Shown in pieces: positions 1 through 64,000 of a stretch of DNA of 64,000 bases (position 1 is the first letter of the stretch; the number at the start of each line of letters is the position of its first letter). The notes under the pieces were generated by a model. It had not been told where the DNA came from. It saw nothing but the letters and a program-made list of their open reading frames with translations, and ran no database searches. The stretch comes from Crocinitomicaceae bacterium (GTDB lineage Bacteria; Bacteroidota; Bacteroidia; Flavobacteriales_D; Crocinitomicaceae). The stretch covers positions 186,001-250,000 of the forward strand of contig JAKVAR010000002.1 in NCBI GenBank assembly GCA_022447585.1. Direction: 5' to 3'. A program made the translations under genes and the position numbers.

Positions 1-220
1 TATTCGTTTGATTGATGAATTTCTCCGTAAAATCAGCTATTGCATTAGTATTCATTAATCTTTTTGGTTTGTTGTTCTAACTTAAGATACAATAATAGTT
101 CTTATAAATAGCATTCTACTCATTAACGTTTAGAAGTTAATTTTTTAACAGAAAGTGTTGTTTTCGGTATAATTAATTTTTTCTACATTTACCGTGAACT
201 ACTCTAAAACAATAAAAACT

Positions 221-3200
221 ATGAAAAAACTAATTTTAAGTCTATTCGTTGGGCTACCTACACTTTTTTTTGCGCAAAACCTTGCTGAAAAACAGGCAAG
301 CAATATGCAAAATTTAGAATGGGGAACTGAATCTCATGTAATTCCATGTTCGGAATTTTCAATTTCTGCTCCGTTAAGAGATCTAATGCAAGATCCTTCT
401 GAAGTGCAAAGTAAAAAGAAAGCAAAAAAAGAATTTCCAGACAAAAGGGACATGCCAGTTCAAACTTTCGAATATAACGTAAAGGATGATGGTGCCGAAT
501 ACGGAAACGATCATTCATTCATTCAATCAGAATTTGGATTAAACAATGGAAGTCCACAAAATAAAGCTTTAGATCAAAACTGGGCAGGACAGTCGCCATC
601 TGTAGGATTTAGACCTTATGACCCGAGTGCTGCTGCTGGTCCTAATCATATCATTCAAGCGATTAACGGTGATACGTACCGAGTTTGGAATAAAACAGGG
701 ACTGTTTTAGCGTCGGGAAATATTAGCTCATTATTTCCTTCTGGTAATGGTAATGGTGATCCTATTGTCCTATATGATAAAGCTGCAGATCGCTGGTTTA
801 TGAGTCAATTTGCAGGAGGCGGTGCTGGAAACGGCATTTTTATTGCTATTTCTCAAACTCCAGATCCACTTGGTTCATGGTATACCTATGAGTTTACCTC
901 GCCTGATTTCCCAGACTACCTTAAATTTTCTGCATGGCAAGATGGTTATTATATGACTGCTAATTACGCCCAAAAAATCTTTGCATTTAACAGAACTAAA
1001 ATGTTAGCTGGTGACGCAACCGCAGAGGCTGTTTACCAAACATTCTCTCCACCACAAAGCGGATTTTTTGTTCCATTACCTGCTGATGCGTCAGATGGGG
1101 TTATGCCAGGAGCTGGAACGCCTTGTCCTATTTTCTCATATTCGGATAACGGATGGGGAGGAGGAAATATAGATGCTGTTAATATCTATAATGCAAGTGT
1201 TACTTGGGGAGCATCTCCAAATCTAACAGTTACCTCTTTAACAGGATTACCAACGATAGCATTTGATGCTTCATACAATCCTGGTTGGAATGATATTCCT
1301 CAACCAGGCACTGCAACCAAACTTGATGGTATTGGTGGTTGTCTTATGTTTAGAGCTCAATGGAAAACATGGGCAGGATATAATACTGTAGTTCTTAACT
1401 GGGCTGTAGAAATCAGTAATTCACAAAGAGGAATTTTCTGGTGTGAATTAAGACAAAGTCAATCTACTGGAATTTGGTCTATATACCAACAGGGAATATA
1501 TGCCCCAGGAACAGAATCATTTTGGCTTGGTAGTATCGCAATGAATGATAATGGAGATATTGGCCTATCATATGCAAAAGCTGGAACTTCAACTTATATG
1601 ACTTTAGGATATACAGGTAGATTAGCTTCTGACCCGTTAAACACAATGCCAATTGCTGAAACTATTGCAATTGCTGGTTCTGGATCTCAATCTGGAATTA
1701 ATCGTGTCGGTGATTATGCACAAACGACACTAGATCCAGATGGTCAAACATTTTGGTATACCGGTGAATATTTAGGAGCAGGAGGGTCACCAAAAACAAG
1801 AATATACTCTTACACATTTGCTGCTCCATGTACACCACCAGCGAATCAAGCTACAAATTATTCTGCAACTGCTGTCGGAGATAACCAAATGACAATTAAC
1901 TGGACACGAGGTGATGGTGATAGACTAATTGTTCTTGCGCACGAAGGCGCATTGGTTGATAATGCTCCTGGAAATGGAAATGCATACACAGCAAATTCTG
2001 TTTTTGGAAGTGGAGATGAAATTGGCACAGGTAATTACGTAGTTTATGATGGAACTGGTACAAGTGTCACATTAACTGGTTTAACAGCTGGAACAGATTA
2101 TCATTATTCTGTTTTTGAATATACTACACCATCATACTGTTATTTGAACCCTGCCATGGTTGATGTGACTCCTACAACAGGAATCGCCCCATGTACAGTT
2201 TGTGGTGATGTTGCTTCGAATAATGATGATGCAACTGGATTCACGGAAGTAACTTTTAATACAATAGCCAATACCACAACTGGAGACCCAGCATATTCGG
2301 ATTACACAGCGCAATCAACACAAGTAAACGCTGGACAATCATACGACTTAGGTGTTCAAGTTAATACTGCAGGAAACTATACTGTTCAGACAAAAGCTTG
2401 GATTGACTGGAATCAAAACTGTGATTTTACAGATCCAGGTGAAGAATATGATTTAGGAACAGCAACAAATCAAACAAGTGCACCTACTTCTTTATCTCCA
2501 GTTTCAATAACAATTCCTTTGGGCGCTGCTCTTGGTAATACAATTATGAGAGTTAGAACGACATGGAATACGGCACCAACACCATGTGGTAACCAAAACT
2601 ACAGTGAAGCTGAAGATTATACAATTGAGGTTATTGATGCAAATGCTGCACCTTCTGCAAACTTTAATGCAAGTTCAAATGTTATTTGTGAGGGTGCTGA
2701 TGTGACCTTTACAGACATTTCAACAGGAACACCAACAAGTTGGGCATGGACATTCGGAGATGGAGGTACATCAACAGCTCAAAACCCAACTCATACCTAC
2801 AACACTTCAGGTACATATACTGTTACTTTAACTGCAACGAATGGAAATGGGTCTGATGTTTCAACTCAAACATCTTTAATTACTGTTACAACAGGACTTA
2901 CAAATTCTCAAACTTTTGATCTCTGCCCTGGAGCCTCTGTAACGGTGGGGACTAGCACATATAATTCTGCTGGAGTTTATACCGATGTTATAACAAGCGC
3001 AGGTGGCTGTGACAGTACTATTACAACAACAATTTCAATGTTGGCAACAACATCAATGTCTCAAACTATTGATATTTGTCAAGGAGCAAGCTACTCTATT
3101 AACGGGAACAATTATAATTCAGCAGGAACATATACCGATGTGATAATGAATGCTGCAGGATGTGATAGTGTGATTACTACAACAATTACCGTAAACCCAT

Positions 3201-3685
3201 TACCAGCTGTCTCTGCTGCTCCAGCATCAATAGGTCCATTGTGTTCTTATGAAGACCCAATTAATTTAGTTGGAACGCCATCTGGAGGAACATTCACAGG
3301 AAATGGTGTTTCAGGAACTGTGTTTACTCCGAGTTCTGCCGGCCCTGGAAACCATACAATTACATACTCATACACGGATGGAAATGGGTGTATAGGATCA
3401 ATTGTTGTATCTGCGGAAGTGAAAGATTGTGCAGGTATCTCCGATGAAACTCTAACTGGTGTATCCCTTTTCCCGAATCCAAATGATGGTAATTTTGTTA
3501 TCACTGGATTAGATTTAGGAACAGAGTATCAAATCTATGATGAAAGGGGACGATTAATTGTTAGTGCTTTTGTTAATTCAAATGAAGAGCACGTAACAGT
3601 TCCTAATGTACAAGCCGGAATTTACTATGTTCGTGCAACAAAAGATGGTAAAGAAGGTGGTATAAAATTCTTAATTGCTCAATAA
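221..3685 (+). CDS. Large T9SS-secreted protein with FN3-like, GEVED and PKD domains
   Basis: A secreted cell-surface protein of about 1154 residues. The track starts at a GTG (194), but the ATG at 221 opens directly into a signal peptide (MKKLILSLFVGLPTLFFAQ), so I prefer it. In order I see: an N-terminal ~400-residue region, possibly a propeller (residues ~115-530); an FN3-like domain (~535-655); a GEVED domain ending in CGNQNYSEAEDYTIEV (~658-805); a PKD domain with WAWTFGDGGTSTAQNPTHTY (~810-890); two ~48-residue repeats with SAGxYTDVI; a Cys-containing GGTFTGNGVSG domain; and a type A T9SS sorting domain starting VSLFPNPNDGNFVITG. The N- and C-terminal parts are paralogous to the next gene. 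The substrate or ligand is unknown; adhesion or matrix roles are inference only. Confidence 0.9.
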   Translation: MKKLILSLFVGLPTLFFAQNLAEKQASNMQNLEWGTESHVIPCSEFSISAPLRDLMQDPSEVQSKKKAKKEFPDKRDMPVQTFEYNVKDDGAEYGNDHSFIQSEFGLNNGSPQNKALDQNWAGQSPSVGFRPYDPSAAAGPNHIIQAINGDTYRVWNKTGTVLASGNISSLFPSGNGNGDPIVLYDKAADRWFMSQFAGGGAGNGIFIAISQTPDPLGSWYTYEFTSPDFPDYLKFSAWQDGYYMTANYAQKIFAFNRTKMLAGDATAEAVYQTFSPPQSGFFVPLPADASDGVMPGAGTPCPIFSYSDNGWGGGNIDAVNIYNASVTWGASPNLTVTSLTGLPTIAFDASYNPGWNDIPQPGTATKLDGIGGCLMFRAQWKTWAGYNTVVLNWAVEISNSQRGIFWCELRQSQSTGIWSIYQQGIYAPGTESFWLGSIAMNDNGDIGLSYAKAGTSTYMTLGYTGRLASDPLNTMPIAETIAIAGSGSQSGINRVGDYAQTTLDPDGQTFWYTGEYLGAGGSPKTRIYSYTFAAPCTPPANQATNYSATAVGDNQMTINWTRGDGDRLIVLAHEGALVDNAPGNGNAYTANSVFGSGDEIGTGNYVVYDGTGTSVTLTGLTAGTDYHYSVFEYTTPSYCYLNPAMVDVTPTTGIAPCTVCGDVASNNDDATGFTEVTFNTIANTTTGDPAYSDYTAQSTQVNAGQSYDLGVQVNTAGNYTVQTKAWIDWNQNCDFTDPGEEYDLGTATNQTSAPTSLSPVSITIPLGAALGNTIMRVRTTWNTAPTPCGNQNYSEAEDYTIEVIDANAAPSANFNASSNVICEGADVTFTDISTGTPTSWAWTFGDGGTSTAQNPTHTYNTSGTYTVTLTATNGNGSDVSTQTSLITVTTGLTNSQTFDLCPGASVTVGTSTYNSAGVYTDVITSAGGCDSTITTTISMLATTSMSQTIDICQGASYSINGNNYNSAGTYTDVIMNAAGCDSVITTTITVNPLPAVSAAPASIGPLCSYEDPINLVGTPSGGTFTGNGVSGTVFTPSSAGPGNHTITYSYTDGNGCIGSIVVSAEVKDCAGISDETLTGVSLFPNPNDGNFVITGLDLGTEYQIYDERGRLIVSAFVNSNEEHVTVPNVQAGIYYVRATKDGKEGGIKFLIAQ

Positions 3686-3727
3686 GAATTAGTTAAATAT
3701 TTGAGACACATCGGTGTTTCTGAGCTT

Positions 3728-3758
3728 AAAGCTGGAATCTTTAGATTCCAGCTTTTTC
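3728..3758 (+). terminator. Intrinsic terminator after the first giant gene
   Basis: A perfect 10-bp stem AGCTGGAATC / GATTCCAGCT (3730-3739 and 3744-3753) with a 4-nt loop is followed by a T-run. It lies 45 bp after the stop codon. The stem arm is nearly the same as in the terminator after the next, paralogous gene. Confidence 0.85.
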
Positions 3759-3832
3759 TATTTATCTCCCTGAAATTGAACATATTGACTTTTTTTATTA
3801 TTTTTATAGGGCTAAACTAAAAAACTACCAAA

Positions 3833-6800
3833 ATGAACAAACTACTTCTGCTCCTATCCGGAGCATTGTTGTCGTTGCATGCATCAGCCCAAAAAGATGC
3901 AATGACAGCGAACTCTCCACAAACAATTCCAGTTCAGGCGACAATAGTACCCATCAATTATCATGGGACAACTGTTAATCTTTCTTCTTATGTAGAGCCT
4001 GCTGGTACCGTAAATGAAATAACAAAATCCGAAAAATTAGGCGTTTCCGCTAAAAGTGATTGGCTTTTACATGAGAATGTAAATCCGAATGCTCTTCCCA
4101 ATGGAATTGACCCTGCTCTGCAACAATCATACCCAGCTCCAGCAGCCCCATCTAAAGCTCTAACTCAGAACTGGGATGGTATGGGATACACTGGTGTTAA
4201 TCCAGCGGATCCATCTGTTGATGTTGGGCCCAATCATGTTGTGCAAATGATCAATGGTTCCTCAGGTGCCAGAATTCAAATTTGGAATAAATCCGGCACA
4301 TCATTAATGGCTCCTGTATACTTCGATAATTTTGTTAGTATGCCAACCGGTGCTGGTGATCCAATTGTTATGTACGATGAACGTGCAGACAGATGGTTTA
4401 TTAGTGAGTTTTCAGCATCTGGAAATAATCTACACGTCGCAATATCTACTACTCCAGATCCGACTGGTAGTTACCACACTTATAGTTTCAACTCTCCTGG
4501 AGGATTCCCGGATTACCCAAAATATTCAATTTGGGAAAATGAATACGTAATGACTGCAAATGTGAACACACCAGATATCTTTGCAATGAACCGTGCGGAT
4601 ATGTTGGCAGGTGTTGCCACAACTGCACAAATGTTCTCTCAAGCAAACTTTGGAACTATTGGTTTTCAAGCTTCTACCCCTGTTAGTATGAATGGTACTG
4701 CACTGCCTCCTTCTGGTCAGCCTGCTTTATTAATGCGTATGCGTGATGATGCCTGGGCAGGTGCTGCTACTGATGCATTAGAAATGTGGGAATTAGATAT
4801 TGACTGGGTAACTCCTGGTAACTCATCTTTAAGTCAAGTTCAAACAATTCCAACTGCCCCTCATGAATCAGAATTGTGTGGATATACATCATTCTCTTGT
4901 ATCCCTCAACCAAGTGGAGTAAATGCACTAGACCCTTTGCGCGAGCTTTTAATGAATAGAATTCACTATAGAAATTTCGGTACTCATGAATCAATTGTAA
5001 CATGTCATGTGACCGACGTTGATGGAACTGACCATGCTGGTATTCGTTGGTATGAATTACGACGAACTGGAGGCACTGGAGGCACTTGGTCAATTTATCA
5101 ACAAGGAACTTATTCGCCAGACTCTGATCATAGATGGATGCCTTCTATTGGAATTTCAGCTTCAGGTGCTATTGGTTTAGCATATAGTGTTTCTAGTGGA
5201 ACAACATTCCCTTCATTAAGATATACAGGAAGAAAAGAGTGTGATCCTCTTGGTGTAATGACTGAAGCAGAGACTACAATCATTGCCGGATCGGCTTCTA
5301 ATGGCTCTAATAGATGGGGGGATTACTTCGCAATGGGACTTGACCCTTCAGACGGAGAAACTTTCTTCTTTACTGGAGTTTACAACCCTGCTACACAATG
5401 GCAAACAAGAATTGCAGCATTTAGTATGCCTTCTTGTAGTCCACAAGTAGCTTTCGGAGGGTCAACATTTGACTTGAATGAATCTGACGCTGATCAAACT
5501 AATAACTGCTTACCATATTCTATATTAAACATTCCTATTTCTATTGCAGTTGACCCTTCTCAGCCAGCAGGAGTGACAGTTAACGTTACAGGTGGAACTG
5601 CCACTAACAATGTTGATTATGCAATTCAGAATAATACATTCTCTTTCGATGGAGCAACTCTTTCAGGTAACGTTGTAATTCATGTTTACAATGATGATTA
5701 TGTAGAAGGAAATGAAACAATAACTCTTGATTATTCATTAAATGCTAATGGTGGAGATGCTGTGGGAGGATTAAGTAATCAAACTGTAACTATCACAATT
5801 AATGATGATGATATCGCTCCACTAAATGCTATTAACCCAACACCTGTTTCTTTATTGACTCAAGATTTTGAATCAGGGTTTGGTACTTTCAGTACTAACA
5901 ATCCAAATTCAGCACCAGATGTATGGGCAATTGGATTGGAAGCAGCTGCAGCAAGTGGAAACTTCCCTTACCCAGGGACAAACGCTACAAACATTGCATG
6001 GGTTAATGATGATAACGCTGATTCTGATAGATCTGAAGTGAATATTGATTTCCCTGCTGTTGATTTAACAAATTATGTTGCAGGTACAGTTAATTTCGAT
6101 TCTTATTTCTTTGGTCTTGCGTATAATGGTGTAACTGAAACATTAGAATTAAGCGCAAGTGTTGGTGGAGGTCCTTTCAACTTAATTGGATCTGCAGTGA
6201 ACGGAAACACAGCAGCTGCGGATTATGTAGCTCAATCAATTGATATGAGTTCAGTTTGTGGAAACGCAAACGTCATTTTTAGAATTACCTACAGTGATGG
6301 TGGAGATTGGCTTTATGGAGCTGGTGTTGACAACATCGAAATAATTGGTCAAACAGGTATTGACATTCAACAATCGATTAATACTGGTGGAATGGAAGCA
6401 AACCTAGGGCCAAACGAAACTGTGCACTTTTACGATCCAACTTCTGGTGATGTAATGATGACTTTGGAAAATACTTCTGCTTTCGATTACGGATGTGTTA
6501 CCGTTGAAGTAGACAGGGCAGGAACCTCTGCTGTTCAATTTAACTCTGCAACGGTAGCCGACTTCTTAATGTCAAAAACATATACTGTAGTTCCTACAAA
6601 CAACAACCCATCAGGAACCTTTGATATAACCGTCTATTATAAAGAAAGTGAGGTTGCCGGCTGGGAAGCAGCAACTGGAAATAATAGAAATAATGCGGAG
6701 GTTATTAAAGTTGCAGGAGCCAATGCGATTGCAGATGTAAACCCAGGTAATTCAGGAACATTTACAATTGCTAATGCAGCCTCTACTTTAGGTTCTTTTT

Positions 6801-9800
6801 ATTCAGATGTTACTTTCACAAGTTCTTTCAGTTCAGGATTCTCTGGATTTGGTGTAGGTATTTACAACCAACTATTAGGGACTCCTCCGACTGCTGATTT
6901 TACAGGAACTCCGACAACTATTTGTGCTGGAGAAACAGTTACATTTACTGATTTATCTACTGATGGCCCTACATCATGGTCTTGGGATTTTGGAGATGCA
7001 GGAACTTCAACTGATCAGAACCCTACACACATATATACTGCTGCAGGAAACTATACAGTAACACTGACAGCAACAAATGCTGACGGATCTGATGTTCATA
7101 CTGAAACAAACTATATTACTGTAAATGCAATTCCAACAATTACTGCTAGTGGAACTACTACAATCTGTGAAGGTGCTTCTACAACTATCACTAGTTCTGG
7201 CGCTACATCTTATTCTTGGGATCAAGGCATAGGAGCTGGTGCTACTCAAACAGTTTCTCCAACTACAACAACAACTTATACTGTGACAGGAACAACAGCT
7301 GGATGTTCTAACACTGATCAAGTTACGGTTACTGTTAATTCAGTGCCAACTGTTACAGCCAATGGAACAGCTACGATATGTGAAGGTGCTTCTACAACAA
7401 TTTCAGGTGCTGGTACTACCTCTTATTCCTGGGATAATGGATTGGGTGCTGGTGCATCACAGACTGTTTCACCGAATACAACAACTACTTATACGGTTAC
7501 AGGAACAACTAATGGATGTTCTAATACTGATCAAGTAACTGTTACAGTTACTCCTTTACCAACAGTAACCGCAAGTGGAACTGCTACAATCTGTGAAGGT
7601 GCTTCTACAACTATCACTGGTTCTGGAGCAACTACTTACTCTTGGGATAATGGTTTAGGTACTGGTGCATCGCAAACAGTTTCTCCAACTACAACAACAA
7701 CTTATACTGTGACAGGAACAACAGCTGGATGTTCTGACACTGATCAAGTTACGGTTACTGTTAATTCAGTGCCAACTGTTACAGCCAATGGAACAGCTAC
7801 GATATGTGAAGGTGCTTCTACAACAATTTCAGGTGCTGGTACTACCTCTTATTCCTGGGATAATGGATTGGGGGCTGGTGCATCGCAACTGGTTACACCA
7901 TCAACTACAACTACTTATACTGTAACAGGAACAACAAACGGTTGTTCAAGTATTGATCAAGTAACCGTAACCGTAACTCCTTTGCCAACAGTAATAGCAG
8001 GAGGAACAACTACTATTTGTGCTGGTACTTCAACTACGATTACAGGTTCTGGAGCAACTACGTATTCTTGGGATAACGGTCTAGGAGCTGGTGCATCGCA
8101 AATCGTTACTCCAACGACAACTACAATATACACTGTAACTGGAACAACATCTGGTTGTTCAAATACGGACGCAGTGACTGTAACGGTTAATCCAACTCCA
8201 GGGATTACAATAGGAGCAGCAAATAATCCAAGCGCATGTGCAACTGCTACTGGTTCTATCCAAATAGCTGGTTCTGGTAGTGGAAATGTTACATGGACCG
8301 GAACTGCTTCTGGCACAGCAACATCAGTTTCTTTGCCACATACAATTTCTGGACTTGCTGCCGGATCGTATACAATAACATTTACAGATGCTAATGGATG
8401 TATTTCTAACACCTTAGTTCAATCGTTATCTGACCCTTCTGCTCCAACAGTGGTAGCAACAGGTTCAACTACGATTTGTGCTGGTGCTTCAGTAAATATT
8501 TCTGCATCAGGTGCAACTACATATTCTTGGGATAATGGTCTAGGAGCTGGTGCATCTCAAACAGTTTCTCCAACAACAACAACTACTTATACTGTAATTG
8601 GTGATGTAGCTGGTTGTACTGGTTCAGACGCAGTTACAATAACTGTGAATGCAGTACCAACTGTAGTTGCGAATGGTACAGCAACAATTTGTGAAGGTGC
8701 TTCAACTACAATTAGTGGTTCGGGAGCAACTACTTACTCTTGGGATAATGGATTAGGAGCAGGTAATTCTCATACAGTTTCACCTACATCTACTACAACA
8801 TACACTGTAACAGGTACGACTAATGGTTGTTCAAATACAGACATACTTACTGTAACAGTTACTCCGTTACCAACTGTAGTTGCGACAGGTACTGCGACAA
8901 TTTGTGAAGGTGCTTCAACTACAATCGATGCAACTGGTGCAACAACGTATTCTTGGGATAACGGTCTAGGAGCTGGTGCATCGCAAATCGTTACTCCAAC
9001 GACAACTACAACATACACTGTAACAGGTACGACTAATGGTTGTTCAAATAATGACGTGATAACAGTTACAGTTAACCCTACTCCATCTATTACACTGGCG
9101 GGGGCAAACAATCCAACTTCATGCGCAACAAGTACTGGATCAATTGTAATTGGAGGTTCTGGTAGTGGAAATGTTACATGGACCGGAACTGCATCGGGAA
9201 GTGCAAATGCAGTTTCATTACCATATACACTTTTAGGTTTAGGTGCAGGTTCTTACACTATAACTTTTACAGATGCTAACGGTTGTACATCAAATACAAT
9301 TAATCAATCTTTAGTTGATCCTTCTGCACCGACAGTCGTTGGAATTGGAAGTACCACAATTTGTGAAGGTGCTTCAGTAATTATTTCTGCAACAGGAGCA
9401 ACTACCTACTCTTGGGATCAAGGACTATTAGGTTCTGGAAGTGCTCAATCAGTTTCTCCAACAACAACGACAACATATACAGTTACTGGTGAAGTCGCCG
9501 GTTGTACTGCAACTGATCAGGTTACGGTAACGGTTAACTCTGTGCCTACTGTACTTGCAACGGGAACTACTTCAATTTGTGAAGGCGCTTCAGTTTCAAT
9601 AAATGCAACTGGTGCAGCTACTTATTCTTGGGATCAAGGTGTTGGAGCTGGAGCTTCTCAAACGGTTTCACCAACTTCAACAACAACATATACTGTAACG
9701 GGAACGACGAACGGATGTTCAAATACTGATCAGGTGATTGTTACTGTTAATGCAATTCCAAACGTAACTGCGATTGGAGGTGCTACTATATGTGCAGGAG

Positions 9801-11092
9801 AATCAACTAGTATCAATGGTACCGGAGCAACAACCTATACTTGGGATAATGGAATTGGAGCTGGAGCTTCTCAAACTATTTCTCCAACGACAACGACAAC
9901 ATATACAGTTATAGGATCAACAAATGGGTGTTCTAATACAGATAATGTTACGATAATAGTCAACCCTTCACCAACAACTATAGCCACAGGCACTACTTCA
10001 ATTTGTGAAGGAGCTTCAACTACTATCAATGCAAATGGTGCAACTACTTATAACTGGAATCAAGGAGTTGGAGCTGGAGCATCTCAAATAGTTTCTCCAT
10101 TAGTTACAACTACATATGAAGTAACAGGGACAACTGCAGGCTGTTCAACTACTGACCAAGTAACAGTAACAGTTACTCCTCTCCCAACAGTTGTAGCCAG
10201 CGGAACTGCAAATATTTGTGAAGGTGCTTCGACTACAATCGATGCAACTGGTGCTGCATCTTATGACTGGGATAATGGAATCGGAGTTGGAGCTTCTCAA
10301 ACAGTTTCACCAACTACAACAACAACTTACATTGTAACTGGTACGACATCAGGCTGTACTAATACTGACCAAGTTACTGTAACGGTTAATCCACTACCTA
10401 CTATAGTTGCAACTGGAACAGCTGATATTTGTGAAGGATCATCTACGCCAATTGATGCTTCTGGAGCAACTACTTACTCTTGGGATAACGGAATTGGAGC
10501 TGGAGCTTCTCAAACAGTTTCTCCAACTACAACAACAACGTACATTGTAACTGGTACAGAGAACGGCTGTTCTAATACGGATCAAGTTACTGTAACGGTT
10601 AATCCATTACCTGTAGTTACGGCAACACCAACTGCAATAGGTCCTTTATGTTCTTATGAAGATCCAATTACTTTAGTTGGATCACCAATTGGAGGAACAT
10701 TCAGTGGTCTAGGTCTTTCTGGAGATGCATTCTCTCCTAGTGCAGCTGGACCAGGAACACATAGTATAACTTATTCCTACACTGACGCTAACGGATGTTC
10801 TAATTCGGTTATAGTAAATGCAACAGTTAATGATTGTGCTGGAATTGCTGAAGAAGCTTTAATAGGCGTTTCATTATTCCCGAATCCAAACGACGGAAAC
10901 TTTGTGATTACGGGATTGGATAAGGGCTCTGAATACAAAGTATACGATGACAGAGGAAGATTAATTGTTCAGACAATTGCTACTTCTGATAAAGAATTCA
11001 TCTCTCTTCCAAATGGAGATGCTGGAATGTACTACATTCAAGCAACTAAAGATAGTAAGGAAGGACAAGTTAAATTCTTAGTCGTAAAATAG
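3833..11092 (+). CDS. Giant T9SS-secreted repeat protein (2419 aa)
   Basis: A very large secreted surface protein, probably adhesive or structural (inference). The signal peptide is MNKLLLLLSGALLSLHASAQ. Domain order: an N-terminal region paralogous to the previous gene (~110-530, with DPSVDVGPNHVVQMING); a Calx-beta-like domain (~535-660, ending VTITINDDD); a jelly-roll/MAM-like region (~675-840); a PKD domain (~1019-1098, WSWDFGDAGTSTDQNPTHIY); about fourteen ~71-residue repeats of type TICEGASTTI...YSWDNGLGAGASQTVSP...TTTYTVTGTTNGCSNTDQVTVTV, interrupted twice by an ~83-residue domain with GSYTITFTDANGC; a LCSYEDPI/GGTFSG domain; and a T9SS type A sorting domain (VSLFPNPNDGNFVITG). Each repeat has two Cys residues, which may form a disulfide. 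The stop is 141 bp after the previous gene's terminator at its 5' side, so it is probably transcribed on its own. Confidence 0.92.
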   Translation: MNKLLLLLSGALLSLHASAQKDAMTANSPQTIPVQATIVPINYHGTTVNLSSYVEPAGTVNEITKSEKLGVSAKSDWLLHENVNPNALPNGIDPALQQSYPAPAAPSKALTQNWDGMGYTGVNPADPSVDVGPNHVVQMINGSSGARIQIWNKSGTSLMAPVYFDNFVSMPTGAGDPIVMYDERADRWFISEFSASGNNLHVAISTTPDPTGSYHTYSFNSPGGFPDYPKYSIWENEYVMTANVNTPDIFAMNRADMLAGVATTAQMFSQANFGTIGFQASTPVSMNGTALPPSGQPALLMRMRDDAWAGAATDALEMWELDIDWVTPGNSSLSQVQTIPTAPHESELCGYTSFSCIPQPSGVNALDPLRELLMNRIHYRNFGTHESIVTCHVTDVDGTDHAGIRWYELRRTGGTGGTWSIYQQGTYSPDSDHRWMPSIGISASGAIGLAYSVSSGTTFPSLRYTGRKECDPLGVMTEAETTIIAGSASNGSNRWGDYFAMGLDPSDGETFFFTGVYNPATQWQTRIAAFSMPSCSPQVAFGGSTFDLNESDADQTNNCLPYSILNIPISIAVDPSQPAGVTVNVTGGTATNNVDYAIQNNTFSFDGATLSGNVVIHVYNDDYVEGNETITLDYSLNANGGDAVGGLSNQTVTITINDDDIAPLNAINPTPVSLLTQDFESGFGTFSTNNPNSAPDVWAIGLEAAAASGNFPYPGTNATNIAWVNDDNADSDRSEVNIDFPAVDLTNYVAGTVNFDSYFFGLAYNGVTETLELSASVGGGPFNLIGSAVNGNTAAADYVAQSIDMSSVCGNANVIFRITYSDGGDWLYGAGVDNIEIIGQTGIDIQQSINTGGMEANLGPNETVHFYDPTSGDVMMTLENTSAFDYGCVTVEVDRAGTSAVQFNSATVADFLMSKTYTVVPTNNNPSGTFDITVYYKESEVAGWEAATGNNRNNAEVIKVAGANAIADVNPGNSGTFTIANAASTLGSFYSDVTFTSSFSSGFSGFGVGIYNQLLGTPPTADFTGTPTTICAGETVTFTDLSTDGPTSWSWDFGDAGTSTDQNPTHIYTAAGNYTVTLTATNADGSDVHTETNYITVNAIPTITASGTTTICEGASTTITSSGATSYSWDQGIGAGATQTVSPTTTTTYTVTGTTAGCSNTDQVTVTVNSVPTVTANGTATICEGASTTISGAGTTSYSWDNGLGAGASQTVSPNTTTTYTVTGTTNGCSNTDQVTVTVTPLPTVTASGTATICEGASTTITGSGATTYSWDNGLGTGASQTVSPTTTTTYTVTGTTAGCSDTDQVTVTVNSVPTVTANGTATICEGASTTISGAGTTSYSWDNGLGAGASQLVTPSTTTTYTVTGTTNGCSSIDQVTVTVTPLPTVIAGGTTTICAGTSTTITGSGATTYSWDNGLGAGASQIVTPTTTTIYTVTGTTSGCSNTDAVTVTVNPTPGITIGAANNPSACATATGSIQIAGSGSGNVTWTGTASGTATSVSLPHTISGLAAGSYTITFTDANGCISNTLVQSLSDPSAPTVVATGSTTICAGASVNISASGATTYSWDNGLGAGASQTVSPTTTTTYTVIGDVAGCTGSDAVTITVNAVPTVVANGTATICEGASTTISGSGATTYSWDNGLGAGNSHTVSPTSTTTYTVTGTTNGCSNTDILTVTVTPLPTVVATGTATICEGASTTIDATGATTYSWDNGLGAGASQIVTPTTTTTYTVTGTTNGCSNNDVITVTVNPTPSITLAGANNPTSCATSTGSIVIGGSGSGNVTWTGTASGSANAVSLPYTLLGLGAGSYTITFTDANGCTSNTINQSLVDPSAPTVVGIGSTTICEGASVIISATGATTYSWDQGLLGSGSAQSVSPTTTTTYTVTGEVAGCTATDQVTVTVNSVPTVLATGTTSICEGASVSINATGAATYSWDQGVGAGASQTVSPTSTTTYTVTGTTNGCSNTDQVIVTVNAIPNVTAIGGATICAGESTSINGTGATTYTWDNGIGAGASQTISPTTTTTYTVIGSTNGCSNTDNVTIIVNPSPTTIATGTTSICEGASTTINANGATTYNWNQGVGAGASQIVSPLVTTTYEVTGTTAGCSTTDQVTVTVTPLPTVVASGTANICEGASTTIDATGAASYDWDNGIGVGASQTVSPTTTTTYIVTGTTSGCTNTDQVTVTVNPLPTIVATGTADICEGSSTPIDASGATTYSWDNGIGAGASQTVSPTTTTTYIVTGTENGCSNTDQVTVTVNPLPVVTATPTAIGPLCSYEDPITLVGSPIGGTFSGLGLSGDAFSPSAAGPGTHSITYSYTDANGCSNSVIVNATVNDCAGIAEEALIGVSLFPNPNDGNFVITGLDKGSEYKVYDDRGRLIVQTIATSDKEFISLPNGDAGMYYIQATKDSKEGQVKFLVVK
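7126..10612 (+). repeat. Coding tandem array of ~14 units of ~213 bp
   Basis: In-frame units of about 71 codons run through the giant gene. Two inserted ~83-codon units (around 8195-8440 and 9080-9325) give a higher-order pattern of five, three and six short units. Some neighbours are almost identical in DNA: about 200 bp from 7247 recurs at 7673, exactly 426 bp (two units) later, with one mismatch seen. Another long match links ~8068 with ~8950. This indicates recent duplication or gene conversion inside the array. Confidence 0.9.
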
Positions 11093-11120
11093 ACTAGACA
11101 GCACGCAAGTTTCTTTATAG

Positions 11121-11151
11121 AAAGCTGGAACCGAAAGGTTCCAGCTTTTTT
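11121..11151 (+). terminator. Intrinsic terminator after the giant repeat gene
   Basis: A perfect 12-bp stem AAAGCTGGAACC / GGTTCCAGCTTT with GAAA tetraloop, followed by T7. The arm shares AAAGCTGGAA with the terminator of the upstream paralogue at 3728-3758. Confidence 0.9.
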
Positions 11152-11171
11152 TGGTCATAAACTTTTGGTCA

Positions 11172-11203
11172 CAAAAAAGGTCTAAACAAATGTCTAGACC
11201 TTT
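11172..11203 (-). terminator. Intrinsic terminator of ileS
   Basis: The stem AAAGGTCTA / TAGACCTTT (9 bp, 10-nt loop) is followed on the minus strand by a T6 run. It lies 19 bp past the ileS stop and faces the plus-strand terminator of the giant gene, so the two transcription units converge here. Confidence 0.8.
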
Positions 11204-11221
11204 AATTCAAATTCTATTTAA

Positions 11222-14200
11222 TTACCCTTTTACAAGGTTAATTTTTGCATCTTCTGCTTCAGCTAAATCTGTTGTTAGAGAATCATCACCTAATGATTCA
11301 AACAATACATCATTTGCCAATACTTCGTTACAAACATACTCCTTATTTGCGCTAATTGCACTTTGAATTAACTCGTTTGTATCTACTTTCAATAAGATTC
11401 TATCGGTAACTTCTAATCCAGAATCCTTTCTTAAGTTTTGAACTCTATTCACTAATTCACGTGCGATTCCCTCAGCTTTTAATTCTTCAGAAATCGTTAC
11501 GTCTAAAGCAACAGTTAAACCATTCTCAGAACTAACCAACCATCCAGGAATATCTTGAGCTGCAATATCAAAATCAGTAATATCTAATTCAACTTGCTCT
11601 CCATTGATTTCACCAGACCATCCTTTTGATGATTCTACCGAAGCAATATCATCCGCAGACATCTGAGCTACCATTCCAGCAATTGCTTTCATGTGTTTCC
11701 CGTATTTAGGACCAATCGTTTTGAAGTTTGGTTTAATGCCCTTCACAAGAACACTGTTATCTTCTTCTAACAATTCAAGTTCCTTAACATTCACCTCAGA
11801 AAGAATTAAGTCCTTAACGTGTGTAATGTTCTTAGCAAATGTAGAATCCAATACAGGAACCATTATTTTCTGTAGAGGCTGACGTACTCTAATTTTCTCT
11901 TTCTTACGAAGACCAAGTACCAATGATGATGTTCTCTGCGCAATATCCATTTGAGCTTCTAGCTCCAAATTAATGAATGACTCATTCACCTGAGGGTAAT
12001 CAGCCAAGTGAACTGACTCCAAAGTAGAATTTTTCGAAACTTCGTTTAAATCTAGATACAATTGATCCATGAAGAACGGTGCAATAGGAGAACCTAAAAC
12101 AGCAACTGTTTCAAGACAAGTGTAAAGTGTTTGGTAAGCAGACAACTTGTCGTTCGCTCCAGCTGCATCGTCGGATGTTTGTTTCCAGTAACGTCTTCTA
12201 CATAATCTTACATACCAATTAGATAGTTGGTCTCCAACAAATTCTTGGATTAAACGTCCAGCTTTTGTTGGTTCATACGAGTTGTATGCTTCATCAACAT
12301 TTTTAATCAACGAATTCAATTTAGACAATACCCAACGATCAATTTCTGGTCTATCTTCTAACGCTAAATCTGGCGCTGAATAATCAAAACCATCAATATT
12401 TGCATAAAGCCCGAAGAAAGAATAGGTGTTATACAATGTTCCAAAGAACTTACGTTGCACCTCTGTAATTCCGTCTAAATCAAACTTTAAGTTATCCCAA
12501 GGCTGAGCATTAGTAATCATATACCAACGTGTTGCATCAGGACCGTACTTATCTAATGTTGTAAATGGATCAACAGCATTACCAAGACGCTTCGACATTT
12601 TCTGTCCGTTCTTATCTAAAACCAATCCATTAGAAACCACATTCTTATATGCTACAGAATCAAATACCATTGTTGAAATAGCATGCAGTGTGTAAAACCA
12701 ACCTCTTGTTTGATCCACTCCCTCTGCGATAAAATCACCAGGATATCCTTTTCTATCTTCAATTAATTCTTTGTTCTCAAATGGGTAGTGCCACTGAGCA
12801 TAAGGCATAGAACCTGAGTCAAACCAAACATCAATTAAATCTGCCTCACGTTTCATTGGTTCACCAGAAGACGAAACCAATGTGATTTGGTCCATGTAGT
12901 TCTTGTGTAAATCTACCTTCGCGTAATTCTCTTTTGACATATCCCCAACTTGGAAATTATTCAAAGGATTAGCATCCATTACTCCAGCAGCTACCGCCTT
13001 ATCAACCTCACCTTTTAATTGCTCAATTGAAGAAATACAAACTCTTTCTTCTCCTTCTTCAGTTGACCAAATTGGAATTGGAATACCCCAATAACGCGAT
13101 CTCGAAAGATTCCAGTCATTCAAGTTCTCTAACCATTTTCCAAAACGACCAGTTCCAGTAGATTCCGGCTTCCAGTTAATCGTTTCGTTTAATTCCATCA
13201 TTCTTTCCTTATTCTGTTTTGCTTTCACAAACCAAGAATCTAAAGGGTAGTAAAGAACAGGCTTGTCAGTTCTCCAGCAATGCGGATAACTATGAACATA
13301 CTTCTCTACTTTGAATGCTTTATTCTCTATTTTTAATTTGATGGCAAGTTCAACATCTGCAGACTTATCTGGAGCAGTCCCTTCATCATAATATTCATTC
13401 TTAACATACTTTCCAGCAAATTCACCCATGCGAGATGTGAAACGACCTTGAAGATCAACTAGTGGTGTTGGATTTCCTTTATCGTCTAGAACAAGTAAAC
13501 CAGGAACTCCGGCATCCGCAGCAACTTTGGCATCATCCGCACCAAATGTTGGAGCTGTGTGAACGATTCCCGTACCATCTTCCGTAGTTACGAAATCACC
13601 AACAATCACTTGAAATGCTTTATCGGCATCTTCGAAAGGTTGCGCAAAAGGAAGTAATTGCTCGTATTTCAATCCAGCTAACTCTTTTCCTAGACACTCA
13701 CCAGCGATGAAGTAAGGAATTGATTTGTCACCTTTATTATACTCAACTAATTCAGCTTCAGCTTCAACCGGCTTATATCCTTTTGCGAATTGATATCCAA
13801 CAAGATTCTTTGCTAGAACAACATTTATTGCTTCGTGTGTATATTGGTTAAACGTCTTTACTAAAACATACTCAATCTTCGGTCCAACAGTTAACGCTGT
13901 ATTTGACGGAAGTGTCCAAGGCGTTGTTGTCCAAGCCATGAAGTGGATATCTTTATCTAAACCATAAGGTGTTGACTGTCCATCAACCATTTTAAATTGA
14001 GCGACAACCGTAGTGTCCGTTACATCTCTATAACATCCCGGCTGATTAAGCTCGTGCGAAGAAAGACCTGTTCCAGCTTTAGGAGAATACGGTTGAATCG
14101 TATACCCTTTGTAGATCATGTCTTTATTATACAACTGACCAAGTAGCCACCAAACAGACTCCATGTATTTAGAATCGTAAGTGATGTATGGATCTTCCAT

Positions 14201-14635
14201 ATCCACCCAGTACCCCATTTGAGTTGTAAGGTTGTTCCAAATATCCGTGTAGCGCATTACTGCTTCTTTACACGCTTTGTTATAATCTTCTACGGTAATT
14301 TTAGTTCCGATATCTTCTTTGGTAATCCCAAGTTCTTTCTCAACACCAAGCTCCACAGGAAGACCATGCGTATCCCATCCAGCTTTACGTTTTACTTGAA
14401 ACCCTTTCAATGTTTTATAACGACAGAATATATCCTTAATAGAACGACCCATTGCGTGGTGAATTCCAGGAAGACCATTTGCAGATGGCGGTCCTTCGAA
14501 GAAAATAAATGGTTCTTTTCCATCTCGAGTAGAGATCGATTTCTCGAACACATTCTTTTTCTCCCAGTTTTCCAATACGCGACTTGCCACATTCGGCAGG
14601 TCTAATCCTTTGTAAGTTGGATATTTATTGCTCAT
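11222..14635 (-). CDS. ileS: Isoleucyl-tRNA synthetase
   Basis: Cytoplasmic class I aminoacyl-tRNA synthetase that charges tRNA-Ile. The first signature is in GLPGIHHAMGRS (residues ~54-63) and the second is KMSKR in NGQKMSKRLGNA (~residue 678). WxTTPWTLPSNTAL in the editing region is present. At 1137 residues it is much longer than the E. coli type and fits the long, eukaryote-like (type 2) class common in Bacteroidota; that subclass call is inference from length and the KMSKR variant. The ATG at 14635 is followed by a normal N-terminus. It lies 55 bp downstream of the FGE-like gene, so read-through from the sigma operon is possible, but a candidate promoter of its own sits in the gap. Confidence 0.97.
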   Translation of the reverse strand: MSNKYPTYKGLDLPNVASRVLENWEKKNVFEKSISTRDGKEPFIFFEGPPSANGLPGIHHAMGRSIKDIFCRYKTLKGFQVKRKAGWDTHGLPVELGVEKELGITKEDIGTKITVEDYNKACKEAVMRYTDIWNNLTTQMGYWVDMEDPYITYDSKYMESVWWLLGQLYNKDMIYKGYTIQPYSPKAGTGLSSHELNQPGCYRDVTDTTVVAQFKMVDGQSTPYGLDKDIHFMAWTTTPWTLPSNTALTVGPKIEYVLVKTFNQYTHEAINVVLAKNLVGYQFAKGYKPVEAEAELVEYNKGDKSIPYFIAGECLGKELAGLKYEQLLPFAQPFEDADKAFQVIVGDFVTTEDGTGIVHTAPTFGADDAKVAADAGVPGLLVLDDKGNPTPLVDLQGRFTSRMGEFAGKYVKNEYYDEGTAPDKSADVELAIKLKIENKAFKVEKYVHSYPHCWRTDKPVLYYPLDSWFVKAKQNKERMMELNETINWKPESTGTGRFGKWLENLNDWNLSRSRYWGIPIPIWSTEEGEERVCISSIEQLKGEVDKAVAAGVMDANPLNNFQVGDMSKENYAKVDLHKNYMDQITLVSSSGEPMKREADLIDVWFDSGSMPYAQWHYPFENKELIEDRKGYPGDFIAEGVDQTRGWFYTLHAISTMVFDSVAYKNVVSNGLVLDKNGQKMSKRLGNAVDPFTTLDKYGPDATRWYMITNAQPWDNLKFDLDGITEVQRKFFGTLYNTYSFFGLYANIDGFDYSAPDLALEDRPEIDRWVLSKLNSLIKNVDEAYNSYEPTKAGRLIQEFVGDQLSNWYVRLCRRRYWKQTSDDAAGANDKLSAYQTLYTCLETVAVLGSPIAPFFMDQLYLDLNEVSKNSTLESVHLADYPQVNESFINLELEAQMDIAQRTSSLVLGLRKKEKIRVRQPLQKIMVPVLDSTFAKNITHVKDLILSEVNVKELELLEEDNSVLVKGIKPNFKTIGPKYGKHMKAIAGMVAQMSADDIASVESSKGWSGEINGEQVELDITDFDIAAQDIPGWLVSSENGLTVALDVTISEELKAEGIARELVNRVQNLRKDSGLEVTDRILLKVDTNELIQSAISANKEYVCNEVLANDVLFESLGDDSLTTDLAEAEDAKINLVKG

Positions 14636-14657
14636 TATAATCAGTAATTTGAATCCG

Positions 14658-14665
14658 CAAAGTTA
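14658..14665 (-). promoter_or_regulatory. Candidate promoter box for ileS
   Basis: On the minus strand the sequence reads TAACTTTG, a match to the Bacteroidota -7 box TAnnTTTG. It sits 23 bp before the ileS start. A TTG lies about 22 bp further upstream, slightly wider than the usual spacing. Confidence 0.35.
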
Positions 14666-14690
14666 ATGATTACCGATGAAAGATTAGCAA

Positions 14691-16124
14691 TTATTTTTGT
14701 CCCTCTCTTGGCGTCCAATTCTTACCCAAATAAGTCCTTACAACTCTAAATCCTACATTAGGATGACCAACACTTTTTGACTCAATCTCTTTGACAGAAT
14801 AAACACCTATTTCAGACTCAGCACTCATCCAGCCACCACCGGCAGCTTGAGGATAATCTTTTCCATGACCTCCAACATCATGCGCATAAACCATTTCGGC
14901 CACATTGCCACTCATATTATACATGCCATATTCGTTTGGATTATATGAATCAACATCCGCAATTAGCATGTTATCTCCGGCAATATAGGCAGCTGTCGTT
15001 TTGGCGTTTTTGGTCCCACGCATTTTACAATCGCAATCCTCAAGATTTCCACTGTATGTGGATAAATCAAAATTGCCCAAAAAACAACCGTCTTCATTAA
15101 CAGGTTTGCCTCCTCCCCAAGCGAAGCGATTATATAAACCTTCAACTGAAGCTGCTTTAACCCATTCTGATTTATAAGGAAGTCTCACATCATTAAGTCT
15201 AATTGTTATTTCATGCTTTTTTGATTCTTTCGCTTTAGCGTATATATATGATTCCTTAGATAACCAAGTGCAATACATTTCAGCGCCTTCGACACTAACG
15301 TTAACAACAGGGCGGTCATCATAACTATGATCTGCAAAATAATTGTCTTGCCAATGACGCATAGACTCCCCAAACAACATTGTCCAATTTTCTTGATCCG
15401 GTGCTGCCTTTTTAAAATCTTCTTTTCTTCCTTGAATTAATAAATCAAACAAGAAGGTTCTGTACTCTAAGTTTGTCACTTCTTTCGTTGACATAACAAA
15501 AGCCTGAACCGATATTGGTTCCCCCAGATATAGAAAGGAACCTGAAGGCACATAGGCGTATGTGTTTTTATCAAATTTAACATTTGCCTTTATCATCTTC
15601 CTTTTCTGCTTATGATTGGCTTCTATTTCATCTTCTGTCAATTTTGGGAAAATGTAAGCTCGCTTGTTACCAGTTTCGTGATCATTCTTAGGCTCAAATC
15701 TTTTCTCATATGGCATTAATTCTTGAGTAATGTTGTCATCAAGTTTTAAAAATGGTAACTCTTCAAATTCACCGAATTCATTAATTCGTTGTTGTTTTAC
15801 AATTACACCCTCAACTTTATCACCTTTAGAATCGATTGAAATGATCTCCTCATACTCGACCTTTGCTACTCCCTGCTCTTTTGAAACTTTAACCGGTTCA
15901 TCATTACTATTCAACATCAATACTGACGTAACCAATACTCCTATAATTCCTAACATAATAAGTCCATTTTTAATTGATAAAAACTGACCCGTTTTCGATG
16001 TTGGTTTAGCCGAATTTGCTGCAACACTTTTTAAAAATGTTGCCTTTGTTTCATTAAAAGTCGTCTCTACAGGTTGATTCTTAATCTGACCAAAGAGCTC
16101 ATTCAATTTGTTATCTTTATTCAT
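14691..16124 (-). CDS. Membrane-anchored FGE-sulfatase-like protein, putative sigma-factor partner
   Basis: About 477 residues from the ATG at 16124. I chose this over the upstream ATGs because AGGAG lies 7 nt before it, giving an 8-nt overlap with the sigma gene. A short cytoplasmic N-terminus (NKLNELFGQIKNQPVETTF) is followed by one membrane segment (~53-71, NGLIMLGIIGVLVTSVLML), a ~110-residue linker, then an FGE-sulfatase/SUMF1-type fold (~190-470). That fold shows RLPYKSEWVKAA, GMYNMSGNVAEMV and GFRVVRTY. The C-terminal cysteines of true formylglycine-generating enzymes are missing, as in GldJ/GldK, so it is probably not an oxidase. The overlap with the ECF gene and the topology suggest an anti-sigma or sensor role (inference). 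A second module of the same design lies at 32145-33829. Confidence 0.75.
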   Translation of the reverse strand: MNKDNKLNELFGQIKNQPVETTFNETKATFLKSVAANSAKPTSKTGQFLSIKNGLIMLGIIGVLVTSVLMLNSNDEPVKVSKEQGVAKVEYEEIISIDSKGDKVEGVIVKQQRINEFGEFEELPFLKLDDNITQELMPYEKRFEPKNDHETGNKRAYIFPKLTEDEIEANHKQKRKMIKANVKFDKNTYAYVPSGSFLYLGEPISVQAFVMSTKEVTNLEYRTFLFDLLIQGRKEDFKKAAPDQENWTMLFGESMRHWQDNYFADHSYDDRPVVNVSVEGAEMYCTWLSKESYIYAKAKESKKHEITIRLNDVRLPYKSEWVKAASVEGLYNRFAWGGGKPVNEDGCFLGNFDLSTYSGNLEDCDCKMRGTKNAKTTAAYIAGDNMLIADVDSYNPNEYGMYNMSGNVAEMVYAHDVGGHGKDYPQAAGGGWMSAESEIGVYSVKEIESKSVGHPNVGFRVVRTYLGKNWTPREGQK

Positions 16125-16641
16125 GATCATCTCCTGTTTTAGTAACGGCCTCAAAATTCATTAGCTGAGACAATTTTATCCTAGCCCTGCGAAGCCTTTG
16201 CTTCACAGATGATTCTGATGCGTTTTGAATTCCTGCAATTTCTTTGATGCTAAACCCTGATATTTCAAATAAAATAATGCACTCTCGTTGTTCGTCATTG
16301 AGTTCGGACATTGCCTGATACAAAAATTGAATATCTGTTGTAACCTCTCCAGAAGATTCAGTATCATTCAACTGATTAATATTATCTTCTTTAGATAAGG
16401 GACGTTCTTTCTTTTTGATGTTATTATTCGACAATATTCGAACACTAATACTGAATAGAAATGACAAAAAAGCTTCTTTTGATCGAAGCGTTTCAAATTT
16501 GTCAAATGCTACTAACAAGGTTTCATTTATGAGATCTCTGTATTCCATATCTCCATACACTCTTGCTCTGCAGAAGCCTTCGAACCTATCATGAATTGGC
16601 TCGTAAAGTGCTAAAAATTCGTCTTGTTTTGAAACTCTCAT
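16117..16641 (-). CDS. ECF-type RNA polymerase sigma factor (module 1)
   Basis: A 174-residue sigma-70 family protein. Region 2 spans about residues 10-80 (DRFEGFCRARVYGDMEYRDLINETLL). Region 4 spans about 110-165 with a helix-turn-helix (ISGFSIKEIAGIQNASESSVKQRLRRAR). It lacks long extra domains, as expected for the ECF group. The start MRVSKQDEF aligns with that of its paralogue at 32145, supporting this ATG. It overlaps the downstream FGE-like gene by 8 nt. The upstream region carries a TGTAACTT...TAC motif shared with the paralogue, consistent with self-activation. The regulon and the signal are unknown. Confidence 0.93.
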   Translation of the reverse strand: MRVSKQDEFLALYEPIHDRFEGFCRARVYGDMEYRDLINETLLVAFDKFETLRSKEAFLSFLFSISVRILSNNNIKKKERPLSKEDNINQLNDTESSGEVTTDIQFLYQAMSELNDEQRECIILFEISGFSIKEIAGIQNASESSVKQRLRRARIKLSQLMNFEAVTKTGDDHE

Positions 16642-16677
16642 TTATTTAAAACACATCGTTGGGTTCACAATGTAAGT

Positions 16678-16702
16678 ATGATAACTCAAGGATAAGTTAC
16701 AT
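16678..16702 (-). promoter_or_regulatory. Candidate autoregulated ECF promoter, module 1
   Basis: On the minus strand ATGTAACTT begins at 16702 and TAC follows 19 nt after GTAACTT. The same box and spacing precede the paralogous sigma gene at 32145. The -35-like half resembles GGAACTT of classical ECF promoters. It ends 37 bp before the start codon. Confidence 0.5.
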
Positions 16703-16761
16703 GACAACCAAACTTATTTAAAAATTATCCCGTTTTCATATAACATATAAACTATCGAACT

Positions 16762-17079
16762 ATGAGAATAATCACAGCAACTATAATTTTAATCGGACTC
16801 GTTTTCGTTTCATGTAAAAAGGATGAAAACAACGTCACACCAGCATGTGATGGGTCAAACCCAAACTACAATAGTTTTGTTCAAAGCGTAATGTCATCTC
16901 ATTGTATCTCTTGTCATTCTGATATGGCCACGTATGCTGGTCTTTCGGTATATTTGAATAATGGCTCATTTGCCAAAGAAGTATTAACAGATCAAACAAT
17001 GCCTCAAGGTGGATCTTTGGATGCTACAACATTAAATAAACTTCAATGTTGGGTTGATAATGGCTTCCCTGAAAATTAA
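16762..17079 (+). CDS. Small c-type cytochrome-like lipoprotein
   Basis: A 105-residue exported protein with a lipoprotein signal (LIGLVFVSC, lipid Cys at residue 18) and one c-type haem site CISCH (Cys48, Cys51, His52). TMPQGG around residue 83 offers a possible distal Met ligand. The layout (short domain, SHCISCHS, MPQGG, LNKLQCWVDNGFPEN) matches small planctomycete-type/Bacteroidota cytochrome c lipoproteins. It would sit in the periplasm, tethered to a membrane, and carry electrons; its partner is not visible here. It is divergent from the sigma gene and 94 bp upstream of dxs. Confidence 0.8.
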   Translation: MRIITATIILIGLVFVSCKKDENNVTPACDGSNPNYNSFVQSVMSSHCISCHSDMATYAGLSVYLNNGSFAKEVLTDQTMPQGGSLDATTLNKLQCWVDNGFPEN

Positions 17080-17125
17080 AATTAAACGTTAAAAACCCTA
17101 AATTATAAAATAAATACCGTTGATA

Positions 17126-17157
17126 TTTGTTGTGATAAACGAGAAGACGTAAATTTG
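17126..17157 (+). promoter_or_regulatory. Candidate promoter of dxs
   Basis: TTTG (17126-17129) and TAAATTTG (17150-17157) match the Bacteroidota -33 and -7 boxes with a 20-bp gap. The start would lie a few bases before the dxs ATG at 17174, giving a very short leader. Confidence 0.5.
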
Positions 17158-17173
17158 TTTTTGTTGAACGATT

Positions 17174-19126
17174 ATGGCAGAATATAAAACAGGACCTTTT
17201 TTAGAACAAATTAATCTCCCAGAAGATCTTAGAGAAAAATTTGGAATTGATGATTTACCTCAGATTTCGGAGGAAGTGCGTCAATATATAGTTGATGTGA
17301 TTTCAGAAATTGGCAACAGTCATTTTGGTGCTAGTTTAGGTGTTGTAGAGTTAACTGTTGCTTTACACTACGCTTTCAACACTCCATATGACCAATTAGT
17401 TTGGGACGTAGGTCATCAAGCATATGGTCACAAAATTCTTACAGGTCGTAAAGATTCTTTTCCAACAAACAGAATTAAAGGAGGAATTTCTGGATTCCCT
17501 AAACGTTCTGAAAGTCATTACGATACTTTCGGTGTTGGTCACTCTTCGACTTCAATTTCTGCAGCGCTAGGAATGGCTGTTGCGAATAATTACAAAGGAG
17601 AGAAAGAACGTCAGCACATTGCGGTTATTGGTGATGGTGCCATGACTGCAGGCTTGGCATTTGAAGGTCTAAATCACGCAGGATTTGAAAAAGATGCGAA
17701 TCTTTTAGTTGTATTAAATGACAACTGTATGTCGATTGACCCCAATGTTGGAGCTTTAAAAGAATACTTAACAGACATCACGACATCTCATACATATAAT
17801 AAAGTAAAAGATGAGGTTTGGAATTTACTAGGAAAGGTTTCTAAGTTTGGCCCAGATGCTCAATCTGTTGCTTCAAAAATTTCGACTGCTTTAAAAGGTT
17901 CTTTGTTAAAACAAAGTAATTTGTTTGAATCATTGAATTTCCGTTATTTCGGCCCAGTAGACGGACATGATGTTATTGGTTTAGCGAAGGTTATGGAAGA
18001 TTTAAAGGATATTCCAGGACCGAAAATTTTACATTGCATTACACGAAAGGGTGCCGGATACAAGTTTTCTGAAGAAGGAAACCCAACTCAATGGCACGCT
18101 CCTGGTGTATTTAATAAAGATACGGGTGAAATTGTTAAAGTGGTTCCAAAATCCCCACAGCCACCAAAGTATCAAGAAGTATTTGGTCATTCAATAGTTG
18201 AATTAGCTGAGGAGAATGAAAAGGTAATGGGAATTACTCCTGCTATGCCCTCTGGATGTTCATTGAACATAATGATGAAGGCAATGCCTAAAAGAACATT
18301 CGATGTAGGCATCGCTGAGCAACATGCCGTAACATTTTCTGCTGGCCTTGCTACTCAAGGAATGGTTCCTTTCTGTAACATCTATTCTTCATTTATGCAA
18401 CGTGCATTTGACCAAGTATTGCATGATGTTGCATTACAGAACTTAAATGTTGTTTTCTGCTTAGATCGCGCAGGACTTGTTGGGGCCGATGGTGCCACTC
18501 ATCATGGTGCTTACGACATTGCGTATATGAGATGTATTCCAAACATGACAGTTTCGGCTCCTATGAATGAGTCTGAATTACGTGACTTAATGTATACTGC
18601 TCAACTTGAAAACATGGGCCCTTTTTCGATTAGATACCCTAGAGGGAAAGGTGTAATGACTGAATGGAAAACTTCAATGAAAGCCATCAAGGTTGGAACT
18701 GGACGAAAAGTGACTTCTGGTCAAGACATTGCTATTCTTTCTCTTGGGCATCCAGGAAACTTTGTCCAAGAAGCAATCAAAGAGCTCAAAACTTCTGGGG
18801 CTTCAATAGCACATTACGATATGCGTTTTGTTAAACCTATTGATGAGACTATGCTGCATGAGGTATTCTCAAAGTTCGATAAAGTAATTACCGTAGAAGA
18901 TGGATGTTTAATGGGAGGTTTCGGATCTGCAGTTATTGAATTTATGGTTGATCAACTATACACTGCTGAGATCGTTCGCTTAGGAATACCTGATGAATAT
19001 ATTCACCATGGCACTCAACAAGAATTATGGGAAGATTGTGGTTTCGATACAAAATCTATCGTGAAAACAATTAAAACTATGCTTAATCTCGAAATTAAAA
19101 CTGAAAAAGAAGCCGCCAATTCATAG
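17174..19126 (+). CDS. dxs: 1-deoxy-D-xylulose-5-phosphate synthase
   Basis: Thiamine-diphosphate enzyme that joins pyruvate and glyceraldehyde 3-phosphate, the first step of the MEP isoprenoid pathway. At 650 residues it is of normal length. Visible features are VWDVGHQAYGHKILTGR near residue 80, the cofactor motif GDGAMTAGLAFEGLNHAG with NDNCMSI, FGPVDGHDV, and the transketolase-like central domain with DVGIAEQHAVTFSAGLA. MAEYKTGPFLEQI is a plausible start with a promoter box directly upstream. Isoprenoids made here could feed the CrtI/CrtISO-type enzyme at 40625, although the genes are not linked. Confidence 0.96.
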   Translation: MAEYKTGPFLEQINLPEDLREKFGIDDLPQISEEVRQYIVDVISEIGNSHFGASLGVVELTVALHYAFNTPYDQLVWDVGHQAYGHKILTGRKDSFPTNRIKGGISGFPKRSESHYDTFGVGHSSTSISAALGMAVANNYKGEKERQHIAVIGDGAMTAGLAFEGLNHAGFEKDANLLVVLNDNCMSIDPNVGALKEYLTDITTSHTYNKVKDEVWNLLGKVSKFGPDAQSVASKISTALKGSLLKQSNLFESLNFRYFGPVDGHDVIGLAKVMEDLKDIPGPKILHCITRKGAGYKFSEEGNPTQWHAPGVFNKDTGEIVKVVPKSPQPPKYQEVFGHSIVELAEENEKVMGITPAMPSGCSLNIMMKAMPKRTFDVGIAEQHAVTFSAGLATQGMVPFCNIYSSFMQRAFDQVLHDVALQNLNVVFCLDRAGLVGADGATHHGAYDIAYMRCIPNMTVSAPMNESELRDLMYTAQLENMGPFSIRYPRGKGVMTEWKTSMKAIKVGTGRKVTSGQDIAILSLGHPGNFVQEAIKELKTSGASIAHYDMRFVKPIDETMLHEVFSKFDKVITVEDGCLMGGFGSAVIEFMVDQLYTAEIVRLGIPDEYIHHGTQQELWEDCGFDTKSIVKTIKTMLNLEIKTEKEAANS

Positions 19127-19136
19127 CCTTTTCTAA

Positions 19137-19853
19137 ATGTCAGAAAATCTGAAAACCTTTCTCAATTGGAGTTCAGGAAAGGACGCCTCATTAGCTCTTC
19201 ATTACTTACAAAACAACTCGAAATTTTCGGTTGAGCACCTGCTTACTTCTGTAAATGACCATTATGATCGTATTTCGATGCATGGGGTCCGTCGAAGTAT
19301 GCTCGAAGTTCAGATCAAATCTATAGGACTTCCATTTTCAACCATTGAACTTCCGTTAGAACCTACGATGGAAGAATATGAAGAAAAAATGCGTCAAATT
19401 CTGGAGAGGCTCGTTGAAGACGGATTTAAAGTATCAGCATTTGGAGATATATTCTTGGAAGATTTAAGAACTTTCAGAGAAGAGAAATTAAAAGAAGTCA
19501 ACCTCAAAGGAGAGTTTCCACTCTGGAAGAAAAACACTTCGGAATTAGCGATAGAGCTTATTGAAAAAGGATTCAAAACAATTGTAGTTTGCGCAAAATC
19601 AGACTTATTGGATAAATCATTCGTTGGTCGTATTTTTGATAAGGAATTTCTAGAAGACTTGCCTGATAATGTAGACCCTTGTGGTGAAAATGGAGAATTT
19701 CATACTTTCTGTTTTGATGGTCCAATTTTTAAATTTCCAGTAGCATATGAAATCGGAGAAAAAACATTTAAATCTTACTCAAATCCAAACAAAGAAGATC
19801 AATCTGGAGATATTGGCTTTTGGTTTTGCGACTTACTGCCTAAACCTAATTAA
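19137..19853 (+). CDS. Dph6-like diphthine-ammonia ligase family PP-loop ATPase
   Basis: A 238-residue protein with an N-terminal ATP-pyrophosphatase loop (LNWSSGKDASLALHYL, residues ~10-25) and the C-terminal family motif DPCGENGEFHTFCFDGP. In archaea and eukaryotes the family finishes diphthamide on EF-2, but bacteria lack that substrate, so the bacterial role is unknown. It follows dxs by 10 bp and is likely co-transcribed. Its 3' end overlaps the convergent gene by 8 bp. Confidence 0.85.
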   Translation: MSENLKTFLNWSSGKDASLALHYLQNNSKFSVEHLLTSVNDHYDRISMHGVRRSMLEVQIKSIGLPFSTIELPLEPTMEEYEEKMRQILERLVEDGFKVSAFGDIFLEDLRTFREEKLKEVNLKGEFPLWKKNTSELAIELIEKGFKTIVVCAKSDLLDKSFVGRIFDKEFLEDLPDNVDPCGENGEFHTFCFDGPIFKFPVAYEIGEKTFKSYSNPNKEDQSGDIGFWFCDLLPKPN

Positions 19854-20499
19854 TCGCTCTAATTGCTCTCACTCTAGCAGTTTCACTTTTCAATTTAAAC
19901 TCGGCAACTCCTGAATTAAAGCTTACTACCCAAGCCTGGTCACTATCGAAATCGTTTGAGCTCCAATAATTATCGAAAGCAAAATTTCCAAGGTTATTAT
20001 TATCACCAAATGCCGCCGGCCCTATTGAATAAAACATTTCTGTTAGCTCAGTTTTATTAGGCAAATACCAATCAATATAAGTTGTGCTGGTATAAAATTC
20101 ACAAATGTTTGCAGCAATTCCAGGTTGACTACATCCACTATCAATATCAGTAGAATTATACATTCCTGAGCCTAAAGAAAGGCTGTCCGCTCCAAAAATT
20201 ATCGTTCCTTCACAACCCCATTCAGCTGCTATGCTTTGATCAGACATTGAAACAATTAATGCAGATCCATCTGACGGGTTAACGTAAAAGAGGATTCCTC
20301 CTCCGTACGTTTTTCCGATAATACTATCAGCAGGAAAGTCTTCTAAAATTTCCAAAATACTTAGTCCAGAATCAAGGTGTTCTTGTACAGTGGCATTCCC
20401 CAATAGGTTGACAGGGACTGAGGTATTATCTTCAGTCTCATCTTTTTTGCAAGCTGAAATAATTAAAAAAACCAATAAAATTGAAACAATCATTTTCAT
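19846..20499 (-). CDS. Lipoprotein with DUF1566/Lcl-like domain
   Basis: A 217-residue lipoprotein; the signal MKMIVSILLVFLIISAC has a lipobox Cys at residue 17. The middle reads GGGILFYVNPSDGSALIVS and the C-terminus reads DWYLPNKTELTEMF, YWSSNDFDSDQAWVVSFNSG and ARVRAIRAI. This order is typical of DUF1566/Lcl C-terminal domains, a C-type-lectin-like surface fold. The ligand is unknown. It overlaps the preceding plus-strand gene tail to tail. Confidence 0.75.
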   Translation of the reverse strand: MKMIVSILLVFLIISACKKDETEDNTSVPVNLLGNATVQEHLDSGLSILEILEDFPADSIIGKTYGGGILFYVNPSDGSALIVSMSDQSIAAEWGCEGTIIFGADSLSLGSGMYNSTDIDSGCSQPGIAANICEFYTSTTYIDWYLPNKTELTEMFYSIGPAAFGDNNNLGNFAFDNYWSSNDFDSDQAWVVSFNSGVAEFKLKSETARVRAIRAIN

Positions 20500-20650
20500 A
20501 CTCGAAGTTTTGTCAAAAATACAAGAATATCCTCAACTCCTTTAAAATCAATCTCAGGCGATTTATACCAGACCACGCCCGCCTATAATTAAAATGAAAG
20601 AGTCTGGTGCGTTTTTCGTAAATTCGAGCACATAACTAAAAATAAACTTG

Positions 20651-21319
20651 ATGAAAAAATTAATATTATCAGCAATATTCGCTGTTTGCACATTAGCTAC
20701 GACTATGGCTCAGGTAGATGAAGGTCACGTTAAATTCAATCTTGACGTAACCGCTACCGATCCTCAAATGGAAATGGCTGTTGGAATGATGCAAGGAAGT
20801 TCAGTAGAAATCTATTTCTCTGGCGAAAGTATTCACTCTGAAGTAAATATGGGAGCTGTAATGAAAGTTCAAACAATTGTCTTAGGTGAAACTGGTGAAG
20901 CTTTAATTCTAATGAGTGGAATGATGGGTAACACTGCTGTTCCGACAACTACAGAAGCAATGGAAGCAGAATCAGTTGAAGCTCCTGAATTAGATATTCA
21001 ATTAGTTGATGAGACTAAAGAGATACTAGGGTATGAATGTAAAAAAGCAATTGTCACAGATGAAGATGGCAATGAGACTATTACATGGTATTCTGAAGAC
21101 ATAAAAGTAAACACTAAAGGTCAGAGTTACCACAATGAAAAAATTCCTGGATTCCCTTTAGAATTCACTCAAAGTGCAAATGGAATGGCAATGGCTTTTA
21201 CAGCAACAGAAATCGAAACTAAAATCGACAAAAAGAAAAAGAAAACAATGTTCAGCGTTGAAATTCCAGAAGGATATAAAGAAATGACTCCTGAAGAATT
21301 GAAGTCAATGGGAATTTAA
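20651..21319 (+). CDS. Secreted DUF4412-like protein
   Basis: A 222-residue exported protein from the ATG at 20651 (the track uses a TTG one codon earlier). The signal peptide is KLILSAIFAVCTLATTMAQ. The rest is a beta-rich domain with EILGYECKKAIVTDEDGNETITWYSEDI, the hallmark of the DUF4412/GLPGLI-like group, where a Tyr-Cys-Lys-Lys-Ala segment recurs. It is Met- and Glu-rich in the middle. It would be periplasmic or outer-membrane associated. Function is unknown. Confidence 0.75.
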   Translation: MKKLILSAIFAVCTLATTMAQVDEGHVKFNLDVTATDPQMEMAVGMMQGSSVEIYFSGESIHSEVNMGAVMKVQTIVLGETGEALILMSGMMGNTAVPTTTEAMEAESVEAPELDIQLVDETKEILGYECKKAIVTDEDGNETITWYSEDIKVNTKGQSYHNEKIPGFPLEFTQSANGMAMAFTATEIETKIDKKKKKTMFSVEIPEGYKEMTPEELKSMGI

Positions 21320-21334
21320 TGACAATAACTACTT

Positions 21335-21366
21335 CAACAAAGGCAGCTAGTTAGCTGCCTTTGTTG
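21335..21366 (+). terminator. Intrinsic terminator after the DUF4412-like gene
   Basis: A near-perfect 15-bp hairpin CAACAAAGGCAGCTA / TAGCTGCCTTTGTTG with T-rich 3' arm, 16 bp after the stop. Confidence 0.8.
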
Positions 21367-21747
21367 TTTCTATAGGTTTAGATTTAGCATGTTCGAACAC
21401 TATTCATCGTTATCCTAACTGTAAACATTATATTTTGCGACAAGTATAATACCGCTTAATTCAGAAGCATTTAATTTAAAATTATTTCGCGATACTTTCA
21501 TTTAAAGCCCTCGATAGAAATTGAAAACCTGCAGCTAACAAGTTAAGGATGAATAAAAAGGTATATCATCCGCTAGGCTTAACAAAAAGAAATTTGGGCT
21601 TATAGTTCATCAGATTTATCATGCGATTACATAGAAGTGTTCACAAAAGTTAAAAAAACAAATACTTTAACAACGTTCAATTATTTAATGACTATTTGTT
21701 TTTATTTTAGGTATCCAAAATAAGATTTAACTAATGTCTTAAAATTT
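21367..21747 (+). other. Intergenic region upstream of the TIGR03032-like gene
   Basis: An AT-rich stretch of 381 bp with no ORF of note on either strand. It is unusually long for this compact window and probably holds the control region of the two-gene unit downstream. I see no clear -7/-33 pair, riboswitch or repeat. Confidence 0.5.
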
Positions 21748-22830
21748 ATGCCTAACAATCAACATACAAGAGCTTTAGCTCCATTTTCTTGTTCATATTC
21801 GGCGCAAGTTCCTGAATTATTGCAACGATTAAATTGTACTCTATCGATATCAACATATCAAGCCGGTAAATTGATTTTCATTTCAGCTTTAGATGAAAGT
21901 AAAATTGTTCAACTACCTAGAACATTTGATAAACCAATGGGTATAGCGCAGGATTATGAAAAAGACAAATTAGCAATCGCCTGCAAGGATGAAGTCATTG
22001 TCTTTTCTAATTCTAAAGAATTGGCGAAGCATTATCCAAAGTCACCAAATAAGTATGATTCGCTTTACATGCCGAGACTAACTTACCATACAGGTACATT
22101 AGATATTCATGACCTCAACTTTGGAAAGAATAATGAGCTTTATGGAGTAAATACTTTGTTTTCAAGTATAATTAAATTGGATGATGATTATAATTTTAGA
22201 CCGGTTTGGACACCCGGTTTTATAGATAAAATTGTTGCTGAAGATCGATGTCATTTAAACGGCATGGCAATGCTGAATGGTAAGCCAAAATATGCTACAG
22301 CGTTTGGCCAAGGTAATTCATTTCAAAGCTGGAGAAATACAGTGACAACAGGAGGCATTCTAGTTGATGTCGATACAAACGAAATCATTATAGAAGGGCT
22401 TGCAATGCCGCATACACCTCGTATTTTTAACGGAGAATTATATACGCTTTTATCAGCAACAGGAGAATTAATTAAGATCAATAAGGAAGCAGGCACATAT
22501 GAAGTGATTTTAAAGCTTGATGGTTTTGTACGTGGTATGGACTTGCATCAGGACTATCTATTTATAGGATTATCGAAATTACGTCAAAATTCATCAACTT
22601 TTGCAAAGTTAAATCTTCAAGCAAATGAAGCTGGAATTGTTGTGGTTCATCTGCCAACGGGAAGTATTGCGGGTAAGATTACGTATCAAACTTCTTTGGA
22701 TGAAATATATGATGTACACGTGCTTCCCAATACAATAAGACCAAATATTATGAATACCATTCGTCCTGATTATAAAGAGGGCGTAACTACTCCCAATACA
22801 ACCTTTTGGGCAAAACAAAATAAATTCTAA
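21748..22830 (+). CDS. TIGR03032-like protein (DUF4915-type)
   Basis: A 360-residue protein without a signal peptide. The segments LSISTYQAGKLIFIS, GIAQDYEKDKLAIACKDEV, LYMPRLTYHTGTLDIHDL, YGVNTLFSSIIKLDDDYNFRPVWTPGFI and DRCHLNGMAML follow the TIGR03032 family. The repeated beta pattern suggests a propeller. Function is unknown; members are often cytoplasmic and linked to large repeat proteins. It is 15 bp upstream of an FG-GAP-repeat T9SS cargo, so the two are probably one operon. Family assignment is from memory of its conserved blocks. Confidence 0.75.
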   Translation: MPNNQHTRALAPFSCSYSAQVPELLQRLNCTLSISTYQAGKLIFISALDESKIVQLPRTFDKPMGIAQDYEKDKLAIACKDEVIVFSNSKELAKHYPKSPNKYDSLYMPRLTYHTGTLDIHDLNFGKNNELYGVNTLFSSIIKLDDDYNFRPVWTPGFIDKIVAEDRCHLNGMAMLNGKPKYATAFGQGNSFQSWRNTVTTGGILVDVDTNEIIIEGLAMPHTPRIFNGELYTLLSATGELIKINKEAGTYEVILKLDGFVRGMDLHQDYLFIGLSKLRQNSSTFAKLNLQANEAGIVVVHLPTGSIAGKITYQTSLDEIYDVHVLPNTIRPNIMNTIRPDYKEGVTTPNTTFWAKQNKF

Positions 22831-22845
22831 ATTTCAATTTACGCT

Positions 22846-24138
22846 ATGAAAAAAATAAACCACTCACGAAAAAAGAGGCAGCTAGCTAGAATAATAGAAC
22901 AGTTAAAGTTAAAAATTAGCTTATCAAATCAATCAGTAGAGGAGATTAATCAAATTAAACTCAGAATTAAAATTTTATTGCAAGAATTATCTGGTTTTGT
23001 GCCAAAACATCAACTAATAAAGATTTTAGGCTCTTTTGCAGTTGTATTTGGTTTTGCTTCAAGTTCAGTTGCTCAATCATTTATTGCTCCGGTTCAAAAT
23101 CCTTTTGGTTTAACATCAACAGGAAGTTACATACAATTTCCAGCACTTGCGGACCTAGATGGTGATGGTGATATAGATATGTTGGTTGGAACGTATGCTG
23201 ATAGTCTCTATTTTTTTGAAAACACGGGTACAACATCGGCTCCCGCCTATGCGAATCCTGTAGCAGAGCCATTTGGTCTTTCTTCTGGCATGTTGGACGT
23301 ACCTGCATTTACGGATCTTGATGGTGATGGTGACTTAGACCTGATGCTTGGTCAATATTCTGGTACATTGACATATCATGAAAACGTTGGGTCAGCGAGC
23401 ACTCCTTCATTTGCAGCAGGAGTTTCCTTACCATTTGGTTTAACAGCAACGGATCAATTTGCAATCCCTGAATTTGCGGATCTTGATGCGGATGGTGATA
23501 TGGATCTTCTAGTAGGCGAGTATGAAGGCAATTTACAATATTTCGAAAATACGGGTACCTCAACAGCACCAAATTTTGCGTCGCCACAACTAAATCCGCT
23601 TGGATTATCTGCTGGATACGATATTTCTTCGCCAAACTTGGCTGATTTTGACCTCGATGGAGATTTAGATATGCTATTAGGTGAATATTACGGGAACTTT
23701 TCCTATTTCGAAAATACAGGAACTACAACCAGTCCAAATTTTGCCTCGCCACAACTAAATCCATTCGGTTTATCAGCCACATATTATTTTGCTTTCCCTG
23801 CACTGGCAGATTTTGATAATGATGGAGATGTAGATGTAATGGTAAGTGAGTATGAGGGTACATTCCAGTATTTTGAAAACAACGATCCGAATGCGACACT
23901 TTTAGAAAACACCATGCTGGGATCAATTGATCCAAATCCATTTTATGATGTTTTAAATTTTAAATTTGACCAAGATGTTATCCAAGCGAATTTTGTGAAT
24001 CTTGCAGGGCAAACGGTTCTTTCTATTAAAAACCCAAAAGCAAATGTAGATGTTAGTTCACTAGATCCAGGCCTCTACTTTGTGAAATGTATTCATCTAA
24101 ATAATAGACAGTCAGAACATAAGCTACAAAAGCATTAA
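22846..24138 (+). CDS. FG-GAP/VCBS-repeat T9SS cargo with long cytoplasmic leader
   Basis: A 430-residue protein. Five ~57-residue repeats (residues ~80-365) each contain a calcium-type loop such as DLDGDGDIDMLVG followed by YFENTG, as in FG-GAP/VCBS propellers. A sorting domain with GSIDPNPFYDVLNFKF closes it. The hydrophobic export segment (LIKILGSFAVVFGFASSSVAQ) begins only near residue 58, after a very basic, helix-prone leader (MKKINHSRKKRQLARIIEQLKLKI). No later ATG precedes the hydrophobic stretch, so the leader seems real. The partner TIGR03032-like gene lies 15 bp upstream. Confidence 0.85.
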   Translation: MKKINHSRKKRQLARIIEQLKLKISLSNQSVEEINQIKLRIKILLQELSGFVPKHQLIKILGSFAVVFGFASSSVAQSFIAPVQNPFGLTSTGSYIQFPALADLDGDGDIDMLVGTYADSLYFFENTGTTSAPAYANPVAEPFGLSSGMLDVPAFTDLDGDGDLDLMLGQYSGTLTYHENVGSASTPSFAAGVSLPFGLTATDQFAIPEFADLDADGDMDLLVGEYEGNLQYFENTGTSTAPNFASPQLNPLGLSAGYDISSPNLADFDLDGDLDMLLGEYYGNFSYFENTGTTTSPNFASPQLNPFGLSATYYFAFPALADFDNDGDVDVMVSEYEGTFQYFENNDPNATLLENTMLGSIDPNPFYDVLNFKFDQDVIQANFVNLAGQTVLSIKNPKANVDVSSLDPGLYFVKCIHLNNRQSEHKLQKH

Positions 24139-24166
24139 CAGCCTTCTTAAAGAAGCAATGTTAGTT

Positions 24167-24208
24167 TTAAACGTTACTTGTTTCCGAATAGGAGCAAGTA
24201 ACGTTTAA
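24167..24208 (+). terminator. Perfect inverted repeat, probable terminator
   Basis: TTAAACGTTACTTG is repeated as its exact complement CAAGTAACGTTTAA after 14 nt. It lies 29 bp past the FG-GAP gene. The tail is AT-rich but lacks a strong T-run, so an attenuator or protein site is also possible. Confidence 0.55.
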
Positions 24209-24589
24209 TTTATAATGAAATAAGAATAGTTATTAGCACAATTTTTCAATGCTATCTGTTCGTTCTGAAAACAAAACAATTGAGTTTCAAACCAATAAAT
24301 GAAGCATAGAACTATAAGAGAGTCTTGAATAGTATCTTCTAAAAGATCTAATTGATTTATCTCGTTTTATGCATTTAAAGTGTTTCATCTAAGCCTCATT
24401 AATAAACTTTAGCTTCGGGGTAAATAAACCTGAAAGAGGAATTGACATCTTGCATTTTCATCAAATTAAACCTCTAAGATTCTTCACTCTGCTCTTTTAA
24501 TGAAAACTAAAGCCCTTCATTAAGACAACTTTCTTCCGATTACGATCTTTTCTTGGTACTATTGTACTTTATACTAACACTGATTCTTT
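24209..24589 (+). other. Intergenic region before the S41 protease gene
   Basis: A 381-bp AT-rich stretch with no coding potential that I trust. The start of the downstream gene is uncertain because no ATG precedes its signal peptide. Confidence 0.4.
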
Positions 24590-26653
24590 TTGATTTCTCA
24601 ATTCCTACCTTATTTACTGCATAAAAGTCGTCTTTTATCAAGCGTATTTGTTCTAATATCTTTCGTATCAACTTCCCAAACCATTGATGTTTCACAAAAG
24701 GCATACGGGTTAATTGAACTTTTTGAAAAAGAACATGTCCAACCACTGGAAATAAACGATTCTTTCGGTCTAACGATACATGAAGTATTGTTGAATACTA
24801 TTGATCCAGATCACGATTTTTTCACAAAAACTGAGCTCCAAGAATTAGTCAATAAATCAGCTCAAATTGATGACGACATAGCTGCCTATGAAACTTCATA
24901 TCTAGACTTCTTTAAAAAGAAATTTTATTCAAACATAAGCAAAGCAGATTCTATCCATACAACCATTTTTAATTCTAAAATTGACATACTCAAGGCAACA
25001 ACACCTGAACTTGAAGCCGACTCTATTTTAACTAAAAGTAATTCTCTTGCCCATTGGAAACTAAAATACAGAAAGTCAATACAAGCTGCTGTTCTAGAAA
25101 AATTAGAACTTAGTGATTATAATTACTCACAAGACTCTTTTGATATAATCATACAAGAATCAACTTCTTTAGTTAAAAGTAATTTCAAAGATTATTTCAA
25201 AAATTTAATGTTAGACTCCTCTTTTGTCAATAATCAATATTTAAATGCAATTGCCGCATCTTTTGATTCTCATTCGGAATATTTCACCACATCTCAAAAT
25301 AATAGTTATCAAGAAGAACTAACGAGTGAACGCGAAATTTTCGGGATTAGTTATGTCAAAAACCTCAATGGTGTTTTCGAAATCACCGATGTACACCCCG
25401 GAAGTTCAGCCTGGTTATCAGGGGAAATTCATGTTGGCGATGAGCTAGTGAAACTCAAGTTCGGTGGTGATGAACCGATCTTAACAGAAGGTAAAACAAA
25501 CTACGAATTACATCAAGCTTTTGCCAAGGCCATCAGTAAGGACTTAATTTTAACTATTCATTCGAATGGTCAAGTTAAAACAGTTCACCTTGTAAAATCC
25601 AAAGTCTATAGCGACAGTGATATAATTAAGTCTGCTGTTTTACAAGGTGAACAAAAGGTGGGGTATATCGCACTACCTGACTTTTATGCCAACTGGACAG
25701 ACACCAATCAATTAGGCTGTGCAAATGACCTAGCCAAAGCATTAATCAAACTTAAAAAAGAAGACATTGGAGGTGTAATTCTTGATTTGAGAAATAATGG
25801 TGGCGGATCTCTTTTTGAAGCAGTTGATTTAGTTGGTACATTTATCGATTATGGTCCTGTTTTAGTTGTTAAAGACAATAAAGAAGATATTCAAACTTTC
25901 AAAGATTTTAACCGTGGAGCTATTTATCGCGGTCCTCTAATTATCCTTATCAATGAATACTCTGCTTCCGCATCGGAGGTTGTTGCAGGGGCAATTCAAG
26001 ATTACAATCGAGGTCTAATTGTAGGACAAACTTCATTCGGCAAAGCAACAGGGCAAAGTGTTCAACCCTTGATTTTAGAAGATGGAGAAATTCATGGTTA
26101 TGCAAAAATAACGGGGATTGGTTTATACAGAATTAGTTTGGAGACCAATCAGATTCATGGTGTAGTTCCTGATATAGATTTAGAGCCTCTTTCCAAATTC
26201 GATTACAAGCGTGAAGAAGATTATCCAAATGTCCTATCCTTAGGAAGCATAGAAAAGAAGATGTACTATACACCAAAGAATAAAATTGAAACTGAAGACT
26301 TAATTCGCAAGATGAAACTTAGAAAAGAAGCAAATCCGACAAGAACAAAAGCTTTGATTTTAATCCATCAATTAGAAGATAAATATGATGAAATCGATTA
26401 CTCCAATCAAAGTTTACTCGAAATCATTGAACTTAAAAAAGAGGTTATTTCGATCAAAAATGAATTATACGATACATTAGACAATTGGATTCAGGACTAT
26501 ACACCAATAACAACTAAATACGATGCTGAAATTTATCGAATGAATAATTATTTGAATTCATACAATGAAACTTTTCACGAACGCATCAAAAATGATTATG
26601 AACTTGGGGAGACATATCAAATTATGCTCGACTTAATTAAACAAAACAAATAA
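24590..26653 (+). CDS. S41 family C-terminal processing protease
   Basis: A 687-residue periplasmic serine protease. The N-terminus (RLLSSVFVLISFVSTSQ) is a signal peptide; there is no ATG upstream of it, so the TTG at 24590 is the likely start. A PDZ domain covers about 245-325 (EITDVHPGSSAWLSGEIHVGDELVKL). The S41 core follows with GVILDLRNNGGGS, the catalytic Ser in NEYSASASEVVAGA (~residue 457) and Lys in GQTSFGKATGQ (~residue 484), the Ser/Lys dyad of Prc/Tsp. The tail is coiled and Lys/Glu-rich. Related proteases trim exported or lipidated proteins. The next gene starts 7 bp downstream. Confidence 0.92.
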   Translation: MISQFLPYLLHKSRLLSSVFVLISFVSTSQTIDVSQKAYGLIELFEKEHVQPLEINDSFGLTIHEVLLNTIDPDHDFFTKTELQELVNKSAQIDDDIAAYETSYLDFFKKKFYSNISKADSIHTTIFNSKIDILKATTPELEADSILTKSNSLAHWKLKYRKSIQAAVLEKLELSDYNYSQDSFDIIIQESTSLVKSNFKDYFKNLMLDSSFVNNQYLNAIAASFDSHSEYFTTSQNNSYQEELTSEREIFGISYVKNLNGVFEITDVHPGSSAWLSGEIHVGDELVKLKFGGDEPILTEGKTNYELHQAFAKAISKDLILTIHSNGQVKTVHLVKSKVYSDSDIIKSAVLQGEQKVGYIALPDFYANWTDTNQLGCANDLAKALIKLKKEDIGGVILDLRNNGGGSLFEAVDLVGTFIDYGPVLVVKDNKEDIQTFKDFNRGAIYRGPLIILINEYSASASEVVAGAIQDYNRGLIVGQTSFGKATGQSVQPLILEDGEIHGYAKITGIGLYRISLETNQIHGVVPDIDLEPLSKFDYKREEDYPNVLSLGSIEKKMYYTPKNKIETEDLIRKMKLRKEANPTRTKALILIHQLEDKYDEIDYSNQSLLEIIELKKEVISIKNELYDTLDNWIQDYTPITTKYDAEIYRMNNYLNSYNETFHERIKNDYELGETYQIMLDLIKQNK

Positions 26654-26660
26654 ACACAAA

Positions 26661-27698
26661 ATGAAACATTTACTTTTTATCGCAATTCTTTTATTCAGTG
26701 GATTTAACTTTGCGCAAGACATGACTAATGGAGGTGCTTATATGGACTCCTTTAGCGCTGAAAACGAACAATTGCAAGCCGATATGTGGGATTATACAAG
26801 AACCATTTCTCATGGCAAAAGTGCACGTAAAGTTGAAAAACGTAGAGGGGAATTAATCAATACTTCCAATGCCGCCTTAAAAAAAGCGGAGAATTCAAAA
26901 CCATTCAACGATGACACTGAATACAGAGATGCAATTATCAAATATTATAAAGTAATTAATCTTGTTTTGAAGGAAGATTATGCAAAACTTGTAGACATGG
27001 AAGAAGTAGCTGAGCAATCATATGATCTAATGGAAGCATACATGATGGCAAGAGAGTTGGCAAGCGATAAACAAACTGAGGCTTCTGCTGAACTAACCAT
27101 AGCACAAAAAAAATTCGCTGAAGCAAACAACATTACTTTAGTTACTTCTGAGGATGACTCTATGGATAAAAAGATGGAGATTGCTGGTAAGGTTTACGAC
27201 CACTACAACGAAGTATACCTTATTTTTTTTAAAAGTAGTAAGCAAGAAATGTATTTAATTGATGCTTTGGTTACGAATGATATGAGTGCTATTGAACAAA
27301 ATAGAGAAGCTCTATTAGGAACCGTTGAAGAGGGATTAGAAAAACTAAAAAATGTAAAACCATACGCAGAAGACAATTCTATGATTCAAGCAACAGAAGC
27401 AATTTTTTCATTTTACGAAGAAGAAGCTGCAAAGGACATCGAACTGGCCATTGATTATATTATGAAAAGTGAAAACTTTGCAAAAGTGAAAGCAGCTTTC
27501 GATGAGAAAAAAGAGAAGAATAGAACTCAAGAAGATTTTGACCAATACAACAAAGGTGTAAATGAAATGAATGAAGCAGTAAACACGTATAATGAAATGA
27601 ATGAAAAGAACAACAAGTTAAGATCAAAGCTAATTGATAACTGGAATTCAACAGCGGAAAAATATACGAATTCGCATGTTCCTAGAGGAAGAAAATAA
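26661..27698 (+). CDS. Secreted all-helical protein of unknown function
   Basis: A 345-residue protein with signal peptide MKHLLFIAILLFSGFNFAQ. The mature part is charged and helical throughout, with probable coiled coil at ~280-330 (FDEKKEKNRTQEDFDQYNKGVNEMNEAVNTYNEMNEKNNKL). I see no catalytic motif and do not recognise a family with confidence. It follows the S41 protease by 7 bp and precedes the DUF6624 gene, so it may be a substrate or partner of the protease (inference). Confidence 0.8.
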   Translation: MKHLLFIAILLFSGFNFAQDMTNGGAYMDSFSAENEQLQADMWDYTRTISHGKSARKVEKRRGELINTSNAALKKAENSKPFNDDTEYRDAIIKYYKVINLVLKEDYAKLVDMEEVAEQSYDLMEAYMMARELASDKQTEASAELTIAQKKFAEANNITLVTSEDDSMDKKMEIAGKVYDHYNEVYLIFFKSSKQEMYLIDALVTNDMSAIEQNREALLGTVEEGLEKLKNVKPYAEDNSMIQATEAIFSFYEEEAAKDIELAIDYIMKSENFAKVKAAFDEKKEKNRTQEDFDQYNKGVNEMNEAVNTYNEMNEKNNKLRSKLIDNWNSTAEKYTNSHVPRGRK

Positions 27699-27771
27699 TC
27701 TAACCCTAATTTAGTCGTTGCAAATTTGTTACCATACAAATCAAATTCGTTATACTTCTAAACCACTCTTT

Positions 27772-28677
27772 ATGAATAAATTTTTCCTTGTCCTCACCTG
27801 TGCAATTGTTTCAATTTCGTGCTACTCACAAGATTTAACATCAAAAGCAGACAGCTTGCGAAATTTAGGTTTTGTAAACGAGGCTTCAGAAGTTTACCGC
27901 AAAATTCTATTGAAAGATTCTACAAATGGGTTAATTCTTTACAATTATGCCTGTGTTCTAGCACTCAACAATCAGTTTGACCAAGCTTTTGAATACTTGA
28001 ATAAATCAACAGAACGCGATACTTCAATTCGCCCTTTAACTGATCCAGATTTGTATTTTTTAACCAATGACCCTCGCTGGGAGGACTTCGCTTTAAAAGA
28101 GATTACTAAAGTCGAATCAAAGTTTGGTAAATATCAAAATCTAACGTTAGCAAAAGAACTATGGAGGATGAACATGACTGATCAAGCCTTTTATTATCAG
28201 CTTGACGTCGCAAAAATACATACAGGATATAATTCAGTTGTAGTTGACGGCCTTTGGGAATTAAAGCGCAAACTGAATCATTCAAATTTAGAGCGATTAA
28301 TAGAAATCATCGACGTCAATGGATGGCCATTATCTAGTGAAGTGGGAGGTTCTGCTGCTAATGCAGCGTTTCTAATTATTCAACATGCAAATCTTGAAGT
28401 GCAAAAGAAGTATTTACCAATCATGAAAGAAGCAGCTGACAAAGGTGAAGCTTCTTGGGCTTCGCTAGCACTGCTAATTGACAGAGTAGAAATGCGTCAA
28501 CAGAGACCTCAGGTATATGGTTCCCAAATTCAACGTATCGAGGGTGAATTTGTAGTTTACGAAATAGTAGATCCAGAATTTGTTAACCAAAGAAGAGAAG
28601 AAGTTGGGCTAGGTCCAATTGAAGAATACGTTCAACATTGGGATATCACATGGACTACAGCACAAAAAAGAAAATAA
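27772..28677 (+). CDS. Secreted DUF6624-type protein
   Basis: 301 residues from the ATG at 27772, which opens a signal peptide (MNKFFLVLTCAIVSISCYSQ); the track's upstream start would bury it. A TPR-like helical part (~20-90, YNYACVLALNNQFDQAFEYLNKS) precedes the DUF6624 domain with VNGWPLSSEVGGSAANAAFLIIQHA, LPIMKEAADKGEASWASLALLIDRV, QVYGSQIQRIEGEFV and DPEFVNQRREEVGLGPIEEY. The family is widespread in Bacteroidota and has no assigned function. A terminator-like hairpin lies ~130 bp downstream. Confidence 0.85.
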   Translation: MNKFFLVLTCAIVSISCYSQDLTSKADSLRNLGFVNEASEVYRKILLKDSTNGLILYNYACVLALNNQFDQAFEYLNKSTERDTSIRPLTDPDLYFLTNDPRWEDFALKEITKVESKFGKYQNLTLAKELWRMNMTDQAFYYQLDVAKIHTGYNSVVVDGLWELKRKLNHSNLERLIEIIDVNGWPLSSEVGGSAANAAFLIIQHANLEVQKKYLPIMKEAADKGEASWASLALLIDRVEMRQQRPQVYGSQIQRIEGEFVVYEIVDPEFVNQRREEVGLGPIEEYVQHWDITWTTAQKRK

Positions 28678-28689
28678 TCAAATTAAACG

Positions 28690-28720
28690 TGTAACTTTTT
28701 CCAGATTTAGCACTCTTACT
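28690..28720 (+). promoter_or_regulatory. Third TGTAACTT...TAC motif
   Basis: TGTAACTT begins at 28690, and TAC starts exactly 19 nt after GTAACTT, as upstream of both ECF sigma genes. It lies in intergenic DNA just after the DUF6624 gene. What it drives is uncertain; the next unit is a short region closed by a terminator. Confidence 0.4.
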
Positions 28721-28724
28721 ATAT

Positions 28725-28843
28725 AAGATGAAAGCATTTGTATAAGTAACATAAGTGCAATGGTTAGGTAATTTTAGAATATAGTTTAGTTTTCATCAAA
28801 TAACATTGACGCCCTCTTCAAATTGAATTGGGCGTTTTGTTTT
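28725..28843 (+). ncRNA. Candidate small RNA between an ECF-like promoter and a terminator
   Basis: About 110 nt lie between the TGTAACTT...TAC motif and a hairpin with T-rich tail, without a credible ORF. The region holds ATAAGTAACATAAGTGCAAT; ATAAGTAAC and CATAAGTGCAAT both recur in the intergenic region at 33917-33947. This is inference: the segment could also be the 3' UTR of the DUF6624 gene. Confidence 0.3.
28809..28843 (+). terminator. Intrinsic terminator
   Basis: ACGCCC / GGGCGT arms enclose an inner TTCAA / TTGAA pairing; TTTTGTTTT follows. It could serve the DUF6624 gene, the candidate small RNA, or both. Confidence 0.75.
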
Positions 28844-28850
28844 ATCTTAG

Positions 28851-29015
28851 ATGTTCAGAAAAATGATGTTTAAGAAAGTTACTGTTTTTATTGGGTTCAT
28901 TCTTTCGCTCTTAAACACAAGTGCGCAAACATCATTTACCCATTTACGCCAAGCGCACACTAACATTGATTTCAGAAATACAATCTTTGAAACAGAAGAA
29001 TTCTTATTGAATTAA
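28851..29015 (+). pseudogene. 5' stump of a VCBS/ASPIC-UnbV type secreted protein gene
   Basis: A 54-codon ORF missed by the track. It has a signal peptide (KKVTVFIGFILSLLNTSAQ) followed by FTHLRQAHTNIDFRNTIFETEEF. This is the usual opening of Bacteroidota VCBS/ASPIC-UnbV proteins (F-x-x-L....T-x-I-x-F-x-N-x-I-x-E-x-E-x-F), which normally continue for ~1100 residues with NGGGVAVGDFNNDG-like repeats. Here a stop comes at once, overlapping the 3' end of the convergent CotH gene. I read it as the remnant left after loss of the rest of the gene. A functional short secreted peptide cannot be excluded. Confidence 0.5.
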
Positions 29016-31028
29016 CAGCTTCTCTCTAAGTACTTGCCCTGAATCCAATTGGATAACAACTAAAAATGAACCCGATAAGTCTCTAGTATCCAATTGAACC
29101 TGTGAACCACCGATTGCTTTCACCTGACGGACTAACTTGCCAGAAAGATCAAAAACTGAAACATCTGTGATTGATTTGTTTACAAAAACATTGACAACAT
29201 CATTTGCCGGATTAGGGTATACTGCCAAATACGGTTCTTTCGCTATAGCTGTAATTCCAAGATTAGGGCAATTACCAGGCATATTATTATCTAGCCAATT
29301 AAGTCTTTCAGCAATCCACCCCTTGAACTTAACAAGCTCTTCAGCATAGGTATTTGGTTGCGTTCCAATTTCTGGGGTCCCCACATTTACACCAAGAATA
29401 GGCCAACGCGTAAAATGACGATCTTGAGCATCGGTCAACACATTGCCTAATGAATCGATGTAATTGAACAACACCGAAGTATCTAGAATCGTATTTCTTA
29501 ACGTAAAATACCTACAACTCAGCTCATTTGCAAACGTGGTATCTTGAATCATTCGCATATACCAGCCTGGCGGCTTCACGTCTGACCCCCCTGAATAACT
29601 ATGTATCCAACCACTTCCATTTAGCATATTGGCATCAGTATCCTTATAAGCCCAATCAAAATCCCATACAGGACCTGCATAAATCAAAGAATCTTTATCG
29701 TCTCTAGTCTTATGGAAACGACGACTTTTCTTAAACCCGTCAATATTTCTGGAAAACTCATTGACAATAAAATAATCGATAAATGAAAGAACATCTATAT
29801 ACTTGCGGTAACCATCCGAAGGGTGTTCAAAATTATTACCCCATAATGCATCTTCAAATTCACCAACACGTTCTTGTATGTATATCTTTTGCTCTTGTGT
29901 AATATCAAACTCATCAGGATAACCGTAAACATATTGCACTGCACTACCTGGGTAATTTGGATTATCATAATTTGATGGCCAGCTATTAGTTCCATCCCAA
30001 TAATCTACCTTAAAAATATAGCCTCCAGTAAGGCTATCTCCAGCATTATCATCCAAATCCAGTCTTGAAATATCTACGCGATCATTGTCTCTTTTTATCT
30101 TCTCCGTAAAAACATATACGCCATTATATATATCATTAATTACCACTTCACACAATTTAGTTCTTGGTGCATAGTGTCCCATTTTGTTAAACAAATCAAA
30201 CGCAAGAATATTTCTTATAAAAGTCTTGTCATTGTAGTTTGCCAATAGTATCCAATCATTCTCAGTTGGCATTCCAAGAAGGGGAACATTGTTGTTCTGA
30301 CCAAATGCGTCTTGAGTTTCAATTCCGTAAGGTTTCTGAGGTAGTGTAGCAGAATAAGAACCACGGATTTCAATTCCAGCATACCCATCATATACATTGG
30401 CAGGATCATTGGGATGATTTAGAGCTCCTGGCCCGTTATCTATGATCTTCATGTTCACTAAAATCTTAGGTTCATCAATAATCTCCTGCCCATTAGTGTT
30501 GATTAATACAAGCGGAATATTTGTCGCGCTTGGTGGATTCAATCCTATGCTTTCTGTTATATTTAATTGATAATTCCCATTATCATTCCCACTATAACCA
30601 TCAATTACAATGAAATAAGTTGTATTGGCTTGCAACAATTGCGCAGTAATTCGCGAATTGTAAGCTGCTGCAAAACTAGGCGATTGACAGCCATCCTCCT
30701 GACATCCAACCGGTGTCCCTGTACAATTACCCTCATAAACATACAATTGAGAATCATAATCGGTGATGCCTTCGCACAAACTAATATCCACATACTTATC
30801 CGTTCCACCATTCGTGTACTCATAAACATGATCATTTGCCCCACCTTGATTTCCTACATCTGCACAACTCTCAAAATAATCATCTACCGCTCCTAAAGTA
30901 GACCCACTACCCGTATAAGGAATACTTGAAATTACTGTAGCAGTAGCACATGTTTCTCCACCAGATTGGCTATATACATTAAAATTGATAATTAATGCTA
31001 AAACCCAAAAAGAACAAACAACTTTCAT
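29004..31028 (-). CDS. CotH-family T9SS-secreted protein with PPC-like domain
   Basis: A 674-residue secreted protein. After the signal peptide (MKVVCSFWVLALIINFNVYSQ) comes a PPC-like beta-sandwich (~22-160, DKYVDISLCEGITDYDSQLYVYEG). The CotH kinase-like domain (~170-570) follows, with GIEIRGSYSATLPQKPYGIET, NDWILLANYNDKTFIRN, YAPRTKLCEVVINDIYNGVYVFTEKIKR and the acidic motif AGPVWDFDWAY. A T9SS sorting domain (AVYPNPANDVVNVFV) closes it. Characterised CotH proteins phosphorylate surface proteins on Ser; that activity here is inferred. A second CotH protein with a different N-terminal domain is at 50091. Confidence 0.9.
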   Translation of the reverse strand: MKVVCSFWVLALIINFNVYSQSGGETCATATVISSIPYTGSGSTLGAVDDYFESCADVGNQGGANDHVYEYTNGGTDKYVDISLCEGITDYDSQLYVYEGNCTGTPVGCQEDGCQSPSFAAAYNSRITAQLLQANTTYFIVIDGYSGNDNGNYQLNITESIGLNPPSATNIPLVLINTNGQEIIDEPKILVNMKIIDNGPGALNHPNDPANVYDGYAGIEIRGSYSATLPQKPYGIETQDAFGQNNNVPLLGMPTENDWILLANYNDKTFIRNILAFDLFNKMGHYAPRTKLCEVVINDIYNGVYVFTEKIKRDNDRVDISRLDLDDNAGDSLTGGYIFKVDYWDGTNSWPSNYDNPNYPGSAVQYVYGYPDEFDITQEQKIYIQERVGEFEDALWGNNFEHPSDGYRKYIDVLSFIDYFIVNEFSRNIDGFKKSRRFHKTRDDKDSLIYAGPVWDFDWAYKDTDANMLNGSGWIHSYSGGSDVKPPGWYMRMIQDTTFANELSCRYFTLRNTILDTSVLFNYIDSLGNVLTDAQDRHFTRWPILGVNVGTPEIGTQPNTYAEELVKFKGWIAERLNWLDNNMPGNCPNLGITAIAKEPYLAVYPNPANDVVNVFVNKSITDVSVFDLSGKLVRQVKAIGGSQVQLDTRDLSGSFLVVIQLDSGQVLREKLLIQ

Positions 31029-31377
31029 ATAGATCTATTTAAAATGATGAACAAGGTACAATTTCTAAAGCCCACTTCAAATATCATTTAAACAAAAACT
31101 ATCCGTTCCTCTCGTTTGGAGAAATAACAACAACCTTACAGATAACTTTATAACTGATTTGAAGGTAACTGAACTTAGTTTGTAAACGTTAAAACGATTA
31201 CAATTGATAATTTTGATAGAATAATCCCAGATTTAACATGGGTTTTCTTTAAAAAAAAGTATTCACATTTAATCAGGTATGGGTTGTACACATTGTAATC
31301 GTTATAACACTTTCTCCTAACTTATTGAATACATTGAGAATCATATTATTTTTAGGTTCATTATTGAAAATCATTCC
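31029..31377. promoter_or_regulatory. Divergent control region with a 12-bp inverted repeat
   Basis: AACGATTACAAT (31193-31204) recurs as its exact complement ATTGTAATCGTT (31292-31303), 87 bp apart, between two divergent genes. The spacing is too wide for a simple terminator; two operator sites for one regulator is a possible reading. I see nothing else in this 349-bp region. Confidence 0.35.
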
Positions 31378-32085
31378 ATGCGTGTCGCCATTTTGATAAC
31401 CATCATTTTCTTATCATTCATAGGTAAGACTCAAAACTTCGTTGAGAACCCTGGTCTCGAAGAAAAGAAACACTGCATCGGATATCGCGGTGGCTTTGGT
31501 TACAATGTTGATTCTTGGACCTCACCAACTTTAATGACTACCGATTACTTTCATTCATGTAACTTCAATAACGTGCAGTCGCCTGATAATCAGTTTGGGT
31601 TTCAGTATCCCGCCGATGGACAAGGATATACGGGAATGTTCTTATACGCTCCACAAAATTACAGAGAGTACATTCAAGGTACGCTAAACGATACTTTAGA
31701 GTACGGTAAAATGTATGAGTTATCATTTCACATTTCCTTGGCTGAAGAATCTAAATTTGCAATCCGCGCATTTAGTTTTATAGCTACAGATCGAGAAATT
31801 CATGCCGCTAATCGAAGAAGTTTAAACCGTGAAGATGTAGCAGCTGAGTTTTCAGATTCTTTAGAAATTCATGTCATTTCTCAAAAAGCGTATCATCAAG
31901 ATACCACACATTGGATTCGCATAAGTCAAACTTTTATTGCAACGGGAGGTGAAAAATACTTCACTATTGGAAATTTCGATACAAACTTTCGGACCAAAAG
32001 AAAGAAAGCAAATCGAAAAGCTAAGATTAAAGCCGCCTACTATTTCATAGATAAAGTTGCTATTCGACCAATTTTAGAAATTTAA
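31378..32085 (+). CDS. Secreted carbohydrate-binding-like beta-sandwich protein
   Basis: A 235-residue protein with signal peptide MRVAILITIIFLSFIGKTQ. The mature start NFVENPGLEEKKHC, then PADGQGYTGMFLYAPQNYREYIQGTL and LEYGKMYELSFHISLAEES, resemble the galactose-binding-like domain often placed at the N-terminus of Bacteroidota OmpA-like proteins. Here it stands alone, with a Lys/Arg-rich stretch (TKRKKANRKAKIK) near the end. It lies 59 bp upstream of the second ECF sigma gene, which has its own promoter-like motif. Ligand unknown. Confidence 0.7.
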   Translation: MRVAILITIIFLSFIGKTQNFVENPGLEEKKHCIGYRGGFGYNVDSWTSPTLMTTDYFHSCNFNNVQSPDNQFGFQYPADGQGYTGMFLYAPQNYREYIQGTLNDTLEYGKMYELSFHISLAEESKFAIRAFSFIATDREIHAANRRSLNREDVAAEFSDSLEIHVISQKAYHQDTTHWIRISQTFIATGGEKYFTIGNFDTNFRTKRKKANRKAKIKAAYYFIDKVAIRPILEI

Positions 32086-32095
32086 TTTCAACTCT

Positions 32096-32126
32096 ATGTA
32101 ACTTTTCTTAAACTTAAGACATCTAC
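32096..32126 (+). promoter_or_regulatory. Candidate autoregulated ECF promoter, module 2
   Basis: ATGTAACTT begins at 32096, and TAC starts 19 nt after GTAACTT. The same box and spacing precede the sigma gene of module 1. It ends 18 bp before the start codon. Confidence 0.5.
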
Positions 32127-32144
32127 TTAATAGACGAGTATCTA

Positions 32145-32675
32145 ATGAGAGGAAAAAGTAGGAAAGAAAAAGACTTCATGCAATTGTACACACCGGTGCA
32201 TGAAAACTTCGAGCGATTTTGCAAAGCTCGGGTCTACGGAGATATGGAGTATAAAGATCTAATGCATGATACCATCATCATCGCATATGAAAAGTTTGAA
32301 TCCCTTGACAGCCCAAAAGCCTTCTTACATTTCTTATTTGGAATCTCAATACGCGTGCTAGCAAATTCGAACAGAAAGCAACGCATTCTATACTTAAAAG
32401 ATCATTCTAAGGCAAATAATGTTGAAGACGAATCAACAAGAGCTGATCGAAATGAAGAAGTAGATTTACTGCATAAGGCGCTTTCTAAGCTACCTGACAA
32501 TCAACGTGAAGCCATTGTTTTATTTGAAATCTCTGGATTTTCGATTGTCGAAATTGCTGAACTTCAAGAAGCGGGAGTTTCAGCTGTTAAGCAGCGATTA
32601 GCTAGAGGGAGAAAAGCACTGCTCGACGATTTAAAACAAACAGATTCACAACCATTAAAAAAGATGGAACTATGA
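32145..32675 (+). CDS. ECF-type RNA polymerase sigma factor (module 2)
   Basis: A 176-residue sigma factor closely related to the one at 16117. The region-2 block HENFERFCKARVYGDMEYKDLMHD shares RVYGDMEY with it. Region 4 has LPDNQREAIVLFEISGFSIVEIAELQEAGVSAVKQRLARGR. The two are clear paralogues within 16 kb. The gene overlaps the next one by 4 nt (ATGA), which implies translational coupling to its membrane partner. The TGTAACTT...TAC motif upstream suggests self-activation. The signal is unknown. Confidence 0.93.
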   Translation: MRGKSRKEKDFMQLYTPVHENFERFCKARVYGDMEYKDLMHDTIIIAYEKFESLDSPKAFLHFLFGISIRVLANSNRKQRILYLKDHSKANNVEDESTRADRNEEVDLLHKALSKLPDNQREAIVLFEISGFSIVEIAELQEAGVSAVKQRLARGRKALLDDLKQTDSQPLKKMEL

Positions 32676-33829
32676 CGAATCAGGAATTAAATAATTTATT
32701 TGATAGCGCAAAAAAAGCAACAGCCGATACTTCTGTGGAAGAAGTTTCAACATGGGTAGAAATCGCAGCGGCTCCTGCAGCGGCCGGGTTAGGAATTGCT
32801 GCGAAATTAAAATTACTAATAGCAAAAAAAACATTCATTATTATGGCAAGTACACTAGGAATATTAGGAGCAGTAGGATTAACTGTAACAATGATTGGAA
32901 CCGCAAAAGTTCAAAATGATACTGAATCAAGGTATCAAGCAAGTTTGATAGAGTTTCAAGAAAAAAATGCCCCGTCAACAGAAAACGTTTACATTGACAA
33001 ATCCTTCGAAGAATCTGTTGGTAAACAATCAGAAAAAGAAGAAAATTTAAGCTTAACCCCATTAGAGCCTAAAGCAATTGAAAACGATGATGAATTTCAT
33101 ATTGTTCCGTTAGCTATCCGAAAATTAGGAGAAAATTTCTTAGACTCGTGGAGTACATCAAGCAATTCATCATCTGATACACGAACTATCAGGGGCAGCG
33201 GTAATATTCTTACAAATTCTCGACCAGTTGACGCATTTTCTGTAATCGAAATTGAAGGTGTTTTCGACGTTCATCTTAAACAAGGACAAGAATGCGGTGT
33301 TGTTGTAGAAGCAGACGAAAAATTACAAGATCATATTCATGTAGATGTTCGAAATAATACATTAACAGTCTCTTCTGACAAAGTGAAAATTAAAAAAGCA
33401 AAAAGAGCTGTCGTAATTATCACTCTTGTGGACATCACGGATATAACTTTGAATGGAGTTGGTGATTTAAATTCTCTAAATACACTTTCACTAAACGAAC
33501 TAAACCTTGAGGTTATTGGTGTTGGCGATGCAGAATTAACATTGGACTGTAAAAATCTCGAATTGGAATATAATGGAGTTGGTGATGTAATTCTTGAAGG
33601 TAAAGTAATCAACGCAGATTTTGAAGTTAATGGCGTAGGTGATTTATTAGCCTATGAATTAATTGTGAACAATATGGACTTAGAGCAAAACGGAGTTGGT
33701 GATTCTGAAATAAACGTTATCAATGAATTATCTATTGATTTCACCGGAGTTGGAAGTATTAGATACGATGGTAATCCAAAAATAACTGACATCGAAAAAT
33801 CAGGAATTGGATCTGTAAAATCAAGATAA
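32672..33829 (+). CDS. Membrane protein with GIN (DUF2807) ectodomain, putative sigma-factor partner
   Basis: A 385-residue protein. The short cytoplasmic N-terminus (NQELNNLFDSAKKATADTSVEEV) matches the pattern of the FGE-like partner of module 1 (NKLNELFGQIKNQPVETTFNET). One membrane segment (~54-75, TFIIMASTLGILGAVGLTVTMI) and a Glu-rich linker follow. The C-terminal GIN/DUF2807 domain (~190-385, FSVIEIEGVFDVHLKQGQ) has beta-helix turns marked by NGVGD-like motifs about every 20 residues. The start overlaps the sigma gene by 4 nt. I infer an anti-sigma or sensor role; the GIN part would lie in the periplasm. Confidence 0.8.
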   Translation: MTNQELNNLFDSAKKATADTSVEEVSTWVEIAAAPAAAGLGIAAKLKLLIAKKTFIIMASTLGILGAVGLTVTMIGTAKVQNDTESRYQASLIEFQEKNAPSTENVYIDKSFEESVGKQSEKEENLSLTPLEPKAIENDDEFHIVPLAIRKLGENFLDSWSTSSNSSSDTRTIRGSGNILTNSRPVDAFSVIEIEGVFDVHLKQGQECGVVVEADEKLQDHIHVDVRNNTLTVSSDKVKIKKAKRAVVIITLVDITDITLNGVGDLNSLNTLSLNELNLEVIGVGDAELTLDCKNLELEYNGVGDVILEGKVINADFEVNGVGDLLAYELIVNNMDLEQNGVGDSEINVINELSIDFTGVGSIRYDGNPKITDIEKSGIGSVKSR

Positions 33830-34306
33830 ATTAACTTTTATTTCATCTGAAATGAACGTTCATAAGACACGCGCGTATTACTTTTATGTAAAGCGTAATT
33901 AACAAGAACACCCTATCATAAGTAACCGGAATAACCATAAGTGCAATTATATTTTAGTTTTAGTTTCTATTCCGGTGAAGAATGAAACATGTTCATTAAA
34001 AACCCTCTCCTAACCGAAGGGTTTTTTTTCGTTATAATCAGCACAATTATCAACCAGATTACTCCTATTGATTCAAATATTCGTAAAGAAGAAAAATTGA
34101 TGCAACAGCGGGTGGACACTCTTTCTCTTTTTGTTTCCGATCGGCCAAAATATGGATTATATAAAATAGGGAGAGTGCTTTTGCATTAAAAAATGTTTGG
34201 AAGATTTTAGCATCTAGAATGATTAGATGACTACGAAAGTAGCGACAAAGGACTTGTTTTAATTCAATCAAATGGTACTTTTAAGGATCAACGAAAAGAA
34301 ACAATA
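33830..34306 (+). other. Intergenic region with structured and decayed sequence
   Basis: This 477-bp stretch holds a CCGGAATA / TATTCCGG inverted repeat (about 33925-33977) whose loop carries CATAAGTGCAAT, a 12-mer also found in the candidate small RNA region near 28750. A terminator follows at 33998-34029. Beyond it, from ~34030, the frame of the next small gene reads like protein but is broken by TAA, TAG and TGA codons, which suggests a degraded 5' end. The track ORF at 33989 runs across the terminator and I do not trust it. Confidence 0.45.
33998..34029 (+). terminator. Intrinsic terminator
   Basis: AAAACCCT / AGGGTTTT arms with an 11-nt loop and a long T-run. It lies ~170 bp past the GIN-domain gene and could end that operon or a short intergenic transcript. 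Confidence 0.75.
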
Positions 34307-34561
34307 ATGGGAATCATAAAGAAAGAAGGTGGTGCACATGTAGTCTTTGAAATAGAGCAAGAAGGCATTCTTGTGGCCATTGAAAAGCAAAATACATCTG
34401 CAATAAAAAAATATTGGAAGAAATATAAGGGAAAATCAGAACAACCAGAAGATACCGTTCAAGGCTTTCCATTTGTGCATGATGAAGTGCAAAATTCATT
34501 GAAAATTGACTTCACAAATGAGTGCTCATATCCAATCAAATCACTTAAAAAGTTTGATTAA
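34307..34561 (+). CDS. Small protein of unknown function, possibly a truncated gene
   Basis: An 84-residue ORF (MGIIKKEGGAHVVFEIEQEG...) with no recognised domain and no signal peptide. Its stop is immediately followed by the ATG of the next gene, which supports it being translated. However, the same frame upstream (for example LDDYESSDKGLVLIQSNGTF) also looks like protein and is interrupted by stops, and no Shine-Dalgarno is visible. It may be the 3' part of a decayed gene. Confidence 0.4.
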   Translation: MGIIKKEGGAHVVFEIEQEGILVAIEKQNTSAIKKYWKKYKGKSEQPEDTVQGFPFVHDEVQNSLKIDFTNECSYPIKSLKKFD

Positions 34562-35239
34562 ATGATTGAGAACTTGCCCAATTGGTTAAACATCTTATTT
34601 TTGATTGTTACCGCTTTCACACTCATTATATTCTACATTGCAAACGGAAAACCTAAACGGCTAATATTGATATTGATCGGTTGGACAATTCTTCATTCCT
34701 TGTTAAGTTACAACGGATTTTTCTTGAATACTCAAACCATTCCTCCACGGTTTACTTTCGTTTTATTACCACCAACAATATTGATCATTTACGGGTTAAA
34801 TAGAAAGTCTAGAATTTGGCTTTATGAGAATAAGAACCTTGAGGTAAGTACACTTTTACATACGATAAGAATATTCATTGAAATCATTCTATACTACCTA
34901 TTTCTTAATAAGATGATTCCTGAATTAATGACCTTTGAAGGTAGAAATTTTGACATATTCGCAGGAATAACAGCATTCATTATAGGGATGCTATTTATAT
35001 TGGGTAAAATCAACGATCAAATACTATTATTCTGGAATTTCATAGGTTTAGCTTTGATTCTGCTCATACTAACTAATGGAATACTTTCTTCTGAATTACC
35101 TTTCCAATTATTTGCCTTCGAACAACCAAACAGAGCAATTACCTACTTCCCATATGCTCTGCTTCCGGCAGTCATAGTTCCTATTGTGATCTATTCTCAC
35201 ATATCTGATATCTTAGTTTTATTGCATCGAAGAAAATAA
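34562..35239 (+). CDS. Polytopic inner-membrane protein of unknown function
   Basis: A 225-residue protein with about six to seven hydrophobic segments (for example LFLIVTAFTLIIFYIANG, LILILIGWTILHSLL, FAGITAFIIGMLFILG, LLFWNFIGLALILLILTNG, YALLPAVIVPIVIYSHI). Similar proteins occur widely in Bacteroidota without a known function. The conserved-looking elements are NTQTIPPRFTFVLLPP and FQLFAFEQPNRAITYFP. It begins directly at the stop of the small upstream ORF. Confidence 0.75.
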   Translation: MIENLPNWLNILFLIVTAFTLIIFYIANGKPKRLILILIGWTILHSLLSYNGFFLNTQTIPPRFTFVLLPPTILIIYGLNRKSRIWLYENKNLEVSTLLHTIRIFIEIILYYLFLNKMIPELMTFEGRNFDIFAGITAFIIGMLFILGKINDQILLFWNFIGLALILLILTNGILSSELPFQLFAFEQPNRAITYFPYALLPAVIVPIVIYSHISDILVLLHRRK

Positions 35240-35310
35240 TTATAAACAATAACGCAAGTATTTGGACAATTAAGAAACCAAAGAGTAGAATCACATAAAT
35301 TACTCTTGCT

Positions 35311-36678
35311 ATGAAAAGTATCATATTACTCGCTTTAGGAACGTTAGTTTCTGCGCATTCATTTGCGCAAGGACCTGAAATCACTTCGTGGCTGCAGAAT
35401 ACCACTAATAATGGAACTTACTATGTTTCTGGAAACTCAACAGCTTTGGATAACGGAATTTTATACAATTGTCAAGAAGTCAGTTATTCCGCGAATAATG
35501 TATATGTTAAAACTAAAGGAGTTCCCGCTTACCCTACTGGTCCTTTCTTAGATGGAAACCCATCTGTTGCAGAAGACCAAGATGCAATTTTTCAATTCAC
35601 ACGAAACCCTCAAGAAGAGGCCGGCGTCAAAACACCAACTACTGCGGGGAGAATCGGTGTATTTATTAACGGTGCCGCATTATTCGATTACCGCGATGGT
35701 GTTGCATGGAACCCGACAACTAATTCACCATGCGGTGGACCAGGAAACCCACCATGTCCGGGTGGACCAGGCGCAAACATGGATTGGAATAGAGATGCGA
35801 TTCCAGCTGAAATGGATGGATTTGATTGTTCAAAAGGACACCCAGCGATGGGAACTTATCACCATCATCAAAACCCTTCAGCCTTTAAGCTAGATCAAAA
35901 TGTACTGTCAACTATTTGTAACTTATATGATGCTGATGGACTTTATGCAATTGATGCCGCAAATCATTCCCCATTAATTGGTTTTGCCTATGATGGATTT
36001 CCAATTTATGGGGCCTATGGATTCGCTAACCAAGATGGGACTGGAGGTATTACAAGGATGAAATCAGGATATGAACTTGGAAATTATTCCGCAAGAACTC
36101 ATAATGCTGATGGAACAGATGTAGATGATGGACCAAATGTAGACGCAACTTACTTTTTAGGATATTTCAGAGAAGATTATACATTCGTTGCGCACCCAGG
36201 GCAAGAAGATTATTTGGACGAACACAACGGAAGGTGGTGTATAACACCAGACTATCCAATGGGAACTTACGCCTATTTCTGCACCGTTGATTCAGATTGG
36301 AACTCAGCCTATCCATACGCGGTAGGACCAACATTTTATGGTGTTTATAATAACGCATTAACTACGAACATAACTGAAACCGTTGAAATTTATGATTCAT
36401 CTTCAGCATCCTTAAGTGAAGAAGAATTCAACAACCTAAATGTGAAGATTTATCCTAACCCTATCTCTGATTTAATCGCTATACAAATTAGTGGACTTGT
36501 AAAAGAAAATCTAACTGTCGATTTAATTGACTTCACAGGAAAAGTAGTAGAAAATCATCACATAAATGCCGGGCAAACGATTGCATATTTTGATGTTTCA
36601 ACACTTTATGTCGGAAATTACTTCATTAGAATATCGAATAGAGATTTTCAAGTTGTTAGAAAAGTATTGGTTAAATAA
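35311..36678 (+). CDS. YHYH-domain T9SS-secreted protein
   Basis: A 455-residue secreted protein with signal peptide MKSIILLALGTLVSAHSFAQ. The YHYH domain (~25-345) is clear from FINGAALFDYRDG, GHPAMGTYHHHQNPSAF, GFAYDGFPIYGAYGF and LDEHNGRWCITPDYPMGTYAYFC. A Gly/Pro/Cys-rich insertion (CGGPGNPPCPGGPGANMD) sits at ~145. A T9SS sorting domain (VKIYPNPISDLIAIQI) ends it. The His-rich site suggests metal binding; the biochemical role of YHYH proteins is not established. Confidence 0.9.
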   Translation: MKSIILLALGTLVSAHSFAQGPEITSWLQNTTNNGTYYVSGNSTALDNGILYNCQEVSYSANNVYVKTKGVPAYPTGPFLDGNPSVAEDQDAIFQFTRNPQEEAGVKTPTTAGRIGVFINGAALFDYRDGVAWNPTTNSPCGGPGNPPCPGGPGANMDWNRDAIPAEMDGFDCSKGHPAMGTYHHHQNPSAFKLDQNVLSTICNLYDADGLYAIDAANHSPLIGFAYDGFPIYGAYGFANQDGTGGITRMKSGYELGNYSARTHNADGTDVDDGPNVDATYFLGYFREDYTFVAHPGQEDYLDEHNGRWCITPDYPMGTYAYFCTVDSDWNSAYPYAVGPTFYGVYNNALTTNITETVEIYDSSSASLSEEEFNNLNVKIYPNPISDLIAIQISGLVKENLTVDLIDFTGKVVENHHINAGQTIAYFDVSTLYVGNYFIRISNRDFQVVRKVLVK

Positions 36679-36736
36679 AAATCAGATTTATACATTAAGG
36701 GAGGACTATCTTAATCCATTAGACAACATAATTTAA

Positions 36737-37055
36737 TTTCTTCAAGGAAAGAATGCATCCCTGGCGAGACAAATATGTACTGAGAATTTCTTACCAAGAG
36801 CCTCTCACTTTAATCAATTAGATGATATGGAATGGGCTTTCGGAACTATGGGAATTCATTATAAAGCCAAGCATTTAGCTACGGATTAAAGAAGTCGTTA
36901 TTTAACTTTGTGCGTGGTGTCGGCTTAGATATGCCTGTGAATGATTGGTTTGATTTTAAAACTCCAAAAACGATTCATCCTAACGATATTGAAGATTGCA
37001 TTAGCATTCACCCAAGCTATAATGCTAAACCGACTTCAACTATAATTTGCTAGGC
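36737..37055 (+). pseudogene. Frameshifted remnant of an unidentified gene
   Basis: Two neighbouring frames read as one protein-like sequence. The first gives ASLARQICTENFLPRASHFN and HFNQLDDMEWAFGTMGIHYK up to a TAA near 36889. The second continues with YGLKKSLFNFVRGVGLDMPV and PKTIHPNDIEDCISIHPSYN up to a TAG at 37051. No start codon is convincing. I do not recognise the family. A single-base change near 36885 would join the two parts. Confidence 0.4.
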
Positions 37056-37110
37056 GGACAGCCCTCAATAAAGAAATATACGAAAAATAAACGCAAGGAT
37101 TCTTGGAAAA

Positions 37111-37337
37111 TGATGGAACTCACATTTCAAACAAAAATAAACATATTCTCAATCAATGTGAATGAAAATCACGGATATTGTCTTGTAAAAACGCTTATAA
37201 AACTTCAAGATTTTAAAGAAAAGCGGACTTTATCTTCATTAAAATCTGATTTTGAAGAAAATAATGAAGAATTCGAACTATTCTGGTATTCCAAAGGAAT
37301 TGAGCCCCTAAAAGAAAACGGTTCAGCAGTGCTCTAA
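37111..37337 (+). CDS. Small ORF of unknown function
   Basis: 75 residues from the ATG at 37111 (MMELTFQTKINIFSINVNEN...); the track start is a TTG 64 bases earlier. It is charged, has no signal peptide and matches no family I know. It directly follows the frameshifted remnant and may be the 3' end of the same decayed gene. Confidence 0.3.
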
Positions 37338-37413
37338 TATGCATTTCATCGGCTTTTTTGTAACCTTTATGGGTTTATTCTGTATATTAGGATCAAACAA
37401 AAACATAATTTAC

Positions 37414-38121
37414 ATGAAAAAGTTAGCTATCCTAGTTGGAGCGTTTTTGATTTCAACTACTACATTCGCTCAAAAAGCGACAATGGACAACCCGTTTTCT
37501 TTAGAGGGTTCTATGAATTTAAATACAGGTAACGGATTAGCTTGGCAGTCGCCAACAATCAGAGCGCGTTATTTCGTGAATGAAAACATCGCAGTGCGTG
37601 CGTCCCTGGGATTAGGTGACGGATTAGGTACTCCTCTATCTGAATCTTACACTTTTTCTGAGTTTAACAGTTCAGACAGTACATCAAACAGAACGGGTAC
37701 TTCAGAAATTAGAAGAATGGCTTGGAATGCACAAATCGGTGCGGAATACCATTTAAAAGGAACTGACCGTTTATCTCCATACTTCATGTTAGGAATTAAC
37801 TTTGGTGGAGGTTCTGAGACTGTGACGAACACAGATACTGATGGGACTGTCTTCGTTCCTGATTACTATTTAGAAACAACAGAGAAAATGTCAATGTTTG
37901 GTGTTGGATTAGGTGCAGGTTTAGATATTTACTTAATTGAAAACCTATATGTAGGTCTTGAATTAGGTTTAAACTTTGCTCAATACAGTTATAAAGATAT
38001 GACGACTACTGAAACAAGTGGTGGCAATAGTACATCTAACTTGTTCGATGATGATTACAAAAGATCATATTTAGGAACAGGTGCAGCTAATGCAGCAGTT
38101 CGTTTTGGATGGAGATTCTAA
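37414..38121 (+). CDS. Outer-membrane beta-barrel protein (OmpW/porin-like size)
   Basis: 235 residues from the ATG at 37414, which begins a signal peptide (MKKLAILVGAFLISTTTFAQ). The rest alternates polar and hydrophobic residues with Gly-rich turns, as in ~8-stranded barrels: LAWQSPTIRARYFVNENIAVRASLGLG, AWNAQIGAEYHL, LYVGLELGLNFAQYSY and a terminal VRFGWRF ending in Phe. Domains of this kind are labelled outer membrane beta-barrel (DUF6089/OMP_b-brl type). No transport specificity can be read. A strong terminator follows. Confidence 0.85.
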   Translation: MKKLAILVGAFLISTTTFAQKATMDNPFSLEGSMNLNTGNGLAWQSPTIRARYFVNENIAVRASLGLGDGLGTPLSESYTFSEFNSSDSTSNRTGTSEIRRMAWNAQIGAEYHLKGTDRLSPYFMLGINFGGGSETVTNTDTDGTVFVPDYYLETTEKMSMFGVGLGAGLDIYLIENLYVGLELGLNFAQYSYKDMTTTETSGGNSTSNLFDDDYKRSYLGTGAANAAVRFGWRF

Positions 38122-38137
38122 TCAAATCACATTGAAT

Positions 38138-38167
38138 AGAAGGGAGAAGTACTTCTCCCTTTTTTTA
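38138..38167 (+). terminator. Intrinsic terminator after the barrel gene
   Basis: AGGGAGAAGTACTTCTCCCT is a perfect 20-bp palindrome followed by T6. Confidence 0.9.
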
Positions 38168-38212
38168 TGCCAAAAAATTTACACCTTTGAGCAATTCCAT
38201 TTATTTCCGGAA

Positions 38213-38776
38213 ATGAAAGAAACAATTTACGATAAAGATATACCATCATACAATAAAGAAACGCTAAGAAATAATGATTTTGATGTTTGCAGATTTATTT
38301 CTTGTGACTTTGAGAATGCCGATTTTAGAGATGTTAATTTTTCCGAGTGTGAATTTATAGATTGTAATTTGAGCAATTCGAATCTGCTCAATACTGCTTT
38401 TAAAGATTGCAAATTTATCAACTGTAAATTATTGGGGCTTCGCTTTGAAGATTGTAACCCATTTCTATTGGTTTTAGACTTCGACTCTTGCATACTTAGT
38501 TTATCTTCTTTCTATAAATTAAACTTGAAAGGGACTTCATTTGCTAACTCAACTTTGAACGAAGTTGACTTCTCAGAAACAAACCTATCTAAGTCTATTT
38601 TCTTCAATTGCGACCTATCTCTTGCCATTTTCGATCAGTCTATTTTAATCGAATCTGATTTTAGAAATGCCCATGGATATGTGATTGATCCCGATAATAA
38701 TCAAATAAAAAAAGCTAAATTTTCGAAAGATGGAATTTCTGGATTATTAGCTAAATACCACATTTCAATTAGCTAA
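38213..38776 (+). CDS. Pentapeptide-repeat protein (Qnr/McbG-like)
   Basis: 187 residues from the ATG at 38213; the track start at 38081 overlaps the previous gene and its terminator. The body is a run of A(D/N)LXX-type pentapeptides, for example DFENADFRDVNFSECEFIDC and NLSNSNLLNTAFKDCKF, forming a right-handed quadrilateral beta-helix. A break occurs around ~90. The length and the C-terminal ISGLLAKYHISI fit the DNA-mimic Qnr/McbG-like subgroup, some of which protect gyrase from inhibitors; that function is inference. Confidence 0.85.
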   Translation: MKETIYDKDIPSYNKETLRNNDFDVCRFISCDFENADFRDVNFSECEFIDCNLSNSNLLNTAFKDCKFINCKLLGLRFEDCNPFLLVLDFDSCILSLSSFYKLNLKGTSFANSTLNEVDFSETNLSKSIFFNCDLSLAIFDQSILIESDFRNAHGYVIDPDNNQIKKAKFSKDGISGLLAKYHISIS

Positions 38777-38930
38777 ACGCTGGATGTTTTAGTGAGATAA
38801 ATTAATCCGCTAATTACCCTAATAAATTTGGATCAATTGCTAGGTAATAATTCGAATCGAAAATAGCATAGACAACAGTTCAAAAATAAATTGCTAGCAA
38901 GTAAAAACTACTTAGATTTAGAATACTATT

Positions 38931-39545
38931 TCAGAAATTTATCACTACTGATTCCGAACATAAGCGATATTCACCCACTGCACGAACGTTCCACATAGGA
39001 GTTGGAGTTATCATCGGAGCTATTAATAATTTAGACATTTGAATTAAAGAAGTAGATCCACTCATTGCTATTGTTCTTACAAATCGAGCACAATTTGTTC
39101 CGTTGACAACGAAAGGACCATAAGGTATAGTTCCATTTAACTGCATCGATTTAGCCATGTCATAAGCTTTATAAAAGTTAATCTTGTGTAAACCACCTCT
39201 TAGTAATCCAGATCCTTGACAAGCTGCATTTGAATTCAACTCACAAATCATTTCTTCTAGTTGCGGAATTCCATTTTCATAATTGATAATAGAATGTAAC
39301 ACCAAGTCTTTATCTGAAGATGCATCCCGAACTCTTCCTTTACCCTTCGGAGTTTGGTATCTTCCAAAATCAAAATAATGTGGTTTTCCAGTTTCCCCAT
39401 CAATTAATACAATTGCTGCATGGCCAACTTTATAATAGTTGTCATTACAAAAACCCAGAGAAGTCATTATCGGATCATACCAAGTATCGACTTTTCTAAC
39501 ATGCGTTTCTGGCCAAGCAATAATAAAAGCAAAACTTTGATTCAT
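38931..39545 (-). CDS. DUF6695-like protein with papain-like fold
   Basis: A 204-residue cytoplasmic protein. IAWPETHVRKVDTWYDPIM, YYKVGHAAIVLIDGETGKPHYFDFGRYQTPKGKGRVRD and GTNCARFVRTI match the DUF6695 group of Bacteroidota. The His in GHAAIVL and the Cys in NCARF sit as in NlpC/LRAT-type circularly permuted papain folds, so an amidase or transferase activity is plausible but unproven. It stands alone between a plus-strand gene and a lipid-kinase gene, both without obvious link. Confidence 0.65.
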   Translation of the reverse strand: MNQSFAFIIAWPETHVRKVDTWYDPIMTSLGFCNDNYYKVGHAAIVLIDGETGKPHYFDFGRYQTPKGKGRVRDASSDKDLVLHSIINYENGIPQLEEMICELNSNAACQGSGLLRGGLHKINFYKAYDMAKSMQLNGTIPYGPFVVNGTNCARFVRTIAMSGSTSLIQMSKLLIAPMITPTPMWNVRAVGEYRLCSESVVINF

Positions 39546-39612
39546 AAATTGTTTTTTTCAGTATTGGTCTGTTGAAATCAAATATCCTTACAATGATAAT
39601 ATGGATTTTAGT

Positions 39613-40506
39613 CTAGTGTAAGAAGTATAGTGCAGCAGGTAAGGCTTCAACTTTGATTGAGCTATTGGACAAAAACTCACCATCTGCCTGACTGTAAAGT
39701 GGTGTATGAATCGTTCTAATAGAAATTTCATTGGTTGTAAAATATTTAACCTCAGGATGATCGATTCTACATCCCACCTTCAGTTTATATAAGTTCTTCA
39801 CATAGTCCAGCAGTGTGACCTTTCCCATAAGAGTAACTGCAATTTTTCCAGAATCCAATTTGGCCTCTGGATGAATAACCAGACCATGACCAAAAGTAGT
39901 CCCATTACATGCTGCAACCAGCAAGCATTCTCCAAAATAATTAAACTCCCTAGACTTCAACTCCACAATAGGTCTCTTATAGAGAAGAAAACACCTTAAA
40001 ATGGCAATCGCATATGAAATCTTACCATCCAATTTCAATTTTTTACGTTGATTCTCCAGTATATTTACCACAAAACCATCAAATCCTCCACCAGCTATGT
40101 TGAGAGCGAAATGGTGTTTATCTTTTGCATTTACCTTTAAAATATCAATCTTACTGCTATTTTGGGACTCAATTAATTCTAGAAATCGCTCTGGTATAAA
40201 TTCGCCAAACATTCTTTGAAAGTCATTGCCAGTGCCATTCGGAATTATTCCCATAACTACACTAGAATTTTCAGAACTTAAAATCCCATTCAAGACTTCA
40301 TTACAAGTTCCGTCACCGCCAACAGCAACAATCAAATTGGCCCCATCATTAGCCCCGTTTAACGCTATTTGAATTGCATCTTTCGACTTAGTTGTGTAAA
40401 CCTTTTTACAATTCAACTTCTTGCTTGATATACATAAATCCAATGCTTCCCTAGCCCGTTTAGAAAGAAATTTAGAAGAATTTATAATAAATAAGACCTT
40501 AATCAT
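39613..40506 (-). CDS. Diacylglycerol-kinase-family lipid kinase
   Basis: A 297-residue member of the DAGK/YegS/sphingosine-kinase family. The nucleotide-binding motif VAVGGDGTCNEVLNG is at ~60-74 and IIPNGTGNDFQRMF at ~90-105. The C-terminal beta-sandwich holds GGGFDGFVV and SQADGEF. These enzymes phosphorylate membrane lipids such as diacylglycerol. The exact substrate is not predictable. It follows the CrtI-type gene on the same strand with a terminator between them. Confidence 0.9.
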   Translation of the reverse strand: MIKVLFIINSSKFLSKRAREALDLCISSKKLNCKKVYTTKSKDAIQIALNGANDGANLIVAVGGDGTCNEVLNGILSSENSSVVMGIIPNGTGNDFQRMFGEFIPERFLELIESQNSSKIDILKVNAKDKHHFALNIAGGGFDGFVVNILENQRKKLKLDGKISYAIAILRCFLLYKRPIVELKSREFNYFGECLLVAACNGTTFGHGLVIHPEAKLDSGKIAVTLMGKVTLLDYVKNLYKLKVGCRIDHPEVKYFTTNEISIRTIHTPLYSQADGEFLSNSSIKVEALPAALYFLH

Positions 40507-40587
40507 CTTAGCTTAGAAATACTGATTACTTTAGTTCTTCATTGATAAGTTGAAATATTATCAACCTACTTCAAGACGGGACAAAGC

Positions 40588-40630
40588 AATAATAAAAGAC
40601 CCTTCAAAATTAGAAGGCTTTTTATTATTC
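40588..40630 (-). terminator. Intrinsic terminator overlapping the oxidoreductase stop codon
   Basis: AATAATAAAA and TTTTATTATT flank a CCTTC / GAAGG stem; on the minus strand a T-rich tail follows. The stop codon of the upstream gene lies within the 5' arm. Confidence 0.75.
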
Positions 40631-42331
40631 TCTTTCTTGTTTCTTTTGTGCTGGTGTCATTTCGCATACCCAATTATTTAAATAAGGTAAGGTATATTGA
40701 GATTCGTCAAGTTGCTTATCATCAATTTTTCCGTCAATGTAATTCGCTAACACCTTATACGCCTTCTTATTTTCCTTCTGCAGAACTAACATGGTTGTAT
40801 TCATTGCCGCTCTAACCGCTACAGGGACACCTCCACCCAGTTCAGCCCAATGTCCGCTTAAATACAAATTTTTGACTGGCGTTTTATAATGAGCAACTTT
40901 CGCTTTCATATTTGCTTTACCTGGTCTCGCGCCCATCATAGTTCCACCACGATTACCTGTATACCTTTCGTGTGTTACCGGAGTGGCAATATCTAAGTAT
41001 TCTATTTTATCTTGTAATTCAATTCTAAGCTCCTTTTCGATTCTTCTAATCAAGGTGTCAGCTACCTCTTGTTTTAAATCCCTATATGCTTGACCCCTCA
41101 CCAGTTTTCCTGTTTCATCATATTCAACTTTCCAATTATCATATTGATCTATGAAGCCAGGAATAAAAACAGTTAATGTTCCTTTACCCACGGGTGCTAA
41201 ACTCTTATCTCTTGCTGAAGCCGCTAACATATGAATTCCGCTTGTTAAAGGGTCACCATCACCATGCTGTTTCCGTTTCAGAGTTGGATCTTGATTCGCT
41301 AGATAAATCATTTCTTCTCCAAAACCTAAACTTTCAGAAGTACAATTCAACCCAATGTTTAAAGTTACCGCAGATGCATATAATTCAGCATTTCGCAAAT
41401 TATTAATCATTTTAGAGCCAACAGTACCTTCGGGTAACATCCGTTCGTACAAAGTCTCAACATCACAAGCTGCAATAACATAATTTGCTTTCACCAAATA
41501 TTGTGCGCCACGATGGTCAAAATTCACTCCTGTAGTTACACCATTCTCAACATTTACATTCGTTACACGACATTTAAAACAAACGTCGTTTTTATATTCC
41601 TTAATAACATGCAATAACCATTCAGCATAGGTTTGACTTCCACCTTGGGGCGGAGTCTGAAAATCTTCTATATACGCCCAAGAAATAGGGATTAAACAAG
41701 AAAGTAAGTCACCCTCTGCGGCAAATAATTGAATCAACTTTGGTTCCGTAAAATATTTTGACAATCCTTTTTTGACTCCTTCATCCCCGTGATAGCTAAT
41801 ATGCGGAATAAATGGTAGTGCAAAATTCAACATTTTCATTCCACGTATTGCTTTTTCAAACAAATTCATGGTATCCATCGTACGGCTTATTTTGTTATAA
41901 TTTTCAAAAGATTTAGCAATGCGTTTAGCGTGCTTAAAGAATTTTCGAATGCCCTTCTCATCCTTTGGGAAATCTTGGATGAGTGTCTTCATAAAATCAT
42001 CGGGTGTATTCGTAATTAAATAATCAACATCACCTCCACGATATCTTCTAATTTTCTTTTGAATTTCAGCCTTTGGATAATCTGTTCCTATTGCCTTAAA
42101 AACTTGAGTAACGTACCCTTTTGGTCCACATTGATTTAACCAGTGAATAGCAGAGTCAAACCTAAAATCCTTTCGCCTAAAACCTGCGACGTATCCCCCT
42201 GGCCTAGCATCCATTTCTAACAAGCAAACACTCAATCCAAAACGGCTATACAAGGCGGCAGATGTAAGACCACTAATCCCTCCACCAATGATTACAACAT
42301 CATAATTGTCTTTTATTTGCAGCTTTTGCAT
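40625..42331 (-). CDS. CrtI/CrtISO/retinol-saturase-like FAD-dependent oxidoreductase
   Basis: A 568-residue flavoprotein. The N-terminal dinucleotide motif VVIIGGGISGLTSAALYSRF is at ~13-32, followed by LLEMDARPGGYVAGFRR and FDSAIHWLNQCGP. The C-terminus has GNRGGTMMGARPG and NLYLSGHWAELGGGVPVAVRAAM. This matches the phytoene desaturase/carotenoid isomerase/RetSat family. Neither a phytoene synthase nor other carotenoid genes lie nearby, so the substrate (carotenoid, retinoid or other polyene) is open. Length is in the RetSat/CrtISO range rather than CrtI (~490). Confidence 0.85.
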   Translation of the reverse strand: MQKLQIKDNYDVVIIGGGISGLTSAALYSRFGLSVCLLEMDARPGGYVAGFRRKDFRFDSAIHWLNQCGPKGYVTQVFKAIGTDYPKAEIQKKIRRYRGGDVDYLITNTPDDFMKTLIQDFPKDEKGIRKFFKHAKRIAKSFENYNKISRTMDTMNLFEKAIRGMKMLNFALPFIPHISYHGDEGVKKGLSKYFTEPKLIQLFAAEGDLLSCLIPISWAYIEDFQTPPQGGSQTYAEWLLHVIKEYKNDVCFKCRVTNVNVENGVTTGVNFDHRGAQYLVKANYVIAACDVETLYERMLPEGTVGSKMINNLRNAELYASAVTLNIGLNCTSESLGFGEEMIYLANQDPTLKRKQHGDGDPLTSGIHMLAASARDKSLAPVGKGTLTVFIPGFIDQYDNWKVEYDETGKLVRGQAYRDLKQEVADTLIRRIEKELRIELQDKIEYLDIATPVTHERYTGNRGGTMMGARPGKANMKAKVAHYKTPVKNLYLSGHWAELGGGVPVAVRAAMNTTMLVLQKENKKAYKVLANYIDGKIDDKQLDESQYTLPYLNNWVCEMTPAQKKQERE

Positions 42332-42408
42332 TTCAAAAAATTTAGTCGAAAGATAAGAAAAGCATTCCTCTAAAATAGAATGCTCAATACAATTATTTAT
42401 AAAAGCAA

Positions 42409-42439
42409 AGCGGCACCTATCTGGGATAGATGCCGCTTA
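42409..42439 (-). terminator. Hairpin terminator after recA
   Basis: AAGCGGCA / TGCCGCTT arms extend inward through CTATC / GATAG with one mismatch and a short loop. A T-rich stretch follows on the minus strand. Confidence 0.7.
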
Positions 42440-42453
42440 TCTACGATATGCAG

Positions 42454-43491
42454 TTAGTCTTGTTCCGCCAGGTCAACCTCTCCCTTTGGCGCAAGAGCCT
42501 CTTTAATTTTATGTTCTAATTCTTCCATCAATTCAGGATTATCCTTGATAATAGCCTTCACAGCATCTCTACCTTGACCTAATCGTGTTTCTCCATAAGA
42601 AAACCACGATCCACTTTTCTTAACGATGTTCATGTCTACACCTAAGTCAAGAATTTCACCTACTTTAGATATTCCAGCTCCATACATGATATCGAATTCT
42701 GCTTTTCTAAATGGTGGGGCTACTTTATTCTTCACAACTTTAACACGAGTTCGATTTCCAAGCACCTCGTCACCTTCTTTAATTTGACTTGATCTACGAA
42801 TATCAATTCTTACAGAAGAGTAAAACTTAAGTGCATTTCCACCTGTTGTCGTTTCCGGATTTCCGAACATTACACCTATTTTCTCTCTCAACTGATTAAT
42901 GAAAATACAACAACAATTCGCTTTATTAATCGAACCTGTCAATTTACGCAGTGCTTTAGACATCAAACGAGCCTGAAGTCCCATTTGGGAATCTCCCATT
43001 TCGCCTTCAATCTCTGCCTTTGGTGTCAAGGCAGCTACTGAATCAACAACTAATAAATCAATCGCACCAGAGCGAATTAAGTTATCTGCAATTTCCAAAG
43101 CTTGCTCCCCATGATCTGGCTGAGAGATAATTAAATTGTCAACATCTACACCAAGTTTTTCAGCATAAAACTGATCAAAAGCGTGCTCAGCATCAACAAT
43201 AGCAGCAATTCCACCTTGTTTCTGAACCTCAGCAATTGCATGAATTGCCAATGTTGTCTTACCCGAAGATTCTGGTCCGTAAACTTCGACAATTCTACCT
43301 TTTGGATATCCATTAACACCTAATGCCAAATCCAGCGTTAATGAACCTGAAGGGATCACATCAATTTGCTCAACAGGCTCATCTCCTAATTTCATAACAG
43401 TACCTTTTCCATAAGTCTTATCCAACTTATCCATTGTAGCCTGTAATGCCTTCAATTTCTCTGCGCTTACTTCTTTTGCTTTTCCTGACAT
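42454..43491 (-). CDS. recA: RecA recombinase
   Basis: A 345-residue RecA from the ATG at 43491 ([17 protein letters not shown]); the track extends 14 codons upstream without support. It shows the Walker [15 protein letters not shown] near residue 70, [35 protein letters not shown] and [26 protein letters not shown]. It forms ATP-dependent filaments on single-stranded DNA and drives recombinational repair. No LexA-type box is evident upstream. Confidence 0.98.
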
Positions 43492-43602
43492 ATCGTTTTT
43501 TTGTTGTTTACGGGAGAGTTCTTTTATGAACATATCCGTTGGTTGTGTTTTAATTTCTACAAATATGGTTGATGAAGTTCGTAAAATATTTACGTCCTTA
43601 AA

Positions 43603-44067
43603 TTATGTATTGTAAACCTCTAATATTTCTCTTGTATGATCCTTCGTTTTTGGTTTCTCGATGATTGATAATATCTCGTGTGATTCATTTAGAATAAAAG
43701 TTGTTCTGTGAATACCATCGTAGACCTTACCCATAAATTTCTTTTCTCCCCAAACTCCATAGAGATTCAACAATTCCCTTTCTGTATCCGCTAATAACGT
43801 GAACGGCAAATCAAATTTTTCAATGAAACTCTGGTGTTTCTTTTCTGTATCCGCGCTTACACCAAGAATAACAATTCCTTGATCTTGTATTGTGGTATAG
43901 TTATCTCTAATATTACATGCTTGAGCTGTACATCCAGGAGTATTATCTTTTGGATAGAAATAGATTACAACTTTCTTCCCAACAAAGTCCTTTAAACTTA
44001 CCTCATTTCCATTTTGATCGACTGCCGTAAATTCAGGTGCCCTATCTCCTACTTTTAAGTGTTTCAT
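43603..44067 (-). CDS. bcp: Thioredoxin-dependent peroxiredoxin (BCP type)
   Basis: A 154-residue cytoplasmic peroxiredoxin that reduces hydroperoxides. The peroxidatic Cys46 and resolving Cys51 lie in FYPKDNTPGCTAQACNIRDNY, the pattern of atypical two-Cys BCP enzymes. LGVSADTEKKHQSFIEKFDLPFTLLAD follows. Length is normal. A consensus promoter is visible upstream, so it is likely transcribed independently of the aminopeptidase gene. Confidence 0.95.
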   Translation of the reverse strand: MKHLKVGDRAPEFTAVDQNGNEVSLKDFVGKKVVIYFYPKDNTPGCTAQACNIRDNYTTIQDQGIVILGVSADTEKKHQSFIEKFDLPFTLLADTERELLNLYGVWGEKKFMGKVYDGIHRTTFILNESHEILSIIEKPKTKDHTREILEVYNT

Positions 44068-44107
44068 TTTGATAAATTTTTAATCATTTTTTTGACGACT
44101 TATTAAT

Positions 44108-44137
44108 CAAAGATAGTTTCATTTTATAAAAAGACAA
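44108..44137 (-). promoter_or_regulatory. Candidate promoter of bcp
   Basis: On the minus strand TTG and TATCTTTG are separated by 19 bp, a full match to the Bacteroidota TTG-N19-TAnnTTTG pattern, 41 bp before the start codon. Confidence 0.55.
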
Positions 44138-44171
44138 GATTTTAATCAAAAAAACTATTTACTTATCACTG

Positions 44172-44206
44172 TAAAAACAAAAAACGCCCCGTAAAACAGA
44201 GCGTTC
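44172..44206 (-). terminator. Intrinsic terminator of the M1 peptidase gene
   Basis: On the minus strand AACGCTC pairs with GGGCGTT (one G-U) and is followed by TTTTGTTTTT. It lies ~22 bp beyond the stop. Confidence 0.75.
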
Positions 44207-44228
44207 ATCCATTATAGAATATTTGCAC

Positions 44229-46862
44229 CTATTTTTCAATACTCTTAGCGAAAACTTCATACTTAGCTTTCAATAATTTGTACGAATCTATTTCTTTTCT
44301 TGTTTTTGCCGCATAAGCTGCATCATCATTTTCCTCTTGCACCAGCAACTGAGCGTCCAACTTTTCTAATTTTGCATCTATATGTCCGACTACATAGTTA
44401 ATATTCTGTGGTAAGAACATCTGCGCATAGAATCCACCATTCTTAGAAAGATCATCATATGAAGCATGAGCCTTATCCAAAATTGCATCGTCTTGTCGCG
44501 TTACGAAAACCGTAAATGAATTCAATACACCTAATTTATCAAAACCTTGTACCGTAGTTCCAGTTAATGCATCATGTAAAAAATCAAACTTATTTTCATC
44601 AGCATACCCAGCATAAAGCTGCGCAATACCTGAAGCCATCTTAGAGGACTTCTCTTGCTCTAACGATTCAGCCAGCTGAATTGCTCTATGAGGATCAGCT
44701 TTTCCCAGATTTCTCAAAGCTGCCGAAACCACTGAATAAGAAGAATCAGATGAAATAATGGCCTCATAAATTTCACCCAGCTCATCAGTTTCTAAACGCT
44801 TAGAAATTGCATTTAATGCTGCTACTCTAACTGAAGAATTAGGGTCATTAGTCGCCATTTGCGTCATCATTTCAATTCCTTTCTCTTTCATTCCATCACG
44901 AAGTTTACCAGCCTTTCCTACAGCAAGAACACGAATATTCCAGAAAGGATCATTTAATCCATCTAAAATTAATTGCTGACCTTTAGCTGTTTTGTCCTTA
45001 GTACCTTTCATTAAACCCAGTTTTCTGGCAGCATAATTTTCTCCGTGATAATATTGATAGATATATTGATCCGTCGTTTTATCCTCTCTAATCTTGGCTA
45101 GCAACATATTTTGATCATCATAAAGAATACCTTTTAGCTCTCCATTGTAATCAAACTCAAATGTTTCATTGATTTCATCAATAACCACCTTGTGAATATG
45201 CTTCCCATCATTATCAAATATTGCGACCTGTATCGGTAACTTGAAAATTGGAAATTTAGATAAATCTTGCGTTTGCTCAACTGACAATATTAATTTATTA
45301 GTCGTTGTATCCACAGATTGTTTAAACACAAGCGTAGGATGTCCAGCTCCCAAATACCATTGGTTAAAGAACCAGTTTAAATCTTCACCACAAACCTCTT
45401 CAAATACCAAACGCAATTGATGGAATTCTGCGGCTTTAAATTTATGTTCTTCTAAATATTGATTAATTGCTAAGAAAAATGCTTCATCTCCAATGTAGTT
45501 TCTTAACATGTGTAAAATGCGCCCTCCTTTATTATATGAGTGTCCATCAAACATTTGTTCTTTCTCATCATAATCGAACCAAACTAACTCATGGTAACCC
45601 TGCATTTCTGCAGATTGGTAATAACCATCTGCCTCAATTTCTGCATTGTAGGCAGCTTCATCAATACCATATCTATGTTCATCCCATAAGTACTGAGAAT
45701 AATTCGCAAATGATTCATTCAATGTTAGGTTAGACCAAGATTCACAAGTAACTAGATCTCCAAACCAGTGATGAAATAACTCATGAGCAATTATAGATTG
45801 ATCTGTTCCATCTAACAACTCTCTTTTATTTTTATAAACATAATCACCAAAAATTACAGCTCCAGTATTTTCCATAGCTCCTGAAACGTAATCACGAACA
45901 ACAATCTGATGGTATTTATCCCAAGGATAATCAACACCTAACTTCTCGGAAAAGAAATCAATCATTGCTGGAGTTTCTCCGAAGATATCTTTCGCTGAAC
46001 CCTCCCATTCTGGCTCTACATAATAATTAACCTCCATTATGGATCCATCAGGCCTTGTGTAGGAATCTTGCACAATCTTGAATTCACCAATACCCAACAT
46101 AAACAAATATGGTGCATGAGGTAGATCCTGTTTCCAGTGATCCACACGTTTTCCTCCTTCAATTTCTTCACTTGAAATAAAGCGTCCATTAGAAAGCGTG
46201 GTGTATTTATTATCAACTGTAATGAAAATCTCTTGTGTTGTTTTTGCATTTGGCGAATCAATAGTTGGGAACCAAACCGAACTAGCTTCTGTTTCACCTT
46301 GCGTCCAAATTTGAGGCATCTTATTTTTATCCTCTCCTTTTGGGTTAATAAAATACAACCCTTTATCTGAAGTAATTGCCGCAGAACCACCGATTTCTCG
46401 TTCATCAGGGCATGCTATATAATCAATAATTACTGTGTATTCGTCACGTCTCGAGTATTTACGATCAAGAAATATTGTTAAGACATCCTCCTTGTAATCG
46501 AAATTCATACGTTTATTATTCAACTCTACGTAGTTAATAATCATTCCTTTTGCATCCAAAACTAACTCGTCAGAGTCGTAAAAGTGTGGTTTGGCAGTTA
46601 TTGTAGCTAAGCCATTCATTCTAGACTTACTCCAATCAAAATTAACTTCAAGCTTTGTATGAACTAAATCCGTGATAATAGTCTCAGTTTCCCGATAAAC
46701 TGGACGCTGGGTTGGGATTACATAATCCTTTTCCATGACTTCAACTTCCGTATGCATTTCTGTACCGCTTTCTTCCGCAACAGCAATTTCAGTTATTTCT
46801 GTTTTAGTTGTACCACACGAAACCAATGTTAAAATGGTCCATCCGAATACTATTTTCTTCAT
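44229..46862 (-). CDS. M1-family aminopeptidase lipoprotein
   Basis: An 877-residue zinc metallopeptidase with a lipoprotein signal (MKKIVFGWTILTLVSC). The substrate-binding GAMEN is at ~329, and the zinc site HELFHHWFGDLV with the distal Glu in LNESFANY is at ~361-385. After the catalytic part, residues ~620-790 look like HEAT-type helical repeats (IQLAESLEQEKSSKMASGIA region). It would trim N-terminal residues from peptides at the outer membrane or periplasm. It stands as a single gene. Confidence 0.95.
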   Translation of the reverse strand: MKKIVFGWTILTLVSCGTTKTEITEIAVAEESGTEMHTEVEVMEKDYVIPTQRPVYRETETIITDLVHTKLEVNFDWSKSRMNGLATITAKPHFYDSDELVLDAKGMIINYVELNNKRMNFDYKEDVLTIFLDRKYSRRDEYTVIIDYIACPDEREIGGSAAITSDKGLYFINPKGEDKNKMPQIWTQGETEASSVWFPTIDSPNAKTTQEIFITVDNKYTTLSNGRFISSEEIEGGKRVDHWKQDLPHAPYLFMLGIGEFKIVQDSYTRPDGSIMEVNYYVEPEWEGSAKDIFGETPAMIDFFSEKLGVDYPWDKYHQIVVRDYVSGAMENTGAVIFGDYVYKNKRELLDGTDQSIIAHELFHHWFGDLVTCESWSNLTLNESFANYSQYLWDEHRYGIDEAAYNAEIEADGYYQSAEMQGYHELVWFDYDEKEQMFDGHSYNKGGRILHMLRNYIGDEAFFLAINQYLEEHKFKAAEFHQLRLVFEEVCGEDLNWFFNQWYLGAGHPTLVFKQSVDTTTNKLILSVEQTQDLSKFPIFKLPIQVAIFDNDGKHIHKVVIDEINETFEFDYNGELKGILYDDQNMLLAKIREDKTTDQYIYQYYHGENYAARKLGLMKGTKDKTAKGQQLILDGLNDPFWNIRVLAVGKAGKLRDGMKEKGIEMMTQMATNDPNSSVRVAALNAISKRLETDELGEIYEAIISSDSSYSVVSAALRNLGKADPHRAIQLAESLEQEKSSKMASGIAQLYAGYADENKFDFLHDALTGTTVQGFDKLGVLNSFTVFVTRQDDAILDKAHASYDDLSKNGGFYAQMFLPQNINYVVGHIDAKLEKLDAQLLVQEENDDAAYAAKTRKEIDSYKLLKAKYEVFAKSIEK

Positions 46863-46970
46863 ATTATAAATATTAAATCAACACAAATCTGTCTAAATAA
46901 ATTGAATTGAGTACCGAATTCTACAGTATCGGAAATCTATTCTATTATTTTTGTATTAAATTGATGATAA

Positions 46971-47438
46971 ATGGCAAATCGAATTTGGAATATTGATGGG
47001 AATGAAACTGTTGCAAGCGAGGGAGCAGTGATCAAATGGGAAGACAGTCAATTCTTCACGGTATCGTATAACGGTAAATCATTCAATGGAGAAGTCCTTG
47101 AAGAAAAAACAGAAAGTAACTTTTTGAAACTGAAGTTAAATCACCGTGTTTTCGAAATTCGTAAAAAAGGCGAATTGGATGAGCTTATCTCTGCAATGGG
47201 ATTAGATGTTCCTAAAGTGCGTAAACTTAAAGAATTACAAGCGCCAATGCCAGGACGTATTGTAAACATTGCAGTAGAAATTGGACAAGAACTAAATGTT
47301 GGTGACGATATTCTTTCATTGGAAGCCATGAAAATGGAAAATGTGCTTAAAGCCGAAGGTATAGGAGTTGTAAAAGCTATCAATTTTTCTAATGATGATG
47401 TTGTTGAGAAGGGTGCTGTAATTATCGAATTCGAATAA
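46971..47438 (+). CDS. Biotin/lipoyl-attachment carrier protein
   Basis: A 155-residue protein. The C-terminal biotinyl domain (~88-155) starts LQAPMPGRIVNIAVEIG and contains the attachment motif LEAMKMEN with Lys121. The ~85-residue N-terminal part resembles that of the biotin carrier subunits of acyl-CoA carboxylases or decarboxylases in Bacteroidota. No carboxylase or biotin carboxylase gene lies in the window, so its partner is elsewhere. It is 21 bp upstream of the MBOAT gene and could share a transcript with it. Confidence 0.9.
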   Translation: MANRIWNIDGNETVASEGAVIKWEDSQFFTVSYNGKSFNGEVLEEKTESNFLKLKLNHRVFEIRKKGELDELISAMGLDVPKVRKLKELQAPMPGRIVNIAVEIGQELNVGDDILSLEAMKMENVLKAEGIGVVKAINFSNDDVVEKGAVIIEFE

Positions 47439-47459
47439 TTCAACACAATTAAATAGCCT

Positions 47460-48878
47460 ATGGTCTTTAGCAGTATACTTTTCCTGCTAATATTTCTGCC
47501 CATATTTCTGGTAGTTTATACGCTTTCACCTAAAGCTTTTAAAAATTGGTGGATACTGTTTTCCAGCATAGTATTCTATGCCTGGGGAGCACCAATATTT
47601 ATATTCATTGTATTGATTTCTACAATTCTTGATTTCTACCTTGTTCAACAAATGCACAAGACAACAGAAGCAAGAAAGAAACGCTACTTATTAATCCTTT
47701 CTATTTGTCTTAATCTAGGACTATTAGGTTATTTCAAGTATGCGAATTTCTTTATTGAAAATGCCAATGCCACGCTTGAAGCAATTGGGTTTGATACAAT
47801 TACCTGGACCAAAGTGGTACTCCCAATCGGAATTTCTTTTTACACATTTCAAACGCTTACATACTCCATTGATATTTACCGCGGCGTTCACCTACCGTTA
47901 AAGCGATTACACAACTATTTGCTATACATTATGTCATTCCCCCAGATGATTGCGGGACCGATTGTAAGATTTAATAGTGTAGCCGATCAAATTACAAGTA
48001 GAAAAGAAACCGTGGATGATAAACTTTTCGGATTCTACAGATTTTGTATTGGTTTAGCTAAGAAAGTATTTATTGCAAACGTCTTAGGCGAATTAGCGAC
48101 GACAATATTAGAAACCCCTATTCATCAATTGGGAACTCTTAATGCGTGGGTCGGCATTCTCGCCTATACTTTCCAAATCTATTTCGATTTCTCTGGTTAC
48201 TCAGATATGGCTATAGGATTAGGAAGAATGATTGGTTTCAAATTTCCCGAAAACTTCAACAACCCTTATAACTCAAGAAGCATTACTGAGTTTTGGCGAA
48301 GATGGCATATTACTTTGGGGGATTGGATGAAGAATTACCTATATATCCCTTTAGGCGGAAATAAGGTAAAATCAAACTATCGATTATACTTAAACCTTTG
48401 GTTAGTTTTCTTTCTTTCCGGATTATGGCATGGTGATTCTTGGAACTTCATTCTTTGGGGAGTATTTCATGGTATTTTTCTAATCTTAGACCGACTGTTT
48501 CTTGCTAAATTTTTAAACCGAATCGGATCAATCCCCAGCACAATAATTACATTCTTCATAGTAATGATCGGTTGGACCTTATTTGCTATTGAGGACATTA
48601 ATCATTGCTTTAGTTATTTCGAAGTTCTGTTCAGCTTTAACCCTATTGGGCTGATGCACATAAAGTCTGAATATGTATTCATTGGTTCAATTGCAATGGT
48701 TATTTCGTTCATTGGAATATCAAAAATCGGTATGAAAATTCAGGAATCGATATACGCTCATACTACGAATATCTGGTTACAGTTACCAAGAGCTATTTTA
48801 TCAATCTTAGTCTTTATATTGGCATGTAGCTCTATTGCTGCATCGGAATTTAATCCATTCATATATTTTAGATTCTAA
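47460..48878 (+). CDS. MBOAT-family membrane O-acyltransferase (AlgI-like)
   Basis: A 472-residue polytopic inner-membrane protein. Family motifs are IGISFYTFQTLTYSIDIYRG, SFPQMIAGPIVR, FDFSGYSDMAIGLGRMIGF, ITEFWRRWHITLGDWMKNYLYIPLGG and the catalytic-His motif LSGLWHGDSWNFILWG (~residue 323). AlgI-like proteins pass acetyl groups across the membrane for O-acetylation of exported polysaccharides. The following gene overlaps its stop (TAATG) and encodes an AlgJ/AlgX-like periplasmic partner, as expected for such pairs. Confidence 0.95.
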   Translation: MVFSSILFLLIFLPIFLVVYTLSPKAFKNWWILFSSIVFYAWGAPIFIFIVLISTILDFYLVQQMHKTTEARKKRYLLILSICLNLGLLGYFKYANFFIENANATLEAIGFDTITWTKVVLPIGISFYTFQTLTYSIDIYRGVHLPLKRLHNYLLYIMSFPQMIAGPIVRFNSVADQITSRKETVDDKLFGFYRFCIGLAKKVFIANVLGELATTILETPIHQLGTLNAWVGILAYTFQIYFDFSGYSDMAIGLGRMIGFKFPENFNNPYNSRSITEFWRRWHITLGDWMKNYLYIPLGGNKVKSNYRLYLNLWLVFFLSGLWHGDSWNFILWGVFHGIFLILDRLFLAKFLNRIGSIPSTIITFFIVMIGWTLFAIEDINHCFSYFEVLFSFNPIGLMHIKSEYVFIGSIAMVISFIGISKIGMKIQESIYAHTTNIWLQLPRAILSILVFILACSSIAASEFNPFIYFRF

Positions 48879-50026
48879 TGGTTGAAAATAACAGAAACAC
48901 AGGGAAAAATATATTGTTCGGTATTCTGCTGGTTGGACTTTGCCTTCCATTGATTCAACAACTTACCAAATTTGCTTATGTTAGGGAATTGAAAGGCGAT
49001 ATCAAGGTGACACAAAAAGCACAGTTAAACACCAAGGATTGGTTCAGCGGAAAATATCAAGATTCAACCTCCAAGTATATCAATGATAATTTTGGTTTCA
49101 GAAATGACTTCATTAGAATAAATAATGAACGTCATTACTTGATGTACAATGAAGCTAAAGCGAACGGTGTTATTATAGGAAAAGACAGCTATTTATACGA
49201 ATGGGGGTATATTGCAGCTGCATTAGGTCTTGATTTTGTTGGCGATGATTCAGTTAAAATTGACATCGATAAACTAAAGTATGTTAGCGATACCTTGCAT
49301 TCACTAGGGAAAGAAATCATAATTGTTTTTGCCCCTGGGAAAGGATCTTATTTTCCCGAATATATCCCCGAAATTTGGGTCAAGCAAAAGAAGAATAAAA
49401 CTAACCTTGAAATATATTCTTCCGAATGTAAAGCACAAGGCATAAACTACGTTGATCTAAATACTTGGTTTGTTCAGGCAAAGGACACAACTCAATATCC
49501 TCTATTTAGTCAGGCCGGAATACATTGGAGTAAATATGCCGAATACTTGGTTATGGATACATTAATCAATTATTTCGAAAGAAATATGTCAGTCGACTTG
49601 CCTGATATAATACTTAAAAGCATAACGGTTGATGCTGATAACCAATTTGGCGACTATGATGTTGGCGACGGCATGAATTTATATAGTAAGCTGCCAACCT
49701 TCCCCATGGCTTATCCAGATTATCATTTTGATAAAGATCATCGGGAAAAATATGATTCCATCCAATCAATTATTATTGCCGACAGCTATTATTGGGGCCT
49801 TTTCCTTAAGAATTTCTCATCAGATTGTTTCAGTAATGGAGAGTTTTGGTATTACAATAGGCTAATCTATAAGATGGGAACTCCAGGTGCTTCAAATTGC
49901 AGTGATGCCAATATCCTGGAAAAAGTAGCTAACAATGATTTGATTGTCATACTCAGTACGGACGCAAACTTAGATGATTTCGGATTTGGACTAATAGATG
50001 AGTTATTCGAAGTCTATCAAAAATAG
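48878..50026 (+). CDS. AlgJ/AlgX-like SGNH O-acetyltransferase partner
   Basis: A 382-residue protein with one N-terminal membrane anchor (~12-30, NILFGILLVGLCLPLI). The segments NDNFGFRNDFIRINN, GVIIGKDSYLYEWGY, IIVFAPGKGSYFPE, AGIHWSKYAEYL and IIIADSYYWG follow the AlgX/AlgJ/DHHW pattern, in which Ser and the Asp/His pair act as an SGNH esterase/transferase. It would complete O-acetylation of a surface glycan in the periplasm. Start and the MBOAT stop overlap by one base. Confidence 0.85.
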   Translation: MVENNRNTGKNILFGILLVGLCLPLIQQLTKFAYVRELKGDIKVTQKAQLNTKDWFSGKYQDSTSKYINDNFGFRNDFIRINNERHYLMYNEAKANGVIIGKDSYLYEWGYIAAALGLDFVGDDSVKIDIDKLKYVSDTLHSLGKEIIIVFAPGKGSYFPEYIPEIWVKQKKNKTNLEIYSSECKAQGINYVDLNTWFVQAKDTTQYPLFSQAGIHWSKYAEYLVMDTLINYFERNMSVDLPDIILKSITVDADNQFGDYDVGDGMNLYSKLPTFPMAYPDYHFDKDHREKYDSIQSIIIADSYYWGLFLKNFSSDCFSNGEFWYYNRLIYKMGTPGASNCSDANILEKVANNDLIVILSTDANLDDFGFGLIDELFEVYQK

Positions 50027-50090
50027 CATTATCCTTTTATTATTCTTAACTTGGTTAGCTTAAATCGCTAATTTTTACACTACTTATGGT

Positions 50091-52271
50091 ATGCGAATAA
50101 TACTATTATTTACTTTAATTGTAGCTTCTTCATTTTGTCGCAGTGCTGTTAATCATTGGGAGACGGTGGTATACGAAACAGACAACTGGAAATTTCTAGT
50201 ACCTTTTGCTTCGGTTCCTACAAACTGGAATACCATTGGATTCAACGACGCAAGCTGGGCTAATGGAATTGGTGGTTTTGGATATGGTGATAGTGACGAC
50301 AACACCACTTTTTCAAATACAATTTCTTGCTATCAAAGAACTACATTCAATATAATAGACATTAACGCGATTGACGTTGCCGTATTTAACATTGACTATG
50401 ATGATGCATTTGTAGCTTACCTAAACGGTGTTGAAATTACTAGAGAAAATATTACAAGTGTTGGACAGCCATTATTTAATCAACCTTCAGATGGACTGCA
50501 TGAGGCGGTTATGTACGGAGGAGGCTATCCCTTTCAATTTACAATAAGCCAATCATTTTTAGCTGCAAACCTAATTAATGGAACCAATGTTCTAGCAATT
50601 CAAACACACAATGAATCTATTTCATCTAGTGATTTAAGTTCCCGTGTGTTTTTATCCCTGGGCATAAATGATTCATCTTCTAATTATGGATCAACTCCAC
50701 CCTGGTTCGTACCACCAATTGTTTTTTCAGATTCGAATCTTCCAATTATAGTTATTAATACTGGTGGTGTTACCATTCAAAACTCGTATAAGGTTGATGC
50801 TTCAATGGGAATCATTTATAACGGTATAGGAAATAGGAATTATCTAACAGACCCTTTCAATGAATACCAAGGTGATATTGGTATAGAAATAAGAGGTTCA
50901 TCATCATCTGGATTCCCCAAGAATCAATGGGGAATTGAAACAAGAGACCCATCAGGAAATAGACATGATGTAAGTATTTTTAACATGGCTTACGATAATG
51001 ATTGGGTCTTATATGCCCCATACTCTGACAAGTCACTAATTCGAAATGTTCTTACCTATAAAATGGGATGGGATACGGATCAATATGCTCCTAGAACGAA
51101 GCTCTGTGAAGTTGTATTAAACGGTGAATATCAAGGTGTGTATGTTTTTATTGAAAAGATTAAAAGAAAAGATGGTAAAATTGGAATTGACGATGTAAAA
51201 CCTCAAGATACCACGGGAAATGAACTAACCGGTGATTACATTCTTAAAGTAGATAAACTAACATCTGGAGGAATCGTAGCATGGTCATCGCCTATCCCCC
51301 CTTACCCCGGTGCTTCTGCCGTTATTCGATTTCAAGCACATGATCCTGGTTATGATAGTTTAGTAACTGAACAATTAAGTTATTTAGAATCTAATGTTAC
51401 TTCATTTGAAAATGCCTTAGATGGTCCAAATTTTTCAAATCCTAATTCAGGATACTCTCCATACATTGACATGGAATCTTTTGTAGATTATATGCTTGTC
51501 CAAGAATTTAGCAAAAATGTTGATGGCTATAGAATAAGTAGTTTTTTCCATAAACAAAGAGACAGTGAAGGCGGAAAACTGAAAGCCGGACCTTTATGGG
51601 ACTTTAATCTGGCATGGGGAAATGCTAATTACTGTGAAGGAGGCTTAACTTCAGGTTGGGAAATGAATTTTGGAAATGTATGCGGTGGGGGTGGATATCA
51701 AAACCCTTTTTGGTGGCAGAAACTAGTTCAAGACCCTACATTTGCACATATGATGAACTGTACTTGGAGTGAACTGCGTCAAGGGCCTTGGCACACGGAC
51801 TCTTTATTAACCTATATTGATCAACAAGCTCTTTACCTTGAAGAATCTCAAATTCGTAATTACGCAAAATGGCCTGTACTCGGAACTTACCTATGGCCAA
51901 ACAACTTTATTGGAAACTCCTATGCGGAAGAAATTGATTATTTAAAGACATGGCTCGTAGAGAGAGCAAACTGGATGGATGCCAACATGTTTGGCACATG
52001 TGATGACCTTGGAATTCCAAATTTAAACGAAACCGTTTATCGTGTTTTTCCGAATCCTGCAAGAACCATAATAACTGTAGAATCGAATGAAAAAATAAAC
52101 GATGCTCAAATATTCTTAATTGATGTTGCCGGGAAATTAGTTCACTCCCAGAAAATCAACAATGTATTTTCGGTTAAGCTGGACATTTCTTACTTAGAAA
52201 AAGGAATTTATAATTATAAAATCATAGAATCTAACCAAAACGTTAGGCTTGGGAAAATCGCAATACAATAA
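50091..52271 (+). CDS. CotH-family T9SS-secreted protein with galactose-binding-like domain
   Basis: A 726-residue protein with a short signal peptide (MRIILLFTLIVASSFCRS). Residues ~20-200 form a sandwich domain with GFGYGDSDDNT, YDDAFVAYLNGVEI and GTNVLAIQTHN. The CotH domain (~220-620) has GDIGIEIRGSSSSGFPKNQW, DWVLYAPYSDKSLIRNVLTY, APRTKLCEVVLNGEYQGVYVF and LKAGPLWDFNLAWG. A T9SS sorting domain (YRVFPNPARTIITVES) ends it. It belongs to the same family as 29004, but the N-terminal domain differs. It sits 64 bp after the AlgJ-like gene and 1 bp before a lipoprotein gene. Confidence 0.9.
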   Translation: MRIILLFTLIVASSFCRSAVNHWETVVYETDNWKFLVPFASVPTNWNTIGFNDASWANGIGGFGYGDSDDNTTFSNTISCYQRTTFNIIDINAIDVAVFNIDYDDAFVAYLNGVEITRENITSVGQPLFNQPSDGLHEAVMYGGGYPFQFTISQSFLAANLINGTNVLAIQTHNESISSSDLSSRVFLSLGINDSSSNYGSTPPWFVPPIVFSDSNLPIIVINTGGVTIQNSYKVDASMGIIYNGIGNRNYLTDPFNEYQGDIGIEIRGSSSSGFPKNQWGIETRDPSGNRHDVSIFNMAYDNDWVLYAPYSDKSLIRNVLTYKMGWDTDQYAPRTKLCEVVLNGEYQGVYVFIEKIKRKDGKIGIDDVKPQDTTGNELTGDYILKVDKLTSGGIVAWSSPIPPYPGASAVIRFQAHDPGYDSLVTEQLSYLESNVTSFENALDGPNFSNPNSGYSPYIDMESFVDYMLVQEFSKNVDGYRISSFFHKQRDSEGGKLKAGPLWDFNLAWGNANYCEGGLTSGWEMNFGNVCGGGGYQNPFWWQKLVQDPTFAHMMNCTWSELRQGPWHTDSLLTYIDQQALYLEESQIRNYAKWPVLGTYLWPNNFIGNSYAEEIDYLKTWLVERANWMDANMFGTCDDLGIPNLNETVYRVFPNPARTIITVESNEKINDAQIFLIDVAGKLVHSQKINNVFSVKLDISYLEKGIYNYKIIESNQNVRLGKIAIQ

Positions 52272-52272
52272 T

Positions 52273-53079
52273 ATGAGACATTTATTAAAAGTATTTACCT
52301 GCTTTATATTCGCGTCAACTATACTTATCGCTTGTTCCAAAACAGCAGGCAAAGGTGGCACTTCTTCAATAAAGGGAGAAGTGAATGGAGTTACACTGTC
52401 AGGAGGAAATGGAAACCTTGCAGAAAAAGAAAGAACAACAGTTATTTGTAATCATGCAGATGGCATTGGTGGATCAATTCTAGATAATAGTGATTATTTC
52501 TTATTGAATACTCCAGAAGGAGGAACACTATATTATGTCTGGTATGAAAATACAAATTGGCTGGGTCAGGATCCTGGTCTATCCGGTAGAACTGGAATTA
52601 AAGTAACGTATAGCAACAATGATTCTAATAGCACTCTTGCCTCTAACACAATGACTGCAATTAATTTAATCGCTGGCTCAGACTTCACGGTATCTTTAAA
52701 CAACGACATATTAACAATAGAAAACACCATAGCCGGTGAGGTGGTTGATGCCGATGACGTTAACACACCATTTGTAATTGACACCGAAAACCAAGGTAAA
52801 GCGGCTACAATTGGAAACTCCATTCAAACAAGTGGGGCCATTGCCGATGAAAGAGTTTATTTAATATATGGAGATGAAGACTTTTATAGCGAAACTGTGC
52901 GAACTGATGAAAATGGTAAATATCAATTTACCGGTTTAACAAAAGGAAATTATCGAATATTCGCTTTTTCATTGGATACTACAACAGCAGGTGGTCTATT
53001 GCATCAAGTTGAAGTTGAAGCGTCGATATCAAAGAATAAATCGATTTCGGAAGCACCCTCAATTACAATAATTCGTTAA
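52273..53079 (+). CDS. Lipoprotein with carboxypeptidase-regulatory-like end domain
   Basis: 268 residues from the ATG at 52273, one base after the CotH stop; the track start lies inside the CotH gene. The lipobox is IFASTILIAC. The C-terminal ~90 residues (TSGAIADERVYLIYGDEDFY and TDENGKYQFTGLTKGNYRIF) form a transthyretin-like/carboxypeptidase-regulatory-like fold. The middle part is unassigned. Position in the CotH and O-acetylation cluster suggests an envelope role. Confidence 0.8.
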   Translation: MRHLLKVFTCFIFASTILIACSKTAGKGGTSSIKGEVNGVTLSGGNGNLAEKERTTVICNHADGIGGSILDNSDYFLLNTPEGGTLYYVWYENTNWLGQDPGLSGRTGIKVTYSNNDSNSTLASNTMTAINLIAGSDFTVSLNNDILTIENTIAGEVVDADDVNTPFVIDTENQGKAATIGNSIQTSGAIADERVYLIYGDEDFYSETVRTDENGKYQFTGLTKGNYRIFAFSLDTTTAGGLLHQVEVEASISKNKSISEAPSITIIR

Positions 53080-53783
53080 TGAATTTATTCCGTAACATAA
53101 TATTAATCTTCACGTTATTAGGTTCATTCTTCACTATTGGTCAGTCTGACTTTATCACTTGGGCTGGACTTGAGCTTAAAACTTCAGTTTCTAAAAAAAT
53201 TGAATTGAACTTAAAAGGACAATCACGATTTGATCGAAATTCTTCGCATCTTAAAAACACCTTTATTTCACCTGGAATCAGATTAAAAGTTCACAAAAAC
53301 ATTCGATTAAGCGGAAAATATAGACTTTCTAGCATTCCGTTCAATTTAAATAGCTCTAATCGTATTTTGTCGCACCGGTTGACTTTAGATGCGCAATTTA
53401 GAAATCTATTGAATTTAATACTTGATAAACCTATGGTTGATCTGAACGTAAGACTGCGTGGCACACATGAGATGGAGAAAAACAAAAGAGATGATCACTA
53501 TATTAGATTGCGATTAAAAGGAGCATTAAATTTGAAAAAATCAAAAATCACTCCCAATGCATCGCTAGAAATATTCTATCATTTGAACAATCAAATCACT
53601 TATACATTTGAAAAAGTGACATCACACCATGCAATAAATAAACTTCGGATAAGAATAGGTACAGACTATAAGCTCAACAAGCGGCAAGAATTATCATTTT
53701 TCGGAATTTACCAAAGAGAATTATTCCGTTTAGAAAATGACTTTATTCTAGGAGTCGGGTATACCTTTGAACTTAAGAAATAA
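53079..53783 (+). CDS. DUF2490-type outer-membrane protein
   Basis: A 234-residue protein with signal peptide MNLFRNIILIFTLLGSFFTIGQS. The strands WAGLELKTSVSKKIELNLKGQSRFDRN, DAQFRNLL, KLRIRIGTDYKLNKRQELSFFGIYQRE and the end FILGVGYTFELKK match the barrel-like DUF2490 family. It overlaps the lipoprotein stop by one base (TAATG), so it belongs to the same operon. Function unknown. Confidence 0.85.
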   Translation: MNLFRNIILIFTLLGSFFTIGQSDFITWAGLELKTSVSKKIELNLKGQSRFDRNSSHLKNTFISPGIRLKVHKNIRLSGKYRLSSIPFNLNSSNRILSHRLTLDAQFRNLLNLILDKPMVDLNVRLRGTHEMEKNKRDDHYIRLRLKGALNLKKSKITPNASLEIFYHLNNQITYTFEKVTSHHAINKLRIRIGTDYKLNKRQELSFFGIYQRELFRLENDFILGVGYTFELKK

Positions 53784-53787
53784 AAAA

Positions 53788-53815
53788 GGGATTCTAAACG
53801 AATCCCAATTTCTTT
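53788..53815. terminator. Bidirectional terminator between convergent genes
   Basis: GGGATTC / GAATCCC arms with a 5-nt loop, A6 on one side and a T-containing stretch on the other. The arms overlap the 3' end of the minus-strand gene. Confidence 0.7.
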
Positions 53816-54012
53816 GTTGTTGTTTGTGAAAAGGCTTTACTTATAATTTTGGGGTACTTAGCGCCAAATTCAACTATGCACCATTCTTGAAATTTTTTTA
53901 CTTCTTCCACGTCAGTAATCCACTTTAATGATTTGTATAATTCCTTCTGGAATAATTGGGCATCAAAACTAACTCCGTGGAGAATTTTTTTTGTTAACTC
54001 TAACATTTTCAT
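53794..54012 (-). CDS. Small conserved cytoplasmic protein of Bacteroidota
   Basis: 72 residues from the ATG at 54012 (MKMLELTKKILHGVSFDAQLF); the track runs 40 codons further upstream through non-coding sequence. The layout SFDAQLFQKELYKSLKWI...EEVKKFQEWCIVEFG resembles a short family I have seen across Flavobacteria, normally unnamed. Two helices are predicted by eye. Function unknown. Confidence 0.7.
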   Translation of the reverse strand: MKMLELTKKILHGVSFDAQLFQKELYKSLKWITDVEEVKKFQEWCIVEFGAKYPKIISKAFSQTTTKKLGFV

Positions 54013-54077
54013 TGTGGTTTGTTCTTTACAATATAACGATAAAATCGATGTGTTCTTATGACGATACTTGTTAAAAA

Positions 54078-54115
54078 ACAAAAAAAAGCCCGAAACACTA
54101 GCGTGAATCGGGCTT
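54078..54115 (-). terminator. Strong intrinsic terminator of the Omp28/DUF6029/TlpA cluster
   Basis: AAGCCCGA / TCGGGCTT arms with an inner CAC / GTG pairing, and on the minus strand a run of eight T. Confidence 0.9.
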
Positions 54116-54136
54116 AACAAAGTTATTAACATTCTC

Positions 54137-55057
54137 TTACTGCAGTTTCTTTTTTACAACTTGATAAATTTCTTCTGTAACAGCATCCCTCACGTAAATC
54201 AATAAATGTACGTTATTCGGATCGTACTGAGCCGGAAGAGCATAACTATAGTTAAAGTAATACTTACCATTATCCAATTCATTATCAGTGATTTGTCTTC
54301 CCCTCCAATCACTTCCAATGGTTCCGCGCAAAACATCACGGTGAATGTAATTTGGGTCAGTTGAATTATCTGGCATCTTTTGTTTAGCAACAATTGAATC
54401 TTCAATCAAATAAACAACAGTATATAAGTCATTCGTTAATGAAGGATTTAAAATCTCAACTTCCGAATGAATAAAAACCCCATTTGTTGAAGGATAAAAA
54501 TTCACTACTGATTGCAAATTAGCTTCCAATGGAGTTGCAATAGACGCACCAACAATTCCTCTCCAAGCATCTTGTCCTGATGTATGTTGACCTGCAGTTA
54601 AAATCCGACTAACACTGCCTCTTGGGTTACCAATAAATGTTGACCCTGGAATTGATCCAAAATGCTCCCCGATAGCCAAACCAGCTGGGTTCGTCCAGTC
54701 GATTGGATAAGAGGCAGTTACGGTTTGGAACGTTCCAGCTCCATCCGGGCCTGCATGAATTGTTGCAATAACGGCTCTATCGCCTAAATCGGTGTGAATG
54801 TCATGAGCAGTATCCGCAGCTATAGGACAATAAGAACACAAATGCCCTGTGAAATCTTCAATTAGTACATTTCTTAAGGTATTCGTATTAGGCGTCCAAA
54901 CTGGCCACTCTGTAGCCGCATAAGCAACAGAATCTCCGCCAGGATATAATGAATAGTCTAATTCTGTATCTATAGCAGGAGGGAAAATTTTATCCACTTT
55001 ATCGCAAGATGCAAATACGAATAAACTAACTAATCCAATAAATAATATCTTTTTCAT
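54137..55057 (-). CDS. Omp28-related outer-membrane lipoprotein
   Basis: A 306-residue lipoprotein; the signal is MKKILFIGLVSLFVFASC. The thioredoxin-like part has VLIEDFTGHLCSYCPIAADTA with a CxxC site near residue 74, then a beta-sandwich with DVLRGTIGSDWRGR and HLLIYVRDAVTEEIYQV. This matches the Omp28-related family. It is the last gene of a minus-strand cluster after a DUF6029 protein and a TlpA-like thioredoxin, an arrangement I recall from other Bacteroidota. A disulfide or redox role in the periplasm is likely but unproven. Confidence 0.88.
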   Translation of the reverse strand: MKKILFIGLVSLFVFASCDKVDKIFPPAIDTELDYSLYPGGDSVAYAATEWPVWTPNTNTLRNVLIEDFTGHLCSYCPIAADTAHDIHTDLGDRAVIATIHAGPDGAGTFQTVTASYPIDWTNPAGLAIGEHFGSIPGSTFIGNPRGSVSRILTAGQHTSGQDAWRGIVGASIATPLEANLQSVVNFYPSTNGVFIHSEVEILNPSLTNDLYTVVYLIEDSIVAKQKMPDNSTDPNYIHRDVLRGTIGSDWRGRQITDNELDNGKYYFNYSYALPAQYDPNNVHLLIYVRDAVTEEIYQVVKKKLQ

Positions 55058-55067
55058 AATTCTAAAT

Positions 55068-56744
55068 TTAGAAACTGTGAGTGAAATTCATTGTTAAACC
55101 ATTTGAGGCAGGCACGAATCTACAAACTCCACCAACACAGAAAAGACCTTCTCGTTGTCTTCCGTATCCCAATGTGATTCTAGTAGCACCTCTAATATAA
55201 CCGAAAGAACCATAAGCATAATGCAACTGTAAGGCTTCTTGCGGATTCCCATAATTATATTGATCCATAATACTGAAGAACCAATGAGGAGAAACATTGT
55301 ACTCTAAAAGAACAGTTGCCCAGTTTCCCTTATCGTTAATATCGCCATTCTCATCGTCTTCTACAAATAAACCCTGAATTTCCAACCTTAACGAGTGCTT
55401 CTTGTTAATTTTGTATCCAAATTCAGCAACTCCAATGTGAGAAGTAATAATTCCTTCAGCATCTCCCGTTACTTTAGCAACGTCATTATTCAAGCTAATA
55501 TTGTAATAGCTTAAACGCGCATTGAACTTCTTAGTAAATTTTCTGTAAATATTAACGTTTATATCTCTCCAAAAAAGGCTATCGCTCTGATCAAACAAGC
55601 GGCTTTCATAAGCAACACCAGAAGAGTCCGATGGGTCAATATTTCCTGTTCTTTGCAATGGTTTATAGGCAGTCGAGAAATTCGCATTAATTGACGTTCC
55701 ATACTTCCCCCCTAACTTAGACCCTCTCTTAATTGTGTAGAGTACCTCTGCTTGATATGCTATCTCACCAGTTGGTTGAGTTGCATATGGATAAATCGAA
55801 GACACTAAGTTATACGTATGCGTCTTGTTCATTGCAGGCAAATAATTGATGAATAAATCAGTCAACTCCTTCGTACGATCAGATCTATAACTCATATTAT
55901 CAGCAGATTTTGCAGATAAAACGATGCCTAATCCTTTCCTAGAATATCCGAAATTAATTAAGGCCGCTTGTCCATAATTATATATATAACCGTTATCTAC
56001 AGATGGATCCTGACCTTTGATTACATACTCACCATCCAACGTGAATTTTCCATAACGTAACTTTGCACGTCCACCGTAAACTCCAGTATTCTCAGGAAGG
56101 ATATATGTATCATCGTCGTCTTTCTGGTATTTACTAACAAAAGAAGCACCAAGAGTAACGTCCAACTTTTTACCTTCAAGCTTTTTAAACATTGAGTTCA
56201 AGTTGACCTCTCCATCGACGCCGCGCACAGTACCTGCACCATGAACAATTTCTCCTCCTTGAAAAGAAAAACGTTGCAAACCATAAACACCTTTTAAAGT
56301 TACCCCGTTATAAGGGCGCAAAATTAAACGGACACCATCCAACATATTGTCATATCCTAATGCACGATCTTCATAAGCCCTAAGAGACATACCTGATCCA
56401 AATTGCTCATAGAACGAACCTAAAGTTACATCTACAAAATCATTTTGATATCCTATATACCTCATACCAATACCCGTTCCATCAAATCGATTTGGATATC
56501 CCTGAATCCTTGGCAAATATGATTCTACGCGCATACCAGCTTTAAAACCACGATTCGTATAAAATACGTTCATATAAGTGTTTAACAATCCTTTTGTATC
56601 AGGTTGCGCCGCACCAATTAAACTGTCTTGATTTAAATACTGAAAAGTACTTTCAATATTACCGGTTAAGTTGCCTCCTGGCGCTTGACTATAACCTGCC
56701 AGGGAGATAGCCGCCATAAGAGCGCATAGCGTTAATTTCTTCAT
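55068..56744 (-). CDS. DUF6029-type outer-membrane barrel protein
   Basis: A 558-residue exported protein; the signal peptide is MKKLTLCALMAAISLAGYSQ. GNIESTFQYLNQDSLIGA, GRVESYL-like AGMRVESYLPRIQGYP, GSFYEQFGSGMSLRAYEDRALGYDN and GVRLILRPYNGVTLKGVYGLQR are characteristic of DUF6029. The rest is beta-rich with many aromatic girdle-like positions and ends in LTMNFTHSF, a typical barrel end. It sits 10 bp upstream of the Omp28-like gene. Function unknown. Confidence 0.85.
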   Translation of the reverse strand: MKKLTLCALMAAISLAGYSQAPGGNLTGNIESTFQYLNQDSLIGAAQPDTKGLLNTYMNVFYTNRGFKAGMRVESYLPRIQGYPNRFDGTGIGMRYIGYQNDFVDVTLGSFYEQFGSGMSLRAYEDRALGYDNMLDGVRLILRPYNGVTLKGVYGLQRFSFQGGEIVHGAGTVRGVDGEVNLNSMFKKLEGKKLDVTLGASFVSKYQKDDDDTYILPENTGVYGGRAKLRYGKFTLDGEYVIKGQDPSVDNGYIYNYGQAALINFGYSRKGLGIVLSAKSADNMSYRSDRTKELTDLFINYLPAMNKTHTYNLVSSIYPYATQPTGEIAYQAEVLYTIKRGSKLGGKYGTSINANFSTAYKPLQRTGNIDPSDSSGVAYESRLFDQSDSLFWRDINVNIYRKFTKKFNARLSYYNISLNNDVAKVTGDAEGIITSHIGVAEFGYKINKKHSLRLEIQGLFVEDDENGDINDKGNWATVLLEYNVSPHWFFSIMDQYNYGNPQEALQLHYAYGSFGYIRGATRITLGYGRQREGLFCVGGVCRFVPASNGLTMNFTHSF

Positions 56745-56767
56745 TAAGTAAAATTAAAGTATTGCTT

Positions 56768-57280
56768 TTATTTCTCTGTTAACTTCAATAATTGCTCATA
56801 TAACTCGTCCTCATCACCAGGAGCATAGTTATTATGAGAATAAACGATGTTTCCTTCCGTATCTAATAAAAAAGTATGAGGAACATTATTCACACCCATT
56901 GCTCTCTTGAAATCTCCATTTGGATCCATAAGTACTAAATACTCCCATCCTTTACCGTTAACATACATAGGGACAGAGTTCTTTGTTTTCTCATCATCAA
57001 TTGAAACAGCAACCAATTCTACACCTGTTTCATCCTGCCAATCAATATAAACATCATTAATTGTGTTCAACTCTCTCTTACAAGGTGAACACCAAGTAGC
57101 CCAAAAACTGATAATAACCGGACCATCAAATCCTAATTCAGCAGTGTTAACACTATTCCCGTCCATATCTTTTAATTGAACTGAAGCTACTTTCTTATCT
57201 AAAATTTTACCATGATCGTCCTGAGCTCTAGAACCAAAAGCGCAAGCGAATCCTATAAAAAGTAATACAATGTTTTTCAT
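56768..57280 (-). CDS. TlpA-like periplasmic thioredoxin
   Basis: A 170-residue exported thioredoxin with signal MKNIVLLFIGFACAFGSRAQ and the active site WATWCSPCKREL (Cys64, Cys67). The cis-Pro region VNNVPHTFLLDTEGNI is present. It would reduce or shuttle disulfides in the periplasm. It is the first gene of the TlpA-DUF6029-Omp28 cluster; a TACATTTG box 56 bp upstream may be its promoter. Confidence 0.92.
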   Translation of the reverse strand: MKNIVLLFIGFACAFGSRAQDDHGKILDKKVASVQLKDMDGNSVNTAELGFDGPVIISFWATWCSPCKRELNTINDVYIDWQDETGVELVAVSIDDEKTKNSVPMYVNGKGWEYLVLMDPNGDFKRAMGVNNVPHTFLLDTEGNIVYSHNNYAPGDEDELYEQLLKLTEK

Positions 57281-57335
57281 AATGAGTTTTATTTAATTTT
57301 ATCTAGCCAACAGTAGTCAAAAACCCTGCCGAAGT

Positions 57336-57343
57336 CAAATGTA
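57336..57343 (-). promoter_or_regulatory. Candidate -7 box for the TlpA cluster
   Basis: TACATTTG on the minus strand fits TAnnTTTG. No good -33 box is seen. Confidence 0.3.
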
Positions 57344-57533
57344 ACTCAATTTTATGGTTTGTACTCATGGATATTGCGTTTCATTATTGAATTCCTATGT
57401 GTTTTTCGCCGAGCACAAAGCCACCTAAAACATTATACATCAATACATAAAACAGCCACTATACATTTAATTCTTAAAAATTCAAACTGTGGACTAATTG
57501 TTGTAGAAGCTAGATTACGACTGATAAATTTCA

Positions 57534-57541
57534 TATATTTG
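57534..57541 (+). promoter_or_regulatory. Candidate -7 box for the T9SS cargo gene
   Basis: TATATTTG fits TAnnTTTG and lies 31 bp before the start codon. A TTG pair lies about 30 bp upstream, wider than usual. Confidence 0.35.
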
Positions 57542-57572
57542 GTCGTACGGTACAAATTTAAACCCTAGAATT

Positions 57573-58298
57573 ATGAAAAAAACATTACTCTCTTTACTGG
57601 CAGCTTCAGCTCTTGCACTGTCTTCATACGGGCAGGGATTGGTTATATATCTTGATGGAGGATCTACGGATGTTTCTGGTCAAGAGCAATCGGTTGCAGA
57701 CATTACTTTTGACGCTTTCAATGAACATCTAGTTGATTTTATTGTTAACAATGATCAAGGATCTGCCCAAGATTGGGTAATCACCAGAGAAATACTAAAC
57801 GAAACATCAGGTTGGTCCAATACATTTTGTTGGGGTATCAATGGAGCAGCAGGAAACTGCTATCCAGCCTCTGCAGATATATTGTGGACTTCTCCGTCGT
57901 TATCTATTCCTTCTGGTGGTGCTGGTAAATTATCGACATATGTTAACGCTCCTACTGCTGGAACGGCAACATACAGATACCACGTATCAACAGACGGAAG
58001 TAATTATATAGATTTTGTTGATGTAACAGTTACTTCAGTTTTAGGAGTTGATGAAAAACCATCAATTACTGCGAGTGTTGCACCTAACCCTGCTACATCT
58101 TATGTTACTATTAAAGCGAACGGTGTAAACACTGCATCAGTTACTTTAGTTGATGTTTTAGGAAACGTTGTTCGTAAAGAAACAATGTCTGGTTCTAAAA
58201 CAATCAATGTATCGGAATTCAAAAACGGAATCTACTTCTTACGCATTGAAGCGGAGGGTGCAGAAGCTGTAACAAGAAAAATTATAGTTAGACACTAG
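57573..58298 (+). CDS. Small T9SS-secreted protein
   Basis: A 241-residue secreted protein with signal MKKTLLSLLAASALALSSYGQ. The ~130-residue middle part (SAQDWVITREILNETSGWSNTFCWGIN, TYRYHVSTDGSNYIDFVDVTV) is an immunoglobulin-like sandwich with two Cys residues that may pair. The sorting domain ASVAPNPATSYVTIKA ... IYFLRIEAEG ends the protein. It has its own terminator and probably its own promoter. No ligand can be assigned. Confidence 0.88.
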   Translation: MKKTLLSLLAASALALSSYGQGLVIYLDGGSTDVSGQEQSVADITFDAFNEHLVDFIVNNDQGSAQDWVITREILNETSGWSNTFCWGINGAAGNCYPASADILWTSPSLSIPSGGAGKLSTYVNAPTAGTATYRYHVSTDGSNYIDFVDVTVTSVLGVDEKPSITASVAPNPATSYVTIKANGVNTASVTLVDVLGNVVRKETMSGSKTINVSEFKNGIYFLRIEAEGAEAVTRKIIVRH

Positions 58299-58318
58299 TC
58301 TTACCTTAAACATAATTC

Positions 58319-58352
58319 AAAAAGCCATCTGCAATGTAGATGGCTTTTTTAT
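58319..58352 (+). terminator. Intrinsic terminator
   Basis: AAAAAGCCATCT / AGATGGCTTTTT, 12 bp perfect with a 7-nt loop and T-run, 20 bp after the stop. Confidence 0.92.
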
Positions 58353-58367
58353 TTTAGAAGACTAATA

Positions 58368-58375
58368 TAGTTTTG
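58368..58375 (+). promoter_or_regulatory. Candidate -7 box directly upstream of cysQ
   Basis: TAGTTTTG fits TAnnTTTG and ends 10 bp before the TTG start of cysQ. If real, the transcript would be almost leaderless. Confidence 0.3.
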
Positions 58376-58384
58376 TAACTTTGG

Positions 58385-59188
58385 TTGGACTTGGATAAGC
58401 TACCACATATATATCAAACTGCTATCAGAGCTTCGATTGAAGCTTCTGCTACAATAATGAGTGTTTACCGTTCAAGCTTTGATGTAGAATTAAAAAAAGA
58501 CGGATCTCAAGTTACAGAAGCTGATCTTAAGTCTTCAGAAATTATTTCAAAACATTTAGAACCACTAGGAATTCCTATTACTGGAGAAGAACGCGTTAAA
58601 ACCAGTTTTGACATTAGATCAACATGGGAAGAAAACTGGAGCGTAGATCCTTTAGATGGAACTAAAATGTTCGTTATGAAAAATGACGAATTCTCAATTA
58701 ACATTGCTCACATACAACACGAGCGGCCTGTGTTTGGTTTAATCTGTTCCCCTGTAGAAGAGAAAATCATTATCGGAATTTCTAATCGTGGCGTATACAC
58801 ATTTCACTTTGATCAAGCCGAAGAACCAGCTTCATGGATTAAAATAGAAGCTAAAGCAAATATCAATAAGCCTCTAACCATTGCCTGTTCAAGAAGTTTT
58901 ACGCAATCCAAATATCCGTTGGTTGCAGAGTTAATTGAAAAGTATGGAGACATAAGACTTCTAAGAAAAGGGAGCGCTCTTAAGTTTTTCGATTTAGCGG
59001 ATGGAACCGCAGATATATATCTGCGTTACGCACCAACGATGGAATGGGACATTGCTGCTGGGCAAGCTATACTGAGTGAATTAGGTGGAAAAATAAAAAG
59101 TTTAGAAACAAACAAAGAGTTAACTTATAACAAAAAAAGTTTGTTCAATCCCAACTTTGTAGCTAGAACAAAGCCTATACTTCTTTGA
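58385..59188 (+). CDS. cysQ: 3'(2'),5'-bisphosphate nucleotidase
   Basis: A 267-residue inositol-monophosphatase-fold enzyme that hydrolyses 3'-phosphoadenosine 5'-phosphate made during sulfate use. The metal site WSVDPLDGTKMF (Asp88, Asp91), Glu69-Glu70 in ITGEER and MEWDIAAGQAIL are present, as is KKDGSQVTEADLKS. No ATG occurs before residue 25 (MSVYRS), which lies inside the conserved first helix, so a TTG start (58385, or 58391) is likely. It overlaps the next gene by 4 nt. Confidence 0.9.
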   Translation: MDLDKLPHIYQTAIRASIEASATIMSVYRSSFDVELKKDGSQVTEADLKSSEIISKHLEPLGIPITGEERVKTSFDIRSTWEENWSVDPLDGTKMFVMKNDEFSINIAHIQHERPVFGLICSPVEEKIIIGISNRGVYTFHFDQAEEPASWIKIEAKANINKPLTIACSRSFTQSKYPLVAELIEKYGDIRLLRKGSALKFFDLADGTADIYLRYAPTMEWDIAAGQAILSELGGKIKSLETNKELTYNKKSLFNPNFVARTKPILL

Positions 59189-60738
59189 GGTATTTAATAG
59201 TCATATCAATAGTCTTAAGTTCATTTAATTTAGTGATTGGACAACAATCTCTTATTCCTCTGCATTCATTCTATAAAGATCAAGTATTTGCTAATAAAGG
59301 ACAGCAAACGTATAACGAAGGATCGTTTTTTCCAGTTTCAATATCCGAATACAACTTAACTTCTTTAATTAAAGACTCAACTAAACAATACTACGATGCT
59401 ACACATATACTATTTCAAAAACATCTAATCGATGTAAAAGGAAAAGACTATCATTTGAAGATATCGCCCGCAATTCATTTTGGTTATGGTCGCGATCTCG
59501 CTGATACAATTACTCGAAACTTATTTCAAAACACACGTGGCTTCTACGTTGAGGGTGATTTATTTAAAAACTTTTCATTTTCAACTTCACTCTTCGAAAA
59601 TCAAAGTCGAAATACACAATATGAATCGACTTATTATAAATCAAACGGCGAATTTTACCCTCTTCCCGACTCAACCTATTCAGGGCAAAATGCAGTTATA
59701 CCTGGGGCAGGCAGAACTAAACCATTTAAAGGAGATGGCTTTGATTACGCATATGCAATAGGATACTTTGTTTATCGTCCATTCAAATTCTTGAGGATTA
59801 CGGCAGGAAATAACGCTCAATTTATAGGTAACGGACATCGTTCTTTATTCATTTCAGATAATTCATATAGTTTCCCATATTATCGAATCGATTGGAAAAT
59901 CAGTCAAAAATTCAATTTCACATATTTAAGAGGTAGACAGACCAATTTATTAAGAAGGCCCGCCAGTGGTTCTGTAGAGGCGATTTACGAAAATAAAGGG
60001 TATTCAATCAACTATTTGACATACAAGATAACTGATAAAATAAACATCAGCCTTTTTGAAAGTGGTAACTGGTCTAAAGGAGATTCTATAACAAGCAAAG
60101 CATCGCACCCTCTGTATTACAATCCTATCCCCTTCATCTCTGGAGCCGTCCTAAATAAAACGAATGAACTATCTTCATTAATTGGACTAAATATTGGGTG
60201 TCAATTTGCACCTAAACATCTTGCTTATGCTCAATTTGCTCTAAATAATTTCAATAGTGATAAGTTTGCTTTTCAATTGGGCTATAGAGGCTACAATTAT
60301 TTCGGTCTTAAGGACTTTATGCTCCAATTAGAATATAATTATGTTGCAGAAAAAACGTTTGAAGTCGGCAATAGACGTTTAAACAATACCCATTACAACA
60401 TGCCATTAGCGCATGTAAAAGGTTCCGGGTTCCAAGAAATTATTATTCGATCAAATTACGAATGGAAAAGAATTTATATTGATTTTTCAGCAGTTTATTA
60501 CATCACAAAGAATCATTCTGACAAAGGTCATCTACCAGTATATAATACCCAGACATTAAGCTCTGAATCAATCGTTAATTCCTCTACTGAAATTGGATAT
60601 CGTTTCAACCGAATGATGAATCTTATGCTTTTTGCAAATTGGAATTATAGACAAACATCAAATAGCATTAATCCATCTTCAAGTACAGTCAACATTGGAC
60701 TTAGAACTGGATTCATGAATCATTATAAGGATTTCTAA
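59185..60738 (+). CDS. RemB/Wzi-like outer-membrane barrel (first copy)
   Basis: A 517-residue exported protein. The signal peptide RYLIVISIVLSSFNLVIGQQ begins at the TTG overlapping the cysQ stop (TTGA); no ATG fits. The core FIGNGHRSLFISDNSYSFPYYRIDWKI and GFYVEGDLFKNFSFSTSLFENQ recall the Wzi capsule-assembly barrel and Flavobacterium RemB. The remainder is a series of amphipathic strands ending in FMNHYKDF. It overlaps its paralogue downstream by one base. A role in polysaccharide attachment or gliding is inference. Confidence 0.8.
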   Translation: MRYLIVISIVLSSFNLVIGQQSLIPLHSFYKDQVFANKGQQTYNEGSFFPVSISEYNLTSLIKDSTKQYYDATHILFQKHLIDVKGKDYHLKISPAIHFGYGRDLADTITRNLFQNTRGFYVEGDLFKNFSFSTSLFENQSRNTQYESTYYKSNGEFYPLPDSTYSGQNAVIPGAGRTKPFKGDGFDYAYAIGYFVYRPFKFLRITAGNNAQFIGNGHRSLFISDNSYSFPYYRIDWKISQKFNFTYLRGRQTNLLRRPASGSVEAIYENKGYSINYLTYKITDKINISLFESGNWSKGDSITSKASHPLYYNPIPFISGAVLNKTNELSSLIGLNIGCQFAPKHLAYAQFALNNFNSDKFAFQLGYRGYNYFGLKDFMLQLEYNYVAEKTFEVGNRRLNNTHYNMPLAHVKGSGFQEIIIRSNYEWKRIYIDFSAVYYITKNHSDKGHLPVYNTQTLSSESIVNSSTEIGYRFNRMMNLMLFANWNYRQTSNSINPSSSTVNIGLRTGFMNHYKDF

Positions 60739-62150
60739 TGAAGGCTTTACTCTACATATATTTATTTTGCTCCTTCTTTTCATATAGTCAAGGAAGCGTT
60801 GGATATATTTTTGAAGAATTACCATCAGATTCTACATCGAAAAGAACAATTAAAACTCACACCAGCCTAAAACCATTAATCAGACAACATGCACAAATCA
60901 AAGGAGGTAAAAATTTGAACTTTACGCCACTTGGAGATTTAAACTTGTTACAATCTTCAACTACTGGACTCAAATTAGGTTTAGGCCTTGAATTTAAAGG
61001 AGAGTTCAAAGATAAGCTCTATTTCAGATTGTCAGGCGTCGAAGGAATTAGTCAAAATAACCTACGATACGGTAGAAAAACATATCTGAATGATTCTATT
61101 GGTGCGATTAACCTATATTCAGATATCCGTTCACGCATCTCCTATTCTCCCAATCACATATTCAACTTTCAATTAGGACTAGATCATAATTTTATTGGTG
61201 AAGGTGCCCGTTCTATGCTATTAAGTGATTATGGTACTTCTTATCCATTTGGGAAAATTAGAATGCGTTTCTGGAGATTGGAATACGCTATCCTATACCA
61301 ATTCTTGCGCGAGCGAGACAACAATCAATGGGCAGGCAAATTTGCTTCCAGTCACCACCTTTCATTTAATGCTGCAAAATGGTTGAATATTGGAGTCTTT
61401 GAAACGGTTGTCTTTCAACCTAAAGATACCCTTGTTAATAGAGGTTTTGATGTTGAGTATTTAAATCCATTTGTTTTCTATCGTCCTCAAGAGTATTCTT
61501 TAGGTTCTTCGGATAATGTTTTACTTGGAATTCAACTTAATGCCTTTTGGAAGAAACATACTTTTTACTCGCAATTCATTCTTGACGAATTTTACTTCGC
61601 TGAAATAAAAGCTAAAAGTGGCTGGTGGGCAAATAAATTTGGAGGACAGTTTGGTGTAAAAGGACGTTTTAGTAAAACCAAAAATAAACTCTTTTACAGA
61701 TTGGAATACAACTTCGCACGGCCTTATACATATTCGCATATTTCTAAAGAACTGAATTATGGTAATCAAGGGAACCCTCTGTCTCATCCATATGGATCTA
61801 ACTTTATGGAAATTTTAGCGGAAGCGAAGTGGCAAAAACAAAAAATTTCTGCCAAATTATTCTGTAACTACTACTTAAGAAGTAATGACAAAGATGGCTT
61901 CAATTATGGGAATGACATCTATCAACCCTATATAAATAGACCGTTTGAATACGGGCACACCATTGGTCAAGGTCAAGGATTCAACGGAACAAAAGTTATT
62001 CTCACCGGTGGATATGAATTAATAAAAGGAGTGAATTTGAATGCTTTTATTGAAAATCACGTCGACTATAACACAATTTCAAATTCAGTCAATTATACGG
62101 CTGTTATTGGACTAAGAAGTCAACTTTGGAATGACTATCGGAATTATTAA
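60738..62150 (+). CDS. RemB/Wzi-like outer-membrane barrel (second copy)
   Basis: A 470-residue exported protein with signal peptide MKALLYIYLFCSFFSYSQG. It shares with the previous gene LDHNFIGEGARSMLLSDYGTSYPFGKIRMR and the end GLRSQLWNDYRNY. YLNPFVFYRPQEYSLGSSDNVLLG and WWANKFGGQFGVKGRF are also typical of this barrel family. TAATG couples it to the first copy. The two may form a pair, or the cluster arose by tandem duplication followed by divergence. Confidence 0.8.
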   Translation: MKALLYIYLFCSFFSYSQGSVGYIFEELPSDSTSKRTIKTHTSLKPLIRQHAQIKGGKNLNFTPLGDLNLLQSSTTGLKLGLGLEFKGEFKDKLYFRLSGVEGISQNNLRYGRKTYLNDSIGAINLYSDIRSRISYSPNHIFNFQLGLDHNFIGEGARSMLLSDYGTSYPFGKIRMRFWRLEYAILYQFLRERDNNQWAGKFASSHHLSFNAAKWLNIGVFETVVFQPKDTLVNRGFDVEYLNPFVFYRPQEYSLGSSDNVLLGIQLNAFWKKHTFYSQFILDEFYFAEIKAKSGWWANKFGGQFGVKGRFSKTKNKLFYRLEYNFARPYTYSHISKELNYGNQGNPLSHPYGSNFMEILAEAKWQKQKISAKLFCNYYLRSNDKDGFNYGNDIYQPYINRPFEYGHTIGQGQGFNGTKVILTGGYELIKGVNLNAFIENHVDYNTISNSVNYTAVIGLRSQLWNDYRNY

Positions 62151-62223
62151 AGCGAAATAGAAACCGGCAATTAATCCGTATTATTAGCTAGAATTTTTAG
62201 ATAAATTTTCGTACTTTTCACGT

Positions 62224-64000
62224 ATGAAAGCATTGTCAATTCTACTTCTACTTTGGCTCTCTTTTTCAGTTAATGCTCAAATCAACGAGAGGTTGAGTAC
62301 AATTCTTAAAAGTGATTCAACTGACATAGCTTTTAAAATTTCAGAAATACAGTCTCTTATTACAGAGGAAAGTGGAATTGTAAATGATACTGTAATGGTT
62401 GAGTACTATCTCAAACTTTCTCGATTAGCCCAAGCTGACCAAGATTATTTATCGGCCATTGATTACTGCGACACTCTTCTTAACAACTATCCGAAATTAG
62501 CATTCGAAAAGACCATTAAAGTTAAAGAACGTAAGGCATCGATCTATAAAACTTCTGGCCAAACAGATGTATCTGTATCGGAATATTTATCAATTCTATC
62601 TGAGTATGAAGATCGTCAAGATTTCAACCAAAGTGCTAAAATTAACAATAGATTAGGAATCATTTTTCTGAAAATGAATGATCTTGAGAATGCCGAATAT
62701 CACTTAATCGAAAGTATAGATTATGCTAAAAAAATTAACAATAAAAAGTACCAAGCCTCAAGTTTAATGAGTTTAGGGAATCGATATAAGAAAGAGGGAA
62801 AATTCGAAAAAGCCGAGAATTACTATAAACTAAGTATTTCTATATGCAAATCAGAAGGTTTTAAACGTCTTCTTGCGGGTAATTATAATAACTATGGTTC
62901 GTCCTTTAGAATGCAAGGAAATGAAACAAAAGCTTTATCCTTATTCAACTTAGCTGTGAAAATGAATAAGGAGTTAGGAAATGATCAATGGTTAAGCTAT
63001 AACTACAACAATATCGGAAATGTGCATAACAGTCAAGGAAATCATGAGAAAGCACTAGAATACTTTTTTAAAAGTAACGAGATTAAAACCCGGTTAAAGG
63101 ATTATGGAGGTATGAGTTATACATACCAAAATATATCTTCCGCATATGATTCCCTAAGAAATTATAAGCTGGCACACAAGTATTATGTAAAATTTACTGA
63201 ATTAAAAGACTCTCTCGCAGAAATAGATAATGCACTTTTAACTAAAAAATTGGGCGCTGAATTTCAAGCAGAAAAGAGAGAGGCTAAAATAATTCAACTA
63301 AATATGCAGCGCGAATTAGACCAGCAAGAAATTAATGCTCGTGATGAACGAATATCGTATCAAAATTTCTTAGCTTGGTTATTGGGGCTTGGAATTTTTC
63401 TCCTCCTATTAATAGCTATAATTATTTGGAGATCCGCTGTTGGAAGAAAGAGGACAAACGAAGAGTTGATCGCTAAAAACGAGCAAATTGATGCGCAGCA
63501 CAGTGAAATCATTGGGAGTATTAACTATGCTAAAAGGATCCAAAGTTCGATTCTTCCTAGTGAAGCAAATTTAAGTTCTGCCCTCGGCAGTTTTGGACTA
63601 CTCTATAAGCCAAAAGATATAGTTTCTGGAGATTTCTATTTGTGTGAAGAAACTGAAAACGGCACCTATTTTTCTACAATTGACTGCACTGGTCATGGAG
63701 TCCCAGGTGCCATGGTAAGTTTGGTTGCATCCTCACACTTAGAAAGAGCTATTCATGAATTAAAACTTAGAAATACAGGGGCTATTTTAAACACCTTAAA
63801 CGCTGATATTCCAAACGCATTAAATGGCGGAGAATCAAACCTTAATGATGGATTTGATATTGCACTTTGTAAACTTTCAAAAAATAAAAAAACATTGAAC
63901 TTCTCTGGTGCAAATCTAAATTGCTGGATTTTAAACACACGCGAGAATATAGAATTGAGGAAATCAAGTACCTCTGATGCCAAGTTGTATAATGAAGGTG
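62224..64000 (+). CDS. TPR-containing membrane protein with SpoIIE phosphatase domain (3' end missing)
   Basis: 592 residues are visible before the window ends; the track omits it for lack of a stop. The signal peptide MKALSILLLLWLSFSVNAQ is followed by periplasmic TPR repeats (~60-340, for example NNRLGIIFLKMNDLENAEYH and NNIGNVHNSQGNHEKALEYFF), a short coiled coil, a membrane segment (~383-402, FLAWLLGLGIFLLLLIAIII), a linker with INYAKRIQSSILPSEANL, and the SpoIIE/PP2C domain with PKDIVSGDFYL and DCTGHGVPGAMVS. Such proteins dephosphorylate anti-sigma-antagonists or other regulators. The periplasmic TPRs would act as a sensor. Whether it acts on the ECF modules here is unknown. Confidence 0.9.
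   Translation, partial: MKALSILLLLWLSFSVNAQINERLSTILKSDSTDIAFKISEIQSLITEESGIVNDTVMVEYYLKLSRLAQADQDYLSAIDYCDTLLNNYPKLAFEKTIKVKERKASIYKTSGQTDVSVSEYLSILSEYEDRQDFNQSAKINNRLGIIFLKMNDLENAEYHLIESIDYAKKINNKKYQASSLMSLGNRYKKEGKFEKAENYYKLSISICKSEGFKRLLAGNYNNYGSSFRMQGNETKALSLFNLAVKMNKELGNDQWLSYNYNNIGNVHNSQGNHEKALEYFFKSNEIKTRLKDYGGMSYTYQNISSAYDSLRNYKLAHKYYVKFTELKDSLAEIDNALLTKKLGAEFQAEKREAKIIQLNMQRELDQQEINARDERISYQNFLAWLLGLGIFLLLLIAIIIWRSAVGRKRTNEELIAKNEQIDAQHSEIIGSINYAKRIQSSILPSEANLSSALGSFGLLYKPKDIVSGDFYLCEETENGTYFSTIDCTGHGVPGAMVSLVASSHLERAIHELKLRNTGAILNTLNADIPNALNGGESNLNDGFDIALCKLSKNKKTLNFSGANLNCWILNTRENIELRKSSTSDAKLYNEG

Follow-up and report, generated by a model that had tools for sequence, protein, structure and literature searches.

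Probable ECF-type promoters before two sigma factor genes and a predicted small RNA in a Crocinitomicaceae genome

In a 64-kb stretch of the genome of a Crocinitomicaceae bacterium, here called the window (C112:186001-250000 of a 4.48-Mb draft in 201 contigs), two genes for ECF sigma factors are preceded by the same spaced motif, GTAACTT-N19-TAC, and a third copy of the motif is found in non-coding DNA. Are the three sites promoters of one class, and what would be transcribed from the third? With a probability of about 0.8, we read them as three ECF-type promoters, two of which would drive their own sigma genes and the third a predicted non-coding RNA of ~115 nt under the same type of control. 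Support at the level of sequence covers the conservation and spacing of the promoters, the conservation of the RNA core and terminator, and linkage. The promoters and the two sigma operons are:

16672..16701, minus strand: ECF1 promoter, TGTAACTT ATCCTTGAGTTATCAT ACTTAC, with the ATG 30 nt downstream; 27.6-28.3 bits with models from other species
16117..16641, minus strand: ECF1 sigma factor gene, 174 aa; Sigma70_r4_2, TIGR02937
14691..16154, minus strand: ECF1 partner gene, overlapping the end of ECF1; FGE-sulfatase domain
28690..28719, plus strand: third promoter, TGTAACTTTTTCCAGATTTAGCACTCTTAC; rank 1 in the window by the combined model
32097..32126, plus strand: ECF2 promoter, TGTAACTTTTCTTAAACTTAAGACATCTAC, with the ATG 18 nt downstream
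32145..32675, plus strand: ECF2 sigma factor gene, 176 aa; 49% identity to ECF1
32672..33829, plus strand: ECF2 partner gene; encodes a TM-like stretch and a DUF2807 domain

The motif is exact at all three sites (28691-28719 and 32098-32126 on the plus strand, 16700-16672 on the minus strand), as the preliminary description had claimed, and with two further sites, 41368-41340 (-) and 58375-58403 (+), the window holds 5 exact matches compared with 0.08 expected from shuffled windows. The match at 41340, which that description did not list, lies inside an ORF. Two details had to be corrected: the minus-strand site, although real, ends at 16672 and not at 16678, and the sequence given as shared, ATGTAACTT, does not extend to the third site, which is preceded by G and not by A, so that TGTAACTT is common to all three. 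TTA at spacer positions 10-12, likewise reported before, was found again at the three sites; it corresponds to a looser preference among orthologue sites, which at these positions favour merely T-pyrimidine-purine (T in 24/28 and 24/26 sites). The second half of the motif is (T/A)CTTAC or TCTAC and thus longer than plain TAC.

A weight matrix was built from 54 sites upstream of ECF1/2 and ECF3 orthologues in other species, with the window's genome excluded, and both strands of the window, about 128,000 positions, were scanned. The three sites occupy the first three ranks, with 29.3 bits at 28690, 28.3 at 16701 and 26.2 at 32097. The next-best position reaches 7.3 bits, and in ten random 64-kb sequences the top scores range from 7.3 to 13.6 bits. 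Hence, the three sites form one group and are members of the ECF-gene promoter class. Two other candidates were rejected by the same matrix: the site in the cysQ start region (58374/58375), already suspected of being a chance match, scores 4.2 bits, and the ORF site at 41340 is also attributed to chance.

Genome-wide counts were obtained by pattern searches. The short form, GTAACTT-N19-TAC, has 23 matches compared with 47 for the reversed control, and 15 of the 23 lie within ORFs; it shows no enrichment over the reversed pattern and was dropped as a genome-wide marker. In contrast, the full form, TGTAACTTTT-N13-(G)TCTTAC, is enriched genome-wide. On the comparison of coding with upstream DNA by which the motif was originally proposed to stand or fall, the short form nearly fell; the extended form stood in the matrix scan of the window. 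The longer form is common to five of the eight non-coding short-motif matches in the window's genome; three of these directly precede ECF genes, namely ECF1, ECF2 and a third gene, ECF3, and the other two are a site before an outer-membrane barrel gene (C158:294256) and the window's third site. At the three ECF genes, the full motif is located 18-30 nt before the ATG. While the behaviour of the short form, unenriched and mostly in ORFs, would suit a coincidence of motifs in an A+T-rich window, this explanation is already refuted by scores of 26-29 bits at three sites against at most 13.6 in random windows, obtained with a model from other species, and its probability is negligible. A possible further weak site, AGTAACTTATCACTTTGGCGTAAATCTTAC, was observed at L022 (C191:185179 (-)), ~30 nt before a 117-aa response-regulator-like ORF.

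The partner proteins encoded in the ECF1 and ECF2 operons are both candidate anti-sigma factors or sensors. The ECF1 partner has a short cytoplasmic N-terminus, followed by a hydrophobic (TM-like) stretch and the FGE-sulfatase domain. The two partners have a similar short N-terminus (LNxLF...) and hydrophobic stretch and differ in their outer domains (FGE-sulfatase versus DUF2807); they are possibly anti-sigma/sensor fusions whose sensor domains have been swapped. In the DNA upstream of the orthologous sigma genes, nearly all genus members carry TGT(A/C)ACTTTT...ACTTAC or TGTAACTTTTCNGTAACTTGTNAGTCTTAC at one spacing; the distance to the start codon is mostly 14-36 nt. The resemblance of the GTAACTT half to an ECF -35 box, pointed out in the preliminary description, is supported by this recurrence of the same element at the same spacing. 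A conserved -35/-10 pair with fixed spacing is therefore present upstream of the ECF genes, and the motif at these genes is best read as an autoregulatory ECF promoter. Autoregulated ECF promoters in general combine an AAC-type -35 element and a short -10 element at fixed spacing and lie directly before the sigma gene. The sites described here resemble them in -35/-10 type, spacing, position and the presence of sigma factor and membrane partner in one operon, but differ in the lineage-specific elements TGTAACTTTT and (G)TCTTAC, for which the sigma specificity is predicted.

The ECF3 gene of the window's genome has its motif at C158:412596, 18 nt before the ATG. The full ECF3-type motif has 88 matches in 61 genomes compared with 23 for the backwards control, and a version whose spacer has one extra base, used as an informal spacing control, has 1 match in 61 genomes. 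Within the genus, ECF3-type matches, counted for this type only and including ECF3's own promoter, are found in 25/25 relatives with an intact ECF3 orthologue and in 1/7 relatives without one, where the match is single and mismatched. In one genome (G012, C3:82554-82989) the ECF3 gene is split in two frames, and no ECF3-type match is seen in this genome at one mismatch. The spacer of the ECF3 promoter contains, in most species (L120-L142), a second GTAACTT-like copy (TGTAACTTTTCNGTAACTTGT), which the small-RNA promoters and most other ECF3-type sites lack.

A long motif with fixed spacing could also be bound by a transcription factor that the sigma operons have in common, with no sigma promoter involved, as the present basis is sequence. 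We consider this very unlikely, since the motif has the architecture of an ECF promoter (AAC-type -35, short -10, fixed spacing), is positioned directly before ECF start codons, and has match numbers that track the presence of the ECF3 gene. Read as ECF promoters, the ECF3-type sites look like an envelope regulon, judging by the genes behind them: an OMP_b-brl_2 barrel gene in about 22 genomes, the window's included, and, as single cases, genes for DUF2807, SppA-type peptidase and CarboxypepD_reg proteins. The N-terminal region of the barrel protein behind the ECF3-type promoter (L016 / C158:294256; orthologues L152, L158, L160, L170, L223, L225 and others) is acidic, and the protein carries an (E/A)AHWAGxDFGF-like motif.

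What, then, would the third site serve? Between this promoter (28690-28719) and a terminator at 28808-28839 no gene start was found, and the interval is occupied by:

28727..28845, plus strand: predicted small RNA; stem 28727-28735/28789-28797, terminator 28808-28839 and T-rich tail
28750-28759, plus strand: core CATAAGTGCA of the predicted small RNA

The element, ~115 nt long, consists of a hairpin with a conserved CATARA-GTGCA loop and an intrinsic terminator; the latter was read from the predicted fold, the promoter/terminator scanner giving no call there. It thus has the form of a short non-coding unit, with an ECF promoter, no conserved ORF and an intrinsic terminator. Gene-less sites in relatives share CATA(A/G)(A)GTGCA(A/G), followed by TTTTAG or TTTAGG, 12-30 nt past the -10. 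Promoter and core occur together in 9/34 genus genomes, the window's included, in 0/206 genomes from other genera of the family, and not at all in backwards controls. Among 84,980 species genomes, the exact promoter-core form is matched 5 times; the MAGs concerned bear the titles Crocinitomicaceae (two), Fluviicola (one) and Bacteroidetes (two), and each of them is identical to a genome of the genus. Taken by itself, the core pattern occurs no more often than its reversed control, and the copies counted were therefore restricted to those linked to a promoter or operon.

In every copy, the hairpin precedes a second one that resembles an intrinsic terminator and has a T-rich tract. The arms around the core vary in sequence between species and keep their complementarity: 0/500 shuffles reach the summed energy of 5'/3' arm pairing, single-sequence support being weak for several copies, and own arms pair at -8.65 compared with -5.12 kcal/mol for swapped arms. 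The core is conserved in the loop in nine species, with the enclosing stem supported in sum. A whole-RNA MAFFT alignment was poor and left the cores out of register, and no Rfam family matched the predicted RNA at gathering score. The third locus gave no DNA alignment with relatives, and neither this approach nor an orthologue search with the neighbouring DUF6624 gene revealed a conserved locus. In eight relatives, the gene upstream of the RNA belongs to one PspC-type family (domain shown for one member), whereas in the window's genome it is the DUF6624 gene, unrelated to pspC, so that the locus has changed.

An ordinary mRNA has to be weighed at this point, made from an ECF promoter of a 54-aa secreted-type ORF (28851-29015) or of a lost gene, with the hairpin region as no more than a leader that contains the terminator of the upstream gene. 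An ORF with a signal-peptide-like start does begin at 28851, and many such promoters in relatives precede envelope genes. However, the terminator at 28808-28839 separates the promoter from this ORF, the ORF looks truncated, and the succession of promoter, core and terminator recurs in eight other species with different downstream genes; we therefore regard an ordinary mRNA as unlikely. Most likely, the third site starts a previously undescribed small RNA gene that is common to several related Bacteroidota. Its terminator could partly serve the upstream gene at 27718-28677. The 54-aa ORF (+) breaks off against the opposite gene for a T9SS-sorted protein (29004-31028) and seems to be what is left of a longer gene for a secreted protein.

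Searches with the complement of the core yielded no clear pairing target. The full antisense of the core, TTGCACTTATG, has no other site in the window's genome than the two RNA copies and is not enriched there at one mismatch; a match at the start of a sigma-partner gene in L112 is a suggestive single case. The second of the two copies lies behind the ECF2 operon:

33926-34029, plus strand: RNA element, second copy, within the 3' UTR of the ECF2 operon; terminator 34000-34029
33926-33975, plus strand: stem CCGGAATA/TATTCCGG of the second copy; core CATAAGTGCA at 33936-33945

Three copies directly behind an ECF2 operon are known, this one and its counterparts in two species. We lean slightly towards a new Crocinitomicaceae small-RNA family that would supply the non-coding part of an envelope stress response under ECF control, with its own ECF promoter and the 3' end of a sigma operon as sources. 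If so, every activation of the sigma operon would also yield the RNA.

Based on these data, we propose that TGTAACTTTT, as the -35 element, and a -10 element around (T/A)CTTAC or TCTAC form ECF-type promoters, two of which would act on ECF1 and ECF2 in positive autoregulation, sigma factor and membrane partner being made from one operon. The third promoter would give an RNA of ~115 nt that ends at the intrinsic terminator and presents CAUARA-GUGCA, then UUUUAG, in its loop. In relatives, the RNA lies behind pspC and downstream of a promoter of the ECF3 type, which is also present before ECF3 itself and the barrel gene. On the model of sigma-E, the sigma factor would be set free under envelope stress, upon which envelope genes would be induced and the regulatory RNA made; by analogy with MicA and RybB, the RNA would act post-transcriptionally through its loop. 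Recognition by these particular sigma factors, transcription, and the function and targets of the RNA are what we infer here. ECF1, ECF2 and ECF3 are all candidates for reading the third site, whose full length fits the ECF1/2 model best (27.4 compared with 17.0 with the ECF3 model) and whose -10 is TCTTAC; the RNA promoters of relatives carry an ECF3-type -10 (GTCTTAC or GTCTTAT) in 8/8 cases.

Circuits of this kind have precedents, of which the predicted RNA would be a new instance. They include the sigma-E-dependent small RNAs MicA and RybB of Salmonella and E. coli (PMC1804206) and FoxI and FoxJ, ECF-driven regulatory RNAs of Fusobacterium (PMC11005410), with which the element shares an ECF promoter, a short RNA, a conserved unpaired stretch, an intrinsic terminator and an adjoining envelope regulon, and from which it differs in having no Rfam match and an extra copy in the 3' UTR of a sigma operon. 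In Flavobacterium psychrophilum, of the same phylum, SM6 promoters are located before an ECF/anti-sigma pair, before T9SS genes and before the putative sRNA Rfp11 (PMC9723704). This is again an ECF-type promoter class with a sigma operon and a small RNA, but its -10 is described as having a CGT box. SigP of Porphyromonas gingivalis is another Bacteroidota ECF factor, for which the part of the report considered here proposes a motif unlike TGTAAC-N-TCTTAC and notes no small RNA (PMC4800418). ECF-driven regulatory RNAs are thus already known as a kind, and the candidate family would be new.

To our knowledge, hardly any sigma regulons have been mapped in environmental Bacteroidota, and we know of few studied small RNAs in the lineage concerned. 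The extended motif appears specific enough for regulon members to be predicted from sequence in uncultured genomes. The predicted RNA would extend the pairing of an ECF factor with an envelope-directed small RNA from Proteobacteria and Fusobacteriota into this Bacteroidota lineage.

Follow-up and report, generated by a model that had tools for sequence, protein, structure and literature searches.

Two neighbouring gene modules in a Crocinitomicaceae genome: a conserved CotH–lipoprotein–DUF2490 cassette beside a stand-alone MBOAT–AlgJ-like pair

The window analysed here, a stretch of 64,000 nucleotides from a Crocinitomicaceae bacterium, carries at 46971-53783 a run of six genes on the same strand (+). 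The run starts with a gene for a biotin/lipoyl carrier protein of the BCCP type (46971..47438, +; PF00364, 5e-14), which ends 21 bp upstream of the gene for an AlgI/DltB-like MBOAT O-acyltransferase (47460..48878, +). The MBOAT gene overlaps at a TAATG with that of its AlgJ/AlgX-like SGNH partner (48878..50026, +), and we refer to this pair as module 1. After an intermodule gap of 64 bp (50027..50090, +), module 2 comprises a CotH kinase-family protein with a T9SS type A sorting domain (50091..52271, +), a lipoprotein whose gene begins 1 bp further on (52273..53079, +) and a DUF2490 outer-membrane beta-barrel (53079..53783, +) joined to the lipoprotein gene by a second TAATG. Domain matches confirm that the MBOAT, AlgJ-like, CotH, lipoprotein and DUF2490 genes recognised in the initial annotation are all real. 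That annotation described a five-gene interval with tight junctions. The two overlaps and the 1-bp gap are indeed present, but the 64-bp gap between the AlgJ-like and CotH genes had been left out, and the interval begins with the BCCP-like gene (46971-47438), which lies outside the five genes named.

A terminator-like hairpin closes the run (53788..53806, no strand assigned), although it is a pattern match only and such matches are as frequent in this region as in shuffled sequence, that is, at chance level. The spacing between the AlgJ-like and CotH genes is 171 and 102 bp in the two relatives that share this order. In all three species, scans of the gap for a Bacteroidota promoter (TTG–TAnnTTTG) and for a terminator gave no match. 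Read-through into a single transcript is thus possible, and the run may be transcribed as one unit in the window species.

The MBOAT protein matches PF03062 (6.5e-32) and has the histidine of a GLWHG motif (codon at 48429); its match to the DltB-like profile is under the cut-off. Its partner scores 29.0 bits against PF16822, just over the cut-off of 26.5, and has an SGNH-like ALGX domain. In an alignment with 4o8v, Gly214 (codon 49517-49519) takes the place of the catalytic Asp in the DxH motif, and this glycine is invariant in 16 Bacteroidota homologues. His216 (49523-49525) and Ser303 (49784-49786) are retained, which leaves the Asp-His-Ser triad incomplete. Because a glycine stands in place of the catalytic aspartate, the protein is an SGNH-type MBOAT partner and, by its triad, not an AlgJ.

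The CotH protein was identified with a wide margin (PF08757, 1.4e-47; 163 bits against a curated cut-off of 23.8). Its C-terminal T9SS type A sorting domain (PF18962, 1.4e-11, 45 bits; TIGR04183, 33 bits) had not been reported in the initial annotation. The same genome encodes the T9SS component GldL (6.7e-74), and hence both the sorting domain and the secretion system expected for T9SS cargo are present. Residues D478 (51522-51524) and D504 (51600-51602) are the counterparts of D228 and D251 of Bacillus subtilis CotH (5jd9), a mapping that comes from a weak pairwise alignment and with which the NxDG and WDxx motifs agree. Both residues are invariant in the alignment of the CotH subfamily, and D228 and D251 are essential in the B. 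subtilis protein (PMC7821199). The window protein has FPKN where its relatives have the FPKK motif, a difference of one position. About 11 CotH paralogues were counted in one genome. In a PHROGs scan, CotH matched a family whose function is unknown (phrog_6813, 1.2e-29), and the lipoprotein gave a weak match only.

The lipoprotein consists of a lipobox, a GxGG tether, an inserted alpha/beta domain similar to those of phage tails and a C-terminal SdrD_B/CnaB-like domain (PF17210, 2e-7). An invariant cysteine and the tether are common to 21 aligned relatives. In a fold search with the AF2 model (pLDDT 82), the middle domain was similar to domains found in proteins of phage tails and baseplates, and of the top BFVD matches the best-fitting one had 26% identity over 131 columns at 2.3 A. 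A search of the PDB with the whole lipoprotein returned only SdrD/CnaB-type matches and weaker ones to tail sheath proteins (8kee). The consensus signal for lipoprotein export in Bacteroidota is known (PMC5080379), and we looked for it as two acidic residues at positions +2 to +5 after the cysteine. It is not found in the window lipoprotein (CSKTAG) and occurs in 1 of 79 relatives, so that the lipoprotein, on the evidence of its signal region, probably faces the periplasm. The 234-aa DUF2490 protein (PF10677, 1.6e-22, 80.6 bits) is predicted with high confidence (AF2, pLDDT 93) to be an all-strand barrel with 11 strands along its length, and its model matches the barrels of autotransporters, intimin and PgaA in a fold search.

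When about 85,000 species genomes were scanned with the lipoprotein alignment and the best 80 loci were kept, two of these were cut off and 78 could be read. In 75 of the readable loci the gene immediately upstream of the lipoprotein encodes CotH, and at three (L126, L186 and L188) no CotH adjoins the lipoprotein. DUF2490 followed directly in 64 of the 80, with an overlap of one base in 32 and of four bases in 20. This three-gene arrangement recurs across many genomic settings. Hence, CotH–lipoprotein–DUF2490 is a real and highly conserved unit. The apolipoprotein N-acyltransferase gene lnt, located upstream in the clade of L176 and L133, was considered as a further member and rejected because other clades carry different upstream genes. 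Our literature search found no paper on CotH together with DUF2490, and the titles and abstracts found for DUF2490 alone mention no link to CotH.

Shorter relatives of the lipoprotein, of about 130 residues and devoid of the middle domain, are encoded in many genomes of the window's family, including a second cassette in the window's own genome (L201). Among 20 such loci sampled, CotH adjoined the short lipoprotein in 13 and DUF2490 was in the cluster in 15. The CotH proteins found there mostly belong to a different subtype, with two or more other subtypes represented; one of these has lamin-tail, CotH and CHU_C domains and is accompanied by PorP/SprF.

The short lipoproteins also led to a connection with VTC and DUF4956. 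At three loci (L196, L203 and L205, the last of them checked with Pfam), a VTC gene, for a protein that resembles polyphosphate polymerases, and a DUF4956 gene are located between the lipoprotein and DUF2490. Of the 22 strong loci read in a phylum-wide search for DUF4956, 20 have VTC next to it, 15 include DUF2490 in the cluster, six have a Pfam-confirmed CotH (L246, L305, L306, L307 and L309, plus L312 with CotH two genes away) and three have the lipoprotein family. All five partners are together in L205 and in L307, a locus from a distant family with the order CotH–lipoprotein–VTC–DUF4956–DUF2490. DUF4956 is encoded in 33 of 33 genomes with the long lipoprotein versus 56 of 87 without it, a comparison that covers eight genera and is not corrected for shared ancestry. 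At the window locus, neither VTC nor DUF4956 is in the CotH run; the pair is found at a separate locus of the same genome (L239), and in most genomes of the family it is likewise apart from CotH. The accessory genes of Gram-positive Pel loci include CotH, a polyphosphate polymerase (PPP) and DUF4956 (PMC7112168). When SIR_1594, which encodes CotH, or SIR_1592 is deleted in Streptococcus intermedius, the amount of Pel changes and the cells aggregate less, and the three-gene CotH–PPP–DUF4956 arrangement was not found outside Pel loci in the analyses of that study (PMC12345266). The Bacteroidota loci show CotH–VTC–DUF4956 outside a recognised Pel context, no Pel genes having been recognised in the loci of about 15 kb that we read.

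The relationship between the two modules was addressed in 120 genomes of the window's family, of which 52 encode the AlgJ-like protein and 79 the lipoprotein. MBOAT directly adjoins the AlgJ-like gene in all 30 AlgJ loci examined. CotH follows in three of the 30, namely the window and two relatives of the same genus (G091 and G083); in a fourth member (G114) the modules are on different contigs and AlgJ precedes another gene. Seen from the other side, AlgJ or MBOAT was present at 2 of the 80 lipoprotein loci, which are the same two relatives. The two samples are not independent, as some of the 80 loci belong to the 120 genomes. The occurrence of AlgJ is unrelated to that of the long-lipoprotein cassette (13 of 33 genomes with the cassette versus 39 of 87 without it, p=0.68). 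Both joined relatives also have the outer neighbours in common (M1 peptidase, biotin carrier and Omp28 lipoprotein), and the BCCP-like gene is found in both of these syntenic relatives (L072 and L073). Since the flanks are shared on both sides, the junction is a matter of general synteny and needs no special explanation. Altogether, MBOAT–AlgJ is a stand-alone pair, and the module boundary lies at the 64-bp gap. The proposal of one five-gene unit is therefore supported for the CotH–lipoprotein–DUF2490 part and not for a functional tie to MBOAT–AlgJ. The initial annotation had further suggested a surface structure that is both acetylated and phosphorylated, which the counts of joined loci and the lack of co-occurrence do not support; the neighbourhood survey of AlgJ-type pairs with CotH that it had called for found the linkage largely unconserved outside the window's genus. 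A single functional operon, with MBOAT–AlgJ acetylating and CotH phosphorylating the same structure, could draw on the common strand, on a gap free of terminator-like or promoter-like sites, on a joined order kept in three species although their AlgJ proteins are only 46-48% identical, and on the linkage of Gram-positive CotH genes to a polysaccharide operon (PMC7112168). We regard it as very unlikely, given the rarity of the junction from either side, the independent occurrence of the modules, the longer gaps in the relatives and the conserved flanks.

The explanation that we favour, and hold to be somewhat probable, is that the interval consists of two independent modules, neighbours by chance at a genus-specific junction, and that module 2 is the outer-membrane and surface half of a phosphorylation system. 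In such a system, CotH would be exported through the T9SS and act as a kinase outside the cell. The lipoprotein would be anchored in the outer membrane, probably oriented to the periplasm and paired with the DUF2490 barrel, and the two together may export, anchor or display the target of CotH. One candidate for this target is the lipoprotein itself, and another is a polymer to whose synthesis VTC–DUF4956, the pair in the inner membrane, would contribute; that pair would supply a polymer or signal containing phosphate. The main rival, in our judgement rather unlikely, makes the lipoprotein the dedicated substrate or dock of CotH, with its inserted domain phosphorylated or bound and the lipoprotein displayed at the cell surface by DUF2490. 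The insert-bearing form does accompany one CotH subfamily at the 75 of 78 loci, short lipoproteins without the insert adjoin other subtypes, and B. subtilis CotH phosphorylates the coat protein CotB and depends on the adjoining CotG (PMC7821199). On the other hand, the lipoprotein has no Ser-rich tract, its missing export signal probably places it facing the periplasm whereas CotH is exported, and L126 carries the long form with no CotH next to it. It is also decidedly unlikely that CotH works without catalysis, as a surface or adhesion protein in a cassette that builds a structural surface layer. Its big accessory domain, its status as T9SS cargo, its many paralogues and the deviating FPKN motif would fit such a role, and yet the window protein has both of the aspartates on which B. 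subtilis CotH depends, and neither varies within the subfamily.

The favoured two-module explanation can be extended, tentatively and at less than even chances, to a two-membrane system of Bacteroidota, so far undescribed, for phosphorylation or a phosphopolymer. VTC–DUF4956 would be the inner-membrane synthase, the outer membrane would contain the lipoprotein and the DUF2490 barrel, and outside the cell a CotH kinase secreted by the T9SS would act. Such a system would correspond, in diderm bacteria, to the CotH–PPP–DUF4956 set known from Gram-positive Pel loci. Crocinitomicaceae would have it divided between two loci, with the outer half lying in the window. As the window cassette has neither VTC nor DUF4956 and these are mostly apart in the family, the suggested cooperation is drawn from gene content and distant relatives. 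Environmental bacteria encode many CotH-like kinases, and the cassette assigns each such kinase a lipoprotein and a barrel as partners. Moreover, the recurring VTC–DUF4956–DUF2490 link suggests that kinases secreted from the cell, enzymes of the polyphosphate type and a channel for exit through the outer membrane work in one pathway, and this pathway could help to account for the effect of CotH on Pel in streptococci.

Pairs of an outer-membrane lipoprotein and a barrel that function in export include PelC–PelB, AlgK–AlgE and LptE–LptD. The window resembles them in having adjoining genes for an outer-membrane lipoprotein and a barrel, but its barrel has just 234 aa and the likeness comes from gene arrangement, not from sequence. 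Module 1 is comparable to AlgI–AlgJ/AlgX and other MBOAT–SGNH pairs (PMC4148444, PMC12148441), with which it shares the MBOAT gene overlapping an SGNH-like gene, the P-x-K and HW motifs and the Ser. Unlike in those pairs, the DxH Asp of the window type is the Gly conserved in all 16 homologues, and alginate genes are missing. With the CotH–CotB/CotG module of the B. subtilis spore coat (PMC7821199), module 2 has in common the CotH family, the equivalents of both essential Asp residues and a kinase gene adjoining that of a partner protein. It differs in that the window CotH is a T9SS-exported protein of a Gram-negative bacterium and no serine-rich repeat substrate is encoded nearby. Finally, the Gram-positive CotH–PPP(VTC)–DUF4956 set (PMC7112168, PMC12345266) agrees with the Bacteroidota loci in having CotH, VTC and DUF4956 in one run (L246, L305-L307 and L309). 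The Bacteroidota run differs by adding the DUF2490 barrel and often the lipoprotein, and the window cassette corresponds to the outer half alone. Judging by the literature searched, CotH–lipoprotein–DUF2490, with its ties to VTC–DUF4956, varies a known gene set in a way that has not been described. It looks like the Gram-negative form of the Gram-positive set, and the added barrel and lipoprotein fit what a cell with two membranes would need.

The window carries a second CotH gene (29004-31028, minus strand), whose 674-aa product ends in a T9SS-type tail and shares about 40% identity with the first CotH protein of the window (50091-52271) across the C-terminal two thirds. Neither a lipoprotein gene nor a DUF2490 gene adjoins this second copy. 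We found 12 matches to PF08757 in the bacterium's own genome. This 4.5-Mb genome holds about 11 CotH genes, one of which (C124:149024-149970) is broken by a stop codon (TGA). A second cassette of the same genome, at C158:246000-260000, is arranged as two divergent gene groups, with PorP/SprF and a 961-aa lamin-tail/CotH/CHU_C protein on one side and, on the other, a short relative of the window lipoprotein followed by DUF2490.

In one clade (lipoprotein loci L176, L133 and similar loci), rplU, rpmA and lnt, the last encoding apolipoprotein N-acyltransferase, lie directly upstream of the CotH–lipoprotein–DUF2490 cassette; these three genes were assigned by sequence rather than with a profile search. 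At three DUF4956 loci (L305, L306 and L309), the CotH proteins begin with a lipobox and lack the T9SS tail, which is a different route to the surface, and are grouped with VTC, DUF4956 and DUF2490. At a further DUF4956 locus (L312), an arylsulfotransferase-like T9SS cargo (8463-10163) lies between DUF2490 and CotH.

Residues 53-160, approximately, of the window lipoprotein (52273-53079) form a middle domain similar to phage tail and baseplate domains. The fusion of such a phage-tail-like domain to a CnaB-like domain is unusual for a bacterial lipoprotein. In the Bacteroidota AlgJ-like family, represented in the window at 48878-50026, the catalytic Asp of AlgJ is replaced by an invariant Gly.
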